This document shows, in pieces, positions 1-46,365 of a DNA stretch of 46,365 nucleotides. Position 1 is the stretch's first letter. Each line of letters begins with the position of its first letter. A program made the translations under genes and the position numbers. Location: IMG/VR virus record IMGVR_UViG_3300025886_002036, positions 1 to 46,365 of that record, one strand, 5' to 3'. The DNA is from a virus. The notes below the pieces were generated by a model, which had not been told where the DNA came from, made no database searches, and was given only the letters and a program-made list of their open reading frames with translations.

Positions 1-241
1 CTGCTGATGCAGAATCACTTCCACCATCAAACTGATGCACACTATAATCTGTATTTGAGTTTACATCAATCCACTGCGACACTTCGCCATCCATCATTAC
101 AGTCAGTCTAGCATCTGTATTTTTAATAGTATGAAGCATATTATCAAAACATGTTTTATATGAAAACCAATCTGGTCGGCTTCGGGTTGTAGTGTGTTCT
201 AGGTTATCGTTTTGGTAGTGTCTATAAAATATATGTATCAT
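1..241 (-). CDS. 5' end of an unrecognised gene, cut by the window edge
   Basis: An open frame starts at the ATG at 239-241 and runs without a stop to the left window edge, giving 80 residues that begin MIHIFYRHYQND. The start overlaps the stop of the preceding dioxygenase gene as ATGA, the usual junction in this cassette, which supports it as a real gene. The visible part has no signal peptide or membrane segment. A stretch resembling TVMMDGEVSQW is reminiscent of the start of a glycosyltransferase-A type fold, and the neighbours are sugar genes, but this is only a guess. I do not recognise the family, and the rest of the protein is outside the window. Confidence 0.6.
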   Translation of the reverse strand, partial: MIHIFYRHYQNDNLEHTTTRSRPDWFSYKTCFDNMLHTIKNTDARLTVMMDGEVSQWIDVNSNTDYSVHQFDGGSDSASA

Positions 242-981
242 TTCTTTATAGTTGGTTTGTAAATATATGGATTAGGATATCCTCTATCAATTAACTCTTG
301 GCTTTGGAGATCTGAATATCGCAAGTGGCATGACCATCGAATACTATCATCATGTATATCACCTGACTCGTGAACTAATAGTGTTGAGAAGATAGCTATA
401 TCGCCAATACTTAATTTAGGTTGTATTGATTTTTTAGCAGTCGTTGGAATATCCACACCTGCAAATCCACCTCTCTCTGTATATGGCAGTGGTCCCAATT
501 GGTGAGTACCAGGATAGAATATAACAGCTCCATTCTTCTCATCAACTTCAACTAATGGAATCCACACTACTACCGAGTTTAAACTCGATTGCATTGAAGA
601 CCAGTCTTGATGTGGTGGTGTTTTGTAGTACACTTTGTCCTTAGCTAACTTTGGATGATTGAAGTACAATACAGGACGAGTACACATTGATGGCGTTTTA
701 AGTCCTAGCTGCAAAAGCTTTTCTTTGAGTTTCGGATCTACAGCAATACTATAAAGATCCCATAACCCTTGCTGTATTGTTTTGCCGCAATTTGTGAACA
801 CTTCAAACTGCTCATTAAAGAGTCTAATCATATTCTCTTCGAAGGATTTGTGGTACCCAAAACGTACGTGTTGTTTCTTAAACACTTCTTCAGCATCCAT
901 GCGAAGTTTATTTATCTGTTTAGCTGAGAAAAAGTTCTTGATGACTGTTACTCCATCAATACTAAGATCTAGCAATTGCAT
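238..981 (-). CDS. PhyH-type Fe(II)/2-oxoglutarate dioxygenase
   Basis: Predicted non-haem iron, 2-oxoglutarate-dependent hydroxylase of the phytanoyl-CoA dioxygenase family; its substrate is unknown. The iron site is visible as H124-Q-D126 and the distal H204 (in LLVHES), followed by R215-W-S217, the usual 2-oxoglutarate-binding pair. The stretch VVVWIPLVEVDEKNGAVIFY with YPGTH is the typical core of the family. I chose the ATG at 979-981 because AGGA lies seven bases upstream and it overlaps the preceding gene by only 20 bases. An upstream ATG at 1014 (11 more residues) has no ribosome binding site and would overlap by 53. It sits in the sugar cassette, so a sugar, lipid or modified-base substrate is possible. 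Confidence 0.85.
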   Translation of the reverse strand: MQLLDLSIDGVTVIKNFFSAKQINKLRMDAEEVFKKQHVRFGYHKSFEENMIRLFNEQFEVFTNCGKTIQQGLWDLYSIAVDPKLKEKLLQLGLKTPSMCTRPVLYFNHPKLAKDKVYYKTPPHQDWSSMQSSLNSVVVWIPLVEVDEKNGAVIFYPGTHQLGPLPYTERGGFAGVDIPTTAKKSIQPKLSIGDIAIFSTLLVHESGDIHDDSIRWSCHLRYSDLQSQELIDRGYPNPYIYKPTIKK

Positions 982-1846
982 ATCCAATTCCTGTTTTTCC
1001 AAATTTATTTCCATTATAAAACATAATTAATTCGTTATTATTTTGTATTATGTAAGGATAGGCTACCATTTCACTATCCCAACCATCCGTAGATACATCT
1101 AATTCTATGTGATCATCTCTAACCCATTCACCGTTTGTGAGTGTAGACGTTTTTATCTTATATGATTGCTCTACATTATTTCTATATGAAGCTGCTCCTC
1201 GTACCGAGAACCATGCTTTATCTTTGATCATCTGAAAGGAGGATATCCCTCCTTCGCCTTCTAGCAAAGGTATAATTGTCTTATCTAAAGGCATCCAGTT
1301 AACTCCATCAATCGACTTCGCTAGCTTAATATCGTATATTGGCTCCAAACTTTTTTCACTTTTAATCCAATCTCTACAAGACAAATAATACATTGACCAA
1401 TCGCCACCATTATTAAAAACCTTTGCTGTTCCAATAAAGCCAGGTTCTTTAGTACAAGAGTTAAACACCGGTCCGTTAGAATGTTTGTACCATGTTGATC
1501 CAGCATCATAACTAATAGCTAATCCCAAGGTATTGTAGTATGGTACATCTTGTCTCAATGACCACCCAATGTAATACAAGTACTTGGTGTTGTTGTCAAT
1601 ATGAACAATATCAGTTGGCATAACGCCGTAATGATCGAATGTTCCAAGTGCACCTAGTGGTAAAATTGGCTTTGTGCATTTGTTTAGAACTTGAAACGAC
1701 TGCTGATCGACATCTATCCAAAGTGGAGTTGATCTTCCTTCGATACGTGTTGAATAGTATATACGATATACCGAATCTAATACATCAACAACTGGTAACT
1801 GTGCGTGATGTTTATTAAATATATTATGTTTCTTTATCCACTTCAT
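962..1846 (-). CDS. Beta-propeller glycosidase-like protein
   Basis: A 294-residue protein with repeated short segments of the kind seen in five-bladed propeller glycosidases and phosphorylases (GH43/GH32/GH130-like): YRIYYSTR, KYLYYIGWS with GLAISYDAG, WSMYYLSC with IKLAKSIDGVNW, and a final ELIMFYNGN with GIGYAIA. There is no signal peptide. Acidic residues near GTFDHYGVMPTD could be catalytic, but I cannot assign them. Its start shares one base with the stop of the acyltransferase gene (TAATG). With its neighbours it would act on a glycan or sugar donor made or displayed by the phage. It could also be a non-enzymatic sugar-binding propeller. Confidence 0.6.
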   Translation of the reverse strand: MKWIKKHNIFNKHHAQLPVVDVLDSVYRIYYSTRIEGRSTPLWIDVDQQSFQVLNKCTKPILPLGALGTFDHYGVMPTDIVHIDNNTKYLYYIGWSLRQDVPYYNTLGLAISYDAGSTWYKHSNGPVFNSCTKEPGFIGTAKVFNNGGDWSMYYLSCRDWIKSEKSLEPIYDIKLAKSIDGVNWMPLDKTIIPLLEGEGGISSFQMIKDKAWFSVRGAASYRNNVEQSYKIKTSTLTNGEWVRDDHIELDVSTDGWDSEMVAYPYIIQNNNELIMFYNGNKFGKTGIGYAIARS

Positions 1847-2547
1847 TAATAAACATCTATTGCTGATTTTTCTTGCTTCTTAGCAGGGAAGCCCATATAG
1901 AATCCATTTTCGTCTGTGCTCTTCGTGACAACACTACCCATGGCAATCAAGGAACCTTGTCCAACTACAATACCATCGCGAAGAGTAGCATTCACACCTA
2001 ACCAAGCTCGATCTTGAACATCACAATGTCCAGACATAACAACATGAGATGTAAAAAACACATGATCTCTAACACAACCATGATGTCCAATATGATTACC
2101 ACTCCACATCACTACATTGTTTCCAATTGTAGTATATGGTTGTATGGTGTTGTCTTCAAGAATAAAGCAGTTTTCGCCTATGGTATTATCAAAGGTAGTT
2201 GCTTTGCTTGATATGTAGGAAACAAAGCTGTATCCTAGGGACTTGCCGGTTTCGTATATAGATTTACGAGCTGTGTTCATTTTGACACCAGTCATTGGTG
2301 CAAACAAGCTAAATTTATCTGGGCTATGAGTTTGTGGTAAATCTTCAAAAACAACAACGGGATATACTTTACCATCTGGCATTGCAATATTTGAGTTTTT
2401 GTAGTATTCACGTGAAACTGTAAAAGCTTCTATATTGAACATTTTAGAGTCTTCTGTGAGATAATAATATGCTAGCTCTGCTAGATCTTTTTCTCCAAAG
2501 ATAATTACATTTGATTTGGCTTTGTGATTGCACTCAGCCAAAAACAT
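1846..2547 (-). CDS. Sugar O/N-acyltransferase with hexapeptide repeats (NeuD/PglD-like)
   Basis: Two-domain acyltransferase. The N-terminal third begins SNVIIFGEKDLAELAYYYL, matching the small nucleotide-sugar-binding domain of the NeuD/PglD family. The C-terminal half is a left-handed beta-helix of hexapeptide repeats (TIGENCFILEDNTIQPYTTI and onward), with a candidate catalytic histidine in GNHIGHHG, and ends with GFPAKK. The function would be acetyl or acyl transfer to an amino sugar. I chose the ATG at 2545-2547, just after the methyltransferase stop (TAA-T-ATG). The open frame extends upstream to 2613, but those extra residues lie within the methyltransferase gene and lack family resemblance. 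It forms an operon with the aminotransferase and WbqC genes upstream. Confidence 0.8.
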   Translation of the reverse strand: MFLAECNHKAKSNVIIFGEKDLAELAYYYLTEDSKMFNIEAFTVSREYYKNSNIAMPDGKVYPVVVFEDLPQTHSPDKFSLFAPMTGVKMNTARKSIYETGKSLGYSFVSYISSKATTFDNTIGENCFILEDNTIQPYTTIGNNVVMWSGNHIGHHGCVRDHVFFTSHVVMSGHCDVQDRAWLGVNATLRDGIVVGQGSLIAMGSVVTKSTDENGFYMGFPAKKQEKSAIDVY

Positions 2548-2548
2548 A

Positions 2549-3175
2549 TTAGCGTTTGTAAACATAAGTAGTATATTCGTATAATTTATAATCAAATCGA
2601 AATGAAAATTCACTCGATAAGTTGTTTTTTAAAAATAATCCTAAGTCATCCATCGACAAATGAAACAAATCATCTCGCTCCCAATCAACACACTTCGACA
2701 TAACATTAAAAGCCATACCACGATCACAAGATTTCCACAACACCTTTAAAGTTTCATAGAAAAATTCTGACATTTCCTGGTGTGATAAATCTTGCTTTTC
2801 TGTAAAAGTACCGTTTGCTATAACATAATCAACTTGTGGAAGTTTATTGGTAGAGAGTGTTGAGTGTATATCTGTGCAAATAAATCGGTCTTGCATATAT
2901 GGATATTTGTTTTTGCAATGCTCAATCATATCTGAGTTAATGTCTAAGCCGTAATATTTTGTCTTAACATAAAGTCCCTTCAAGTACTCATAGTAATGAC
3001 CCACGCCACATCCAAAATCTAAGATAGTAGCCTTGTCGTTGTTTAAGAAGATTTCACTCATTACCTTGTGGCGAGTGAGGGTATCTTTAAAGTTTGGCCA
3101 ATCCACGCCTAGGTGGCTATCTCCATGTTTATGAAAGCAGTCGTTGTAGTGTTTAGCTATGTTTTGATATTTCAT
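2549..3175 (-). CDS. Class I SAM-dependent methyltransferase
   Basis: A 208-residue Rossmann methyltransferase. Motif I is ILDFGCGVGHYYEYL near residue 50, and the acidic residue that binds the SAM ribose is in YYGLDINSDMI about 25 residues later. The segment VDYVIANGTFT matches motif IV and the adjacent strand. The start overlaps the end of the WbqC gene as ATGA. The substrate is not evident. In this setting, between sugar-synthesis genes, it may methylate a sugar or a small nitrogen compound rather than DNA, since no target-recognition domain or DNA-methylase catalytic motif (such as DPPY or PCQ) is visible. Confidence 0.8.
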   Translation of the reverse strand: MKYQNIAKHYNDCFHKHGDSHLGVDWPNFKDTLTRHKVMSEIFLNNDKATILDFGCGVGHYYEYLKGLYVKTKYYGLDINSDMIEHCKNKYPYMQDRFICTDIHSTLSTNKLPQVDYVIANGTFTEKQDLSHQEMSEFFYETLKVLWKSCDRGMAFNVMSKCVDWERDDLFHLSMDDLGLFLKNNLSSEFSFRFDYKLYEYTTYVYKR

Positions 3176-3882
3176 ATTAGTGTATATTTTTTTAATTGAT
3201 CTTTGATATAATCTTTATCGTGGGTGAATAGTAAGTGAAGAATTGAAGAGTATTTATCTGAAAAACAAACGTCACCCATTTGTACAAATTGTAAATTAAT
3301 GCCATCTGTGAGAAAATCCTCTTTATTGTAGAGTTTAGTTCCACCAATAGCATTTACATACACTTCGCCTCCTAATCTCTTAGTTATTTCTTTCAATCCC
3401 TCACCCTTCTTCTTGTCCGTTAAACCTATAGATGTATGTATAATCTTTGTGTTAATATCTAAGTAATCACATACCTTTTGTATGAAATGAATGTTAAACT
3501 CAGAAATAGATGTTGTTGTGTGTAAAAATGGTACATCGTCATATTCGTAATTTATAAGCTCTCCTATAGATGATTCAAAAATGGTATTAGCAATCTCCTC
3601 ATAATTTTTCTCTTTGTGATAGTTATAGTGTATTGTCTTCACCAATTTGTCAAGATACTTCTGATCGAAACTAATCTTCACATCAATACAGCTTTTATTT
3701 TGACTGCCATTGATAACTGGGATATTAAATGGTGTATTATTTTTTAATTTATTTCTTGTCATATAACTTCTTTTCATAAAGTTTACATGATCTAGATTAA
3801 CATAAACGTCTACAGCATCAATTAATTGAAAGTATCCTATATATGGAAAAAAATATGGCTGCATTATTCCTACACTTTTCAT
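3172..3882 (-). CDS. WbqC-like family protein
   Basis: Matches the WbqC-like family, found in O-antigen and other sugar-synthesis clusters, whose biochemical activity is poorly defined. The N-terminus MKSVGIMQPYFFPYIGYFQL is diagnostic, followed by DVYVNLDHVNF and the conserved region around RNKLKNNTPFNIPV. The length of 236 residues is normal for the family. It overlaps the aminotransferase upstream and the methyltransferase downstream by ATGA, which indicates translational coupling. In bacteria these proteins often sit beside DegT-type aminotransferases and NeuD-like acyltransferases, exactly as here, so it probably acts in making or attaching an acylated amino sugar. Confidence 0.85.
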   Translation of the reverse strand: MKSVGIMQPYFFPYIGYFQLIDAVDVYVNLDHVNFMKRSYMTRNKLKNNTPFNIPVINGSQNKSCIDVKISFDQKYLDKLVKTIHYNYHKEKNYEEIANTIFESSIGELINYEYDDVPFLHTTTSISEFNIHFIQKVCDYLDINTKIIHTSIGLTDKKKGEGLKEITKRLGGEVYVNAIGGTKLYNKEDFLTDGINLQFVQMGDVCFSDKYSSILHLLFTHDKDYIKDQLKKYTLI

Positions 3883-4520
3883 ATATCTCGATTAGCTTTT
3901 TTGTAAATTTCATACTTACTAAGATCTGGATATGGTAATTCAAGATCGTTGTTGGATAGTGGTTTTCCATCTTTATAAAATTGATTTATCATCAATAACC
4001 CTCTTGCGGCTAACTCTGGCATCATATAGAAATTCCAACCGATCATATCAAAATGATCTTCATGATACGAGCATTCACGCCTTCCGGAGTATCGTGCACG
4101 CTTAAACCAAAAATAAGCATCTTCATTGTCTGTAAGTATTGCACCGCCTTTAGATAGCTTAAAATGCTTATAAGGTCCAGTAAAAGAAATACACATATGG
4201 GAGCCTGGTATATACATATCGTGTGTAAAACGTAATGCACTGTCCCATACGTTAGTTGGGGTTAGTTGATAAGCACCCTTAATAGTTTTTCCTTTTGTTT
4301 TTGCAAACTTCACTTGCCCACCAGCATGAATAATCTCACACGGAACAGAAGGGTATGTACGAGACGGTATGGTAACTTCAAGTCCTACAATTTTTTCATA
4401 AGTAAGAGCTAAGAATAATGCATTAGACATATTGTCGACTGTAACAACATAAGGTGCTCCAGTATAATCAGACAATGCTTTCTCAAAATCTTCTGTTATT
4501 TTATACACTCCATTAGCCAT
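3879..4520 (-). CDS. Short DegT/DnrJ-type PLP aminotransferase
   Basis: Resembles the large domain of sugar aminotransferases of the DegT/DnrJ/EryC1 family, which form amino sugars from keto-sugar nucleotides. Visible signatures are YKITEDFEKALSDYTGAPYV at the N-terminus, VWDSALRF (the aspartate that contacts the PLP nitrogen) and SFTGPYKHFKLSKGGAILT, where the YK lysine aligns with the PLP-binding lysine, followed by RARYSGR. At 213 residues it is much shorter than the usual 350-400: most of the C-terminal domain is missing. No frameshift is seen, because the next gene starts directly after it, so the short form looks fixed. It may be a specialised or inactive variant. Confidence 0.7.
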   Translation of the reverse strand: MANGVYKITEDFEKALSDYTGAPYVVTVDNMSNALFLALTYEKIVGLEVTIPSRTYPSVPCEIIHAGGQVKFAKTKGKTIKGAYQLTPTNVWDSALRFTHDMYIPGSHMCISFTGPYKHFKLSKGGAILTDNEDAYFWFKRARYSGRRECSYHEDHFDMIGWNFYMMPELAARGLLMINQFYKDGKPLSNNDLELPYPDLSKYEIYKKANRDI

Positions 4521-4521
4521 T

Positions 4522-5994
4522 TTATATATTTTTTGATTTATTGATAAAAGTTATTAATTGCTGTTTAGACTCTTGTTCCAATTCTTGTAAATAAGGACGT
4601 ACCTTATCTATTGTACTCAATGCATAATCTATATCATCTTCACCATAAGCTATACCATACTTCATTGCTGGATTTTTTGATCGCCATAGATCCTTATCTA
4701 TGCCATCTTCTGGCATAACGATTGATAAACATCCACATAATGCTGCAATAGTTGCTATGTAGGTATTTGTGTCGTAGCAGTAGAATCTTTTTGTTGTGTT
4801 AAAAATCTTACGCAAATCAGAGAAAGAAGTGTTGTGAACTATCTCGCGAGAATTTGTAAGATCATGCACGATTGAAATTCCTTTCTCTGCGCCTTTCCTC
4901 ATTGTGTAACAGCTACCAACTCTCTCACTACCATCATCTCCAAACTTATCTAAACGAGGTTCAATAAAATGTAAGTAATTTTCTGGTTCTCCTTCCCTGA
5001 CAAGCTTGGTTTTCTTTGATGAAAAATCAAAAGCATAATTGTAAAAGTGTTTGTTGTGATATAGCCAAAAATCATCCTTTCCAAACTGTTTCTCATCGGG
5101 TCTAGGTGTATTTAAAAGATATCGAACAACACGTCTAGCATTAAGCGGATTGCCCACCACTATCTCAGGATAAATTACAATATCATTTTCGTGTAGTAGT
5201 GTTGTAAAGGATGTGTTCCAGTCTGGATTGGTGATTTGTTGGTATTCACCAAACATTGGATATAAATATACTTCTTCACCAAGTTGTTTCAATTCGTGAC
5301 ATAGCTTATGTAGCACAGTAATACCTCCAGATTTTTCGTCATAAGGTGGAGCGTATATAATATATCTATCCTTTTGATCTATCTTGTTATACAGATTATT
5401 TTGTATCTCTTGTTTTTCAATTGTTTTGTCATGACGCAAACACCATTGCTCTTCAGTAGGTAAATAACTCATGGTATGATATCCTTCTAATACTTCATGA
5501 ACTCGATTCACCCATTTTATCTTTTTATTATTCTTATAAACGCGCCATTGAAAGTCTGGAAAGTTAACCCACCCTCGATCATTAACGCCCCAATTCCATT
5601 TTGCTATATGTTGTTCAGTTAATCCATCAACAGTATTTATTCTGGGAACTTTTAACACATCAACATCATTATGTTTTAATACTTCAGGTAACACGTCCAT
5701 CATATATGTAGTAGGCATCTCATCAGCATCTATTTGAAAAATATAATCGCCGTTACACATATTAGTTAATCGATTTTTCATTTTTGAAAAGTCGGACTCA
5801 AAATCATATGAATACCAATTGACCTCTCCATTAATGGAATGTGACCTTAAATATGCTTCTATTTCACAGTCGCCTTTGCTGTCAAATTGAATTACAATTT
5901 CATCTTGCGATCGTTTATTATTAATAAGAAAATTAACTAAACGTTGTATTTCTATAAACTCGTTGCAAACTGTTATGGCGTAACTTATTTTCAT
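4522..5994 (-). CDS. Two-domain glycosyltransferase: GT2-like N-terminus, GT-B-like C-terminus
   Basis: The first 190 residues are a GT-A family 2-like transferase: KISYAITVCNEFIEIQRLV at the start and the metal-binding motif in YIFQIDADEMPT near residue 95. From about residue 210 a second domain begins with RYIIYAPPYDEKSGGITVLH, the look of a GT-B fold N-terminal half, and ends with RFYCYDTNTYIATIAALCGC and IVMPEDG. The gene therefore seems to encode two transferases, or one transferase with a donor- or acceptor-binding partner. It is followed after one base by the aminotransferase gene. The acceptor is unknown: virion protein, DNA base or glycan are all possible. Confidence 0.75.
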   Translation of the reverse strand: MKISYAITVCNEFIEIQRLVNFLINNKRSQDEIVIQFDSKGDCEIEAYLRSHSINGEVNWYSYDFESDFSKMKNRLTNMCNGDYIFQIDADEMPTTYMMDVLPEVLKHNDVDVLKVPRINTVDGLTEQHIAKWNWGVNDRGWVNFPDFQWRVYKNNKKIKWVNRVHEVLEGYHTMSYLPTEEQWCLRHDKTIEKQEIQNNLYNKIDQKDRYIIYAPPYDEKSGGITVLHKLCHELKQLGEEVYLYPMFGEYQQITNPDWNTSFTTLLHENDIVIYPEIVVGNPLNARRVVRYLLNTPRPDEKQFGKDDFWLYHNKHFYNYAFDFSSKKTKLVREGEPENYLHFIEPRLDKFGDDGSERVGSCYTMRKGAEKGISIVHDLTNSREIVHNTSFSDLRKIFNTTKRFYCYDTNTYIATIAALCGCLSIVMPEDGIDKDLWRSKNPAMKYGIAYGEDDIDYALSTIDKVRPYLQELEQESKQQLITFINKSKNI

Positions 5995-6028
5995 TTATTT
6001 ATAATATAGTAAATTTATGTTAATTATC

Positions 6029-7270
6029 CTAGACTTTTTGAAGTTTTGGAAGTTTTAATTCTACTTGCTTGGGTATACTATCAGTGCCTTTGTCAATAAT
6101 ATCCAGTAACAAATCATATTGTTTAGATACAGCAGTCTCTGTAAAATTGCTGTTAACAAAATATCTTTGACGGGTTGCCAATTGTTTCCATCGTTTATAA
6201 TTTTTAAGAACATCAATTAACATTTTCCCTGCATACCCATAATCGACTGTAAACCATTGGGCTTCTTTTAATAAAAAGTCGTTTGCTGCAGATTCATGTA
6301 TATTAGTTAACGTTCCTGGTAATGCACATATGAATTCCTTTTTCAAGAAATCTGCCTGGCCAGAATAATGTGGAGCAATGATAGGTTTACCTGTTGTAGC
6401 AAATTCTAATAACGGTCTTCCGAATCCTTCTGCTTTTGTAAAGCTAATCATTGCTTTAATTTTTTTGTCATTATATAATGCATTCATTTCTGCATTTGTT
6501 AAATCTCCATGAAGTAAATACACTGATGGTAGTTTATGTTTCTCTGCACCAAATGTATCTCGTATCTGATTGATTTTATTTTCAATCTCCCAACGATCTG
6601 TTACACTATATGTAGCCCCACTTGTTTTTATTACTAGAGCCGGCTTAGTTTTTTTGTCTTTGAATGTTTTAAAGAAACAATGCAACGCGCCGCTTATATT
6701 TTTTCGATCTTCCCCCAATTGACCCGACAACCAATGTCCACACATTAAGAATGCTTCTTTTTCTTGGATAGTAGACAATGCCGGTACTGTAGTGGTTACG
6801 TTGTTACTGTCATATATTTTATCATCAAAATATTCAGATATTACTTGTAGATTGGTAGTTATAGTTTTACCATGCTTTGCTGCGGTATCTTCAAATGTCT
6901 TTTTGGTAAATTCACTTGGAACAACAGTTATTTGCATTTGATTGATTCTGTCAATCCAGTCTGGGTTGCACACACTACCTTCTGTTCCTGCAGTGACTCC
7001 TATGTTGTATTCGCCAACGGCTTGGAACTCATTAGGCACAGTTATTTGTACCCATATGTCTGGTTTAGTTTGTAGTGGTAGTCCTATAAACTTTTGTCTC
7101 CACTCAGTAGGTATAGGATAAGTAAATGGAGTATTGCCCCAAGGCATCGAAAGCAGATTGATATCCCATTCATCTTTTTTCTTGTCCATAAATTGTTTGA
7201 TAACTTCTCGGGCGTGATGTCCGTAACCAGATTGCGTTGCTACTGGTGATGATATAACTACTTTTCTCAT
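6029..7270 (-). CDS. GT4-like glycosyltransferase
   Basis: A 413-residue GT-B glycosyltransferase. The N-terminal half starts with RKVVISSPVATQSGYGHHAR, a donor/acceptor cleft glycine motif. The C-terminal half carries FTKAEGFGRPLLEFATTGKP, where the glutamates of the E-x7-E type motif bind the nucleotide-sugar. The start codon shares one base with the stop of the preceding transferase gene, so the two are coupled. Its C-terminal residues KLPKLQKV repeat the N-terminal residues KLPKLQPV of that upstream protein, an odd feature discussed in the findings. No membrane segment or signal is visible, so it acts in the cytoplasm. Confidence 0.8.
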   Translation of the reverse strand: MRKVVISSPVATQSGYGHHAREVIKQFMDKKKDEWDINLLSMPWGNTPFTYPIPTEWRQKFIGLPLQTKPDIWVQITVPNEFQAVGEYNIGVTAGTEGSVCNPDWIDRINQMQITVVPSEFTKKTFEDTAAKHGKTITTNLQVISEYFDDKIYDSNNVTTTVPALSTIQEKEAFLMCGHWLSGQLGEDRKNISGALHCFFKTFKDKKTKPALVIKTSGATYSVTDRWEIENKINQIRDTFGAEKHKLPSVYLLHGDLTNAEMNALYNDKKIKAMISFTKAEGFGRPLLEFATTGKPIIAPHYSGQADFLKKEFICALPGTLTNIHESAANDFLLKEAQWFTVDYGYAGKMLIDVLKNYKRWKQLATRQRYFVNSNFTETAVSKQYDLLLDIIDKGTDSIPKQVELKLPKLQKV

Positions 7271-8739
7271 TATGCTATTCCTATGTTTTCGTATTGTTTT
7301 TCTTCAACTTTATTAAATGTGTATCTTGGTCGTGTCATTGGTCGACTAATTAGCAAGTCAGTCATTTCAATAATTTTGTCTGCCATTTGTTTTGCAGTCA
7401 ATCCGTTATCTAAACAAAACTGTCTGCCTCCTTCACCAAGTGTTTGTCTTGAAAACAAATCCATGTCCCACCAATAATGCATAGCATCTGCTACATCTTC
7501 TGGTCGACATCGATCGTCAAATATATATGGTGTTGGCACACTTCCTTGCAATGATCTATTGCTTGGAAATACTGGTTGAGCCCAAGCCCCATGAGTTTTA
7601 AATTTACCCATATGGTTGGTTGGAAATTCTCCATCGAATCTAATCCATTTATTGTTTTCATTAAGAAATCCACATTGGTCCTGAAGACCGCCCGTTACAT
7701 TGTTTATGATTGGTGTTCCTGCCAGCATTGCTTCTGTGCTACTTAGTCCCCAACCTTCGTTGCTGGCTATGTTCACAACTACATCTGCAACGTTATACAT
7801 TGCATTGAGATCTTGTATGGAAAGTTTAGCTTCTGAAAATACTACTTTACAGTCTGGTGCGATGTTCTTTGCAACGGCTTTTAAATCTGTACCGTTACCG
7901 TCTACTGGTGTTGTGTGCATAAGAAGCATTGTTTTGCTTCTTTGCTCTGCAGTTAACTTGTCGTTAAACATTTTAAATGCAAGTATCACATCGCCTGGTT
8001 GTTTTCTTCTAATGTTTCGGTTATTCCAAAATACTACAAACTCTGCACCGTTAGCTTCTTTTATTTGATTGTGCATAGCCAGAAAACTGGCATCGTCTTT
8101 TGGTAATGGTGTATATACGTTTTCGTCTAATCCATGTGGTACATACCCGGTGATTATGCCTTTTTGATCCTTTTCTTCTGAATCGTAGTCATATACCTCA
8201 AATCCATTCTGTTTAAGCACTTCTCTATGTATATTGTCTGACTGCTTACTGATTCCCATAATCATATCGCAACTGCCGTAAAATGGGGCGTTCCACATTG
8301 GATATGGGAGATCGTCCCAAATTGAAAGATATGAAATAGGAGTACCATATGTAGTTTTAATTTCGTGCTCTAAAGCATATAACCATGTCCAATATCTTGG
8401 ATCGGTAAAATGCATAATAACATCTGGCTTTTCTTGATTTAATATTGAGAATAGTACATTACGATCGCCATATCCTGTCCATGGAATAACTTTTACATCG
8501 GCATCCGTAACACCCGTCTCTTGAGCTACTTGTTGTGATACATCTTGACCCTGACCGTGCTCTGGGTGTTTAAGTGCTGCACCTAATTGTACCCAATCAT
8601 AATAGTGCACTGTTTTCATGATTATCTCACGACTAATAGTTCCAATGCCACTTGGTAAACGGAAATCGTCAGATAGCAATAATATTTTTTTCTTTTTTGT
8701 TTTGTTAGCTTCTACTGGTTGTAGCTTTGGTAACTTCAT
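7270..8739 (-). CDS. GT4-like glycosyltransferase
   Basis: A 489-residue GT-B glycosyltransferase. KKILLLSDDFRLPSGIGTIS near residue 17 is the N-terminal cleft motif; the nucleotide-sugar site is in NIASNEGWGLSSTEAMLAGT with the following PIINNVTGGLQD. It begins with the peptide MKLPKLQPV, which is echoed at the C-terminus of the next gene product. A strong Shine-Dalgarno (AAGGAG) precedes the start and the repeated TATAAATAT element lies 20-30 bases upstream, so this may be where transcription of the sugar cassette begins. Donor and acceptor are unknown. Confidence 0.8.
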   Translation of the reverse strand: MKLPKLQPVEANKTKKKKILLLSDDFRLPSGIGTISREIIMKTVHYYDWVQLGAALKHPEHGQGQDVSQQVAQETGVTDADVKVIPWTGYGDRNVLFSILNQEKPDVIMHFTDPRYWTWLYALEHEIKTTYGTPISYLSIWDDLPYPMWNAPFYGSCDMIMGISKQSDNIHREVLKQNGFEVYDYDSEEKDQKGIITGYVPHGLDENVYTPLPKDDASFLAMHNQIKEANGAEFVVFWNNRNIRRKQPGDVILAFKMFNDKLTAEQRSKTMLLMHTTPVDGNGTDLKAVAKNIAPDCKVVFSEAKLSIQDLNAMYNVADVVVNIASNEGWGLSSTEAMLAGTPIINNVTGGLQDQCGFLNENNKWIRFDGEFPTNHMGKFKTHGAWAQPVFPSNRSLQGSVPTPYIFDDRCRPEDVADAMHYWWDMDLFSRQTLGEGGRQFCLDNGLTAKQMADKIIEMTDLLISRPMTRPRYTFNKVEEKQYENIGIA

Positions 8740-8760
8740 TTAAACTCCTTATAACTTTTA

Positions 8761-8769
8761 TATAAATAT
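8761..8769 (-). promoter_or_regulatory. Repeated 9-mer upstream of glycosyltransferase gene
   Basis: Plus-strand TATAAATAT (ATATTTATA in the reading direction), about 22 bases before the start codon at 8739. It is one of seven near-identical copies at gene starts or junctions in this window. It resembles the T4 late promoter TATAAATA but is inverted relative to the genes, so its role is inferred only. Confidence 0.3.
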
Positions 8770-9167
8770 CAACCTAGTAAAACTACCGGCTTTTTTTGTT
8801 TGTTAATATTAGTATATGCTGTTTTTAAAAATGGATCCATTTTATCTTCATTGGTCATAATAACCATGTAATCACAATTTTCAGCAATAAGTTTCATTCT
8901 GTGATGCAATTGACTGAAATGATATGATTTACCATAATATGTTTTAGGCATTGCTGAATATAAGTTATAGCCTGAATAAGACGGATTATATTCCATATAT
9001 GACATTCCAAATTCCAATGCATATTTTCTAACCATATAATTTGCCCCTTCGGAACCGCCAGCACCAATAACTGTTACATTTTCATATTTAGTTTTTAGTT
9101 GTCGCAATGCTTCTTGAACTTTGCGTCGGTTCTGCCAATCTTTATTTCCTATCAATGCAACTTTCAT
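8769..9167 (-). CDS. Small SLOG/Rossmann-fold protein (YspA/DUF2493-like)
   Basis: A 132-residue Rossmann-like protein. It starts with MKVALIGNKDW, has the glycine-rich loop VIGAGGSEGANYMVRKYALE at about residues 34-53, and later DYMVIMTNEDKMDP. This resembles the SLOG superfamily, specifically the small YspA/DUF2493 group, which is thought to bind nucleotide-like ligands. Such proteins are common in phages, with unknown function. The start overlaps the end of the nuclease gene upstream by four bases. It lies at the border between the replication genes and the sugar cassette; the ligand could be a nucleotide, nucleotide-sugar or signalling nucleotide. Confidence 0.6.
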   Translation of the reverse strand: MKVALIGNKDWQNRRKVQEALRQLKTKYENVTVIGAGGSEGANYMVRKYALEFGMSYMEYNPSYSGYNLYSAMPKTYYGKSYHFSQLHHRMKLIAENCDYMVIMTNEDKMDPFLKTAYTNINKQKKPVVLLG

Positions 9168-10126
9168 TCTCGTATCCTATTTTCTTTAGGGCAATTTTCA
9201 TAGTCTGTCTTGAATACGCACCATTTACAATGTTTAGCGCCTTTTCCTGCTAATGCTAAATATTTTCTGTCTGCATTCTTGTTTCCTTCGGCATCAAAAC
9301 ATTCTTCGATAAATGCGTCAATACGCTTCTGCACTTTCTTCTGTGTAACTGTACCAGATGATGGTCTATGTTGTTGAACTCGTTTTTGTGGAAACATTGA
9401 GTTTTCTATTAGCTTTCGTTTAACTATGAAAAACTCTACATTGATATTTTCTTTTGGAATTCCATATTGTTCTGAAAAATAAGTTTTATATGTAACTAGT
9501 TGAGCTGATTTTAATGGGTCGGCTTTTTGATATTTATTCCAACCCATTCTACTTGTCTTTATATCAATTATATCAATAGTATTAGTAGGCTTATGTCGTA
9601 TAACTAAATCCATAAAGCCATACCAATATACTGAATCATTCTTAGTTGATGCTTTCGTGCATAACTCCATTTCAATACCTAACAATTCATAGTCACGACT
9701 TGAAAAATATTGACCTCGTCGTTTTTTGAACCAATCTAATATAGCAACACCATCCTGATGATATTCTTGTAATTGCAACGGATTAGAAAAATGTTCTCCA
9801 TCTTTTTCAGAAACGCATTTACTATATTCTTTCTTAATGTTATCCATTAATAAAGCCGATAAATCAATAGCATCTGCTCGTTTAACTGAGTCTGTATATA
9901 ATACTGTTAAGAAGTGCTGCATTGTCTCATGAAACGCAGTACCAAATACGGTTTCTATAGAAGATGTGAATGGAGCCAATCCGTCTATGTATGCTAGCTT
10001 CCAATTCAATGGACATCGTTCATACATACTCCATTGCGAATATGATATTCTGCGTGGCACCGACTTTGCATCTCGTACTGCTAATTTATATACTGGATTG
10101 ATATAGTTTACGCTTTCTTTACTCAT
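9164..10126 (-). CDS. RecB/Cas4-type Fe-S PD-(D/E)XK exonuclease
   Basis: A 320-residue nuclease of the PD-(D/E)XK superfamily (RecB/AddB C-terminal and Cas4 group). ISYSQWSMYERCPLNWK is the N-terminal motif, with C38 as first iron-sulphur ligand, and FGTAFHETMQHF supplies the next conserved histidine. The catalytic part is YGFMDLVIRH with the strand IIDIKTSRMGW (D-x-K). The other three cysteines are C300, C303 and C312 near the end, the expected spacing for a 4Fe-4S cluster. It lies beside the clamp-loader genes and probably processes DNA ends in recombination, repair or host DNA degradation. I see no recognisable gp46 or gp47 in the window. Confidence 0.85.
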   Translation of the reverse strand: MSKESVNYINPVYKLAVRDAKSVPRRISYSQWSMYERCPLNWKLAYIDGLAPFTSSIETVFGTAFHETMQHFLTVLYTDSVKRADAIDLSALLMDNIKKEYSKCVSEKDGEHFSNPLQLQEYHQDGVAILDWFKKRRGQYFSSRDYELLGIEMELCTKASTKNDSVYWYGFMDLVIRHKPTNTIDIIDIKTSRMGWNKYQKADPLKSAQLVTYKTYFSEQYGIPKENINVEFFIVKRKLIENSMFPQKRVQQHRPSSGTVTQKKVQKRIDAFIEECFDAEGNKNADRKYLALAGKGAKHCKWCVFKTDYENCPKENRIRE

Positions 10127-10160
10127 TACACGTTTTATTTATAATATAAGAAAAATTTTG

Positions 10161-10376
10161 CTATTTGCCAAATTCTTTAAGATATATATCAATCACATCT
10201 TTTGTTTTTTCCAAGTCTTGTTCAAAGTTACCTTTTCTTCGGCATCTTACAATTCTTTTAAGTATGTCAAATTCATAAGCATTAAGTTCCCAATCTGTAG
10301 CAAATTTATATAGACTGTCTTTGCCTGTATAATGTTTCTGTGTGTGTATAGTTTCGCCGCTTTTATTTACAAACAT
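10161..10376 (-). CDS. Small DUF3310-like protein
   Basis: A 71-residue protein. Residues about 27-69 (DWELNAYEFDILKRIVRCRR, then EQDLEKTKDVIDIYLKEF) resemble the helical core of DUF3310, a small phage protein family often labelled nucleotide kinase without proof. In the family this region is a pair of helices with a basic residue cluster after the first, as here. It follows the gp62-like gene after no gap. The match is by eye and short, so the family name is tentative and the function unknown. Confidence 0.5.
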   Translation of the reverse strand: MFVNKSGETIHTQKHYTGKDSLYKFATDWELNAYEFDILKRIVRCRRKGNFEQDLEKTKDVIDIYLKEFGK

Positions 10377-10808
10377 TTATTTTACTCCTTTCATCATTTT
10401 TTTCTTTTCTGCTGCAGTATACCCATACAATGTTAGTATACGATCACAAGAGTCTTTATCTAATAAATCTATATATTCAGTAGCCTCACTTTTACTTACT
10501 TGATAATGATCTGCTAGTTGTGCAATTAATTTTGTATCATACTTGTCAGATTTTTTACCTTTAACATATTTTGCAAATGCTTTGTTATTAGGAAGCAGAT
10601 CGTGATACAATTTATATGTGTCTCTAGGTTTCAATTGGCCTATAGTATAACATTGAAGTTCATTGACAAGATCTGTTAATTCCATTCTCATTGACAGCCA
10701 ACGATTCACAATAAATGGAGAGAACTTTTTCTGTTCTACATCTGTCCACTTATCCCAAGCTTTCTTGTTACTTGTTATGCCTCCGATAAAATCAAATATT
10801 GTTGCCAT
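10377..10808 (-). CDS. 62: Clamp-loader small subunit (gp62-like)
   Basis: A 143-residue protein matching the T4-type clamp-loader small subunit, which with four gp44 subunits opens and loads the gp45 clamp. Recognisable parts are FIVNRWLSMRMELTDLVNEL near residue 32 and YKLYHDLLPNNKAFAKYVK near residue 66. T4 gp62 is longer (187 residues), and this short form ends with a predicted helical region and a basic tail. The position, one small gene away from gp44, is that of the T4 replication cluster. Its start shares a base with the stop of the small gene upstream (TAATG). Confidence 0.8.
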   Translation of the reverse strand: MATIFDFIGGITSNKKAWDKWTDVEQKKFSPFIVNRWLSMRMELTDLVNELQCYTIGQLKPRDTYKLYHDLLPNNKAFAKYVKGKKSDKYDTKLIAQLADHYQVSKSEATEYIDLLDKDSCDRILTLYGYTAAEKKKMMKGVK

Positions 10809-11023
10809 TATAATTTGTATTTTTTTCTGTATTGTTGTTCAAAATATGTCCCAAACCCAATTTCTAGTATAATTGCATTATCAGGTACACCTACTAGTTT
10901 TTTAGCAGATAAAATTTCATCTATACCTTTCTTTTTATATGTTTTTATTTTAGTACGAGCATTGCTTCGATTGCTAGTTTTAAACACAATGGCACATGGT
11001 GCTTTAAATATTTTTTCAGACAT
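10808..11023 (-). CDS. Small conserved protein between the clamp-loader genes
   Basis: A basic 71-residue protein, not recognised as a named family. It begins MSEKIFKAPCAIVFKTSNRS, contains KIKTYKKKGIDEILSAKKLV, then PDNAIILEIGFG, and ends in a lysine-rich tail. It is wedged between the large and small clamp-loader genes with a two-base gap on one side and a TAATG junction on the other, so it is co-translated with them. The I-x-E-I-G-F-G strand and loop look like a small compact domain. A role as an accessory factor of the loader or polymerase is inferred only from position. Confidence 0.6.
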   Translation of the reverse strand: MSEKIFKAPCAIVFKTSNRSNARTKIKTYKKKGIDEILSAKKLVGVPDNAIILEIGFGTYFEQQYRKKYKL

Positions 11024-11025
11024 AA

Positions 11026-11952
11026 TTATAATTCATTCATAATATTAACAAACATAGCCATTATGTTTATTTCCTTGTCTACAACGGTTACATCTTTAAA
11101 TTGGGCTTCTGCTATAATCAAAATAATTGCAGCAATATGCCCCGTTGCAAATTCTTCAAGATTGTCATATAAAAATGTATATAATGGTGTAAAGTCTTTT
11201 ACTTTGCTGTCAGCAATACATTTTCTGATCTTGTTAAATGTTGCCTTTTTATCTTTTGCAGTTTTAAGCATTTCCAACACTTCGGTCATGTAGTTTGCTT
11301 GAATTGCACTTGCTTTGTCTAGTTGCAATACGCCATCGACAACAGATGCTTGTGCGGCATTAATTGCTCGTCGTATATCTGGATATGATGCATTGATGAT
11401 TGCCGCAATATCTTGAACGTCATATGTTACATTCTTTTCTTCTAAAACTGTAACTAATCGCTTTGCTACATCCGTTTTGTTAGGAGGCGTTATTGCAAAT
11501 GTCTGACATCTGCTTTGTATTGGGTCAATAATCTTTTCTACATAATTACATGTTAATATGAATCGAGTAGTTTTGCTATATGTTTCCATTAGGTTGCGAA
11601 GGGCGGCTTGAGCATTAGGTGTCAAGTAATCTGCTTCATCTAATATAACAATCTTCCAACGCTTAAATCCTACTGTTGAGGCATACCGTTTAATCTTGTC
11701 TCTAACTGCATCTACCGAGTTTTCATCTGATGCGTTAATATACATCATATCTGCATCCACACTTCCTGCAATAATTTTAGCCAATGTAGTCTTACCAGTT
11801 CCGGCAGGTCCAAAGAACAATAAATGTGGAACATCACCATTCTTAATGAATATCTTGACTTTGTCAATAATATGCTCATTACCAATATATCCATCCATTG
11901 TATCTGGGCGGAAGGATTCTACCCATAATGTATTTTCTGTTACTCCAAACAT
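11026..11952 (-). CDS. 44: Clamp-loader large subunit, AAA+ ATPase (gp44-like)
   Basis: A 308-residue AAA+ ATPase of the RFC/gp44 type that loads the sliding clamp at primer ends. N-terminal TLWVESFRPDTMDGYIGNE is the typical RFC start; Walker A is GPAGTGKTT at 48-56; Walker B is VILDEADYL near 107; sensor 1 is FILTCNYVEKI; and the SRC motif is in PIQSRCQTF. The C-terminal part is the helical collar. The length is close to T4 gp44 (319). It lies directly after the dUTPase and clamp genes. Confidence 0.95.
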   Translation of the reverse strand: MFGVTENTLWVESFRPDTMDGYIGNEHIIDKVKIFIKNGDVPHLLFFGPAGTGKTTLAKIIAGSVDADMMYINASDENSVDAVRDKIKRYASTVGFKRWKIVILDEADYLTPNAQAALRNLMETYSKTTRFILTCNYVEKIIDPIQSRCQTFAITPPNKTDVAKRLVTVLEEKNVTYDVQDIAAIINASYPDIRRAINAAQASVVDGVLQLDKASAIQANYMTEVLEMLKTAKDKKATFNKIRKCIADSKVKDFTPLYTFLYDNLEEFATGHIAAIILIIAEAQFKDVTVVDKEINIMAMFVNIMNEL

Positions 11953-11959
11953 AATTTAT

Positions 11960-12394
11960 TTATTTATTACCTGTTGATCCAAATCCATTATCACCTCGTT
12001 TTGTCGATGTTAAAGAAGATTTAGGAACCCAGTTAATTTGTTCTACTTTATTTAATATCAATTGAGCTATACGATCTCCATGTTTAACTACAAAATATTC
12101 TTTTCCATGATTAATCAGAATCACTCCTATCTCCCCTCTATAATCAGCATCAATGGTTCCCGGACTATTTAATACGGTTACACTTTTTTTCAATGCCAAT
12201 CCACTACGAGGTCTTACTTGTATTTCATACCCTGCAGGGACTTCTGCAAATATTCCCGTTGGAATTAATGCGGTACCTCCGGGTGGTATTTCTGTGTCGT
12301 AAACTGCGTTACACATTACATCACAACCTGCTGCTTGCGGAGACTCATATTGAGGCAGTTTTAAATTGGAAGTTGTTTTTACTTTAACCTGCAT
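11960..12394 (-). CDS. dut: dUTP pyrophosphatase
   Basis: Trimeric-type dUTPase that converts dUTP to dUMP, keeping uracil out of the DNA and supplying dTMP synthesis. All five motifs are visible: [10 protein letters not shown] (1), RPRSGLAL (2), [13 protein letters not shown] (3), GDRIAQLIL (4) and [10 protein letters not shown] (5, the flexible C-terminal arm). The 144-residue length is standard. It lies one base after the sliding-clamp gene and upstream of gp44, inside the replisome operon. Confidence 0.97.
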
Positions 12395-12395
12395 A

Positions 12396-13106
12396 TTAAT
12401 TTTGTAATTGTACTAACCAATAATTGGATTCAAAATCTGCGCCTGCAAAATCTATTCTCGATAATCCTTGGCTTGACACGTGCATGGTACCTTTGTCGCC
12501 TTTATTTGCAACTAAAACTTCTTTAAGTTTATCAGCACTAAAACATATTGGCTCTAAATTGCCTTCCGAAGATGTACCGACAGAAAATGTAATATTATCT
12601 GAATTGACGGTTGAATAGTTAATAATAAATTTAATTTCTCCATTAACTACTTGCACTGCAAAATTCTTTGCATCTGGTAACGCATTTTTTGCTTTGATAA
12701 ATTTAGTTACAAACTCATCGTCGATTGGCAGAGTTACTTCGTATGGAGGTTCTGCGTTGATAGCGGGAACTGCAGGGATAACGGTTGTGTCTGCTAACAT
12801 GAAAGTTGCTTTAGTGCTTCCTTCACTAATTTTCATAGCATAGTTTTTACCGGCAGCATCTTGTACATCTATGTCGATGGTTTCGCCAACTGCAGACAAC
12901 ATTTTCATCAATGCTCCTGTATGATTGATACCCAATTCTCCTTTCATAAAAGGAGTCGTTTTCCATTGCAGTTTCCCAACCACAGTTTGATCCATGTCGA
13001 TAAGTTCGCAACCTACCCCTGTTTCATTTTCTTTTAATATTACCGCTTCGCAATTACCTGCAAGATAATAACGATTGATAAATGATTGTAATTTACTTTT
13101 TTCCAT
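12396..13106 (-). CDS. 45: DNA sliding clamp (gp45-like)
   Basis: A 236-residue protein with the size and place of the T4-type trimeric clamp (T4 gp45 has 228 residues), directly upstream of dUTPase and the loader genes. It is mostly predicted beta strand with two repeats: about 1-110 ([20 protein letters not shown]) and about 115-236 ([18 protein letters not shown], then [20 protein letters not shown]), ending with WLVQLQN. I chose the ATG at 13104-13106 because the longer frame reaching 13181 would overlap the dpdA gene and adds an unrelated leader. The sequence is far from T4, so the assignment rests on context and overall pattern. Confidence 0.8.
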
Positions 13107-13119
13107 TGTATAACCTATT

Positions 13120-14376
13120 TTAAAATTTAAAAAATTTCTCGAATTGTTTAGCATCAGTGGTAGATATACTATCGCCACCAAATTTCTTATATGTCTTTTT
13201 ATATGTTGCGTATACGTTCATTGCATTGTCTGGATCTGCAAACATTTCATGTAATGATAGTATAACATTGAATAATTCTTTTGGAATAGCCGTTTCTAAT
13301 AACTCTACATGATTATGACTTAACTTGTTTATGTCTTTAACAATTTCACAATATAAATGCGTATTATGCACTACCATTCGGGGCATACCTTCTTGTGAAT
13401 ATCTGTCTAATCCAGTTGCTGTCTGACCACCTAGATATTCATAGTTAAAATCATTACATGCTGGACATCCTATACTACAAGGAACTTTTTTGCTTTTGTC
13501 AATAGTTATAACACCATCTTTACCTTGTTTAATATGAGTCTTTCTGCGATACTCAGCATTCTTTGGAAAATACAATTCAGTGAATGTCTGTGTCTTATAG
13601 TTACCAGAATGAAGATATGTTCCAAATACCGGATATTGTCCTGGTGAAGATGAGTCAGACATTAGTTGTATTCGATTGCCTGTCATTTTATTTAATAACT
13701 CTTGCAAAGTTGCCAATATAAAGAAATCTGATATTTTGCTTATTCCTAACAAGTGAATATATTCTACATGTTTCTTTTCAAACTCTCGTTCTTGAAGCAT
13801 TAGTGCGATAACATACATAAAGTCTACTAATTTTTTAGGACCTCCTATACACCAACCTTTAAAGTCAAAGTCTTTGAACTTGTGATACCATTCTTTGTAT
13901 TCTTCACTAAATGTACCTTGAATAACATTTAAGAATTTTGTTTTACCACTTTGATTCTTTTCAAACCATTTAAAATTGTCAAATGATATATCCATAGAGT
14001 CTTGGAAACGATTTTCAAATGTAACTCGGGGTGGTATATCCAAGTTTGCGGCTACGTCGCTATTAGCTTCTAACCAATGAAATATTTTTTCTCGTATTGT
14101 GCTATCCCATTTAAGGGCGCCGGTTGCAATCTGGAATCCTCCTGAATCGCCAAATACGAATGTACCATCATCTAATCCTAATTGATCTCGAAAATCCATT
14201 TTCTTGTAATGGTGACCTGCAGTTACCAGAAAGTATGGGTGTCTCCACTTTTCGGGGTATTCTTTTGCAAAGAATCGCATTGTAGTGCCATCTTCAAATT
14301 TAGTATCTTTTTTAAATGCAGATACCATGCTACCCGCAGATAATGACGGTATATATAAAAACTCTTTTCTATCCAT
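13120..14376 (-). CDS. dpdA: DpdA-like guanine transglycosylase for 7-deazaguanine DNA modification
   Basis: A 418-residue member of the tRNA-guanine transglycosylase superfamily, phage DpdA type, predicted to swap guanine in DNA for a 7-deazaguanine. The barrel signatures are GDSGGFQ at 76-82 (D77), NLDIPPR with D113, VIQG at 151-154, WCIGGP at 175-180, HLLGIS at 208-213, and D241 in MSDSSSPGQYP as the candidate nucleophile. The zinc site is C300, C304 and C307 with a histidine in HNTHLYCE near 337-340. It overlaps the glycosyltransferase gene upstream by eight bases. FolE, a QueD-like protein and QueE are encoded 6-9 kb upstream. Without experiment a tRNA-acting enzyme is not excluded, but context favours DNA. 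Confidence 0.85.
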   Translation of the reverse strand: MDRKEFLYIPSLSAGSMVSAFKKDTKFEDGTTMRFFAKEYPEKWRHPYFLVTAGHHYKKMDFRDQLGLDDGTFVFGDSGGFQIATGALKWDSTIREKIFHWLEANSDVAANLDIPPRVTFENRFQDSMDISFDNFKWFEKNQSGKTKFLNVIQGTFSEEYKEWYHKFKDFDFKGWCIGGPKKLVDFMYVIALMLQEREFEKKHVEYIHLLGISKISDFFILATLQELLNKMTGNRIQLMSDSSSPGQYPVFGTYLHSGNYKTQTFTELYFPKNAEYRRKTHIKQGKDGVITIDKSKKVPCSIGCPACNDFNYEYLGGQTATGLDRYSQEGMPRMVVHNTHLYCEIVKDINKLSHNHVELLETAIPKELFNVILSLHEMFADPDNAMNVYATYKKTYKKFGGDSISTTDAKQFEKFFKF

Positions 14377-15544
14377 TTTTCTCCTGTTCTAATAAATGTT
14401 TGCAATATGCTTCTTCATGCCACACATTGATTTCTTTGTCATAGTCATTTGCTATAATATAACCTTCCATCTGTCGACCTAAGTCTGATACAATTGGAAA
14501 TCTCATAGTTTGAAAGTTATTGCCTCGTTCAATAACATGATCAAATGTCTTTAAGCAGTCATTGACATCAAATGGTTGATATAGTTTGTCTTGTGGTATA
14601 AATTCTGGGAATGATCTAAAATTTGGATACACAACATCACAACCAAACAGAGTAGCTTCTAGTACTGTCCAAGAAACATAGTCTTGAAGAGCTGAATTAA
14701 ACTGTATTCGAGCTGTGGATAACTGTTCATAATATTCTTGTTTAGTTAAGTTATGCATACAAACAAATCTAGGTTCACGTTTTTCTAATTCATGCATCGC
14801 CCCTAATACGCCAGGCAAAGAAGATTTAAATTCTTTACCAGATGTGGTAACGTGCCATGTCCAATCAGGATTATCTGCTAGGAATGATTTTGCTACTTCC
14901 AACATAAAAAATGGATTCTTTTCTTTGTCTAATCTACTAGAATATACAACAGTATTCTGTCGCTGATCTAATGGATTATATTTTGGATTTTTGTCTAATG
15001 CCATTTCTGCATGTAATGGAAGCGACACAACGTGTATTGGGGCTTCGAATCCTGCTTGTCTGAGTTGTTCTTTATGAATAGTAGATCCAACAAATATACC
15101 CGTCATTCGTTTGTCTAATCCTAACTCGAAACCTCGCATCCAGTTTTTCATTGGATATGTAAAGTCATATTCATCTACACTTTGTGCGTGAAGCATTGAA
15201 TAAAATTTTAAATCAATATCATATAAATCTATTGCATATAATATAGACTCAATACCCGGATGCCAATAATCTTGTAAGAATATTATGTCTCCGTCTTTAA
15301 CTTCATCTCGTTGTAACATATCCAAGAAGTTAGCACATTGACTCATTGCAAATTTGCCTCTGCCTACAGCATCTAATACAGCTCCGATCTTTATTTGCTG
15401 ATCAGGATCAAAGTCTCCTTCAACGTCTATAAATTCTAATTGATCTGCATATGGCTTGAAAGTAGCCGGCATCCATTCTTTTGATAGCTGATATGTATAT
15501 CTAGCTTTTAGTGGCTCTAGTCCAAAATAAAATAATTTTCTCAT
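14369..15544 (-). CDS. GT-B glycosyltransferase coupled to dpdA
   Basis: A 391-residue protein with the C-terminal glycosyltransferase domain of the GT4 group: VVYSSRLDKEKNPFFMLEVA near residue 220, VCMHNLTKQEYYEQLSTARI, and SWTVLEATLFGCDVVYP carrying the donor-binding glutamate. The N-terminal half starts MRKLFYFGLEPLKARYTYQL. I chose the ATG at 15542-15544 because it forms an ATGA junction with the T-fold gene upstream; the frame is open 12 codons further, but inside that gene. Its stop overlaps the dpdA start by eight bases. Unlike the transferases of the left cassette it is embedded with a base-modification gene, so a DNA base could be its acceptor. That is inference. Confidence 0.8.
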   Translation of the reverse strand: MRKLFYFGLEPLKARYTYQLSKEWMPATFKPYADQLEFIDVEGDFDPDQQIKIGAVLDAVGRGKFAMSQCANFLDMLQRDEVKDGDIIFLQDYWHPGIESILYAIDLYDIDLKFYSMLHAQSVDEYDFTYPMKNWMRGFELGLDKRMTGIFVGSTIHKEQLRQAGFEAPIHVVSLPLHAEMALDKNPKYNPLDQRQNTVVYSSRLDKEKNPFFMLEVAKSFLADNPDWTWHVTTSGKEFKSSLPGVLGAMHELEKREPRFVCMHNLTKQEYYEQLSTARIQFNSALQDYVSWTVLEATLFGCDVVYPNFRSFPEFIPQDKLYQPFDVNDCLKTFDHVIERGNNFQTMRFPIVSDLGRQMEGYIIANDYDKEINVWHEEAYCKHLLEQEKNG

Positions 15545-15885
15545 CTTTCTATTATTGCTCCATTTTCCCAATCTTCCCATACTTCTACTTTGTACAGATA
15601 TCCCGGATTATTATTTAATAACCATTCTCCAATGTCTTCACAACTCATTCTACCAAATTCTAATATATTACCACCAAAATTAGTTCTTAACTGCTTTTTA
15701 ATGCGTCTTTGCATCAAGATAAACTCTTCATCTCTATCTGTATGACTTACTTTTGCATAACAACGAAATCCAAATTGATGTCTATGTCTATCTGATAAAA
15801 ATGCTACTTCTGGAAACACTTCTTTAGCTTCTGGCCAACAATGAAAGCCTTCTGCTGTAAATGATACTACTACACTATATTTCAT
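15541..15885 (-). CDS. Small QueD/PTPS-like T-fold protein
   Basis: A 114-residue protein with the pattern of 6-pyruvoyl-tetrahydropterin synthase/QueD. H15 lies in VSFTAEGFHCW, and H34-R-H36 in SDRHRHQFGF stands where QueD has H-G-H, so three zinc histidines are spaced as in E. coli QueD (16, 31, 33). RMSCEDIGEWLL resembles the family's helix after the loop, and VEVWEDWENGA its C-terminal strand with the base-binding glutamate. The catalytic cysteine and LDH motif of QueD are not seen, so it probably does another reaction or binds a purine or pterin. ATGA junctions couple it to the gene upstream and to the transferase downstream. The family assignment is by eye. Confidence 0.5.
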   Translation of the reverse strand: MKYSVVVSFTAEGFHCWPEAKEVFPEVAFLSDRHRHQFGFRCYAKVSHTDRDEEFILMQRRIKKQLRTNFGGNILEFGRMSCEDIGEWLLNNNPGYLYKVEVWEDWENGAIIER

Positions 15886-16334
15886 ACTTGCTCGTCAAAT
15901 TTATAGTTATCTGGATTAATTTCCATCATGTTGCATTTAGTAACCTGATGAACCCGATACCAACCAGCATCTACACTGAATGTATCGGTGTCTTTGAGTT
16001 TTTGCAATGCTTCGTCTTGAATACGATATATAACATGACATCGATTAAATATGTCAGGAGGAAGATTGGTTAATACATTGTTATTTGCTTCAATTGTAAC
16101 TACACTATTAGTAGTGTCTAATATTACCCTAATAGGATCATATAAATTTTGTTTATTCTGCCATTTATCAGAATTTTTAGCACTTGTCATATATTCAATA
16201 GTAAAATAATAATGAGGATAATCACATAAATTTTCTACATTAATACCATCTCCTAAGTTGCGAACAAAGTATGTCATCATGTCTGAGTAACGTCCTTCTA
16301 CTTCTCTCCCGCGCCATTGATCTTTTCCGTACAT
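15882..16334 (-). CDS. Unrecognised protein upstream of the T-fold gene
   Basis: A 150-residue soluble protein, begins MYGKDQWRGREVEGRYSDMM, not recognised. Segments such as YYFTIEYMTSAKNSDKW and VTIEANNNVLTNLPPDIFNR suggest an alternating strand and helix domain. No catalytic motif is evident. It overlaps the T-fold gene by four bases (ATGA) and so is the first gene of a tight four-gene set ending in dpdA. It follows the DNA polymerase gene after a 33-base gap. A role in base modification is inferred only from this coupling. Confidence 0.6.
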   Translation of the reverse strand: MYGKDQWRGREVEGRYSDMMTYFVRNLGDGINVENLCDYPHYYFTIEYMTSAKNSDKWQNKQNLYDPIRVILDTTNSVVTIEANNNVLTNLPPDIFNRCHVIYRIQDEALQKLKDTDTFSVDAGWYRVHQVTKCNMMEINPDNYKFDEQV

Positions 16335-16367
16335 ATAACTTTTTTATTTATTATAGTAAATTTATTC

Positions 16368-18887
16368 TTATTTTCCAAAAGAAAAGAATTTATTTACTGT
16401 ATTATTTTCTGGTAATTTACCCCAATTCATTGCCGCAAAGAAATCATCTAGTTTACCTTGAAGATCACTTTCAAACATTTTTTGTCTGTCAATGTATTTT
16501 TCAACAAATTCTACTATTTCGGGTGGATCATTGTAACCACGAAGTGCCATGGTTTGAAAACCCAATGGATTGTTTCGAAGATATGCCCATTTAATTTTAT
16601 CACCATTTTTTATGTCTACTTCATCCGACTGTAATCTGCTTAACATATCATTGAAGTTTATAGCTGACTTTACATGAGCTGGAGTGCCCTTTAGATATCC
16701 AGTAAATGGCTTGCGTCCTTTAATGTACTTAGAAACTTCTTTGACTCCTGTATTTTTCATAACATTTAGTATTTCGGAATTTTGTATAGATTCTTTAAAG
16801 TTAAATATTAAGTCGGAGGTTGCAGTTTTGCTTTTTTCTTTGACAATGTACCACAATGTTTCTTTCATTATTTTCTTGAAGTCGGTTGGAAAACTACTAC
16901 GGACCACATCCATACCCTTTATATCCAATTTATCCGTAGGTTTACCCTCTTTGAATAAAACCCATTGGGCGTATCGCTTTTTAGCGTCAATCCATAATCC
17001 TGATTTAGCAACATATTCTTGCTTTATTTGAAACCGGTGTTCTTTGGTATTGTGAAACACTTCAGCGTATTGATCATACATTGCATTTACATGTTTTTGT
17101 ATTTCTGAAGCAACCTCATTGGTTTTTTCAATCATGAACTGCTCATCCGTTTCATCGTAGTCCGGATATCGTTTTTCTATAATAGGCAACGAGCTAACAA
17201 ATGTAGAATCTGTGTCTGTATAGAATGAGAATGGAGATGGTCTGCCGGCATTAGTAGAGTTAAAGAAATGATCTTTGCCTGTCTCTTTAGTATAATATGC
17301 ATTGATTACTTTTGCAGAAAATTTAATTACACTTTGACCGGTTGCCGTAATAGCGCCTGCATTGTCAAGATCGTGGAATCGGAAAGTCTTGAGTCCTAAT
17401 ACTCCATAAAATGAATTCAACAATACTTTTTGTGTTAATTGCAATGCATCATAAAATTTATACTCTTCAGACCCAACCTCATATTCATCTCGCTTGTTTT
17501 TATACTCAACTCGCTCAATAAACCATTTTTTAAGAATAGCCGGGAGAAACCCAACTCTAGATGTATCATATACCGCTCCATTACTAGCAACTGTATATTT
17601 GTTGTCTTGCAACCATTGTTTAACGTCTGGTATATCTTGATTATTAATTGTAACAGAAACCGGATCGGGCTGCAATAAGTATTCTTGATTCCAATTGCGT
17701 ATAACACCAATCTTAGTTTCTGGAGATATATTCAAACTCATAATGATGCTTGGATACAGCGAAGTTAAATCTAAATCATATATCCATTTGTATAATCCAG
17801 GAACTGGAAGCATTACATATGCTCCTGCTAACTCATCTTGATGTTCATCTTCTATAAATCGAAATTGTTTGTTAGGAGCAACATATCCGTTACGCTTCAA
17901 GTCTACAACTGCAGCACCATCTAAATATTTAGATGCATAATACACATCTTCATATGGAACATGACCTTTATGACATATAGTTCTTGCTAAATTGATAAGT
18001 TGCAGTTTTTCATCTAATTCATATACCAAGTCGACATCCGTCATATTATAATAAGCAAACTTGTGAATGTCTTGTTCAAACAAATCATCTAAATCGCCAT
18101 CATATTCAACTTTACCCTTATTGAGTTCAGTTTTACCAACAGTGTCTAATCTGTAATTAGGAAGTTCTGTGTATGTGAAGTTTTTATATAATTTAATATA
18201 ATCTAAACTAGATACACCAAATATCTTCCATTTTTTACTTTTAGGATTTTGTGTAACAATTCCTGCAGGCGAAAATTTCTTGATAGACTGATTGCCTAAT
18301 ACTTTTTTACATCTGCCTAATAAATATGGAATATCATAACCGTCAGTATTCCAACCAGTTATAACAGTAGGTTGTATTTCTGCAAATGCGTTTATGAATC
18401 TAGTAAGTAAGTCTTTTTCACTGCGAAATATTTCCAAAGTATATCCGTCACCTTGTATAACACTATCTTTGATGCGTTTACGTTCATCTAATATGAGTAC
18501 TCTGCGGTCATTACCACTTTTATCATAATATGCTATGGATGTTATAGCCGTTCTTACATCCTCGATTGTGCTATATCCATCAGCATCTTTTGCAGTTTCA
18601 ATATCAAAGAAAAAGTCTCTATGTCCTTTAGAAACGGTGTCATCTTCATAATATAAATCTATTAAGGTACGAACTTCTTCATTTAAATCGGATTCATATG
18701 CATTTGGGTTATCTCGATGATTTCCGGGAACCTTTGCCAATTGTACACCATCCAATGTTTTATATTTACCGGTGTCAGAAGGCAAATATCCATATGGTTG
18801 AAATGGAAACTTTTGATGCCCTAATTCATCATCCCACACGTGCATTATAGCAGCACGCTTATCATAACCTATTGCTTGATACGCCAA
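16368..18887 (-). CDS. 43: Family B replicative DNA polymerase (gp43-like)
   Basis: An 839-residue polymerase with 3'-5' exonuclease, close in size to T4 gp43 (898). The exonuclease motifs are FFFDIET (D95, E97), GWNTDGYDIPYL (D182) and YNMTD (Y280, D284). The polymerase motifs are A, DLTSLYPSI (D373); B, KVLLNSFYG near 487; and C, YTDTDS (D558, D560). The C-terminus ends NKFFSFGK, an aromatic tail like the clamp-binding tails of T4-type polymerases. No intein or insertion is seen. Its start overlaps the small membrane-protein gene by 19 bases. Confidence 0.97.
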   Translation of the reverse strand: MAYQAIGYDKRAAIMHVWDDELGHQKFPFQPYGYLPSDTGKYKTLDGVQLAKVPGNHRDNPNAYESDLNEEVRTLIDLYYEDDTVSKGHRDFFFDIETAKDADGYSTIEDVRTAITSIAYYDKSGNDRRVLILDERKRIKDSVIQGDGYTLEIFRSEKDLLTRFINAFAEIQPTVITGWNTDGYDIPYLLGRCKKVLGNQSIKKFSPAGIVTQNPKSKKWKIFGVSSLDYIKLYKNFTYTELPNYRLDTVGKTELNKGKVEYDGDLDDLFEQDIHKFAYYNMTDVDLVYELDEKLQLINLARTICHKGHVPYEDVYYASKYLDGAAVVDLKRNGYVAPNKQFRFIEDEHQDELAGAYVMLPVPGLYKWIYDLDLTSLYPSIIMSLNISPETKIGVIRNWNQEYLLQPDPVSVTINNQDIPDVKQWLQDNKYTVASNGAVYDTSRVGFLPAILKKWFIERVEYKNKRDEYEVGSEEYKFYDALQLTQKVLLNSFYGVLGLKTFRFHDLDNAGAITATGQSVIKFSAKVINAYYTKETGKDHFFNSTNAGRPSPFSFYTDTDSTFVSSLPIIEKRYPDYDETDEQFMIEKTNEVASEIQKHVNAMYDQYAEVFHNTKEHRFQIKQEYVAKSGLWIDAKKRYAQWVLFKEGKPTDKLDIKGMDVVRSSFPTDFKKIMKETLWYIVKEKSKTATSDLIFNFKESIQNSEILNVMKNTGVKEVSKYIKGRKPFTGYLKGTPAHVKSAINFNDMLSRLQSDEVDIKNGDKIKWAYLRNNPLGFQTMALRGYNDPPEIVEFVEKYIDRQKMFESDLQGKLDDFFAAMNWGKLPENNTVNKFFSFGK

Positions 18888-19123
18888 ATTGATTCCTTTT
18901 TAAGATTGCATATGTTCCATATGCCGTAAATATTGATTGTTATAATAACAAAGCTTAACACCATGTGACTAATATTATTAATATGAATATCATATACTAC
19001 CCAACCAATGTCTCCAATTATCCATGAAAACATCGCAAGTTTTGTTAGTGACTTAGCATTTAAAATGTATCCAATTAATACTAATAGTGTACTACCCCAG
19101 CCTAACAGTTCCCACAAGTGCAT
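18869..19123 (-). CDS. Small three-helix membrane protein (CBU_0592/SemiSWEET-like)
   Basis: An 84-residue protein with three predicted membrane helices: about residues 5-22 (LLGWGSTLLVLIGYIL), 28-48 (LAMFSWIIGDIGWVVYDI) and 53-72 (HMVLSFVIITINIYGIWN). The pattern L-G-W-G-x-L-L-x-L-x-G-Y-x-L-N-A at the start resembles the CBU_0592-like/SemiSWEET group of half-transporters. It overlaps the GroES-like gene upstream by 22 bases and the polymerase gene downstream by 19. A transport or membrane-remodelling role cannot be told from sequence alone. Confidence 0.65.
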   Translation of the reverse strand: MHLWELLGWGSTLLVLIGYILNAKSLTKLAMFSWIIGDIGWVVYDIHINNISHMVLSFVIITINIYGIWNICNLKKESIWRIKQ

Positions 19124-19524
19124 ATAACCGCAATTTCTGATTCTCTAATTAATGAATATTGTTCGTCGTCTAAAACAATATCTTTATTTTCACCTAAGTT
19201 AGATTTATACACATATACAGTGTCTCCAATTTTTACTGACATTGGGATACGAGCTCCTGTTTGTGTAAATAATCCGTCTCCTGTTGCTACTACTTTTCCT
19301 AGCACGAATGCCATGTCTCGATCAACGAGGATAATTCCTGATTTAGTTTTTTCTGCAGTTTTTTCTACTTTTAGCAATACTTGATCGCCCATCGGTTTCC
19401 AGTTCATAACTTGTTCTTTTTTTATTTTTAATGGATTCTCCTTACCCGTTAACTCTTCATAATACGGATTCAATTCTCCGGTTTGAGGATCATGGGTTGG
19501 TATTTCCAATTTACCTTTTGCCAT
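19102..19524 (-). CDS. GroES-like co-chaperonin (gp31 analogue)
   Basis: A 140-residue protein whose last 100 residues match GroES: WKPMGDQVLLKVEKTAEKTK, the mobile-loop segment KSGIILVD that would contact GroEL, GKVVATGDGLF, VKIGDTVYVYKSN and a closing strand. T4 gp31 plays this role in capsid-protein folding. It has a 40-residue N-terminal extension (KLEIPTHDPQTGELNPYYEE) absent from bacterial GroES, and ends with the cysteine pair CTCGNC. It would cap the host GroEL, possibly to fit a larger phage substrate. The adjacent thioredoxin gene shares the region. Confidence 0.9.
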   Translation of the reverse strand: MAKGKLEIPTHDPQTGELNPYYEELTGKENPLKIKKEQVMNWKPMGDQVLLKVEKTAEKTKSGIILVDRDMAFVLGKVVATGDGLFTQTGARIPMSVKIGDTVYVYKSNLGENKDIVLDDEQYSLIRESEIAVICTCGNC

Positions 19525-19579
19525 TTATATATGTATTTTATTTTTAAATTTTCGTATGTTGTTGTGCTATACCAGTACA

Positions 19580-19816
19580 TCATAACCTTTGTATATTAGC
19601 AATAGTTACACTATTTCCTACTAGTCTTGAAACCTCGTTGCCATTTTCATTGATTCGAATAAAACAAGGAATATTTCTAACATTGTAACGATTAGCCGTT
19701 GCCATATCTTGATCAATATTAATTGTTCGGAATGGAACGGTTAACTGATTCAGTTTAGGCTTTAATAATTTACATGGTCCACACCATGGTGCTGTAAAAT
19801 ATAGTAATTGACTCAT
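19580..19816 (-). CDS. Thioredoxin/glutaredoxin-like protein
   Basis: A 78-residue thioredoxin-fold protein with the redox motif WCGPCK in YFTAPWCGPCKLLKPKLN, the cis-proline region NVRNIPCFIRI and a short C-terminal helix. It is smaller than bacterial thioredoxin (about 105), as is common in phages. Its likely role is to supply electrons to the ribonucleotide reductase encoded upstream, whose C-terminal cysteine pair needs re-reduction. It shares the base of a TAATG junction with queE. Confidence 0.9.
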   Translation of the reverse strand: MSQLLYFTAPWCGPCKLLKPKLNQLTVPFRTINIDQDMATANRYNVRNIPCFIRINENGNEVSRLVGNSVTIANIQRL

Positions 19817-20586
19817 TACACACCTCTTTCTGTATTAAATGCTATGATATGATCTCTACCGGTCATGTTATAACCATGTTCAGCTACCATTTCAAATACT
19901 TTTGGATACATTTCAATCAATGTTTCTCTTGTATCTCCTGCCGGCATTATATATGTCTTATGCTTTGGAATTTTATGCATTACCCGGAAATCTTCTATTT
20001 CTTTAAGATTTTCTTCGGTACCATCCCAGACAGGCTTATAATGATAGTCATGATGATATTTTATTGTTTGCTTGATTGCGTCATGATTGAGTCGCAGTTT
20101 ATTGTGTTGCGTAACCATTCTTTCATCTACTATCTTTCCTGCAGGAGTTTTAGTTCCTACAACTGGAATGCTATTGCTAAATTTAGGTGAAAGTGATACT
20201 AAATCAAATGGCATTGGAGTTTCTATAAAATGACTACCTTCTGTTTCTATTGTAGTTATAATACTTCGCTTAAATGCAAATTGCGTTAATTCATTCATTA
20301 AAGCAGGATGCATTGTGGGAGAACCTCCTGTAATCATCATTTCTTTAACTTGTGGATTAGCATCATATATGTCTACAATGTCTTGAAAGCAGAATGTGCC
20401 TTTTTCTGGATGGATACTTGTGTACCATGAGTCACACCAACCTCCTTCACCAAAATAACATCGATGAGTACATCCGGTTGTTCTTACTGCTATTGTGGGC
20501 CGACCGAATCGGCTTCCTTCACTTTGCACACATCTGTATACTTCTAATACAGGTAATCTTTTACTATAATCTTCTATTCGTTTCAT
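19816..20586 (-). CDS. queE: QueE-like radical SAM enzyme (7-carboxy-7-deazaguanine synthase)
   Basis: Converts 6-carboxy-tetrahydropterin to 7-carboxy-7-deazaguanine (CDG). LPVLEVYRCVQSEG near residue 11 and the GG motif MITGGSPTMHP are typical of QueE. The iron-sulphur cysteines are C39, C43 and C51, spaced C-x3-C-x7-C instead of the usual C-x3-C-x2-C, an eight-residue loop YFGEGGW being inserted. I chose the ATG at 20584-20586, directly after the preceding stop, because homology begins just after it; the frame is open upstream to 20634. It is part of folE-queD-x-queE. No QueC follows, so the pathway in the window ends at CDG. Confidence 0.88.
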   Translation of the reverse strand: MKRIEDYSKRLPVLEVYRCVQSEGSRFGRPTIAVRTTGCTHRCYFGEGGWCDSWYTSIHPEKGTFCFQDIVDIYDANPQVKEMMITGGSPTMHPALMNELTQFAFKRSIITTIETEGSHFIETPMPFDLVSLSPKFSNSIPVVGTKTPAGKIVDERMVTQHNKLRLNHDAIKQTIKYHHDYHYKPVWDGTEENLKEIEDFRVMHKIPKHKTYIMPAGDTRETLIEMYPKVFEMVAEHGYNMTGRDHIIAFNTERGV

Positions 20587-20587
20587 A

Positions 20588-20926
20588 CTAGAATGGGAGG
20601 TCATCGGCAGGGCCGACATTACTATTGGTAACATTTATTAATTCATTTAATTTATTTTCTAATCGATCGACTTTTTCACGTAACATAATAAACTGATCTT
20701 GACGTACTAATATCTGTTCTGGTCGTTTATATATACCGTCTAAAAAGTGTACTGGCCATGTTGCAACTGATTTATATTTATCGGTTTGCATTTCTTCTGG
20801 TAATAGCTTGGTTCCTGGTTTAATACCCTTACTTGCTGCTAGTTCCGCAACCTTAATACCCTCGTCAGATTTAGAAGTAGATCGACCTAAATAGTCATAT
20901 AAAGATACATATACAGTTTTACTCAT
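20588..20926 (-). CDS. Unrecognised protein with an SSB-like DDLPF tail
   Basis: A 112-residue protein between queD and queE. It begins MSKTVYVSLYDYLGRSTSKS, contains KGIKPGTKLLPEEM and WPVHFLDGIYKR, has a short coiled coil (MLREKVDRLENKLNELI near residues 76-92), and ends GPADDLPF. The last five residues match the acidic tip of bacterial SSB proteins, which recruits many genome-maintenance proteins, but no OB-fold is evident. I chose the ATG at 20924-20926 (eight-base overlap with queD); an ATG at 20953 would add nine residues. The function is unknown. Confidence 0.65.
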   Translation of the reverse strand: MSKTVYVSLYDYLGRSTSKSDEGIKVAELAASKGIKPGTKLLPEEMQTDKYKSVATWPVHFLDGIYKRPEQILVRQDQFIMLREKVDRLENKLNELINVTNSNVGPADDLPF

Positions 20927-21380
20927 AACTTGCCGAATTTCTTTCGTGTTCATAAACTTCTACTTTACTGGCTCTTACACGGCCGTCTGTTTCTTTAAGC
21001 AAGAATCCATTAATAACCTTGTACAAAAACTCTGCAAACTTTTCGCATCCAGTATCATCAATAACTCTGAGCTGAATAATACCTTGTGCATCCATCATTC
21101 TGAATGAATCTAACTCTGGGTCGTCATTTGCTATGATTACCGTGTGATCTAATAACCACGCAAAATATTCTTTAGGAGCATATCCGTTTATTTCATGTTT
21201 AGATCGTTTCATACCACCAAAGTCAAATACCCAGTTGCGATGATCTAGTTCACCTTCAAACCATACTCGAAATGATAGTGCATATCCATGTAGATAACTA
21301 CAATGAGTATCTGTTGCTTTCCATTGTCGGAAACAAGTTGAGTATCCGTCAAATAATTTAGTTGATGTAAATTTAGCCAT
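20919..21380 (-). CDS. queD: QueD-like 6-carboxy-tetrahydropterin synthase
   Basis: A 153-residue T-fold enzyme expected to turn dihydroneopterin triphosphate into 6-carboxy-tetrahydropterin. Family features are FTSTKLFDGYSTCFRQW at the start, C27-x2-L-H31-G-Y33 (catalytic cysteine and zinc loop), DFGGMKR, the LDH motif in LLDHTVIIANDDPEL (D78, H79) and E143 in VEVYEHE. Zinc ligands differ from E. coli QueD: the H-x-H pair is H31-G-Y33, and the first histidine falls in STCFRQW. The start at 21378-21380 overlaps the folE stop by eight bases; the longer frame to 21440 lies inside folE. Confidence 0.82.
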   Translation of the reverse strand: MAKFTSTKLFDGYSTCFRQWKATDTHCSYLHGYALSFRVWFEGELDHRNWVFDFGGMKRSKHEINGYAPKEYFAWLLDHTVIIANDDPELDSFRMMDAQGIIQLRVIDDTGCEKFAEFLYKVINGFLLKETDGRVRASKVEVYEHERNSASYE

Positions 21381-22050
21381 TATATCCTTTTGCAAATTCA
21401 TAAAATTCTGCTCGAGTCGCATCATCATCTTTAAATGCACCTGTCAGTTTGCTTGTCTTCATTGAAGCACCACCATGTTTAACACCTCTACACTGTACAC
21501 AGTTGTGAGTAGCTTCGATCATAACTGCTACTCCATTATTGTCATTAATAATAGTGTTAATCGAATTGTGTATAGCAACAGTTAATTGTTCTTGTATAGC
21601 ACCACGTCTTGCAAAATGCTCTACTAATCTATTCAATTTACTCAAACCGATTACTTTGCTATCCGTGCCTGGTATATATGCTACGTGAACTTTACCTATT
21701 ATAGTCTGATGATGATGTGAACACATACTAGTTAATGGAATACCACCTTCAAATACCATACCATCATAACCATCACTTGGAAATGCTGTTATATCAGGAG
21801 CTCCATTGTATCTACCTGCCCAAAGATCATTTACATATGCTTTAGCTACACGATGTGGAGTATTATCTGAATTTGGGTCATTTCTCCAATCACACTTAAG
21901 TGCATCTAAAAACAAACCAAACGCATTTGCTGCAGCATTAATCATTGTAGCCTTCTGATTTTCAGTAAGAGGACCACCTTTTGCTACACCATTGGCAAAG
22001 CCTTCTTTTACTAATTCAATACTTTTCTTTATTGTCATAACTTCTTTCAT
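21373..22050 (-). CDS. folE: GTP cyclohydrolase I
   Basis: A 225-residue type IA GTP cyclohydrolase, which makes dihydroneopterin triphosphate from GTP, the first step of both folate and 7-deazaguanine synthesis. The zinc ligands are C110 and H113 in TSMCSHHHQTIIG and C184 (or C187) in HNCVQCRGVKH. The substrate-binding segment is GLSKLNRLVEHFARR, with QEQLT after it. With queD and queE directly downstream, it most likely feeds DNA modification rather than folate. A short AT-rich gap of 20 bases separates it from the DUF5522 gene. Confidence 0.96.
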   Translation of the reverse strand: MKEVMTIKKSIELVKEGFANGVAKGGPLTENQKATMINAAANAFGLFLDALKCDWRNDPNSDNTPHRVAKAYVNDLWAGRYNGAPDITAFPSDGYDGMVFEGGIPLTSMCSHHHQTIIGKVHVAYIPGTDSKVIGLSKLNRLVEHFARRGAIQEQLTVAIHNSINTIINDNNGVAVMIEATHNCVQCRGVKHGGASMKTSKLTGAFKDDDATRAEFYEFAKGYNG

Positions 22051-22070
22051 TATTAATAATATAATATATT

Positions 22071-22286
22071 TTATTGGGTTTTCAAAGTTTTTTCATCTTT
22101 TTTATTTTTTGGGTAATAAGGACAATGTCGACATCCATTACCACAACAATAACCTCTCCTAGTATGATATGATTCTGTCATAACCCGATATCCATTTTCA
22201 TAGTAAAAATCAGTAGAAAGGAGCTTGTTTCCAAACTCCCTCACATACTGTTGATAAATCCAATCTGATCCTAAATTGATCATCAT
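22071..22286 (-). CDS. Small cysteine-rich DUF5522-like protein
   Basis: A 71-residue protein. Residues about 28-57 (FYYENGYRVMTESYHTRRGY, then CCGNGCRHCPY) match DUF5522, a small family with a C-C-x3-C-x2-C cluster that likely binds a metal. The family is common in Bacteroidetes and of unknown function. The C-terminal end is lysine-rich. It lies between the Hc1-like gene and folE, with no gap on the upstream side. Confidence 0.7.
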   Translation of the reverse strand: MMINLGSDWIYQQYVREFGNKLLSTDFYYENGYRVMTESYHTRRGYCCGNGCRHCPYYPKNKKDEKTLKTQ

Positions 22287-22454
22287 TTATTTTCCTTCTG
22301 CTACCGATGCTTTTCTATAATCTGTAACTAGTTTCTTAAGTTCACCAACTGCTTTTCTAGCTTGTTGTTGTGACTTTTTTGTTGTTCCATTATGGTGTCC
22401 TTCAAACTCATTCCATAAATCCAACATTGTTTCGAATAACTCTTGTTTGTTCAT
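22287..22454 (-). CDS. Very small basic Hc1-like DNA-associated protein
   Basis: A 55-residue protein starting MNKQELFETMLDLWNEFEGH and continuing GTTKKSQQQARKAVGELKKL. The layout (short acidic helix, then a basic helix with A-R-K-A-x-x-E-L-K-K-L) resembles the small histone H1-like Hc1 proteins of Bacteroidetes and chlamydiae. I chose the ATG at 22452-22454, which has an A/G-rich leader (AGAAG) and lies past the reductase stop; the frame runs to 22526 but into that gene. A DNA-binding role is inferred; the similarity is weak and short. Confidence 0.5.
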   Translation of the reverse strand: MNKQELFETMLDLWNEFEGHHNGTTKKSQQQARKAVGELKKLVTDYRKASVAEGK

Positions 22455-22497
22455 CGTACTTCTTTTTTTTTTGTTAATAAAATTAATTAATTTCTGG

Positions 22498-24354
22498 TTA
22501 TGTAATTTCACAAGCGCCACCAGCACACGCTAATTCTCCTGATAAATCTGTATCGTCTGATAATTCTACGATTTTAGACAAATCTATATCTTTAAGTGTC
22601 AACATCATTTCGTTGTATGTTGATTCAGTGCAATCTTCAAATGGAGCTTGAACATATGTTCCTCCGTCATATGGTAATACTGATAATCCATTATAATGTT
22701 GTCGGTTTTGCCACATCCAATCTCCTGCTATATCCCATTCCTCAGCTTTAAGTGAAACTGTTGCCGATACATTGTGTGTGTTGTTACCTGTACGATGACC
22801 CGGCTTAACCCAGTCTAAATGTACTTTCTTAATTCTGTCTAATAATGCAAATGGAGATTCAGTTCTCATAATTGCACCTTTTGGTGCTTTTTGTGGAATA
22901 CTGATAACTGCAGTGTCATGTGGACGAAAATATTCATCTTCAATAAGCTCTGGATGATTGGTTGCTAAATACGTATATATTGCTTCATTTTTACCAACTC
23001 TTACCCGTCTGATATAATAATCATTGTGCCATGCGTGGATACCAGAACTTGTACCTAATGCCAACGATGTTGTTCCAGCTGGTTTAACCGTTGTTGTTCT
23101 AGCACTTTCATTAATACCTAATATTTTTGCTACTCTTGAATTTTCTGTTTTAACAATTTCAGCAGCTGCAGTCATATCATAGCCTAATACTGTACCTGAG
23201 CCAATGCCTGTCATCGATACCCCAATTAACGCATCTTTTTCGGTGGTTCTTTGCCAAATTGGTCTTAAATAATGGAATTCTGTATACCCAGCTTGCAGTG
23301 TACCTATAAATGCTGCGGCTTTTACTCGGTCTTCAAAATCTTGTTGCGATTCAATGTCAGATGCATTAACTTCACATAAGTTGCAGAACTGAAAAGGACG
23401 TAATGCAATTTCACAACATGGATTAGTTCCCCAATCTTTGTCATTTGTTAAATATATACCTGGTTCTCCAGCACCTGACAATTCTACTCGTTTCCAAAGA
23501 TTCATAAAGAATGATTTGGTTAATTTGTGTCGCATTAATGCTGCTGAGTTATTGGCTCTGCCGCGCTGTGGATTTGTTTCCCACCAATTCCCAGACTTAC
23601 ATGCAATCATATCCTCATCGTCGGCACTAAACAAACTAATAAGTGCTGCACGCCTAATACCTCCTGCCAAGACAGCATCTGCAATATGACAAACCATGTC
23701 ATGTACTTCAATTGGTGATAAGCTTTCGCCGTCATGTTTAGCATCTAATATTCCTTGTACTTTAATTAAGCATTCTTTTAATGGTTGTGGTCCGGGGGCT
23801 TTACCTCCTGACGTTACTAGTCTTGCGCCTTTTGGTCTAATATCCGAAAAGTCAAATTTTAATTTTGATGTTCCTTGAAAATAACTTTTTACAAGAGCTT
23901 TAACTGCGTCTGCCCATCCTTCAATTGAGTCTGCAATTAAAAATCTTCTTGTTCTGTCTAAATTTGGTTTTCTAATTTCTGGTAATTTTTCGACATGATG
24001 TTTTTGCACAGAATAACCAACGCCAGTACCACCTAATAATAAAAACATTGTTTCGCCAAAAGCTCTGTAATCGTCAATTGGAAGATATGCACAGTTATAA
24101 ATTCGGTTAGGGGAGATTTCTATAGGTTTACCACCAAATTGCAATGAACGCATTGAAGGCAATACTTTTTTGGCATAAACATATTCATATGCTTCCATTA
24201 TTTCTTTGCGTAGTTTAGGATATCGTTCTATGTGCATATCTCGGTTACGGTCTACTAATTCATCCCAAGTCTCGCGTCGCTCGAGGTCTGGGCTATACTT
24301 TGCATACTTCATGTATACTGTGATATCACTCAAAATTTTGTTTGAAATCTCCAT
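22498..24354 (-). CDS. nrdJ: Class II (B12-dependent) ribonucleotide reductase, monomeric RTPR type
   Basis: A 618-residue single-chain reductase making deoxynucleotides from ribonucleotides with adenosylcobalamin. C88 (RIYNCAYLP) and C324 are the substrate-reducing pair, C313 in NPCCEIAL the thiyl cysteine with N311 and E315, and C313 to C324 are 11 apart as in the Lactobacillus enzyme. The C-terminal shuttle cysteines are C610 and C615 in ACAGGACEIT. It is shorter than RTPR (739) but has every catalytic residue. A GGAG ribosome site precedes the start, and a terminator lies just upstream, so its transcription may start separately. The phage thioredoxin is a likely reductant. Confidence 0.95.
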   Translation of the reverse strand: MEISNKILSDITVYMKYAKYSPDLERRETWDELVDRNRDMHIERYPKLRKEIMEAYEYVYAKKVLPSMRSLQFGGKPIEISPNRIYNCAYLPIDDYRAFGETMFLLLGGTGVGYSVQKHHVEKLPEIRKPNLDRTRRFLIADSIEGWADAVKALVKSYFQGTSKLKFDFSDIRPKGARLVTSGGKAPGPQPLKECLIKVQGILDAKHDGESLSPIEVHDMVCHIADAVLAGGIRRAALISLFSADDEDMIACKSGNWWETNPQRGRANNSAALMRHKLTKSFFMNLWKRVELSGAGEPGIYLTNDKDWGTNPCCEIALRPFQFCNLCEVNASDIESQQDFEDRVKAAAFIGTLQAGYTEFHYLRPIWQRTTEKDALIGVSMTGIGSGTVLGYDMTAAAEIVKTENSRVAKILGINESARTTTVKPAGTTSLALGTSSGIHAWHNDYYIRRVRVGKNEAIYTYLATNHPELIEDEYFRPHDTAVISIPQKAPKGAIMRTESPFALLDRIKKVHLDWVKPGHRTGNNTHNVSATVSLKAEEWDIAGDWMWQNRQHYNGLSVLPYDGGTYVQAPFEDCTESTYNEMMLTLKDIDLSKIVELSDDTDLSGELACAGGACEIT

Positions 24355-24399
24355 TGGTTGTAATCTCCTTGTTTTTTATTAACGAATTTTTATTAGATG

Positions 24400-24424
24400 A
24401 AAAAAGCCCAACTTAATGTCGGGC
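24400..24424 (-). terminator. Rho-independent terminator after the gp41 gene
   Basis: In the reading direction a seven-pair stem GCCCGAC/GTTGGGC (one G-T pair), loop ATTAA, followed by six T. It lies between the helicase stop (24448) and the reductase start (24354), so it separates the gp32-uvsX-exonuclease-helicase unit from the nrdJ unit. Confidence 0.85.
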
Positions 24425-24434
24425 GTTTTGCTTA

Positions 24435-24443
24435 TATAAATAT
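24435..24443 (-). promoter_or_regulatory. Repeated 9-mer just after the helicase gene
   Basis: Plus-strand TATAAATAT between the helicase stop and its terminator. It is the only exact copy that lies upstream of a terminator rather than directly before a ribosome binding site, so a simple promoter role does not fit this copy. The function is unknown. Confidence 0.25.
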
Positions 24444-24447
24444 GACA

Positions 24448-25803
24448 CTATCCTAACGTTCCACCTAGATCTTTAAACTTTTGCGCAAGATTTTTTTTCA
24501 CCATATTTTCTCCTGTTTTCATAACTTGTGTAGTTTGCTTTCCTTGTGCAGTTTGTGGTTCAAAAAATTGAAACTGACCATTGTTTGTGTTTATTTTACA
24601 TGGTAGTGTTATACCATCTGGACCGAACCGATTTTTAATTACATGACCACGACCAGTTCCTGACATTTTATCTTCTACTTTTCTGGAAAGTGACATTAAA
24701 AAGTCTGCTACCATTACTTTACCATATGACGATGCAATTTTGTCTGCTTCAATAACATCTTCTTCTAATGCAGATCTACCTGCTTGTGATGCTGTCCAAA
24801 CTGGTATTTCATATTCGCCAGCCATACCACGCATTTCTTCATATAATTCTTCTAATGCTTCATGTTTATCTTTTTTAGTGTTTACCTTTAAAAGATCACC
24901 ATAATCTATAATAACAAGATCTGGACTATTTCCTAACATAATGGTTTTTTCTATGTGAGCCTTGATACCCATTACTCCTATAGATTTAGTCGGATAGTGT
25001 TTTATAATTAACTCACCTTTCAACGTGTCCATTTTTTCTTGTATGTCTTCCTGATAGTTTTTCAAGTTCTGTGCATTAATACCAGTTACCACAGAATCAT
25101 ATCGTTGACCTACATAGTTTTCATTTAGTTCCAATGTATAATGAATAACAGTTTTGCCAGCTTTTACAGCATTTGCTCCTATATTGATAAGCAACCAAGA
25201 CTTACCAATACCAGCAGGAGCCATTACTACTCCTAATTCTCCTGGTGCAAGTCCACCATCCATTAAATCGTCAATAACATCCCAACCAGTTGTCATTGTA
25301 TGCCGTGCAGCTTCATCATAACGAACGGCTACATTGTCTTTGTATTCTAATCCTATATCAGTGTCAGCACCAGCTTTCATAGCACTATCCATAATGCTTT
25401 TAATTTCATCGTAACTACCCATCTTGAGTAATCCGACACTATCCATTATAGCTCTTTTAATCTCTTGATTCTTGCAAAATTTGAGTATTTCGTCTTTAAC
25501 AAATTTAAGGTCGTCTGATTCCATGTAACGAAAAACTTCCTTTAATTGTTCTAATATGGCGGTCTTAAGCACATCATTCTCTATGCCAGTAACTTTAACT
25601 TTTAATACGTCTTTTGAGGGAGGAGCTTTATATTCTCGGAAATGATCCAATATAACGTCTAACAGCCAACTATTAGCATCTGACTCAAAATAGTCTGCTT
25701 GTATAATATCAGTTATTTGTTGTAAAAATATTCTGTCCGTAAACATTGCGGCTAAAACTTTTACTTGGAAGCTCCAACCATATTCACTTAATTTATCTGT
25801 CAT
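24448..25803 (-). CDS. 41: DnaB-family replicative helicase (gp41-like)
   Basis: A 451-residue hexameric helicase that unwinds the fork. The N-terminal helical domain (about 1-150) precedes the RecA-like core: TTGWDVIDDLMDGGLAPGEL, Walker A in APAGIGKS at 195-202, Walker B in LVIIDYGDLL, and WTASQAGRSALEED, a typical DnaB-family motif, near 340. The length is near T4 gp41 (475). Helicase loader gp59 and primase gp61 are not recognised in the window. It lies in one unit with gp32, UvsX and the exonuclease. Confidence 0.93.
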   Translation of the reverse strand: MTDKLSEYGWSFQVKVLAAMFTDRIFLQQITDIIQADYFESDANSWLLDVILDHFREYKAPPSKDVLKVKVTGIENDVLKTAILEQLKEVFRYMESDDLKFVKDEILKFCKNQEIKRAIMDSVGLLKMGSYDEIKSIMDSAMKAGADTDIGLEYKDNVAVRYDEAARHTMTTGWDVIDDLMDGGLAPGELGVVMAPAGIGKSWLLINIGANAVKAGKTVIHYTLELNENYVGQRYDSVVTGINAQNLKNYQEDIQEKMDTLKGELIIKHYPTKSIGVMGIKAHIEKTIMLGNSPDLVIIDYGDLLKVNTKKDKHEALEELYEEMRGMAGEYEIPVWTASQAGRSALEEDVIEADKIASSYGKVMVADFLMSLSRKVEDKMSGTGRGHVIKNRFGPDGITLPCKINTNNGQFQFFEPQTAQGKQTTQVMKTGENMVKKNLAQKFKDLGGTLG

Positions 25804-25837
25804 ATTAGATAATAATAAAAATTAAAATAAAATCAAA

Positions 25838-26890
25838 TCATTTCTGTGTTTGTTTTGCAAATGCATCTAAAGACAGCCAGGTACGAGTCAACCAATCTGG
25901 AAGATTCTTCATTACTGCCCACATCTTGTCTTCATAAAACAATCTTTGAAATTCAGCACGATTCAATCCAGATACAGATTGATCCATTATGCCTCGTATT
26001 TTAGAAGATACATTTGCAGATATATCCAAAAGTTTTATGTCCATGAGTTGCCAATTCTTTTCAAGAGTTTCTCGATGATCTAAAATTTTCTGATATTGTT
26101 TAGTTTCAGTTAGAAGAGTGTTGCTTTTTTCAAATAGCTCATCTAATGTAACTTGACGCTGATTTGCAATTTCTGGAATAAGTTTCAATATCGTCTTTGG
26201 ACCTATTCCTGCTACGCCTGGTATATTGTCTGACTTATCACCAGTAAACGATCTATATAAAACCATGTTGCTAGGATGTACGCCAAACTCATCTATGATT
26301 GCTTGGGTGTCATACATTTTCTTTTTGATAGGAGACCACACTTGAATACGGTCATCTACTAGTTGATAGAAATCTCTATCGGTTGAAACAATTGTAATCT
26401 TCTTACATGTTTCTGTGTACATTTGTGCTATATATGCAATAGTGTCATCTGCTTCTATTCCATCCATAGCCAAAAAAGTTACAGGCAAGTTGTCTAAATA
26501 TGAAACCAACCGACTAAACTGTTTACGCATTGATTCTTGCTCATCTTCTATGCTTGTTTCATGATGATCAAATCTTCGCAGTTTGGTCTTATTGGCTCGA
26601 TTTGCCTTGTAACCTTTATAAATTTTTCTTCTTTTAGCGTTACCGCCACGTCCATCAAATGCAATAACACATCTGCTTGGTTTAAAGTCTCTGACAGTTT
26701 TACCTATAGAATACAAGAATCCAGTTATACCACCTATATGGTCACCATCTTCATTGTATGCCGGTGTTGCCCCAAAACTTCGAATAAAGGTATTGAGCCC
26801 GTCAAATACCATGATGTGATCATTAGCATCCTTTGGGCTCGTTTCCTTTTCTTTTTGTAACTCTTTAAATAATCGTTGATACTTATTCAT
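25838..26890 (-). CDS. 5'-3' exonuclease / RNase H (FEN family)
   Basis: A 350-residue flap-type nuclease like T4 RNase H, removing RNA primers and flaps from lagging strands. Metal-binding acids are seen in MVFDGLNTF, VIAFDGRGGNAKRRK, GIEADDTIAYIA and VSTDRDFYQLV. The helix-hairpin-helix region is SFTGDKSDNIPGVAGIGPKT. The helical arch is basic (KRRKIYKGYKANR). The start shares one base with the uvsX stop (TAATG), so the two are coupled. T4 RNase H has 305 residues, so this is slightly longer at the C-terminus. Confidence 0.92.
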   Translation of the reverse strand: MNKYQRLFKELQKEKETSPKDANDHIMVFDGLNTFIRSFGATPAYNEDGDHIGGITGFLYSIGKTVRDFKPSRCVIAFDGRGGNAKRRKIYKGYKANRANKTKLRRFDHHETSIEDEQESMRKQFSRLVSYLDNLPVTFLAMDGIEADDTIAYIAQMYTETCKKITIVSTDRDFYQLVDDRIQVWSPIKKKMYDTQAIIDEFGVHPSNMVLYRSFTGDKSDNIPGVAGIGPKTILKLIPEIANQRQVTLDELFEKSNTLLTETKQYQKILDHRETLEKNWQLMDIKLLDISANVSSKIRGIMDQSVSGLNRAEFQRLFYEDKMWAVMKNLPDWLTRTWLSLDAFAKQTQK

Positions 26891-28059
26891 TATCCTTCTT
26901 CATCAATTACTTCTTCATCAATAACAACGTCATCGATTCCTCCGTCTACACCTGCCTGATATTTGAAGATATAAGCATCGCAGATTCTTTTGTATAACCG
27001 TTCTTTTGCTTCAGGATTTTCCATTACCTTACTAACAAAATCTTTGCTCTGGAATTTCATTTCTCCAAAGACTTCTCCAGTTTCATGATCTACATCTTCC
27101 AATGTGTACCATGCTCCTGCTTGTTTAACCAATTTGAATTTCTTCATTAGGTTCAACCAACCACCGAAATTGTCAATACCACTATCATAATAGATTTCAT
27201 AATCAATCTTACGATGTGGTGGACCCATACGGTTTTTAACTACCTGCACGCTTGTCTTGCTACCCACTACTTGTTCTGCACCATTAACTGTTGCTTTAAT
27301 CTGACCGGTATTTTTTAATCGCAGTCTAACAGATGCATGGAAAGGAATTGCCTTACCACCCGATGTTGTCCACTGATCTCCAAATGACACGCCCATTTTA
27401 ACTCTGAGTTGATTGGTGAATATTAAACAGATTCGTTCTCGAGCAATCCAATTTGTAACCTTACGCATTGCTTTAGACAGAATAATTGATTTGGAGGTTG
27501 CATAACCATCTTTGTCATATTCTGCTGCTAACTCAATTTTTGTAGATGCACCCATTATAGAGTCTACTACAATAGTTACCAATCTGTCTTTGTCTGATTT
27601 ACGTACCCCATCCACAATAGTTTCAATTGTTTCAAAAATTTCTTCTATTGTTTCAAGAGGTACATATAACATAGTCTTCAAATCGGCACCGATTGCAGTT
27701 AAGAATTCTGAACTAGTTGCGGACTCTGTGTCTATATACACTGCAAGTCCACCTTTCTTTTGTGTTTCTGCCAAGGTGTGTGCTGCTAGCAATGATTTAC
27801 CCGACGCTTCTAACCCTGTTATTTCGGTAATTCTACCAACAGGAAATCCTCCATTAGGTCGATTAGATATTGCTATGTCTAATGAATCACATCCTGACGA
27901 TATCCACTCAGTAACATTGCTTGGCGAATCTTCATCGCCTGCAAGAAAGAATGCTGTCTTTAACGCTTGACCTTTAAACTGTTTGTTTATACTCTCGGCC
28001 AATGTGTTTGCTAACGCATCTTCCAGTTCGTCCTTACTTTTGCTTTTTTTCTTTGCCAT
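26890..28059 (-). CDS. uvsX: UvsX/RecA recombinase
   Basis: A 389-residue RecA-type strand-exchange protein, matching the T4 UvsX size (391). Walker A is GLEASGKS at 82-89; the Walker B strand is VTIVVDSIMG near 165; LIFTNQLRVKMGVSF is the loop region and GKAIPFHASVRLRLK the following core strand. The C-terminus is acidic (DDVVIDEEVIDEEG), like the regulatory tail of other RecA proteins. It is preceded by an AGGAG ribosome site and follows the gp32 gene after ten bases. It would drive recombination-dependent replication with gp32. Confidence 0.96.
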   Translation of the reverse strand: MAKKKSKSKDELEDALANTLAESINKQFKGQALKTAFFLAGDEDSPSNVTEWISSGCDSLDIAISNRPNGGFPVGRITEITGLEASGKSLLAAHTLAETQKKGGLAVYIDTESATSSEFLTAIGADLKTMLYVPLETIEEIFETIETIVDGVRKSDKDRLVTIVVDSIMGASTKIELAAEYDKDGYATSKSIILSKAMRKVTNWIARERICLIFTNQLRVKMGVSFGDQWTTSGGKAIPFHASVRLRLKNTGQIKATVNGAEQVVGSKTSVQVVKNRMGPPHRKIDYEIYYDSGIDNFGGWLNLMKKFKLVKQAGAWYTLEDVDHETGEVFGEMKFQSKDFVSKVMENPEAKERLYKRICDAYIFKYQAGVDGGIDDVVIDEEVIDEEG

Positions 28060-28069
28060 TTAAAGACTC

Positions 28070-28855
28070 CTACTTGTTAAATAAATCGTTGAATGCTGAT
28101 GCTACATCTGTTTGCTTTTCTTCGGTTTTGGCTTCTGCTTTTTCCTCAGTTTTTGCAGATGTATCTGTTTTGGTGTTAGATGATGTATCAACGTCTGCAC
28201 TGTCATCTTCCGGATTCATCCACTCTTTAAGAGCCGTTTCTAACTCTTCATAAGTTGGTTCTGGAAAGATGTCTGTGATTACAGGCTGATTCATAATCTT
28301 CTCTGCAATACCTTTATCTTCGGTTGCAGGTGTTGTGTTAGGTTTAACACGAATTGTAGTCTTTGGATATCCTCCGCCTTCTGCAGGAATAAACTCTACG
28401 TCAATGTCACGACCATTCATTAAGTCGGTGATATCACCATAGTCTGGATCAGACACAATAGAAAGTAATTCTGTGTAGATCGTTTTACCGAATCCCCAAA
28501 ATTTGACACCTTCTGCTTCTTTACCGCGAACGATAACAGGAACATAAGTTCTCATTTTAGGTTCAATTTTACGACCCATCAGCCACTCATCTTTGTCTCC
28601 AGTCTTCTTGAGTTTTTCTGCAAATTCAACTACCGGGTCTGCATTACCAAATGATACTGGTGATAGCATTGACCTTTTGGCAATGTCATAATGAAAATAC
28701 AATTCTAGAAATGGATTGTCTTTGCGGTGAACGTAAGGTACAATTCTTACTCTTGTTTTTGGTCCAGCTTCTGGTTTCCAAAGGTTGTTACGACGATCGT
28801 CGGTTTTGTTTAATTGGTTAAGTTTTGCCTTGATGGCGTCTAAGTTAAGTCCCAT
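28070..28855 (-). CDS. 32: Single-stranded DNA-binding protein (gp32-like)
   Basis: A 261-residue gp32-type protein. N-terminal MGLNLDAIKAKLNQLNK would be the self-association domain; the OB core includes NLWKPEAGPKTRVRIVPYVH and MRTYVPVIVRGKEAEGVKFW; the C-terminus is a low-complexity acidic tail (EEKAEAKTEEK) ending FNDLFNK, which would recruit replication partners. T4 gp32 carries a zinc site with three cysteines; here there is no cysteine in the corresponding region (SVMLSP-like segment to DPVVEFAEKL), so zinc is probably not used. It heads the gp32-uvsX-exonuclease-gp41 unit. Confidence 0.88.
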   Translation of the reverse strand: MGLNLDAIKAKLNQLNKTDDRRNNLWKPEAGPKTRVRIVPYVHRKDNPFLELYFHYDIAKRSMLSPVSFGNADPVVEFAEKLKKTGDKDEWLMGRKIEPKMRTYVPVIVRGKEAEGVKFWGFGKTIYTELLSIVSDPDYGDITDLMNGRDIDVEFIPAEGGGYPKTTIRVKPNTTPATEDKGIAEKIMNQPVITDIFPEPTYEELETALKEWMNPEDDSADVDTSSNTKTDTSAKTEEKAEAKTEEKQTDVASAFNDLFNK

Positions 28856-28963
28856 TTAAGTACTCTTTTTTTGTTAAGTTATTAATTTATGTTATTTATT
28901 AATTATATATTAGATAATTAAATCGTTAAGTCCAAGTAATTGTTTAATTTTTTTATTGTTTTT
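28856..28963 (-). promoter_or_regulatory. AT-rich gap upstream of gp32, candidate promoter
   Basis: At 108 bases this is the longest gap in the window. In the reading direction it holds TTAACG and TATAAT spaced 16 bases apart, with TTGGAC just upstream, a possible sigma70-type promoter for the replication unit. No GC-rich hairpin is seen. The region is so AT-rich that a -10 like sequence could be chance. Confidence 0.3.
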
Positions 28964-29467
28964 TTAGTCACGCATTTTGTCTAAGTTGCTCTTTAATTCT
29001 GAAATGAAACGATCATAATTATGTGTTCCATAACTGTCTTCAAGCACCCTAGCAACAGCAAATGCAAGATCTTGATACGTCATTGAGCTATTGATGTTGT
29101 TAATTGCATCGTAAATATCTTCAGCTAATTGTTCTCCCGTTGGATTTGCATCCATTTTGGTATAACTATCATCACCACCCATTTTCTTATATTCTTCTTG
29201 ATCAATTTCTTTTATATTAGATATTTCAGTGTCTGCAGATATACCAACTTCTCCCCGTTGTCTTTGTGCCTCTGCACTATAATATTTACCGTTTACCGAC
29301 GCAACAACTAGTTGAATGCCATCATATTCATCGACTACTTCCCAATCGCGCGGAGAAATATTTGGTTCTGATTGTTCGTGTATTTTTTGAACATCTTTTA
29401 ATGTTGGTAATGGTTGTCCAGCTTTACGATCCCAAGCATATCCTTCGAGTAATGGTTTAAGTTTCAT
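28964..29467 (-). CDS. Candidate internal head protein with capsid-targeting N-terminus (paralogue A)
   Basis: A 167-residue protein starting MKLKPLLEGYAWDRKAG. Residues 6-8 (L-L-E) followed by G fit the T4 prohead-protease rule (L/I-x-E, then A or G), and the short N-terminal peptide is like the capsid-targeting sequence of T4 internal proteins. The middle (RDWEVVDEYDGIQLVVASV, then GKYYSA) is a paralogue of the 91-residue product of the gene at 30216-30491. The C-terminal third is helical (EQLAEDIYDAINNINSS). I chose the ATG at 29465-29467, 13 bases after the preceding stop; an ATG at 29503 would overlap that gene. Confidence 0.6.
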   Translation of the reverse strand: MKLKPLLEGYAWDRKAGQPLPTLKDVQKIHEQSEPNISPRDWEVVDEYDGIQLVVASVNGKYYSAEAQRQRGEVGISADTEISNIKEIDQEEYKKMGGDDSYTKMDANPTGEQLAEDIYDAINNINSSMTYQDLAFAVARVLEDSYGTHNYDRFISELKSNLDKMRD

Positions 29468-29480
29468 GTTATTCTTTTTA

Positions 29481-30200
29481 TTAAAATCCAGGTACTTCAT
29501 CAAATCCTTGACCGGGGTTTTTTCTTTTTAAATAGTAACCAATCTCTCGGTCATCGATACCATACTGTTTGGCTACTTGTGGATCTTCAATTTCCATATC
29601 TTCAATGTTACCGTCTTCATCAAATATCATTTTTAAATCTATGGTAGTTCCGTCTTGTATTAGTATTTCGCAATCTGCTTTAAATTCACTACTCTCTAAT
29701 CTAGTTTGATCATATGCAGGATTTCCGTCGTCATCCGTTTGATTGGTAGACTCGGCATCTGCTATTAATTCTTGGATACCATCAGTGACTCTGTCTTTTG
29801 TTAACAATGTTTCTGGTTTGAATGGTAACCAAACCTGATTGAAATTGGTGCTACCATCAATGCTATTGATAAATATTTGAATTCTTGCTGCATCAGTCAT
29901 TTCAATGGTATCCGGATCCATTTTAGTATTTTCACCATTATAATCTTCGTATGCATCAATTGAAAATTTAGCTAATGAATCAGGATCGTGTGCTATATAA
30001 TAAACATCTCGACCTTCATTTCCATGATCGTCTATTACATCGATGGCATCATACTCACCAAAATCAATTACGTATTTCTTTCCATAATATGTAAATGAAG
30101 CTACATCTGTTTTGTAGTCAAATTTTACATTTTGTAATGCAGGTTCTTTGGATTGCCGTTTGGATGTTTGTTCTGTTATTAAATCTTTAAGTCGTATCAT
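29481..30200 (-). CDS. Candidate internal head protein with capsid-targeting N-terminus
   Basis: A 239-residue acidic protein beginning MIRLKDLITEQTSKRQ. The first ten residues end in I-T-E, a fit to the prohead-protease site, and MIRLK is shared with the next gene upstream. The body contains FDYKTDVASFTYYGKKYVID, YYIAHDPDSLAKFSIDAYED, and an acidic stretch DEDGNIEDMEIEDPQ, and ends RKNPGQGFDEVPGF. I recognise no enzyme motif. As with T4 internal proteins, cleavage and packaging would follow if the signal is real. It could instead be a cytoplasmic protein with a chance motif. Confidence 0.6.
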   Translation of the reverse strand: MIRLKDLITEQTSKRQSKEPALQNVKFDYKTDVASFTYYGKKYVIDFGEYDAIDVIDDHGNEGRDVYYIAHDPDSLAKFSIDAYEDYNGENTKMDPDTIEMTDAARIQIFINSIDGSTNFNQVWLPFKPETLLTKDRVTDGIQELIADAESTNQTDDDGNPAYDQTRLESSEFKADCEILIQDGTTIDLKMIFDEDGNIEDMEIEDPQVAKQYGIDDREIGYYLKRKNPGQGFDEVPGF

Positions 30201-30215
30201 ATTATTACTTTTTGC

Positions 30216-30491
30216 TTATGGTTTAATTAGCGACTCATACTCGTCTTTACTAATCGCTACAATGTCATTTACATAAGTTAATTCATCATCATCCCCCGAA
30301 TCATATGTTCCTGTTGCGGAATAATACTTACCGTCTTTTTCGGCAACTATTAAAGTACCTTCATTGTATGGATCATCTTGGACTTTTTCCCAAAAATTAT
30401 ATAAATCCAAGTCTAGATCATATGCTTCGCTTAGATTTTTAGTTCCAAATCTATGCATGTTTTCTCTCAATATATTTTTAAGTCGTATCAT
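30216..30491 (-). CDS. Candidate internal head protein with capsid-targeting N-terminus (paralogue B)
   Basis: A 91-residue acidic protein starting MIRLKNILRENMHRFG. L-R-E at 8-10 fits the prohead-protease rule. Residues about 33-60 (FWEKVQDDPYNEGTLIVAEK, then GKYYSATG) align with the middle of the 167-residue protein encoded at 28964-29467, so the two share a domain. AGGA lies upstream of the start and the repeated TATAAATAT-like element further upstream, which suggests late or separate expression. No enzyme motif is seen. Confidence 0.6.
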   Translation of the reverse strand: MIRLKNILRENMHRFGTKNLSEAYDLDLDLYNFWEKVQDDPYNEGTLIVAEKDGKYYSATGTYDSGDDDELTYVNDIVAISKDEYESLIKP

Positions 30492-30511
30492 GTTATTATC
30501 CTATTATATAT

Positions 30512-30520
30512 AATAAATAT
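30512..30520 (-). promoter_or_regulatory. Variant of the repeated 9-mer upstream of the internal-protein genes
   Basis: Plus-strand AATAAATAT (one base different from the other copies), about 20 bases before the start codon at 30491 and overlapping the short gap after the gene at 30525. It may direct expression of the three candidate internal-protein genes. Confidence 0.25.
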
Positions 30521-30524
30521 CAGG

Positions 30525-30908
30525 TTACCAAGAAATCTTCTTGAAAAATATCAATTCAACAACACGGTAACTGTCGTCGTCTGTTAGTATAAATGAATTT
30601 TGATAGTGTGACCAATCTACTTGATATGATTTATCTAGCACTCCGTTGTTAACGCGTCGTATAATTGCGTTGAGAGCATTGACCGTATACAGGGTGTTGG
30701 TTTCTTTTTTACGATGTATGCTTATGGTGTTTTGTCCTCTGCGTGTTGTGCTGTCTGCATTGTATGTGCAATACAATTGATCTTGTTGTTCTGCATTGGA
30801 AAACACAAATATTCGTTGTTCTGGTATAGTGTAACTTTGTTGTATGTAATCAGTTACAATGTTTAAATCTGATTGATGTGCAAATGTGCATAGTAGTTGT
30901 GTTTTCAA
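30525..30908 (-). CDS. Conserved small phage protein of unknown function
   Basis: A 127-residue protein starting MKTQLLCTFAHQSDLNIVTD. It carries IFVFSNAEQQDQLYCTYNAD, the segment NTISIHRKKETNTLYTVNAL and VDWSHYQNSFILTDDDSYRV. I recall similar sequences in marine T4-like phages but no known function. It mixes strands and helices, without metal, nucleotide or membrane signals. Its start overlaps the nuclease-like gene as ATGA, so it belongs with the polymerase-A set. Confidence 0.7.
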   Translation of the reverse strand: MKTQLLCTFAHQSDLNIVTDYIQQSYTIPEQRIFVFSNAEQQDQLYCTYNADSTTRRGQNTISIHRKKETNTLYTVNALNAIIRRVNNGVLDKSYQVDWSHYQNSFILTDDDSYRVVELIFFKKISW

Positions 30909-31894
30909 ATCTCATATCCTTCTGCAGTTAAATTATCATTTTCTCCATCACTCGCTTGACCTTTACTAAAGCTGTTGGATCTGATAAAAATTTTAAAATC
31001 TATAGAAAGATTGTTACCAAACTTAAAACTTTTTTTGTATTCACCCGTATCGCCAGTTACTAATGCTGCTATAATATGTTCTTCAAAATCAAAAGTAGAT
31101 AATCCATCTTGTATTTGTTTACGTAATGTTGTATCAATATTTTGTTTTGTCAATTCATTATGAATTTGTTCTCCAAATGCTAGTCTACGTAACAATACAG
31201 AAGAGACTATATATACATCTAAAACATCGTTTCCAAATGCTACAATGTAAAATTTATTAGGATTGTCAGCATACATTGTAGTTTGCAAATTTAAATTAGG
31301 TTGCGCACTGCCTTGTGTAGTTTTTACTTCAAATTCTAAATCATCCTGTACGCCGTCTAATCCAGCTGCTTGCCTTTCTATATGTGTAATATCAGCTGAA
31401 GTAAATGTTCCATTCATATAAGTAAATATAATAGATTCTTTTTGAATTCCTGACAACGTTGCTTTAGTAGGTACTGGCTTATTGCTGATTTTATCTCCAA
31501 CTACATAGTATCCTTCGTCATTAACGTTATTTTTGTAATTTTCAATTTTAAAAAATGTAGGAATACCGCTTGGTAAAATATTACTGTAATGTTTTTGAGT
31601 ATATTTTGCAAATAATTCTATTTCACTTCGCTGTGATATATTTCTACCTTTTTCATTTTTTTTTGTTAAATCACTAAGTAATGTAGCAAAATCAGTATCA
31701 TTGACACTGTTAGGCTCTGGCGCCATATCTTCTTCCAATCCCATTGCTCTGCGCACAATTGCATCTTGTACGGGTTTGGGTAAATCAGTTTGTTCGCGTA
31801 AAACGTTGCGTAACTCAATGTAATCTTCGGGGCAGTCTGGATAACCTTTTTCTAGTCGGTATGTCCATTCTGCAATTATAGAATCTATATTCAT
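30905..31894 (-). CDS. Unrecognised protein with a nuclease-like E-x-K motif
   Basis: A 329-residue protein, starting MNIDSIIAEWTYRLEKGYPD. The central part has DGVQDDLEFEVKTTQGSAQP: D185 with E189-V-K191 is the arrangement of a PD-(D/E)XK nuclease core, and the following strand KFYIVAFGNDVLDVYIV also fits. The first nine residues end I-A-E, which also matches a prohead-protease site, but the conserved WTYRLEKGYP just after makes that less clear. ATGA junctions link it to the polymerase-A-like gene and the gene downstream. It may be a nuclease acting with that polymerase. Confidence 0.55.
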   Translation of the reverse strand: MNIDSIIAEWTYRLEKGYPDCPEDYIELRNVLREQTDLPKPVQDAIVRRAMGLEEDMAPEPNSVNDTDFATLLSDLTKKNEKGRNISQRSEIELFAKYTQKHYSNILPSGIPTFFKIENYKNNVNDEGYYVVGDKISNKPVPTKATLSGIQKESIIFTYMNGTFTSADITHIERQAAGLDGVQDDLEFEVKTTQGSAQPNLNLQTTMYADNPNKFYIVAFGNDVLDVYIVSSVLLRRLAFGEQIHNELTKQNIDTTLRKQIQDGLSTFDFEEHIIAALVTGDTGEYKKSFKFGNNLSIDFKIFIRSNSFSKGQASDGENDNLTAEGYEI

Positions 31895-33213
31895 AACGTG
31901 ATGGTTCTCATTTTATCATAAATATCGCCAACTTTACATTTCACCGGAAAATTACCCTTTTCCATGCGGCTTTTTATTTGTGGCAATATGCCTTTGGCTT
32001 CTGATAAAGGAACATCGAATAGCACAGAATCATATGTATACAATATTATACATGTTTCATGGTCTTGCAGATACTTTTGTAGTTCTGCTAATTTTTTAAC
32101 AGACACCTCTGTTTCAGTGGCTTGCAAATAATAGTTAAACAGTTTATATGATGTCATGTTGGTGACTTGATCTTTGCAAATGCTACGACCTATTATAGGA
32201 GTTTTTATACACCCGACCCGTTTCCATGTAGCCCAAAGTGTAAACACAAAATCATGAACTTGCTGAAAAAATGGAATAGTTAAAAACTCTTTGTCTATGC
32301 CTCCATATAAAAGTCTAAACGTTATGCTTTTACTTTCTTCTCTTTGTTGTTGCGTTAATTCTTCAACACCAAAATAGAACCGGCCCAAATAGTCGTGTAT
32401 ACTAGTTTCGGGCAAATCATATCCAATAAGTTTAGCAATCAGTCTAACATGATAACTGTCAAAATCCATTTCAACCAAAGCACCTTCAGTGTGTCTGCTT
32501 ACAAATGCCGCTCTAGTTCCATCTTCTTTGTTCATTGCCGCATAATTGAATCCACCATATGCATTGCTTGGTCGACCCGTTGTGGTATGATAGTTGTATC
32601 TGGAATACACTCGATTGCCGTTAACTAATTCTGGCATTCGAAAAGTGCCGTTAACTGCTAACCCATTTTGTTCTATATCAGCAAATGTTCTGGGATACAA
32701 CTCGTTGAACTGTTTATATGAATCAGTAAGTTTTGCATTGACAATCATGGGCCATGCATAGTGTCTAATCTTCTGACACATAGCCAAATGTTGCTGCATT
32801 GGTATTACTGCATTTACTTGTGGTAATGATTTGAGTCGACGCCAATAAAAATCATGGGCTGGTGTTGGATAATGTGACTCATCATATGCTTCATTATATG
32901 TATACCACCACAAAGTCTTTACATCCCATACGGCATCGTTTCCACCGGTTTGAAGCCACCGCTTCTTGTCATGGATAAATATATTGCCTAACTGCAGGAA
33001 CTGTTTTAGATATTGTGAAAAGCCCCTTATTTGTTCTGTATGAGCCATCGGTATCAACCATTCGCTTTCATCTTCACAATAAATGTAAATGGCGTGAATA
33101 TCTTGCTGTGATTCGTGGGTAGTTGGATTTGCATAGATAGGAACTAACAATGTCTTGTTTTCTGCTATTATACTTAGGCAGGTCGCAACATCAGATTCAT
33201 AGTCCACTATCAT
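31891..33213 (-). CDS. Family A DNA polymerase-like protein
   Basis: A 440-residue protein whose last 250 residues match DNA polymerase I. TTTGRPSN at 210-217 precedes motif A (MDFDSYHVRL, D250); motif B is R291-x3-K295-x3-F299-x3-Y303-G304, an intact O-helix; Q364 of NYYLQATE fits the fingers residue; motif C is YDS, D395 kept but the usual H-D-E changed to Y394-D-S396. The N-terminal 190 residues resemble a decayed 3'-5' exonuclease domain without its acids. Coupled to the nuclease-like gene by ATGA. As the genome also has PolB, it is probably a repair, gap-filling or virion-associated enzyme. Confidence 0.75.
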   Translation of the reverse strand: MIVDYESDVATCLSIIAENKTLLVPIYANPTTHESQQDIHAIYIYCEDESEWLIPMAHTEQIRGFSQYLKQFLQLGNIFIHDKKRWLQTGGNDAVWDVKTLWWYTYNEAYDESHYPTPAHDFYWRRLKSLPQVNAVIPMQQHLAMCQKIRHYAWPMIVNAKLTDSYKQFNELYPRTFADIEQNGLAVNGTFRMPELVNGNRVYSRYNYHTTTGRPSNAYGGFNYAAMNKEDGTRAAFVSRHTEGALVEMDFDSYHVRLIAKLIGYDLPETSIHDYLGRFYFGVEELTQQQREESKSITFRLLYGGIDKEFLTIPFFQQVHDFVFTLWATWKRVGCIKTPIIGRSICKDQVTNMTSYKLFNYYLQATETEVSVKKLAELQKYLQDHETCIILYTYDSVLFDVPLSEAKGILPQIKSRMEKGNFPVKCKVGDIYDKMRTITL

Positions 33214-33237
33214 ATAACATATAATAGTAAATAATTT

Positions 33238-33855
33238 TTACGAATCCAATCCGTTGATGTCAGTTGGTATTATTACATCTGTATCAGTATAATATTGCAA
33301 TGGATTTGATAGATATAAAGATAAATTGGGCATGGTTAATTCTGCTTGTTTAATTGTGTCTATATTTTTACTTCTTGCGCCTTGTATAGTAATTAATCCA
33401 TTTTGCGTGTCTGATATTTCTCCTGTAATATACCACTGAATCTTTTTTGCAACATATATATTTGGATCTATTTTATTTTGACTGTACATATCATGTGTTT
33501 CATTGTCGACTTCATAAAATTTATTTTCATTAATTTTTTTAAATATATATCGATTGATATAACCAATATCTATATCTTCTTTATTAATATTCACGTTATG
33601 TGTTTTAAACGAACTATAATTTAATTTTACATTTGTAATTATTTTATATGTTTTACTGTCTTGATTTAGTTCTATATATTTAATTAATTTTACAGATTTA
33701 TTTTTATCCCATTTTGGCTGAGTGTATACTTCTCCAGTTGTATATTTATGGTATAGTCCAATATATTCATTGTTATCTGACGTCATCCATTCGGATCCAG
33801 TAGTATATAGATCTATTGTTATTTCATTACTGCTATAAAAAGATTTAATTCTCAT
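33238..33855 (-). CDS. Probable structural protein after the baseplate hub gene
   Basis: A 205-residue protein with alternating polar and aromatic strands: MRIKSFYSSNEITIDLYTTG, EYIGLYHKYTTGEVYTQPKW and LSLYLSNPLQYYTDTDVIIP. The segment with N-E-Y-I-G-L-Y-H-K-Y-T-T-G recurs in marine T4-like phages, usually near tail and neck genes. No enzyme motif is seen. I chose the ATG at 33853-33855, 11 bases after the hub stop; an ATG at 33915 would overlap the hub gene. Asn and Lys are frequent, as in other structural proteins here. Confidence 0.6.
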   Translation of the reverse strand: MRIKSFYSSNEITIDLYTTGSEWMTSDNNEYIGLYHKYTTGEVYTQPKWDKNKSVKLIKYIELNQDSKTYKIITNVKLNYSSFKTHNVNINKEDIDIGYINRYIFKKINENKFYEVDNETHDMYSQNKIDPNIYVAKKIQWYITGEISDTQNGLITIQGARSKNIDTIKQAELTMPNLSLYLSNPLQYYTDTDVIIPTDINGLDS

Positions 33856-33866
33856 AAGTTTAGTTT

Positions 33867-35966
33867 TTAAAAGTCTAATGATGGTCTCATTATACATTGT
33901 ATACTTGTAGTCCATTCTCCTTGTGTAGTAACACTATGTGATATACTAACAATGCTAAATACAGTATTTTGCGTGTATCTTGCTGGTAATCCGTTAAATT
34001 TTACAACGTCACCATATCTAAATCCATTAATACCATCAATGGTAAATGATGCATCAAATGGTATTACTGGAGCTTTTAGTTGATTTGTTTGTTCTAATGT
34101 TGGTAATGGGTATTGAATGTATTTTTTTAAACTTGTTTTAAGTCTACTCATTGCATTATTTTCATCAATATCATTTCCATATGCTGCAATTGAGCCGGTT
34201 AATTCATTAACATATTGATTATGTCGGTCTTCATATTTTTTCTGAACTTCAAGTTGTAGTTTTTTACTTCCAAGATTTTTTATTGTTTCATTCCCATTTT
34301 CTTGTCGTTCAACTGTTGTAGCAGAATACATATATGACAAAAATGGAGCTATTTCTGATTCGGTTATATTAGCCGGATCTTGATTTAATGAGTATGCCAA
34401 GTTAGATGCATCACTAGGTAATTTTCCATTAAATGAAAAATCTCGTACAATAGTTCCAATTGGATCATTTGCAAACATTGGAATTGCAAACGGCTGTGCT
34501 ACATTAGTAAATGGCTTTACATTATTATTATCATAATATAACAATGCATTTTTTTGTTCTGGGTGTGTTATTAAGCTCAATTGATATGCTCCACCACTAG
34601 AAGAATAAATTTTTGTAGATATACGTTTTAAAAATTCATTGACCGTGTATGTTTCTGCACTAATCATACTATCTAATTCTGTTTGTATATAATCCATGGC
34701 AACATAAATTAATGTAGGATATGCTACATTATCATCTGTAAATTTTGGTTTTGTGGATTCAAGCGTACCATACCAAGTACGAGTTCCATATTTATCCTGT
34801 CCAGGAAAAAATATATTGTTTGGATCCGCTGATACTAAACGATCATAATATTTACATACATTTATATCTCGATCAAATACAATAGATACATCGCCAACTA
34901 CTGGGGTTGATTTTGTAATAATATATTTATTTAAAAATTCGATTAATGCTTTTAATGATATATATTTTTTAAATGGTCTACCGGTAAATGGAGCTCCCCA
35001 TATATAACTAACGTCTTTTTGTCGATCTTCTGTGGTATTTACATATATGCCTAAATCTATATTTGAATTTGAAGTATTTCCAGTAGATGAAGCTCGTTGA
35101 GTTTCTACGTCGTTATCTATTTTTTCAAAAAATTCAATCATATTTGTTTTTTGTACATCGTCTTTGTCTTTTTTCCCAGTATCAGTCATTGCCATTGATA
35201 AATCAGTATATACTTGACTAGTACCACGCATTGTTAAACTAACCGCAACACTTGCATCAGATTGGTAATCTAATGTAAATGAAATTATAACTCCATCAAA
35301 AATATATGAGCTCATTGATGAATATTTACGTTCTTCTGCGGGTGTTATTTCTGGATACAAGCTTTTAATTTTTTCTGAAGATGGCATAGACCCTGAAGTT
35401 AAATACCCATTAGTATTTTCTGATACGATTGCATTATCTGGATGCTCAATTTTTAATCGAATATTACGTCCAGGTCTTAAATATATCGATTCAAAATAGT
35501 CTAAATCTCTGCCGGGGTTTGGAATTGTAACGTTAACAGTAGATGTTTGCATAATACCCATTGAATCATCTCCAATTTGTACTTCTACACCAGTTAGATA
35601 TGGAGGTATTCTTTTTGATGTATCGGATGCATCGGTTGTTTCTATAGAATCTCCTCGTTCATCTCGTATTTCATATTTACGGTCTCCTAAATAGCCCCGG
35701 GGGCCTGTTGGTAAAAATTCAGTAGTTCTAGTTGTTTTACCTCCTAATATAGCTGATGGAATAATTGTTTTACTAGTTATAACTTGTGTTTTATTGTCAT
35801 TGCTGCTTGTTACATCTACATGATATGGTGTAATTTGCACATTTGCAATTTTACCAACCATAAAATTAATATCTTTAGTTGTTCGATTTCTTTTCCCAGC
35901 TGCCGCACGTGCTAGAAGTTCTGTTTGTAGATTTTTGTCAACTTCGGTATAAAATATATCACTCAT
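33867..35966 (-). CDS. Baseplate hub protein (gp27/gpD-like)
   Basis: A 699-residue protein beginning MSDIFYTEVDKNLQTELLAR. Its C-terminal region (FTIDGINGFRYGDVVKFNGL, FSIVSISHSVTTQGEWTTSI, ending RPSLDF) is the typical close of the hub proteins (T4 gp27, P2 gpD) that sit at the tip of the tail tube and bind the spike. The N-terminal third contains tube-like strands (LTGVEVQIGDDSMGIMQTST). It is larger than T4 gp27 (391), so extra domains are present (about 270-520). An ATGA overlap couples it to the LysM-like gene. Confidence 0.75.
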   Translation of the reverse strand: MSDIFYTEVDKNLQTELLARAAAGKRNRTTKDINFMVGKIANVQITPYHVDVTSSNDNKTQVITSKTIIPSAILGGKTTRTTEFLPTGPRGYLGDRKYEIRDERGDSIETTDASDTSKRIPPYLTGVEVQIGDDSMGIMQTSTVNVTIPNPGRDLDYFESIYLRPGRNIRLKIEHPDNAIVSENTNGYLTSGSMPSSEKIKSLYPEITPAEERKYSSMSSYIFDGVIISFTLDYQSDASVAVSLTMRGTSQVYTDLSMAMTDTGKKDKDDVQKTNMIEFFEKIDNDVETQRASSTGNTSNSNIDLGIYVNTTEDRQKDVSYIWGAPFTGRPFKKYISLKALIEFLNKYIITKSTPVVGDVSIVFDRDINVCKYYDRLVSADPNNIFFPGQDKYGTRTWYGTLESTKPKFTDDNVAYPTLIYVAMDYIQTELDSMISAETYTVNEFLKRISTKIYSSSGGAYQLSLITHPEQKNALLYYDNNNVKPFTNVAQPFAIPMFANDPIGTIVRDFSFNGKLPSDASNLAYSLNQDPANITESEIAPFLSYMYSATTVERQENGNETIKNLGSKKLQLEVQKKYEDRHNQYVNELTGSIAAYGNDIDENNAMSRLKTSLKKYIQYPLPTLEQTNQLKAPVIPFDASFTIDGINGFRYGDVVKFNGLPARYTQNTVFSIVSISHSVTTQGEWTTSIQCIMRPSLDF

Positions 35967-36262
35967 CTAGTTCTATTTATTTGTATAATTTTATCTAAAA
36001 ATTTTGTTTTTCCTGGTATTCTTAATTTAGTATTAGATGGGACTATCATGGTTCCTTTGCCTAGTCCATTTGCAGCTGCAATAACCCACCATAATGAAAC
36101 GTCTTGATAAAATGAATTTGCTAATCTGTCTAATCGATCAATTGATGTTGTAATTATAAATGTATCAGCGTCACTGATTTCAATAGTTGGAAATATAGTA
36201 GTAGCTCGTTTGCGTTTACCAGTTTTATCTTTAATTATATCTGTTGTTGCATATCTACTCAT
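35963..36262 (-). CDS. LysM-like baseplate protein (gp53-like)
   Basis: A 99-residue protein. Residues 54-86 (DVSLWWVIAAANGLGKGTMI, then VPSNTKLRIPG) form a LysM-type fold as in T4 gp53 and phage tail proteins of the gpX type, which bind between tube and hub. The N-terminal half contains DRLDRLANSFYQDV. It has the expected short length. An AGAGGAAA ribosome site precedes the start. It sits between the tube-cap and hub genes in the baseplate order. Confidence 0.8.
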   Translation of the reverse strand: MSRYATTDIIKDKTGKRKRATTIFPTIEISDADTFIITTSIDRLDRLANSFYQDVSLWWVIAAANGLGKGTMIVPSNTKLRIPGKTKFLDKIIQINRTR

Positions 36263-36277
36263 AATTATTTTCCTCTA

Positions 36278-37846
36278 TTAGTTGTTTATGTTTCCTGCAG
36301 GACCCGACGAATCAGCAGTATTGCCGGCAGCAGTTGAATCGCCTGAAGTGTTTCCTACTGCTAACGCATTTAATTCTTCTAGTGTTAATGGTTTGTTATT
36401 TTTAGTTTTACTTAACCAATTATCATTACCTGGTAATGGTAATCCATTGTCACCATGTCGTTTTGCCAATGAATAGAATTTTCCGCCTTTTTGTGGTAAC
36501 CAATCGGTAATTGGTGTTATTGTTAAATTAATATCAATTTTATGAGGCGTTTGCATCATTTGTGGATCTTTTTCAATGTTAATTTCCCATGGTGTATCTG
36601 CATTAGCTAATGTATATCCTACACTTTTTAAAATCACAGGCTGTTGATTGAATAAATCTCCTATAGTTAAACGCATCCATGGGCCGACCATCGCTATATT
36701 ATCGTCTGTATATTCCGGGGCTGTATAACCAGCTAGGGCGTTTAATTTTCGCCATATGGGTTTAACTTCATCTCTGTCTGTTGCATATACCGTAAAATCT
36801 AAACTTAAATCTCGACTAAATCCACCATATTGATAGTTAGTATCACCCCGGCCGATTAAATTAACATCTGTCCAACTGGCATTAAAACTGTCTGACAGAC
36901 TATTGATGGTTGCTCTAAATACAATTATATCATCTTCTTCGTCTGAATTATTTAATCCAGCATGAAGTTTAGGGCCAGTAAAGAAAAATTTAATAAAATC
37001 TGCGGTTATCCCAGCTTTGTTTAATATGTCTAGATCGCCAAATATTTTAGGCTTTGGTAACCAACGATATGCATTTTTCAACGATCGTTGACTAAAATCT
37101 ATAACATTGACTTTATCACCTCGGAATGGAGTTATTTTAGATAACACATTACGTGTTGGTATCCATTCACCATTATCATTATTTCGAAGATCACGAGTTT
37201 TCCATTGAGTGGCTACATGACTTTGAGCAGTAAAGTCATTGCGTAAAGCATATGGGTTTCCATGATCTCCCCAACCATATGTTGCTTGTAAATTAAATAA
37301 TGAATATGCACCAGCTGGTGATATTGATGTAGCGGCATAAAGACCGGACCGAATTGCAGATTTTGGTTTTCCAGCATCCGATGTGTCAAACAATGTTCTT
37401 AATGCTGCAGCTGTTCCGTCTACACGCTTAGTCGATAATCCTCCTGCTAAATTTGTATCTTCTAATTTATTGCCTTGAGCATCTTGATTCGTGGAAAATT
37501 TTCTAGCTCGAAAATCTGGTATTGCTACGCCGGGAAATGGTCGCATTGCATTTGGTGCTGCTACAGCATACATGGATCGTATTGAATAATTATCGCTTCC
37601 ATCGATAAAGCTTTGACCAATTTGAGATACTTGTGGTATCCCAGACAAACTACCTATAGCAGCAGCACCAAAACCAGCAGCTTTTTGTGCTATGTTTCCC
37701 AATGTAATATTAGTAGTTTTTGCTTGTATTGTAGACGCTGCATTTTGCAAAACCGTTTTGCCATATTGGAGCTCACTAAATTTTGTTACAGTAGATACAT
37801 TTAATCCAGGATGTATTTGACCTAATATTTCATTGATGTTTGACAT
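36278..37846 (-). CDS. Baseplate tail-tube cap protein (gp48/gp54-like)
   Basis: A 522-residue protein. The region about 300-450 (VFRATINSLSDSFNASWTDV, YGGFSRDLSLDFTVYATDRD, YTLANADTPWEINIEK) has the tube-like pattern of proteins that cap the baseplate and start tube growth (T4 gp48 and gp54). The N-terminus is helical and small-residue rich (KAAGFGAAAIGSL). The C-terminal 20 residues are low-complexity (GDSTAAGNTADSSGPAGNIN). The start shares one base with the tape-measure stop (TAATG). Whether it stands for gp48 or gp54 cannot be told. Confidence 0.7.
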   Translation of the reverse strand: MSNINEILGQIHPGLNVSTVTKFSELQYGKTVLQNAASTIQAKTTNITLGNIAQKAAGFGAAAIGSLSGIPQVSQIGQSFIDGSDNYSIRSMYAVAAPNAMRPFPGVAIPDFRARKFSTNQDAQGNKLEDTNLAGGLSTKRVDGTAAALRTLFDTSDAGKPKSAIRSGLYAATSISPAGAYSLFNLQATYGWGDHGNPYALRNDFTAQSHVATQWKTRDLRNNDNGEWIPTRNVLSKITPFRGDKVNVIDFSQRSLKNAYRWLPKPKIFGDLDILNKAGITADFIKFFFTGPKLHAGLNNSDEEDDIIVFRATINSLSDSFNASWTDVNLIGRGDTNYQYGGFSRDLSLDFTVYATDRDEVKPIWRKLNALAGYTAPEYTDDNIAMVGPWMRLTIGDLFNQQPVILKSVGYTLANADTPWEINIEKDPQMMQTPHKIDINLTITPITDWLPQKGGKFYSLAKRHGDNGLPLPGNDNWLSKTKNNKPLTLEELNALAVGNTSGDSTAAGNTADSSGPAGNINN

Positions 37847-39822
37847 TATACACGTTTCCTTCCATTTAATGCAGATTCACCCATTATTCCACTTCCTTGC
37901 ATTACCGTTAACATTCTTTGTAAAAGCATTTCCATTTTTGCGTTTGACGAAACTGATCCTCCGTTTGCCATTTTTATTGGTCCATTGTTAATTTTGTCTA
38001 GCAATGGTTTATTACGACGTGTCGCTGCGGCATTGATAACGTATTCACCGTCGGATAGTCTGGCAGGTATTGAGTCTGATGTACTGGTTCCTGCACCTGT
38101 TATATATCCACCGGCGGCCGACTCAATAGGAGTCACTGCAACTTCCGATGCTTTTGGCTTCGCTATTATATTGGTTATTGATGTCAACTTGTTTGTGAAT
38201 TTCGTTAAGGGCTCTGATACGAATTTCGGCAGTACCTTTGCCAACATTGATATTGGCGTTGTTGCGGCGGCTATCCGATCGGATATTATTCCTAATGATC
38301 CAACTCCTTTTATAAATTGTGGGTCACTAAACGTTTTAGATGCATTTTCTGCAAATTTAACGAGGGAATTGGTGTTTGCATTTGCTTGAGCCATACTAAC
38401 AGAAGCGGCGGCGGCTTTGGCTCCTCCCATTTCATTGACAGCTGCATTTGAAATTTTTGAATCAATACTTTGCAAAAAATCATTAGCTTTGTCTGCTGTT
38501 GTTCTAGTGTCTGATGCTGCAATTAATTGATCTATATCTTTTAGTTTAGCTTCATCATCACCAGCTTCTTTACGAAGTCGTTCTATTTCGGTTTTAGCTT
38601 CATCTGCAGACATATTCATTATGTCTTCAGCCCCAAGCTTGGTCATTAACTTTCTTTTCTGAATCATTTTGGCTAATGTTGCTTCGTCAGTTCCCATTAA
38701 CTCTGCTGCTTTCTTTCTTGCAAATAAATTCTTTTCTAGAGTATCACCTTCGCTAGCAATAAATTGATTCATTAACTCTGCTTGTTTAGTAGAGTCGCCA
38801 CTAATAGTTGCCATTCGGTATTCATTTGTTAAACTTTTACCCTGATTGTCTAATAAACGACGGCCGGTTAGTTGTTGGTATTCCATTTCACTACCAATAC
38901 TGGATTCTATATTTAACAATGATTGTCCAGTACCATGAAGTTTTTCCATGGATGTACCTAATAATCTGGCTTTCATTGTGGCTACTTCTAATTTGTTTCC
39001 AACTCCGCCGTATTGCAATTGAAGATCTGCTCCCATACTAGCTATGTCTTGTATAATTTGTTGTTGCTGTTGAACTGCATCTATACCAGTAAAGCCTTCT
39101 AGAGCTCTAGACATTTGTTCAATTTCACCTGCTGCTTCTGCTCCGCTTTTTCCGATACCTGCTGCATACAATTCAAAACTATTTGCACTTTCTGCAGATA
39201 ATCCAATATTGTTTTGTAGATATCCTTGAGTTTTTATTAATTCTTTACCAAAGTCTTTTCCTAATGCTTTACTAGAAGCTATAAATCCACCGGTAATTTC
39301 TTTAAGATTTTTTGCATATTCAAATAATTTTTTACTTCCTAGTTTGAAACTATTTGTCTGACCTTCTACATCAATTGTTAATTTTCGCAAATTATATGCA
39401 AACTTTGTAGCGCCTTTACTACTCATTCCAAAAGACTTGTTTAACTCTTTGTTTGATTCTTCAAGAAAATTTTGATTTTTTACTGCTACTAATACAGATT
39501 TATTATATTGATCTTGGTATGCTTGTGCTCTGCCTATACCTGCACTCAACATTTCAAAGGATTTCAATTGGGATGTTAAAACATCATTGATATTCTTCAT
39601 TTGGATGTTGAGACTGGGTATTGTTCCTTTGAAAGAATCGATTTGATTGCTAAGCTTAACAACCATACTTGAATCACTCATTTCTTTGAACTTTTTGTTC
39701 ATTTGCTCAAGTTCTTTATTAAAGTCACCAATACCGCCACCAATTCTAGGCTGGCGCTTAAGTTGCTGAATAAGTATGTGTGAGGTTAACGTCATCAATG
39801 ATTCTTTATTATAAATATTCAT
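37846..39822 (-). CDS. Tail tape-measure protein (gp29-like)
   Basis: A 658-residue mostly helical protein. The N-terminal coiled coil (NKELEQMNKKFKEMSDS, QIDSFKGTIPSLNIQMKN) and the following helical mid-region are typical of tape measures. The C-terminal AGTSTSDSIPARLSDGEYVI, NAAATRRNKPLLDKIN is the classic tape-measure ending. It sets tail length between gp26/gp51-like genes and the baseplate genes. The annotated ATG forms TAATG with the preceding stop, but the first 27 bases hold a copy of the repeated element, and MTLTSHIL (ATG at 39795) is an alternative start. Confidence 0.85.
   Translation of the reverse strand: MNIYNKESLMTLTSHILIQQLKRQPRIGGGIGDFNKELEQMNKKFKEMSDSSMVVKLSNQIDSFKGTIPSLNIQMKNINDVLTSQLKSFEMLSAGIGRAQAYQDQYNKSVLVAVKNQNFLEESNKELNKSFGMSSKGATKFAYNLRKLTIDVEGQTNSFKLGSKKLFEYAKNLKEITGGFIASSKALGKDFGKELIKTQGYLQNNIGLSAESANSFELYAAGIGKSGAEAAGEIEQMSRALEGFTGIDAVQQQQQIIQDIASMGADLQLQYGGVGNKLEVATMKARLLGTSMEKLHGTGQSLLNIESSIGSEMEYQQLTGRRLLDNQGKSLTNEYRMATISGDSTKQAELMNQFIASEGDTLEKNLFARKKAAELMGTDEATLAKMIQKRKLMTKLGAEDIMNMSADEAKTEIERLRKEAGDDEAKLKDIDQLIAASDTRTTADKANDFLQSIDSKISNAAVNEMGGAKAAAASVSMAQANANTNSLVKFAENASKTFSDPQFIKGVGSLGIISDRIAAATTPISMLAKVLPKFVSEPLTKFTNKLTSITNIIAKPKASEVAVTPIESAAGGYITGAGTSTSDSIPARLSDGEYVINAAATRRNKPLLDKINNGPIKMANGGSVSSNAKMEMLLQRMLTVMQGSGIMGESALNGRKRV
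39810..39818 (-). promoter_or_regulatory. Repeated 9-mer overlapping the tape-measure start
   Basis: Plus-strand TATAAATAT inside the first codons of the annotated tape-measure frame. Its surrounding ATATTTATAATAAAG is identical in the reading direction to the copy before the gp26-like gene. If it is a promoter element, the true start may be the ATG at 39795. Confidence 0.3.
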
Positions 39823-40082
39823 TAACTACTTTTAGTTGGAGGTCTATAAATTTTTGATTTAGATTTATTTACTTGTTGCTCCATGAGAACCGTTTCTTGC
39901 GTACGCATTTGGTTGATGTTAGATACCCATAATTTTCGTATACGTAATGGCATTGTGTATATGTCTTGAAATGACCATCGGCCTTCTCCTGCCCATAATA
40001 AATCAAAAAGTTGGTTGTGAAATTGTACTTGATGTTCTGGTTTAAAACCAAAAAAGGTCTGCGTCAAATTGAAACACGGCAT
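39822..40082 (-). CDS. gp51-like tail assembly protein or C-terminal half of a frameshift product
   Basis: An 86-residue frame that overlaps the 3' end of the gp26-like gene by about 40 bases. It has FHNQLFDLLWAGEGRWSFQD and YTMPLRIRKLWVSNINQM, a pattern I associate with the small protein next to gp26 in marine T4-like phages (T4 gp51 place). The ATG at 40080-40082 has GGGAG eight bases before it, which supports independent translation. The frame also lies +1 from the gp26-like gene at a run of six T, so a shifted fusion, as in other tail chaperones, is the alternative. It precedes the tape-measure gene, as expected for either. Confidence 0.6.
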   Translation of the reverse strand: MPCFNLTQTFFGFKPEHQVQFHNQLFDLLWAGEGRWSFQDIYTMPLRIRKLWVSNINQMRTQETVLMEQQVNKSKSKIYRPPTKSS

Positions 40083-40824
40083 TGTGAGTGCTCCCATCTT
40101 CACTCACTGCAGTTGTATTATAATCTATACCTGGTGCTGTATCCATAATATATTTTCTTAATTTTCTACTTTCAGATGCACGAAGAGTATATTGTAAGTA
40201 TTCTTCAATTTCTATAGGTGAAGTGATGTCGTTAACTTGATAAATAACATGCTTTAAAAAAGAAGAATTTAGTTTGTCATTGTCTAGAGTGTCGATATCC
40301 CGTACAGATAAATATTTGAATTTAATTATATCTCCGGTAGTTGTAATCTTATAATCAAATAATCCATTGCCATCGTCAATTATAGTAAATGGTTTTGATT
40401 TTAATTTAGATAGATCTTGTATAGCAGATATTAACGTATTGTCTTTTGTATCGGTTACCTGTACAGGATATTCAGTACCATATCCTAAAATTCTAGCAGA
40501 TATTATTGCCCATTCTTTATCACCCGCTACAAAATCATTTGGGTGGATTCCTGGTGTTATAATTAATGCTTCTAATAATTTATCAAAAACAACTCCTTCG
40601 TTTATATAACTAGAATTAGAAAGTATATCTTCATCATACGCAGTCATGTGTCGCATTTCTATCTGGCCGTTGCGTAATGGTGATGATTTTTCATACACAT
40701 TGCCTTGACTAGGTAAATTTATTATGTTTGCGGGAAACTTGCTAGTTTTTTTGTTTTGCTCATATTGCTGTTTTGCTAATTCGATGATTTGTTTATTGTC
40801 TAAACGATCAGTAACTTTACTCAT
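40042..40824 (-). CDS. Baseplate hub assembly protein (gp26-like, T4_baseplate family)
   Basis: A 260-residue protein matching the T4 baseplate assembly family (PF12322 group, T4 gp26). Typical stretches are INLPSQGNVYEKSSPLRNGQ, the core MRHMTAYDEDILSNSSYINE and LEALIITPGIHPNDFVAGDK. It ends with DADLFWF over a run of T where the next frame begins. In T4 the gp26 gene also precedes gp51. It is likely a tail-assembly chaperone rather than a virion component. An AAGGA site lies before the start, and the repeated 9-mer is 25-33 bases upstream. Confidence 0.85.
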   Translation of the reverse strand: MSKVTDRLDNKQIIELAKQQYEQNKKTSKFPANIINLPSQGNVYEKSSPLRNGQIEMRHMTAYDEDILSNSSYINEGVVFDKLLEALIITPGIHPNDFVAGDKEWAIISARILGYGTEYPVQVTDTKDNTLISAIQDLSKLKSKPFTIIDDGNGLFDYKITTTGDIIKFKYLSVRDIDTLDNDKLNSSFLKHVIYQVNDITSPIEIEEYLQYTLRASESRKLRKYIMDTAPGIDYNTTAVSEDGSTHNAVFQFDADLFWF

Positions 40825-40848
40825 ATATTATCCTTATTATAACTTTAT

Positions 40849-40857
40849 TATAAATAT
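40849..40857 (-). promoter_or_regulatory. Repeated 9-mer upstream of the gp26-like gene
   Basis: Plus-strand TATAAATAT between the gp19 terminator (40866-40893) and the ribosome site of the gp26-like gene. The position right after a terminator is what is expected of a promoter for the next unit, although its orientation is opposite to the T4 late promoter. Confidence 0.35.
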
Positions 40858-40865
40858 ATGTACAT

Positions 40866-40893
40866 AAAAAAAGTAGGAAATTACTCCTACTTT
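40866..40893 (-). terminator. Rho-independent terminator after the tail tube gene
   Basis: In the reading direction a nine-pair stem AAAGTAGGA/TCCTACTTT with a six-base loop, running into a series of seven T. It lies 22 bases after the gp19 stop at 40915 and limits read-through into the baseplate and tape-measure genes. Confidence 0.85.
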
Positions 40894-40914
40894 AATTATA
40901 TTGTTTTTATTCTA

Positions 40915-41454
40915 TTAGAATTGGAATATTGCATAATCATAACGAAGATTCATTTCAACCATCATTACGTCTTCCGATCCCCAATCTAAACTTCCAAAAT
41001 TTGAATCTGTAATAAATGCGCCAATTAAATCCCACTGCTCAACTTTTTCACCTAATGGAGAAAGTTGATTTAATGTTAAATTCTTTTTATACATTGACGA
41101 ATATCCATTTCTACCTGTAACAGATTCATGATGTAATCTAACCCAATCCATTACCGCTTGGGTTGCTGATGGTATAATAGGATCATATAATGTAACACTT
41201 ATTGCTTGCCATTCAGACTTACCTTTTACATATCGTTTTACATTCATGTGGTCTAATGGAACTTCTCCATTTTGTATTTGTGGTTTAGCTGATGTTTTTA
41301 TTAAAAATGCTGGTATTCCGTCAATTTCCATAATAAATTGATGAGCCTTTTTTGGTTCCCAGCTATACGCCTGTTTCCAATAATTACTATCTAATCCATA
41401 GTCCTCGAATGATGTACCGGGGTTAGCGGTGTTTACACTATCTATCAATGCCAT
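40915..41454 (-). CDS. 19: Tail tube protein (gp19-like)
   Basis: A 179-residue protein matching the T4-like tail tube family (T4 gp19 has 163). Conserved parts are AHQFIMEIDGIPAFLIKTSA near residue 37, MNVKRYVKGKSEWQAISVTL near 70, the loop DPIIPSATQAVMDWVR, and the C-terminal MVEMNLRYDYAIFQF. It forms the hexameric inner tube. An AAGGAA ribosome site lies before the start. The gene is bounded by terminators on both sides, so it can be expressed alone at high level. Confidence 0.95.
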   Translation of the reverse strand: MALIDSVNTANPGTSFEDYGLDSNYWKQAYSWEPKKAHQFIMEIDGIPAFLIKTSAKPQIQNGEVPLDHMNVKRYVKGKSEWQAISVTLYDPIIPSATQAVMDWVRLHHESVTGRNGYSSMYKKNLTLNQLSPLGEKVEQWDLIGAFITDSNFGSLDWGSEDVMMVEMNLRYDYAIFQF

Positions 41455-41475
41455 ATCGTTTCCTTGTTATTTTAA

Positions 41476-41484
41476 TATAAATAT
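41476..41484 (-). promoter_or_regulatory. Repeated 9-mer upstream of the tail tube gene
   Basis: Plus-strand TATAAATAT between the sheath terminator (41495-41524) and the ribosome site of gp19, 22-30 bases before the start codon. The same order of terminator, element, ribosome site and gene is seen before the gp26-like gene. Confidence 0.35.
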
Positions 41485-41494
41485 TGCTAACAGT

Positions 41495-41524
41495 AAAAAA
41501 GGTAGAGCCTAAACCCTACCTTTT
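41495..41524 (-). terminator. Rho-independent terminator after the tail sheath gene
   Basis: In the reading direction a nine-pair stem AAAAGGTAG/CTACCTTTT with a ten-base loop, the T run continuing beyond it. It lies 16 bases after the gp18 stop (41540). Confidence 0.85.
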
Positions 41525-41539
41525 CATAATAAGTTAATT

Positions 41540-44017
41540 CTATTCTGGGAAACTTGCTCCAGTTGGTTGAATATTAAAGTCTAATATAATAAACTCTGCT
41601 GTTCTTGTTGGTTGCAAAAATATCTGTCCATACATAATATTTCGGTCTATTACATCTGGAGTATTATTTGTCTCATCCATTATAACCCTAAATGCTGATA
41701 ACCCTTGTTCTGCACTTACTTGTTGCAGATATGGATTAACAATGTTTAAGAATCTGGTTCTAGTTGCTGAATTGTTTTGTTCAAATACTAGGTACCTAGT
41801 AGACGATGCGATAAACTTTTTAACTGTGATAAGTAATCGTCGTACGTTTACTCTATCTAATGCACTTGGACGAGATTGTAATGTCTTTTGCCCCCAAACA
41901 ACAATACCCTCATTAGGGAAGTTTGCTATAGGGTTTACTCGTGATTCGTATAATGTATCTCGATTTGATTGACTTAGATTTTTATATACTCCTACTACAC
42001 TTGTTAGTCCGCCTCTATTTAATCCAGCTGGTGCATACCATGGTGCCGTAACTGCATCGTTAAATGCTAATACGCCTGGTATAGTAACTGATGGTGGTAC
42101 CCAAATTGGAACATTTTTAGTAGGATTAACAACTCTAACCCATGGCCAATATGTTGATGTATAATTGCTATCAATAGTAGTTACTTGTTGAACTACTGTA
42201 TCTATATTGTCAGTTAACGCATTACTATCCATTACATAAAATGTATCTTGTCTGTCTTCTACTAAATTTCTAGCTGCACTAGTTACTAAAGGATGTAAAC
42301 TATCAATGATACCTGGTGTAATCAACATGTTCATATCATAATAATCAGTATTACCTAATAATGTAAATGCTTTATTATATGCTTTGGTACCTGCTGTGCT
42401 TGTTCCGCTACAATCAAATCCAAATGCATTGGTACTTTTTAAATTAGTTCCAGACAATTTTGGTAAATTAGGACGAGCTCCATCGAAGCCACCTTGCATT
42501 GGTACCATAAATTTTCTAGTATTAATAGATACATTAGTAGTAAATGTTCCAGCTGTCAATGCACTTTGTAGTGATCCACTATATGCACTTGTTATTGAAG
42601 GAAATGCTGCATCTGCATCTTGGTTTACATCGCCTAAATAAAAGTCTGAGTTACTCCCTGTATTAGATCCGCTAGTAGGTAATGGAGATAAATAATTCAA
42701 GTTATTTAAGTTAGTATAATCAAATCCTAAATAATTTCTACTATTATATGTTGTTTGTACTTGTGATGTTTTATATGATACTGCAGTTAAATTTTGTGAT
42801 GCATTAAACATTGGTACCGATGAATTTAAAGCTCGGAATCCAAATGGAATTAATATTTCATCATTTGTAGCTGCCGATACTCCTAAATCTACTTCAACTC
42901 GTATAAATTTAGACAAGTTAGGATAATCTCCATTTACTACAACGTCACCTGAGTCAGTTACAGTACTATATCGGTCTCCTATTACGCGTGATATATATCT
43001 TGGAGAGTTAGGATCTAAATTAAGATTGGTAAATGATTCTACGATATCTGGAGAACGATCTGTGTCTTCCGATGAATATGGTGAATTTGATATATTATTA
43101 GTATTAACTCTTCTTACTTCGACAGCAAATGTCCCAAATCCATTTGGATCGGAAACTTCAGAGGCAGGTCTTACATCTCTAATACCAATTTTAACTTCTT
43201 CATTTACAGACGTACCATGTGATAATGTATGAAATTTAATCAAGTTTTTAGCAGTACCACTAATTGTTTGTGATGTAATCCAAGGTGTTGCTGCAGTTTG
43301 ATAATCTTGTGTAAATTGATAATTTGATGCTGATCCTAATGTAACTGTTACATCGGCCATATTATTAAACAACGTTGAAGCTGCTTTATTTTCATATTGA
43401 ACATATACCGGATAATCTACCGATTTAGGAGATCTACCAAATATTTTAGTTATATAGCCATTGTCTGATGATTTTATGGATGAAGATATTGACGTTCCTT
43501 CTGCAACTAAAAATGCTCCACTAAATCCTGGAATTGATGTATCTGTTGTAAATGATCCAGATATTTTAATTTCAAACGAACCTGATTCATCATTGCCAAT
43601 AACTGAATCTTCGAAGTAAGCGGCATCGACAACATTTCCTGCGCCCAATACTGCTTGGGTTGGATGAAGCACGTGTGTTACTGTAGTAACTTCTCCAGCT
43701 CCCGAACCCGATGTTGCAATTACTGCTAATGCTCCATTTTGTAGATTATATCCATCTTCATACAAAAGACGAGTTACTGTTATTACATTGCCATTTCGTA
43801 GATAGTCATTGACTACAAATGGAACATAAGAATCGTCAGTATACGATCCAAATATTTGTTCAAATTCACCATATGATGTGATTTGGGTTGGTACTAGTGC
43901 TGGGCCTTTTACTGTTGGTCCTATTACCGCTGCACCTATCTGTGCAACACCGCCAGCTAAAAACGATTGATCTACTTCATTCGTAAATACTCCGGGCGAG
44001 ACAATTCTTTCTGCCAT
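41540..44017 (-). CDS. 18: Tail sheath protein (gp18-like)
   Basis: An 825-residue contractile sheath protein, longer than T4 gp18 (659). N-terminal RIVSPGVFTNEVDQSFLAGG and IGAAVIGPTVKGPALVPTQI are the typical start; the C-terminal domain includes NEGIVVWGQKTLQSRPSALD, NVRRLLITVKKFIASSTRYL and FLNIVNPYLQQVSAEQGLSA with TRTAEFIILDFNIQPTGAS, the part that forms the sheath core. The mid-region (about 110-470) is beta-rich and probably outward-facing extra domains. AGGAG precedes the start. Confidence 0.97.
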   Translation of the reverse strand: MAERIVSPGVFTNEVDQSFLAGGVAQIGAAVIGPTVKGPALVPTQITSYGEFEQIFGSYTDDSYVPFVVNDYLRNGNVITVTRLLYEDGYNLQNGALAVIATSGSGAGEVTTVTHVLHPTQAVLGAGNVVDAAYFEDSVIGNDESGSFEIKISGSFTTDTSIPGFSGAFLVAEGTSISSSIKSSDNGYITKIFGRSPKSVDYPVYVQYENKAASTLFNNMADVTVTLGSASNYQFTQDYQTAATPWITSQTISGTAKNLIKFHTLSHGTSVNEEVKIGIRDVRPASEVSDPNGFGTFAVEVRRVNTNNISNSPYSSEDTDRSPDIVESFTNLNLDPNSPRYISRVIGDRYSTVTDSGDVVVNGDYPNLSKFIRVEVDLGVSAATNDEILIPFGFRALNSSVPMFNASQNLTAVSYKTSQVQTTYNSRNYLGFDYTNLNNLNYLSPLPTSGSNTGSNSDFYLGDVNQDADAAFPSITSAYSGSLQSALTAGTFTTNVSINTRKFMVPMQGGFDGARPNLPKLSGTNLKSTNAFGFDCSGTSTAGTKAYNKAFTLLGNTDYYDMNMLITPGIIDSLHPLVTSAARNLVEDRQDTFYVMDSNALTDNIDTVVQQVTTIDSNYTSTYWPWVRVVNPTKNVPIWVPPSVTIPGVLAFNDAVTAPWYAPAGLNRGGLTSVVGVYKNLSQSNRDTLYESRVNPIANFPNEGIVVWGQKTLQSRPSALDRVNVRRLLITVKKFIASSTRYLVFEQNNSATRTRFLNIVNPYLQQVSAEQGLSAFRVIMDETNNTPDVIDRNIMYGQIFLQPTRTAEFIILDFNIQPTGASFPE

Positions 44018-44042
44018 TATGATACTCCTATAATTATTTTCT

Positions 44043-44051
44043 TATAAATAT
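44043..44051 (-). promoter_or_regulatory. Repeated 9-mer upstream of the tail sheath gene
   Basis: Plus-strand TATAAATAT in the 46-base gap before gp18, 26-34 bases upstream of the start and before the AGGAG site. No terminator precedes this copy. Confidence 0.35.
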
Positions 44052-44063
44052 GTACTACTTGTA

Positions 44064-44339
44064 TCAAACATCAACTTCTGTGAAAGTTCCGTCTTGAATG
44101 TTGATTTCGCCTTCTCCGTATCGTTCTCGCAGTTTAACTATTAGTTCAGATTCTTGTTGTTTTAACGTTTCAATTTGTTGCAATTTATCATGCTCTTCTG
44201 CTTCAACTTGATCAAGTCTCATTTTTAAAGCGTGTCGCTCTATTGCAATGTTCCCAAGTATGTTTGCGTTGTCTGCATAACCCTGTTGCAGAGTTTGAAT
44301 TTGTTCTAAATGTTCTTTATCCAGTTTTCTAGTTGCCAT
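44064..44339 (-). CDS. Small coiled-coil protein upstream of tail sheath
   Basis: A 91-residue protein, almost wholly helical: LDKEHLEQIQTLQQGYADNA, LKMRLDQVEAEEHDKLQQIE, then QESELIVKLRERYGEGEINI and a short C-terminal strand ending EVDV. The R-Y-G-E-G-E-I-N-I ending recurs in similar small proteins of marine T4-like phages. It is perhaps a scaffold or chaperone for a tail or fibre protein, inferred from its position between two structural genes. Confidence 0.7.
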   Translation of the reverse strand: MATRKLDKEHLEQIQTLQQGYADNANILGNIAIERHALKMRLDQVEAEEHDKLQQIETLKQQESELIVKLRERYGEGEINIQDGTFTEVDV

Positions 44340-44392
44340 ATTTATAACCTTTCTTTATATTATAGATAACTTAATGCGAATATCCAAATTAT

Positions 44393-46365
44393 CTACACAG
44401 TATATGTTATTGTAATTGTATATGTTTTTCCGCCTTCACTTAAAGCAACACCCGTTGCTTGCCAAACATTATCTGAATTAAAAGTGCTTGTGGGGGTACC
44501 TTGTATTATTGCATCATCTCCCGATTCTCCGCCTTGTAATGTAAAACCGCCGGGTGATGCTGATAATCTTATATTGTTTAGTGCCACACCGGGGGTGATA
44601 GTGTATGATGATAAAGTGAGGAAATTTCCTGTTCCTTTCACTCCGTTGTTTTTGGTCATTGTTGATGAAGGTAAAGCTTTCCCGATAGGTTCCAGTGCCA
44701 TACTGTAAGAGTAGCCTCCCAATTCGTATGCAGATACTATGTGAGTTACTCCACTACCACCACTGTCTGCTTCATATGATATTGTCCAAGTTACTTTTTC
44801 TTCTCCAGCAGGTCCATCGTTTCTTGTGTATGAGAATGTTGCTGTGTTTTCACTATTAAATTTTATTCCAGTTGCTAATATTGTTTCTGTTCCTTCTTTA
44901 GAATTGACGGAGTTTAGATTAAACTCTCCTAGAACTTTTGTTGGTACAAGTTTATAACCTACAGTCTCAAACACTAAAATATCTAATCTATTTCCATTCA
45001 AACCTTTTACAACCTCTGATTTCATTTTACCGCTTGATCCACCTTTATCAGTTATAAATGATGCTGTATAAGTTCCAGAATCTGTAATATGGTTTACTGG
45101 TTTAGGTTTTTCTTGAACAACTTTAATATCTGATAATCGTAGACCTACATTGGGATACTCTTCGCCCTTGCTAGAAACAAATGGTCTAAAGGTGTAAGTG
45201 GTGTTTGTTATGATGCCAGTCTCTTCATCTGTAGATGAGGTTCTTATTTCACAAGGTGCATCTAATGTGATACCAGTAAGCTCAGTTGATAAAGCGTATG
45301 GGAATTCTGCTCCAGAGTATGTAGTCTCTCCACCTGGTTCTTTGGGTAGTATAGCTCGCATTAAAATTGGTAAATCTTTTGCTACACCAAAATAATAATA
45401 TGTTTTGTCGACAATTAAATTTAATTGTACAACTGATTCGTTTCCAAATTTATTTTTTTTAGCTTGCCAAAACGCAGGTCTTACAATTGGCTGTGGTGTT
45501 CCATCTAATACTGGTGCTGTTTCGTTAGCTTTATCTTTTTCAATTTGTTTTAAAGCATCTTCAACTTCTCTCGATGTTGATACAGTGTTTATATTTGAAA
45601 ATGATCCTCTATTTTCAACAGCATTTCTTGTTTCGTCTTTAATAGTAGTTTTTTGTGCTCTGTTAACAGCTTGAATTCTTGTTGTAAGATAATTATTTGT
45701 GTATTGTTCTTGTTTAGCTAACTCTGTTAACTCACGGATTGTTGCAGTAAGTTGAGTGCTTAAAGCAGTGTTATTTTCAAATTCTACTCCTCCCTTTTCA
45801 ATTCTATTATTTAGTGGATTAAAGAAAACAACCTCACGTGTAATATCCGTTAGTAAGATTCTTCCTCGTCCTAATACTTGTCTTCCTAATGCAGCATACG
45901 CTGTTCGTTTACGATTTGTTGGTGAGAACTGAGGGATGGTGTCACCTTTATCTCTAGATTTAGTAGCAATAACTGATCCATCTAATGCTACACCTACTGT
46001 TTCGGTAATAGATTCTATTTGGGTTGTAATTGCTTGTGCAGATATTCCTACCTTGTTGTTATTTGCAATAGCTTCTCCAACATAATCTTTTTGAAGAATA
46101 ATATCTTTATTTTCAATTGGTAAATCGATACCAAAATAATCAGATGAGCTAACAAATGTTTTTGTTACTGCTTCATCGATTGTTAAAGTTGGAGTTCTTT
46201 CATCTTCAGCAGATGCTTCTTTTAGGTAGTGAGCAAATGTTGTGATTGGAGAGATTGTTTTATATTCTGGGTATCCAATTAATTCTCCTTCAAATGGTAA
46301 TCCTGTAATTGCATCTGTTCCTCCTGTTAATGTGATAGGTCCTACTGGTGTGCTAGTAAATGTAA
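44393..46365 (-). CDS. Large structural protein, 5' end beyond the window
   Basis: The frame ending at 44393 has no stop up to the right edge: I followed it to 46365, at least 656 residues, so the internal ATG at 45361 is not the start. The visible part begins near TFTSTPVGPITLTGGTDAIT, contains FAHYLKEASAEDERT, LGRQVLGRGRILLTDITREV and FGNESVVQLNLIVDKTYYYF, and ends with beta-rich repeats (TATFSYTRNDGPAGEEKVTW, WQATGVALSEGGKTYTITIT). It lies upstream of the sheath gene. The C-terminal strands look like fibre or baseplate beta domains. The family is not recognised. Confidence 0.75.
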   Translation of the reverse strand, partial: TFTSTPVGPITLTGGTDAITGLPFEGELIGYPEYKTISPITTFAHYLKEASAEDERTPTLTIDEAVTKTFVSSSDYFGIDLPIENKDIILQKDYVGEAIANNNKVGISAQAITTQIESITETVGVALDGSVIATKSRDKGDTIPQFSPTNRKRTAYAALGRQVLGRGRILLTDITREVVFFNPLNNRIEKGGVEFENNTALSTQLTATIRELTELAKQEQYTNNYLTTRIQAVNRAQKTTIKDETRNAVENRGSFSNINTVSTSREVEDALKQIEKDKANETAPVLDGTPQPIVRPAFWQAKKNKFGNESVVQLNLIVDKTYYYFGVAKDLPILMRAILPKEPGGETTYSGAEFPYALSTELTGITLDAPCEIRTSSTDEETGIITNTTYTFRPFVSSKGEEYPNVGLRLSDIKVVQEKPKPVNHITDSGTYTASFITDKGGSSGKMKSEVVKGLNGNRLDILVFETVGYKLVPTKVLGEFNLNSVNSKEGTETILATGIKFNSENTATFSYTRNDGPAGEEKVTWTISYEADSGGSGVTHIVSAYELGGYSYSMALEPIGKALPSSTMTKNNGVKGTGNFLTLSSYTITPGVALNNIRLSASPGGFTLQGGESGDDAIIQGTPTSTFNSDNVWQATGVALSEGGKTYTITITYTV

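Follow-up and report, generated by a model that had tools for sequence, protein, structure and literature searches.

What does a long row of sugar-related genes do in a phage, and on which acceptor would its product end up? Sugar-gene clusters had been described in marine phages by 2010 at the latest, and whether they work or are filler is a question raised in print (PMC3037559). Such a row lies in the 46,365-nucleotide stretch of viral DNA analyzed here (the window; IMG/VR record IMGVR_UViG_3300025886_002036), where the original prediction placed a nine-gene sugar and decoration cassette. The reading that we favor, with about even confidence, is a modular cytosolic locus that builds a variable amino-sugar glycan, most likely put onto virion proteins; the enzyme order, the sugar, the virion-protein acceptor and the benefit are what we infer.

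The row is real. All nine ORFs are present on the minus strand (Table 1), densely packed with spacings of -53, -1, -17, -4, -4, +1, +34 and -1 nt, six of the eight junctions being overlaps. On its left side, the row is truncated by the contig end and runs on past position 238 into a member of cluster 9, a family present in 29 of 124 loci that carry the half-size aminotransferase described below (sAT), and in 28 of 100 in a set of viral sAT loci.

Table 1. Features of the sugar-gene row and its constant flank in the window.
Feature	Position	Strand	Basis
Further cargo gene (cluster 9), first 80 aa, runs off contig	2-241	-	Cluster 9 in sAT loci
PhyH-type Fe(II)/2OG dioxygenase	238-981 (ORF begins at 1014)	-	PF05721, 6.9e-17
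Predicted five-bladed propeller, GH43/GH130-like fold, 294 aa	962-1846	-	AF2 pLDDT 94.0 and Foldseek
NeuD/PglD-like left-handed-helix acyltransferase, 239 aa from ATG	1846-2565	-	Hexapep, 46.9 bits (cut-off 27)
SAM-dependent methyltransferase, 208 aa	2549-3175	-	PF13649, 2.8e-10, 41.2 bits (cut-off 27)
WbqC-family protein, 236 aa	3172-3882	-	PF08889, 4.5e-43
sAT, putative half-size DegT-like sugar aminotransferase, 213 aa	3879-4520	-	Pfam DegT, 51.5 bits (cut-off 19.8), residues 7-80 only
C-terminal half of 490-aa protein, first cargo element, fused to core GT2	4522-5390	-	Without DNA similarity to close relatives past junction
Core GT2 domain, ~residues 1-202 of 490-aa protein, last constant element	5390-5994	-	PF00535, residues 6-134
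GT4a, core GT-B glycosyltransferase, constant part, 413 aa	6029-7270	-	PHROG 2170, 2.1e-16
GT4b, core GT-B glycosyltransferase, constant part, 489 aa	7270-8739	-	PF00534, 31.7 bits (cut-off 26.4); PHROG 2170, 4.9e-21
SLOG (YspA-like) protein, constant flank	8769-9167	-	PF10686, 29.9 bits; synteny
PD-(D/E)XK-type exonuclease, constant flank	9164-10126	-	PHROG 69, 8.4e-27; synteny

The three transferase genes named originally do match glycosyltransferases, but the third is a core domain fused to a cargo half. GT4b has 192 relatives in viral contigs. GT4a, whose identities track those of GT4b (rho 0.87), reaches 24.3 bits against Pfam Glycos_transf_1, under the cut-off of 26.4, and the 490-aa protein reaches 25.1 bits against Glycos_transf_2 (cut-off 23.3). 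Its GT2 domain is a stand-alone gene of ~206-209 aa in L004, L006, L043, L048, L066 and L079; its C-terminal half has no match in a Pfam search and looks GT-B-like by eye only. The WbqC-family protein scores 148.1 bits (cut-off 21.3), and no function for WbqC was found in the open-access literature searched. The methyltransferase has a conserved DFGCG motif. The acyltransferase, whose start codon is probably the ATG at 2565 rather than the GTG at 2613, conserves H158, H161 and H162 and was rightly likened to NeuD/PglD, but at 133.7 bits (6.3e-39) it stays outside NeuD_NnaD (TIGR03570, NCBI cut-off 160.8); its relative in L149 scores 159.0. A Pfam search with the propeller gave no match, and its AF2 model matches a glycoside hydrolase (Foldseek E 6.5e-11, TM by query 0.73) and a mannoside phosphorylase (2.9e-10), the modeled fold being that of five-bladed GH43/GH130-type enzymes; the conserved residues D71 (30/30), E134 (29/30) and D257 (27/30) are candidates for the catalytic acids. 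The dioxygenase belongs to PhyH (62.9 bits, cut-off 22) and carries the HxD...H...R motif, with H135, D137, H215 and R226 each at least 95% conserved in 15 rows; because relatives have a stop at position 8-9, it probably starts at Met12 (~981). Against the sporadic carbohydrate cluster oxygenase family TIGR04324, it scores 34 (cut-off 150) and is not a member. As a sugar-building set, the genes fit the acylated, methylated amino sugar suggested before. Sporadic disruption of these genes in relatives had been named as evidence against the cassette; no internal stop or frameshift was found among the distinct homologues examined. All in-frame stops lie within ~25 residues of the alignment ends and are therefore taken as start/stop shifts.

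Comparison of relatives divides the region into a constant core and exchanged cargo. The core, which is conserved across relatives, consists of the exonuclease, SLOG, two GT-B domains and one GT2 glycosyltransferase domain; exchange starts directly behind the GT2 domain (~5390 in the window), and everything past that point is replaced. Pairs with 90-98% identical GT4b (56 pairs) share 0.87 of the four upstream genes (n = 55) versus 0.25 of the four genes after GT2 (n = 15), with none shared in 8 of 15; at 80-90% identity (390 pairs) the fractions are 0.82 (n = 349) and 0.10 (n = 137; none in 99). In L066 and L079, GT4b is 98.6% and the next gene 96% identical, similarity stops at the GT2 domain, and no cargo gene is common among the four compared. 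Between the window and L004, L006, L007 and L008, DNA identity ends 3343-3369 nt from the GT4b start. The locus is a site where related viruses keep exchanging sugar-making gene sets. As a further swap case, L003 was rejected: its GT2 divergence (82%) is only apparent, and its contig ends before the junction and therefore gives no evidence for a swap. The correlation of sAT with GT4b identity (rho 0.16) was likewise not taken as proof of transfer, since its low value is in part due to restriction of the range to the best 80 of 504.

One part of the cargo recurs as a module of six genes: the short aminotransferase, WbqC, methyltransferase, NeuD-like acyltransferase, propeller and PhyH. Counting the window, 11 distinct sequences hold five or six of them in this order, and two more hold four; some carriers are large phages without the core. 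Across 100 distinct viral loci, the neighbors of sAT include any of seven GT clusters in 82, a NeuD-like gene in 73, an SDR in 39 and WbqC in 36. The original prediction contained neither the core/cargo architecture nor this module, the half-size aminotransferase or the absence of export machinery. Titles and abstract openings in the open-access literature searched describe no half-size DegT in phages and no core/cargo locus.

In the mechanism that we propose, the constant GT4b, GT4a and GT2 domain would add an invariant stem to a constant acceptor, and the swappable cassette behind them would make and attach outer, strain-specific sugars, in this phage one of the 4-amino type. A keto-sugar nucleotide, drawn from the host or from an SDR dehydratase whose gene possibly lies past the contig end, would be aminated by sAT, after which the NeuD-like enzyme would N-acylate it. 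Further tailoring of the sugar would fall to WbqC, the methyltransferase and the Fe(II)/2OG dioxygenase, with the propeller perhaps trimming a linkage or rearranging it. Added to virion proteins in the cytosol, the glycan would vary the outer chemistry of the particle. That the presumed catalytic residues are conserved, that sAT is under purifying selection and that the gene order recurs all argue for function. The cassette lies in a replication operon with 7-deazaguanine genes and not beside virion genes, which speaks against a virion-protein acceptor.

The main rival acceptor is DNA. The core transferases may glycosylate a hypermodified base (7-deazaguanine or a hydroxymethyl pyrimidine) while the cassette varies the sugar against restriction, which we regard as possible but not probable. 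The operon is shared with FolE, QueD, QueE and a TGT/DpdA-like gene, the last overlapping a further GT-B gene at 14369-15580; FolE, QueC, QueD, QueE, QueF and DpdA are found in Flavobacterium phage immuto, an isolate with homologues of sAT (QQO91778.1) and of the core GT4b (immuto26A_90), and diverse DNA glycans made by viral glycosyltransferases are reported (Pyle et al, 2024, as cited in parts of PMC12619734). FolE accompanies GT4b in 11 of 12 records, but this may only mean shared ancestry, and in L165, L167, L172 and L117 (99-296 kb, possibly fragments), which carry the module or sAT without GT4b, a search found no FolE, QueC or TGT-like gene. A thymidylate-synthase-family gene occurs in three of these four, in 10 of 16 records overall and nowhere in the window; as ThyA and hydroxymethylases are pooled in this count, hydroxymethyl pyrimidines stay among the candidate bases.

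Whichever the acceptor, the amination step would fall to an unusual protein. The aminotransferase called originally is DegT-like but half-size. sAT shares the large-domain fold and the aligned PLP lysine and aspartate of DegT/DnrJ/EryC1/StrS aminotransferases (GDP-perosamine synthase 3dr7/3bn1, 7b0d; Foldseek E 1e-9, TM by query 0.66; 8gyi VIA Z 19.9, rmsd 3.1, 204 aligned), whereas those enzymes have ~360-440 aa. In BFVD, no close half-size match was found; the best, A0A5Q2W5Y7, has 316 aa (E 9.3e-14, TM by query 0.72). All 149 sAT ORFs of at least 150 aa measure 195-258 aa (~210 aa) and none is full length, which rules out a truncated or frameshifted enzyme. This count leaves out L087, L090, L091 and L197 (108-131 aa) and the 71-aa fragment L227; sAT of L087 reads through from a non-ATG start, and L090 and L091 equal it in length and score. 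The presumed PLP lysine K118 and aspartate D93 occur in 151 of 151 sequences, S112 in 150 and N163, the presumed partner-subunit Asn, in 145. In alignment with full-length DegTs, K118 falls on their Lys segment, and the Schiff-base Lys and pyridine-nitrogen Asp of that family are thus in place. A typical DegT (~360-400 aa) also has a complete large domain and a small C-terminal one; sAT is without the small domain and a beta-alpha unit. In DegT enzymes, a His or Gln contacts PLP O3'. At position 96, which we take to be the equivalent site, sAT has Leu in 125 of 151 sequences, and the five residues seen most often there, which account for 150, include no His and no Gln. Because of this Leu and the missing small domain and beta-alpha unit, catalysis is not certain. 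sAT could instead be a DegT relic that has degenerated and no longer catalyzes, but persists in the glycan machinery as a scaffold or binding subunit, the amino sugar coming from elsewhere or not existing; the Leu, the loss of the small domain and of a stretch of ~50 residues, and full-length DegT genes near sAT in 12 of the 100 viral loci favor this. With the Lys, Asp, Ser and Asn positions all retained, we consider it rather doubtful. It concerns a single step and is compatible with any acceptor. A dN of 0.11 and dS of 1.42 against L083 indicate that sAT is under purifying selection. The enzyme is not confined to phages: genome contigs also hold relatives, among them single-cell genomes of Prochlorococcus and an archaeal contig of 919 kb.

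The host surface, an option in the original prediction, is weakened as acceptor by the lack of lipid-carrier export machinery. The 854 cargo proteins include no multi-pass protein resembling a flippase, a polymerase or an OTase, whereas a multi-pass flippase and polymerase define a Wzx/Wzy locus; by a crude hydropathy counter, 821 have no hydrophobic segment and the maximum is four, which argues for a cytosolic acceptor. The same counter finds at least six segments in 12 of 395 genome-contig proteins, in 6 of 28 loci. That the enzymes remodel host lipopolysaccharide or capsule during infection and exclude competitors, as sections of PMC7029224 propose for pelagimyophage glycosyltransferases, is therefore unlikely, even if host flippases could be borrowed; a constant acceptor-side core would also be unexpected if the variable glycan of the host were the acceptor. 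That the row is filler DNA or functionless relic genes, in line with the "stuffer DNA" raised for cyanophage LPS clusters in passages of PMC3037559, is highly improbable given intact frames, invariant presumed catalytic residues, low dN against dS and recurring gene order.

The favored virion-glycan locus resembles several known systems in part. Like the LPS-type clusters of cyanomyophages P-SSM2, S-SSM7 and S-SM2, as far as covered in passages of PMC3037559, it brings accessory sugar-synthesis and transfer genes into a myophage, but at another site and with a defined constant three-transferase core and exchanged cargo. The pelagimyophage host recognition cluster is likewise a hypervariable island with glycosyltransferases, but according to sections of PMC7029224 it is flanked by VrlC and gp14 and accompanied by tail fibre genes, whereas the cassette in the window follows the exonuclease. 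Bacterial O-antigen and capsule loci share the constant flanks, the swapped middle and WbqC, NeuD-like and DegT-like genes; the present locus differs in being phage-carried and in having no flippase or polymerase seen. Mycobacteriophages carry glycans on capsid and tail-tube proteins (Freeman et al, 2023, as cited in parts of PMC12691614 and PMC12619734), which would be the feature in common; those parts describe no swappable cassette.

Tentatively, we propose a phage serotype system, in which a constant three-transferase core and exchangeable cassettes may give near-identical phages different glycan coats, and whose commonest recurring part may be a new, minimal class (~200 aa) of PLP sugar aminotransferases of fold type I that hundreds of phages from the environment share, megaphages included. 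Among enzymes of its fold, sAT would be unusually small. Activity and virion or DNA glycans can be measured directly on this small enzyme and on the isolate lineage of immuto. The data argue for function of phage sugar clusters and for an acceptor in the cytosol; should the glycan sit on virions, the surface chemistry of the particle would be exchangeable, comparable to bacterial serotypes.

The window, a virus record of 46,365 bases from IMG/VR, has the gene content of a myophage, with tail sheath, clamp loader, DNA polymerase, helicase and recombinase. ORF checks and profile searches recovered all nine genes of the sugar row, in the families named by the original prediction, which had proposed decoration of virion proteins, a glycan or DNA, or alteration of the host surface. 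Neighboring genes overlap at six of the eight junctions, and an ORF cut by the contig end continues the row on the left. The propeller protein (Prop) gave no match in a Pfam search, and its structure model (pLDDT 94.0) matches the fold of GH43/GH130-type five-bladed enzymes. The iron and 2OG residues of the PhyH dioxygenase (H135, D137, H215, R226), the DFGCG motif of the methyltransferase (MT), and H158, H161 and H162 of the NeuD-like acyltransferase are conserved. After inspection, no internal stop or frameshift was found in distinct homologues of at least 40% identity to the half-size DegT-like aminotransferase (sAT, 95), WbqC (13), MT (9), NeuD (17), Prop (13), PhyH (9), the glycosyltransferases GT4a (90) and GT4b (96), and the exonuclease Exo (72). 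This sugar locus is real, functional-looking and modular.

Coordinates of the sugar row and other genes
Feature	Position	Remark
Truncated ORF	2-241	continues the row; cut by contig end
Nine-gene row	238-8739	minus strand
sAT	3879-4520	
GT2 domain	5390-5994	
GT4a	6029-7270	
GT4b	7270-8739	
SLOG (YspA-like)	8769-9167	
TGT/DpdA-like gene and overlapping GT-B-like gene	13120-15580	PF01702 4.7e-5, under cut-off (TGT/DpdA-like gene)
GroES-type co-chaperonin	19102-19524	
QueE, QueD (PTPS), FolE	19816-22050	phage 7-deazaguanine pathway
Half-size enzyme of Synechococcus phage S-SCSM2R	L228:9001-9588	annotated 3-amino-5-hydroxybenzoic acid synthase

Across relatives, the order RFC ... Exo-SLOG-GT4b-GT4a-GT2 is conserved, and the genes past GT2 (the cargo) vary. 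In almost every close relative listed, the SLOG gene separates the exonuclease from the first glycosyltransferase of the core. By the tool's count, viral contigs hold 192 relatives of GT4b, of which the best 80 were analyzed. With the window, these 81 loci were compared for sharing of four upstream genes and of four genes after GT2; locus pairs are non-independent, and the highest identity bin probably holds repeat assemblies of the same virus.

Mean gene sharing between locus pairs, by GT4b identity
GT4b identity	Upstream (n)	After GT2 (n; zero shared)
98-100%	0.98 (39)	0.82 (14; 2)
90-98%	0.87 (55)	0.25 (15; 8)
80-90%	0.82 (349)	0.10 (137; 99)
70-80%	0.82 (1474)	0.09 (605; 455)
60-70%	0.72 (933)	0.14 (310; 190)

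Nucleotide similarity between the window and four relatives (L004, L006, L007 and L008) ends 3343-3369 bases from the GT4b start, which is the end of the GT2 domain; in L007 and L008, the similar stretch is also interrupted by a gap. This domain is a standalone gene of ~206-209 aa in several relatives and is fused to ~280 more residues in the window, which we read as the first cargo element. GT4b identities correlate with those of Exo (95 loci) and of GT4a (97 loci), with rho 0.87 in both comparisons. Those of sAT barely correlate with GT4b (rho 0.16, 41 loci; reached by 18 of 500 permutations) or Exo (rho 0.10, 35 loci; 78 of 500), in part through range restriction, as the analysis was confined to the 80 best relatives; the correlation with NeuD is stronger (rho 0.63, 17 loci).

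Within the cargo, sAT is followed by WbqC, MT, NeuD, Prop and PhyH, in this order and complete, in six distinct sequences (the window and loci L173, L168, L167, L165 and L093); L172 also has the full order, but it has its sAT in common with L168, and the two were counted once. Five more sequences (L174, L158, L154, L119 and L083) keep five of the six genes in the same order. Where a gene is present, identities of these ten other rows to the window are 64-91% for sAT, 45-58% for WbqC, 51-65% for NeuD, 32-63% for Prop and 55-61% for PhyH. No GT4b homologue was found in the wider records of L165, L167 and L172, and the module thus recurs across different phage backgrounds; in L165, a two-domain GT2 protein precedes sAT.

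A relative of sAT is encoded in 504 of 505 candidate stretches (best 80 of 504 analyzed), and the same kind of search gave 38 relatives of WbqC. In the sAT-family HMM, 149 ORFs of at least 150 aa score at least 137 bits (195-258 aa, median 211); DegTs of 378-426 aa reach just 27-37 bits and a single 71-aa fragment 53, a clean separation. Among 151 sequences, including genome contigs and named phages, K118, D93 and A95 are conserved in 151, S112 in 150 and N163 in 145; position 96 is Leu in 125, where DegT enzymes usually have His or Gln. In a profile-profile alignment with ten full-length DegTs encoded at the same loci, K118 falls on their lysine segment, and sAT lacks ~50 residues before the serine-lysine segment as well as the C-terminal domain. 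Its AF2 model (pLDDT 93.8, pTM 0.91) matches DegT enzymes along the entire length. Comparison with L083 (dN 0.11, dS 1.42) points to purifying selection; dS against loci L050 and L100 is saturated or undefined. Only partial matches came from PHROGs, Pfam and NCBIfam, with no family found there for the short form.

Seven named-phage records encode sAT: Flavobacterium phage immuto accounts for four (73.8% identity), uncultured huge phages for two (595 kb, 68.8%; 642 kb, 33.0%) and S-SCSM2R for one (32.2%). The immuto cluster is akin to that of the window, with an exonuclease, two GT-B-type genes, GT2, full-length and half-size aminotransferases, and PglD-like and SDR genes. The S-SCSM2R enzyme neighbors GTs, 2OG oxygenases, a radical SAM gene and an inosamine amidinotransferase. 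Prochlorococcus genomes and a Woesearchaeota contig of 919 kb hold further relatives (L221, L222, L223 and L217), and the enzyme class is therefore also cellular.

Regarding the acceptor, 821 of 854 cargo proteins of at least 120 aa lack any hydrophobic segment, and none exceeds four, a number reached by three proteins of 148-187 aa. The same counter found at least six segments in 5 of 3359 proteins from all viral loci and, as a control, in 12 of 395 proteins from genome-contig loci (6 of 28 loci). When 141 cargo representatives were scanned against Pfam, methyltransferases, GT2, SDR, PhyH, hexapeptide and acetyltransferase families ranked among the 25 commonest of the 128 families, and this top group held no flippase, polymerase or oligosaccharyltransferase. 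Together, the few hydrophobic segments and the lack of export families among the commonest favor a cytosolic acceptor.

As a rival acceptor, DNA must be taken seriously, since FolE, QueD, QueE and a TGT-like gene share an operon with the cassette, the TGT-like gene (71-97% identity) being present in 9 of 16 records and FolE in 11 of 16. However, FolE, QueC and the TGT-like gene are absent from all four GT4b-less records, which may be fragments; this makes deazaguanine less likely to be the module's general acceptor. QueC had no match in 9 of 12 GT4b-carrying records searched; the matches are those from immuto, L173 and L100. The GT beside the TGT-like gene is 71-96% identical in four records and just 24-32% in five, and the pair may glycosylate a 7-deazaguanine base of the DNA in a variable manner.

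For other phages, passages in the literature state that LPS clusters of cyanomyophages may either function or be “stuffer DNA” (PMC3037559), interpret GTs in a hypervariable island of pelagimyophages as host-surface modification (PMC7029224), and cite glycans on mycobacteriophage capsid and tail-tube (PMC12691614, PMC12619734). The locus is a new form of an already known kind, and its commonest recurring part is the new-looking half-size aminotransferase.
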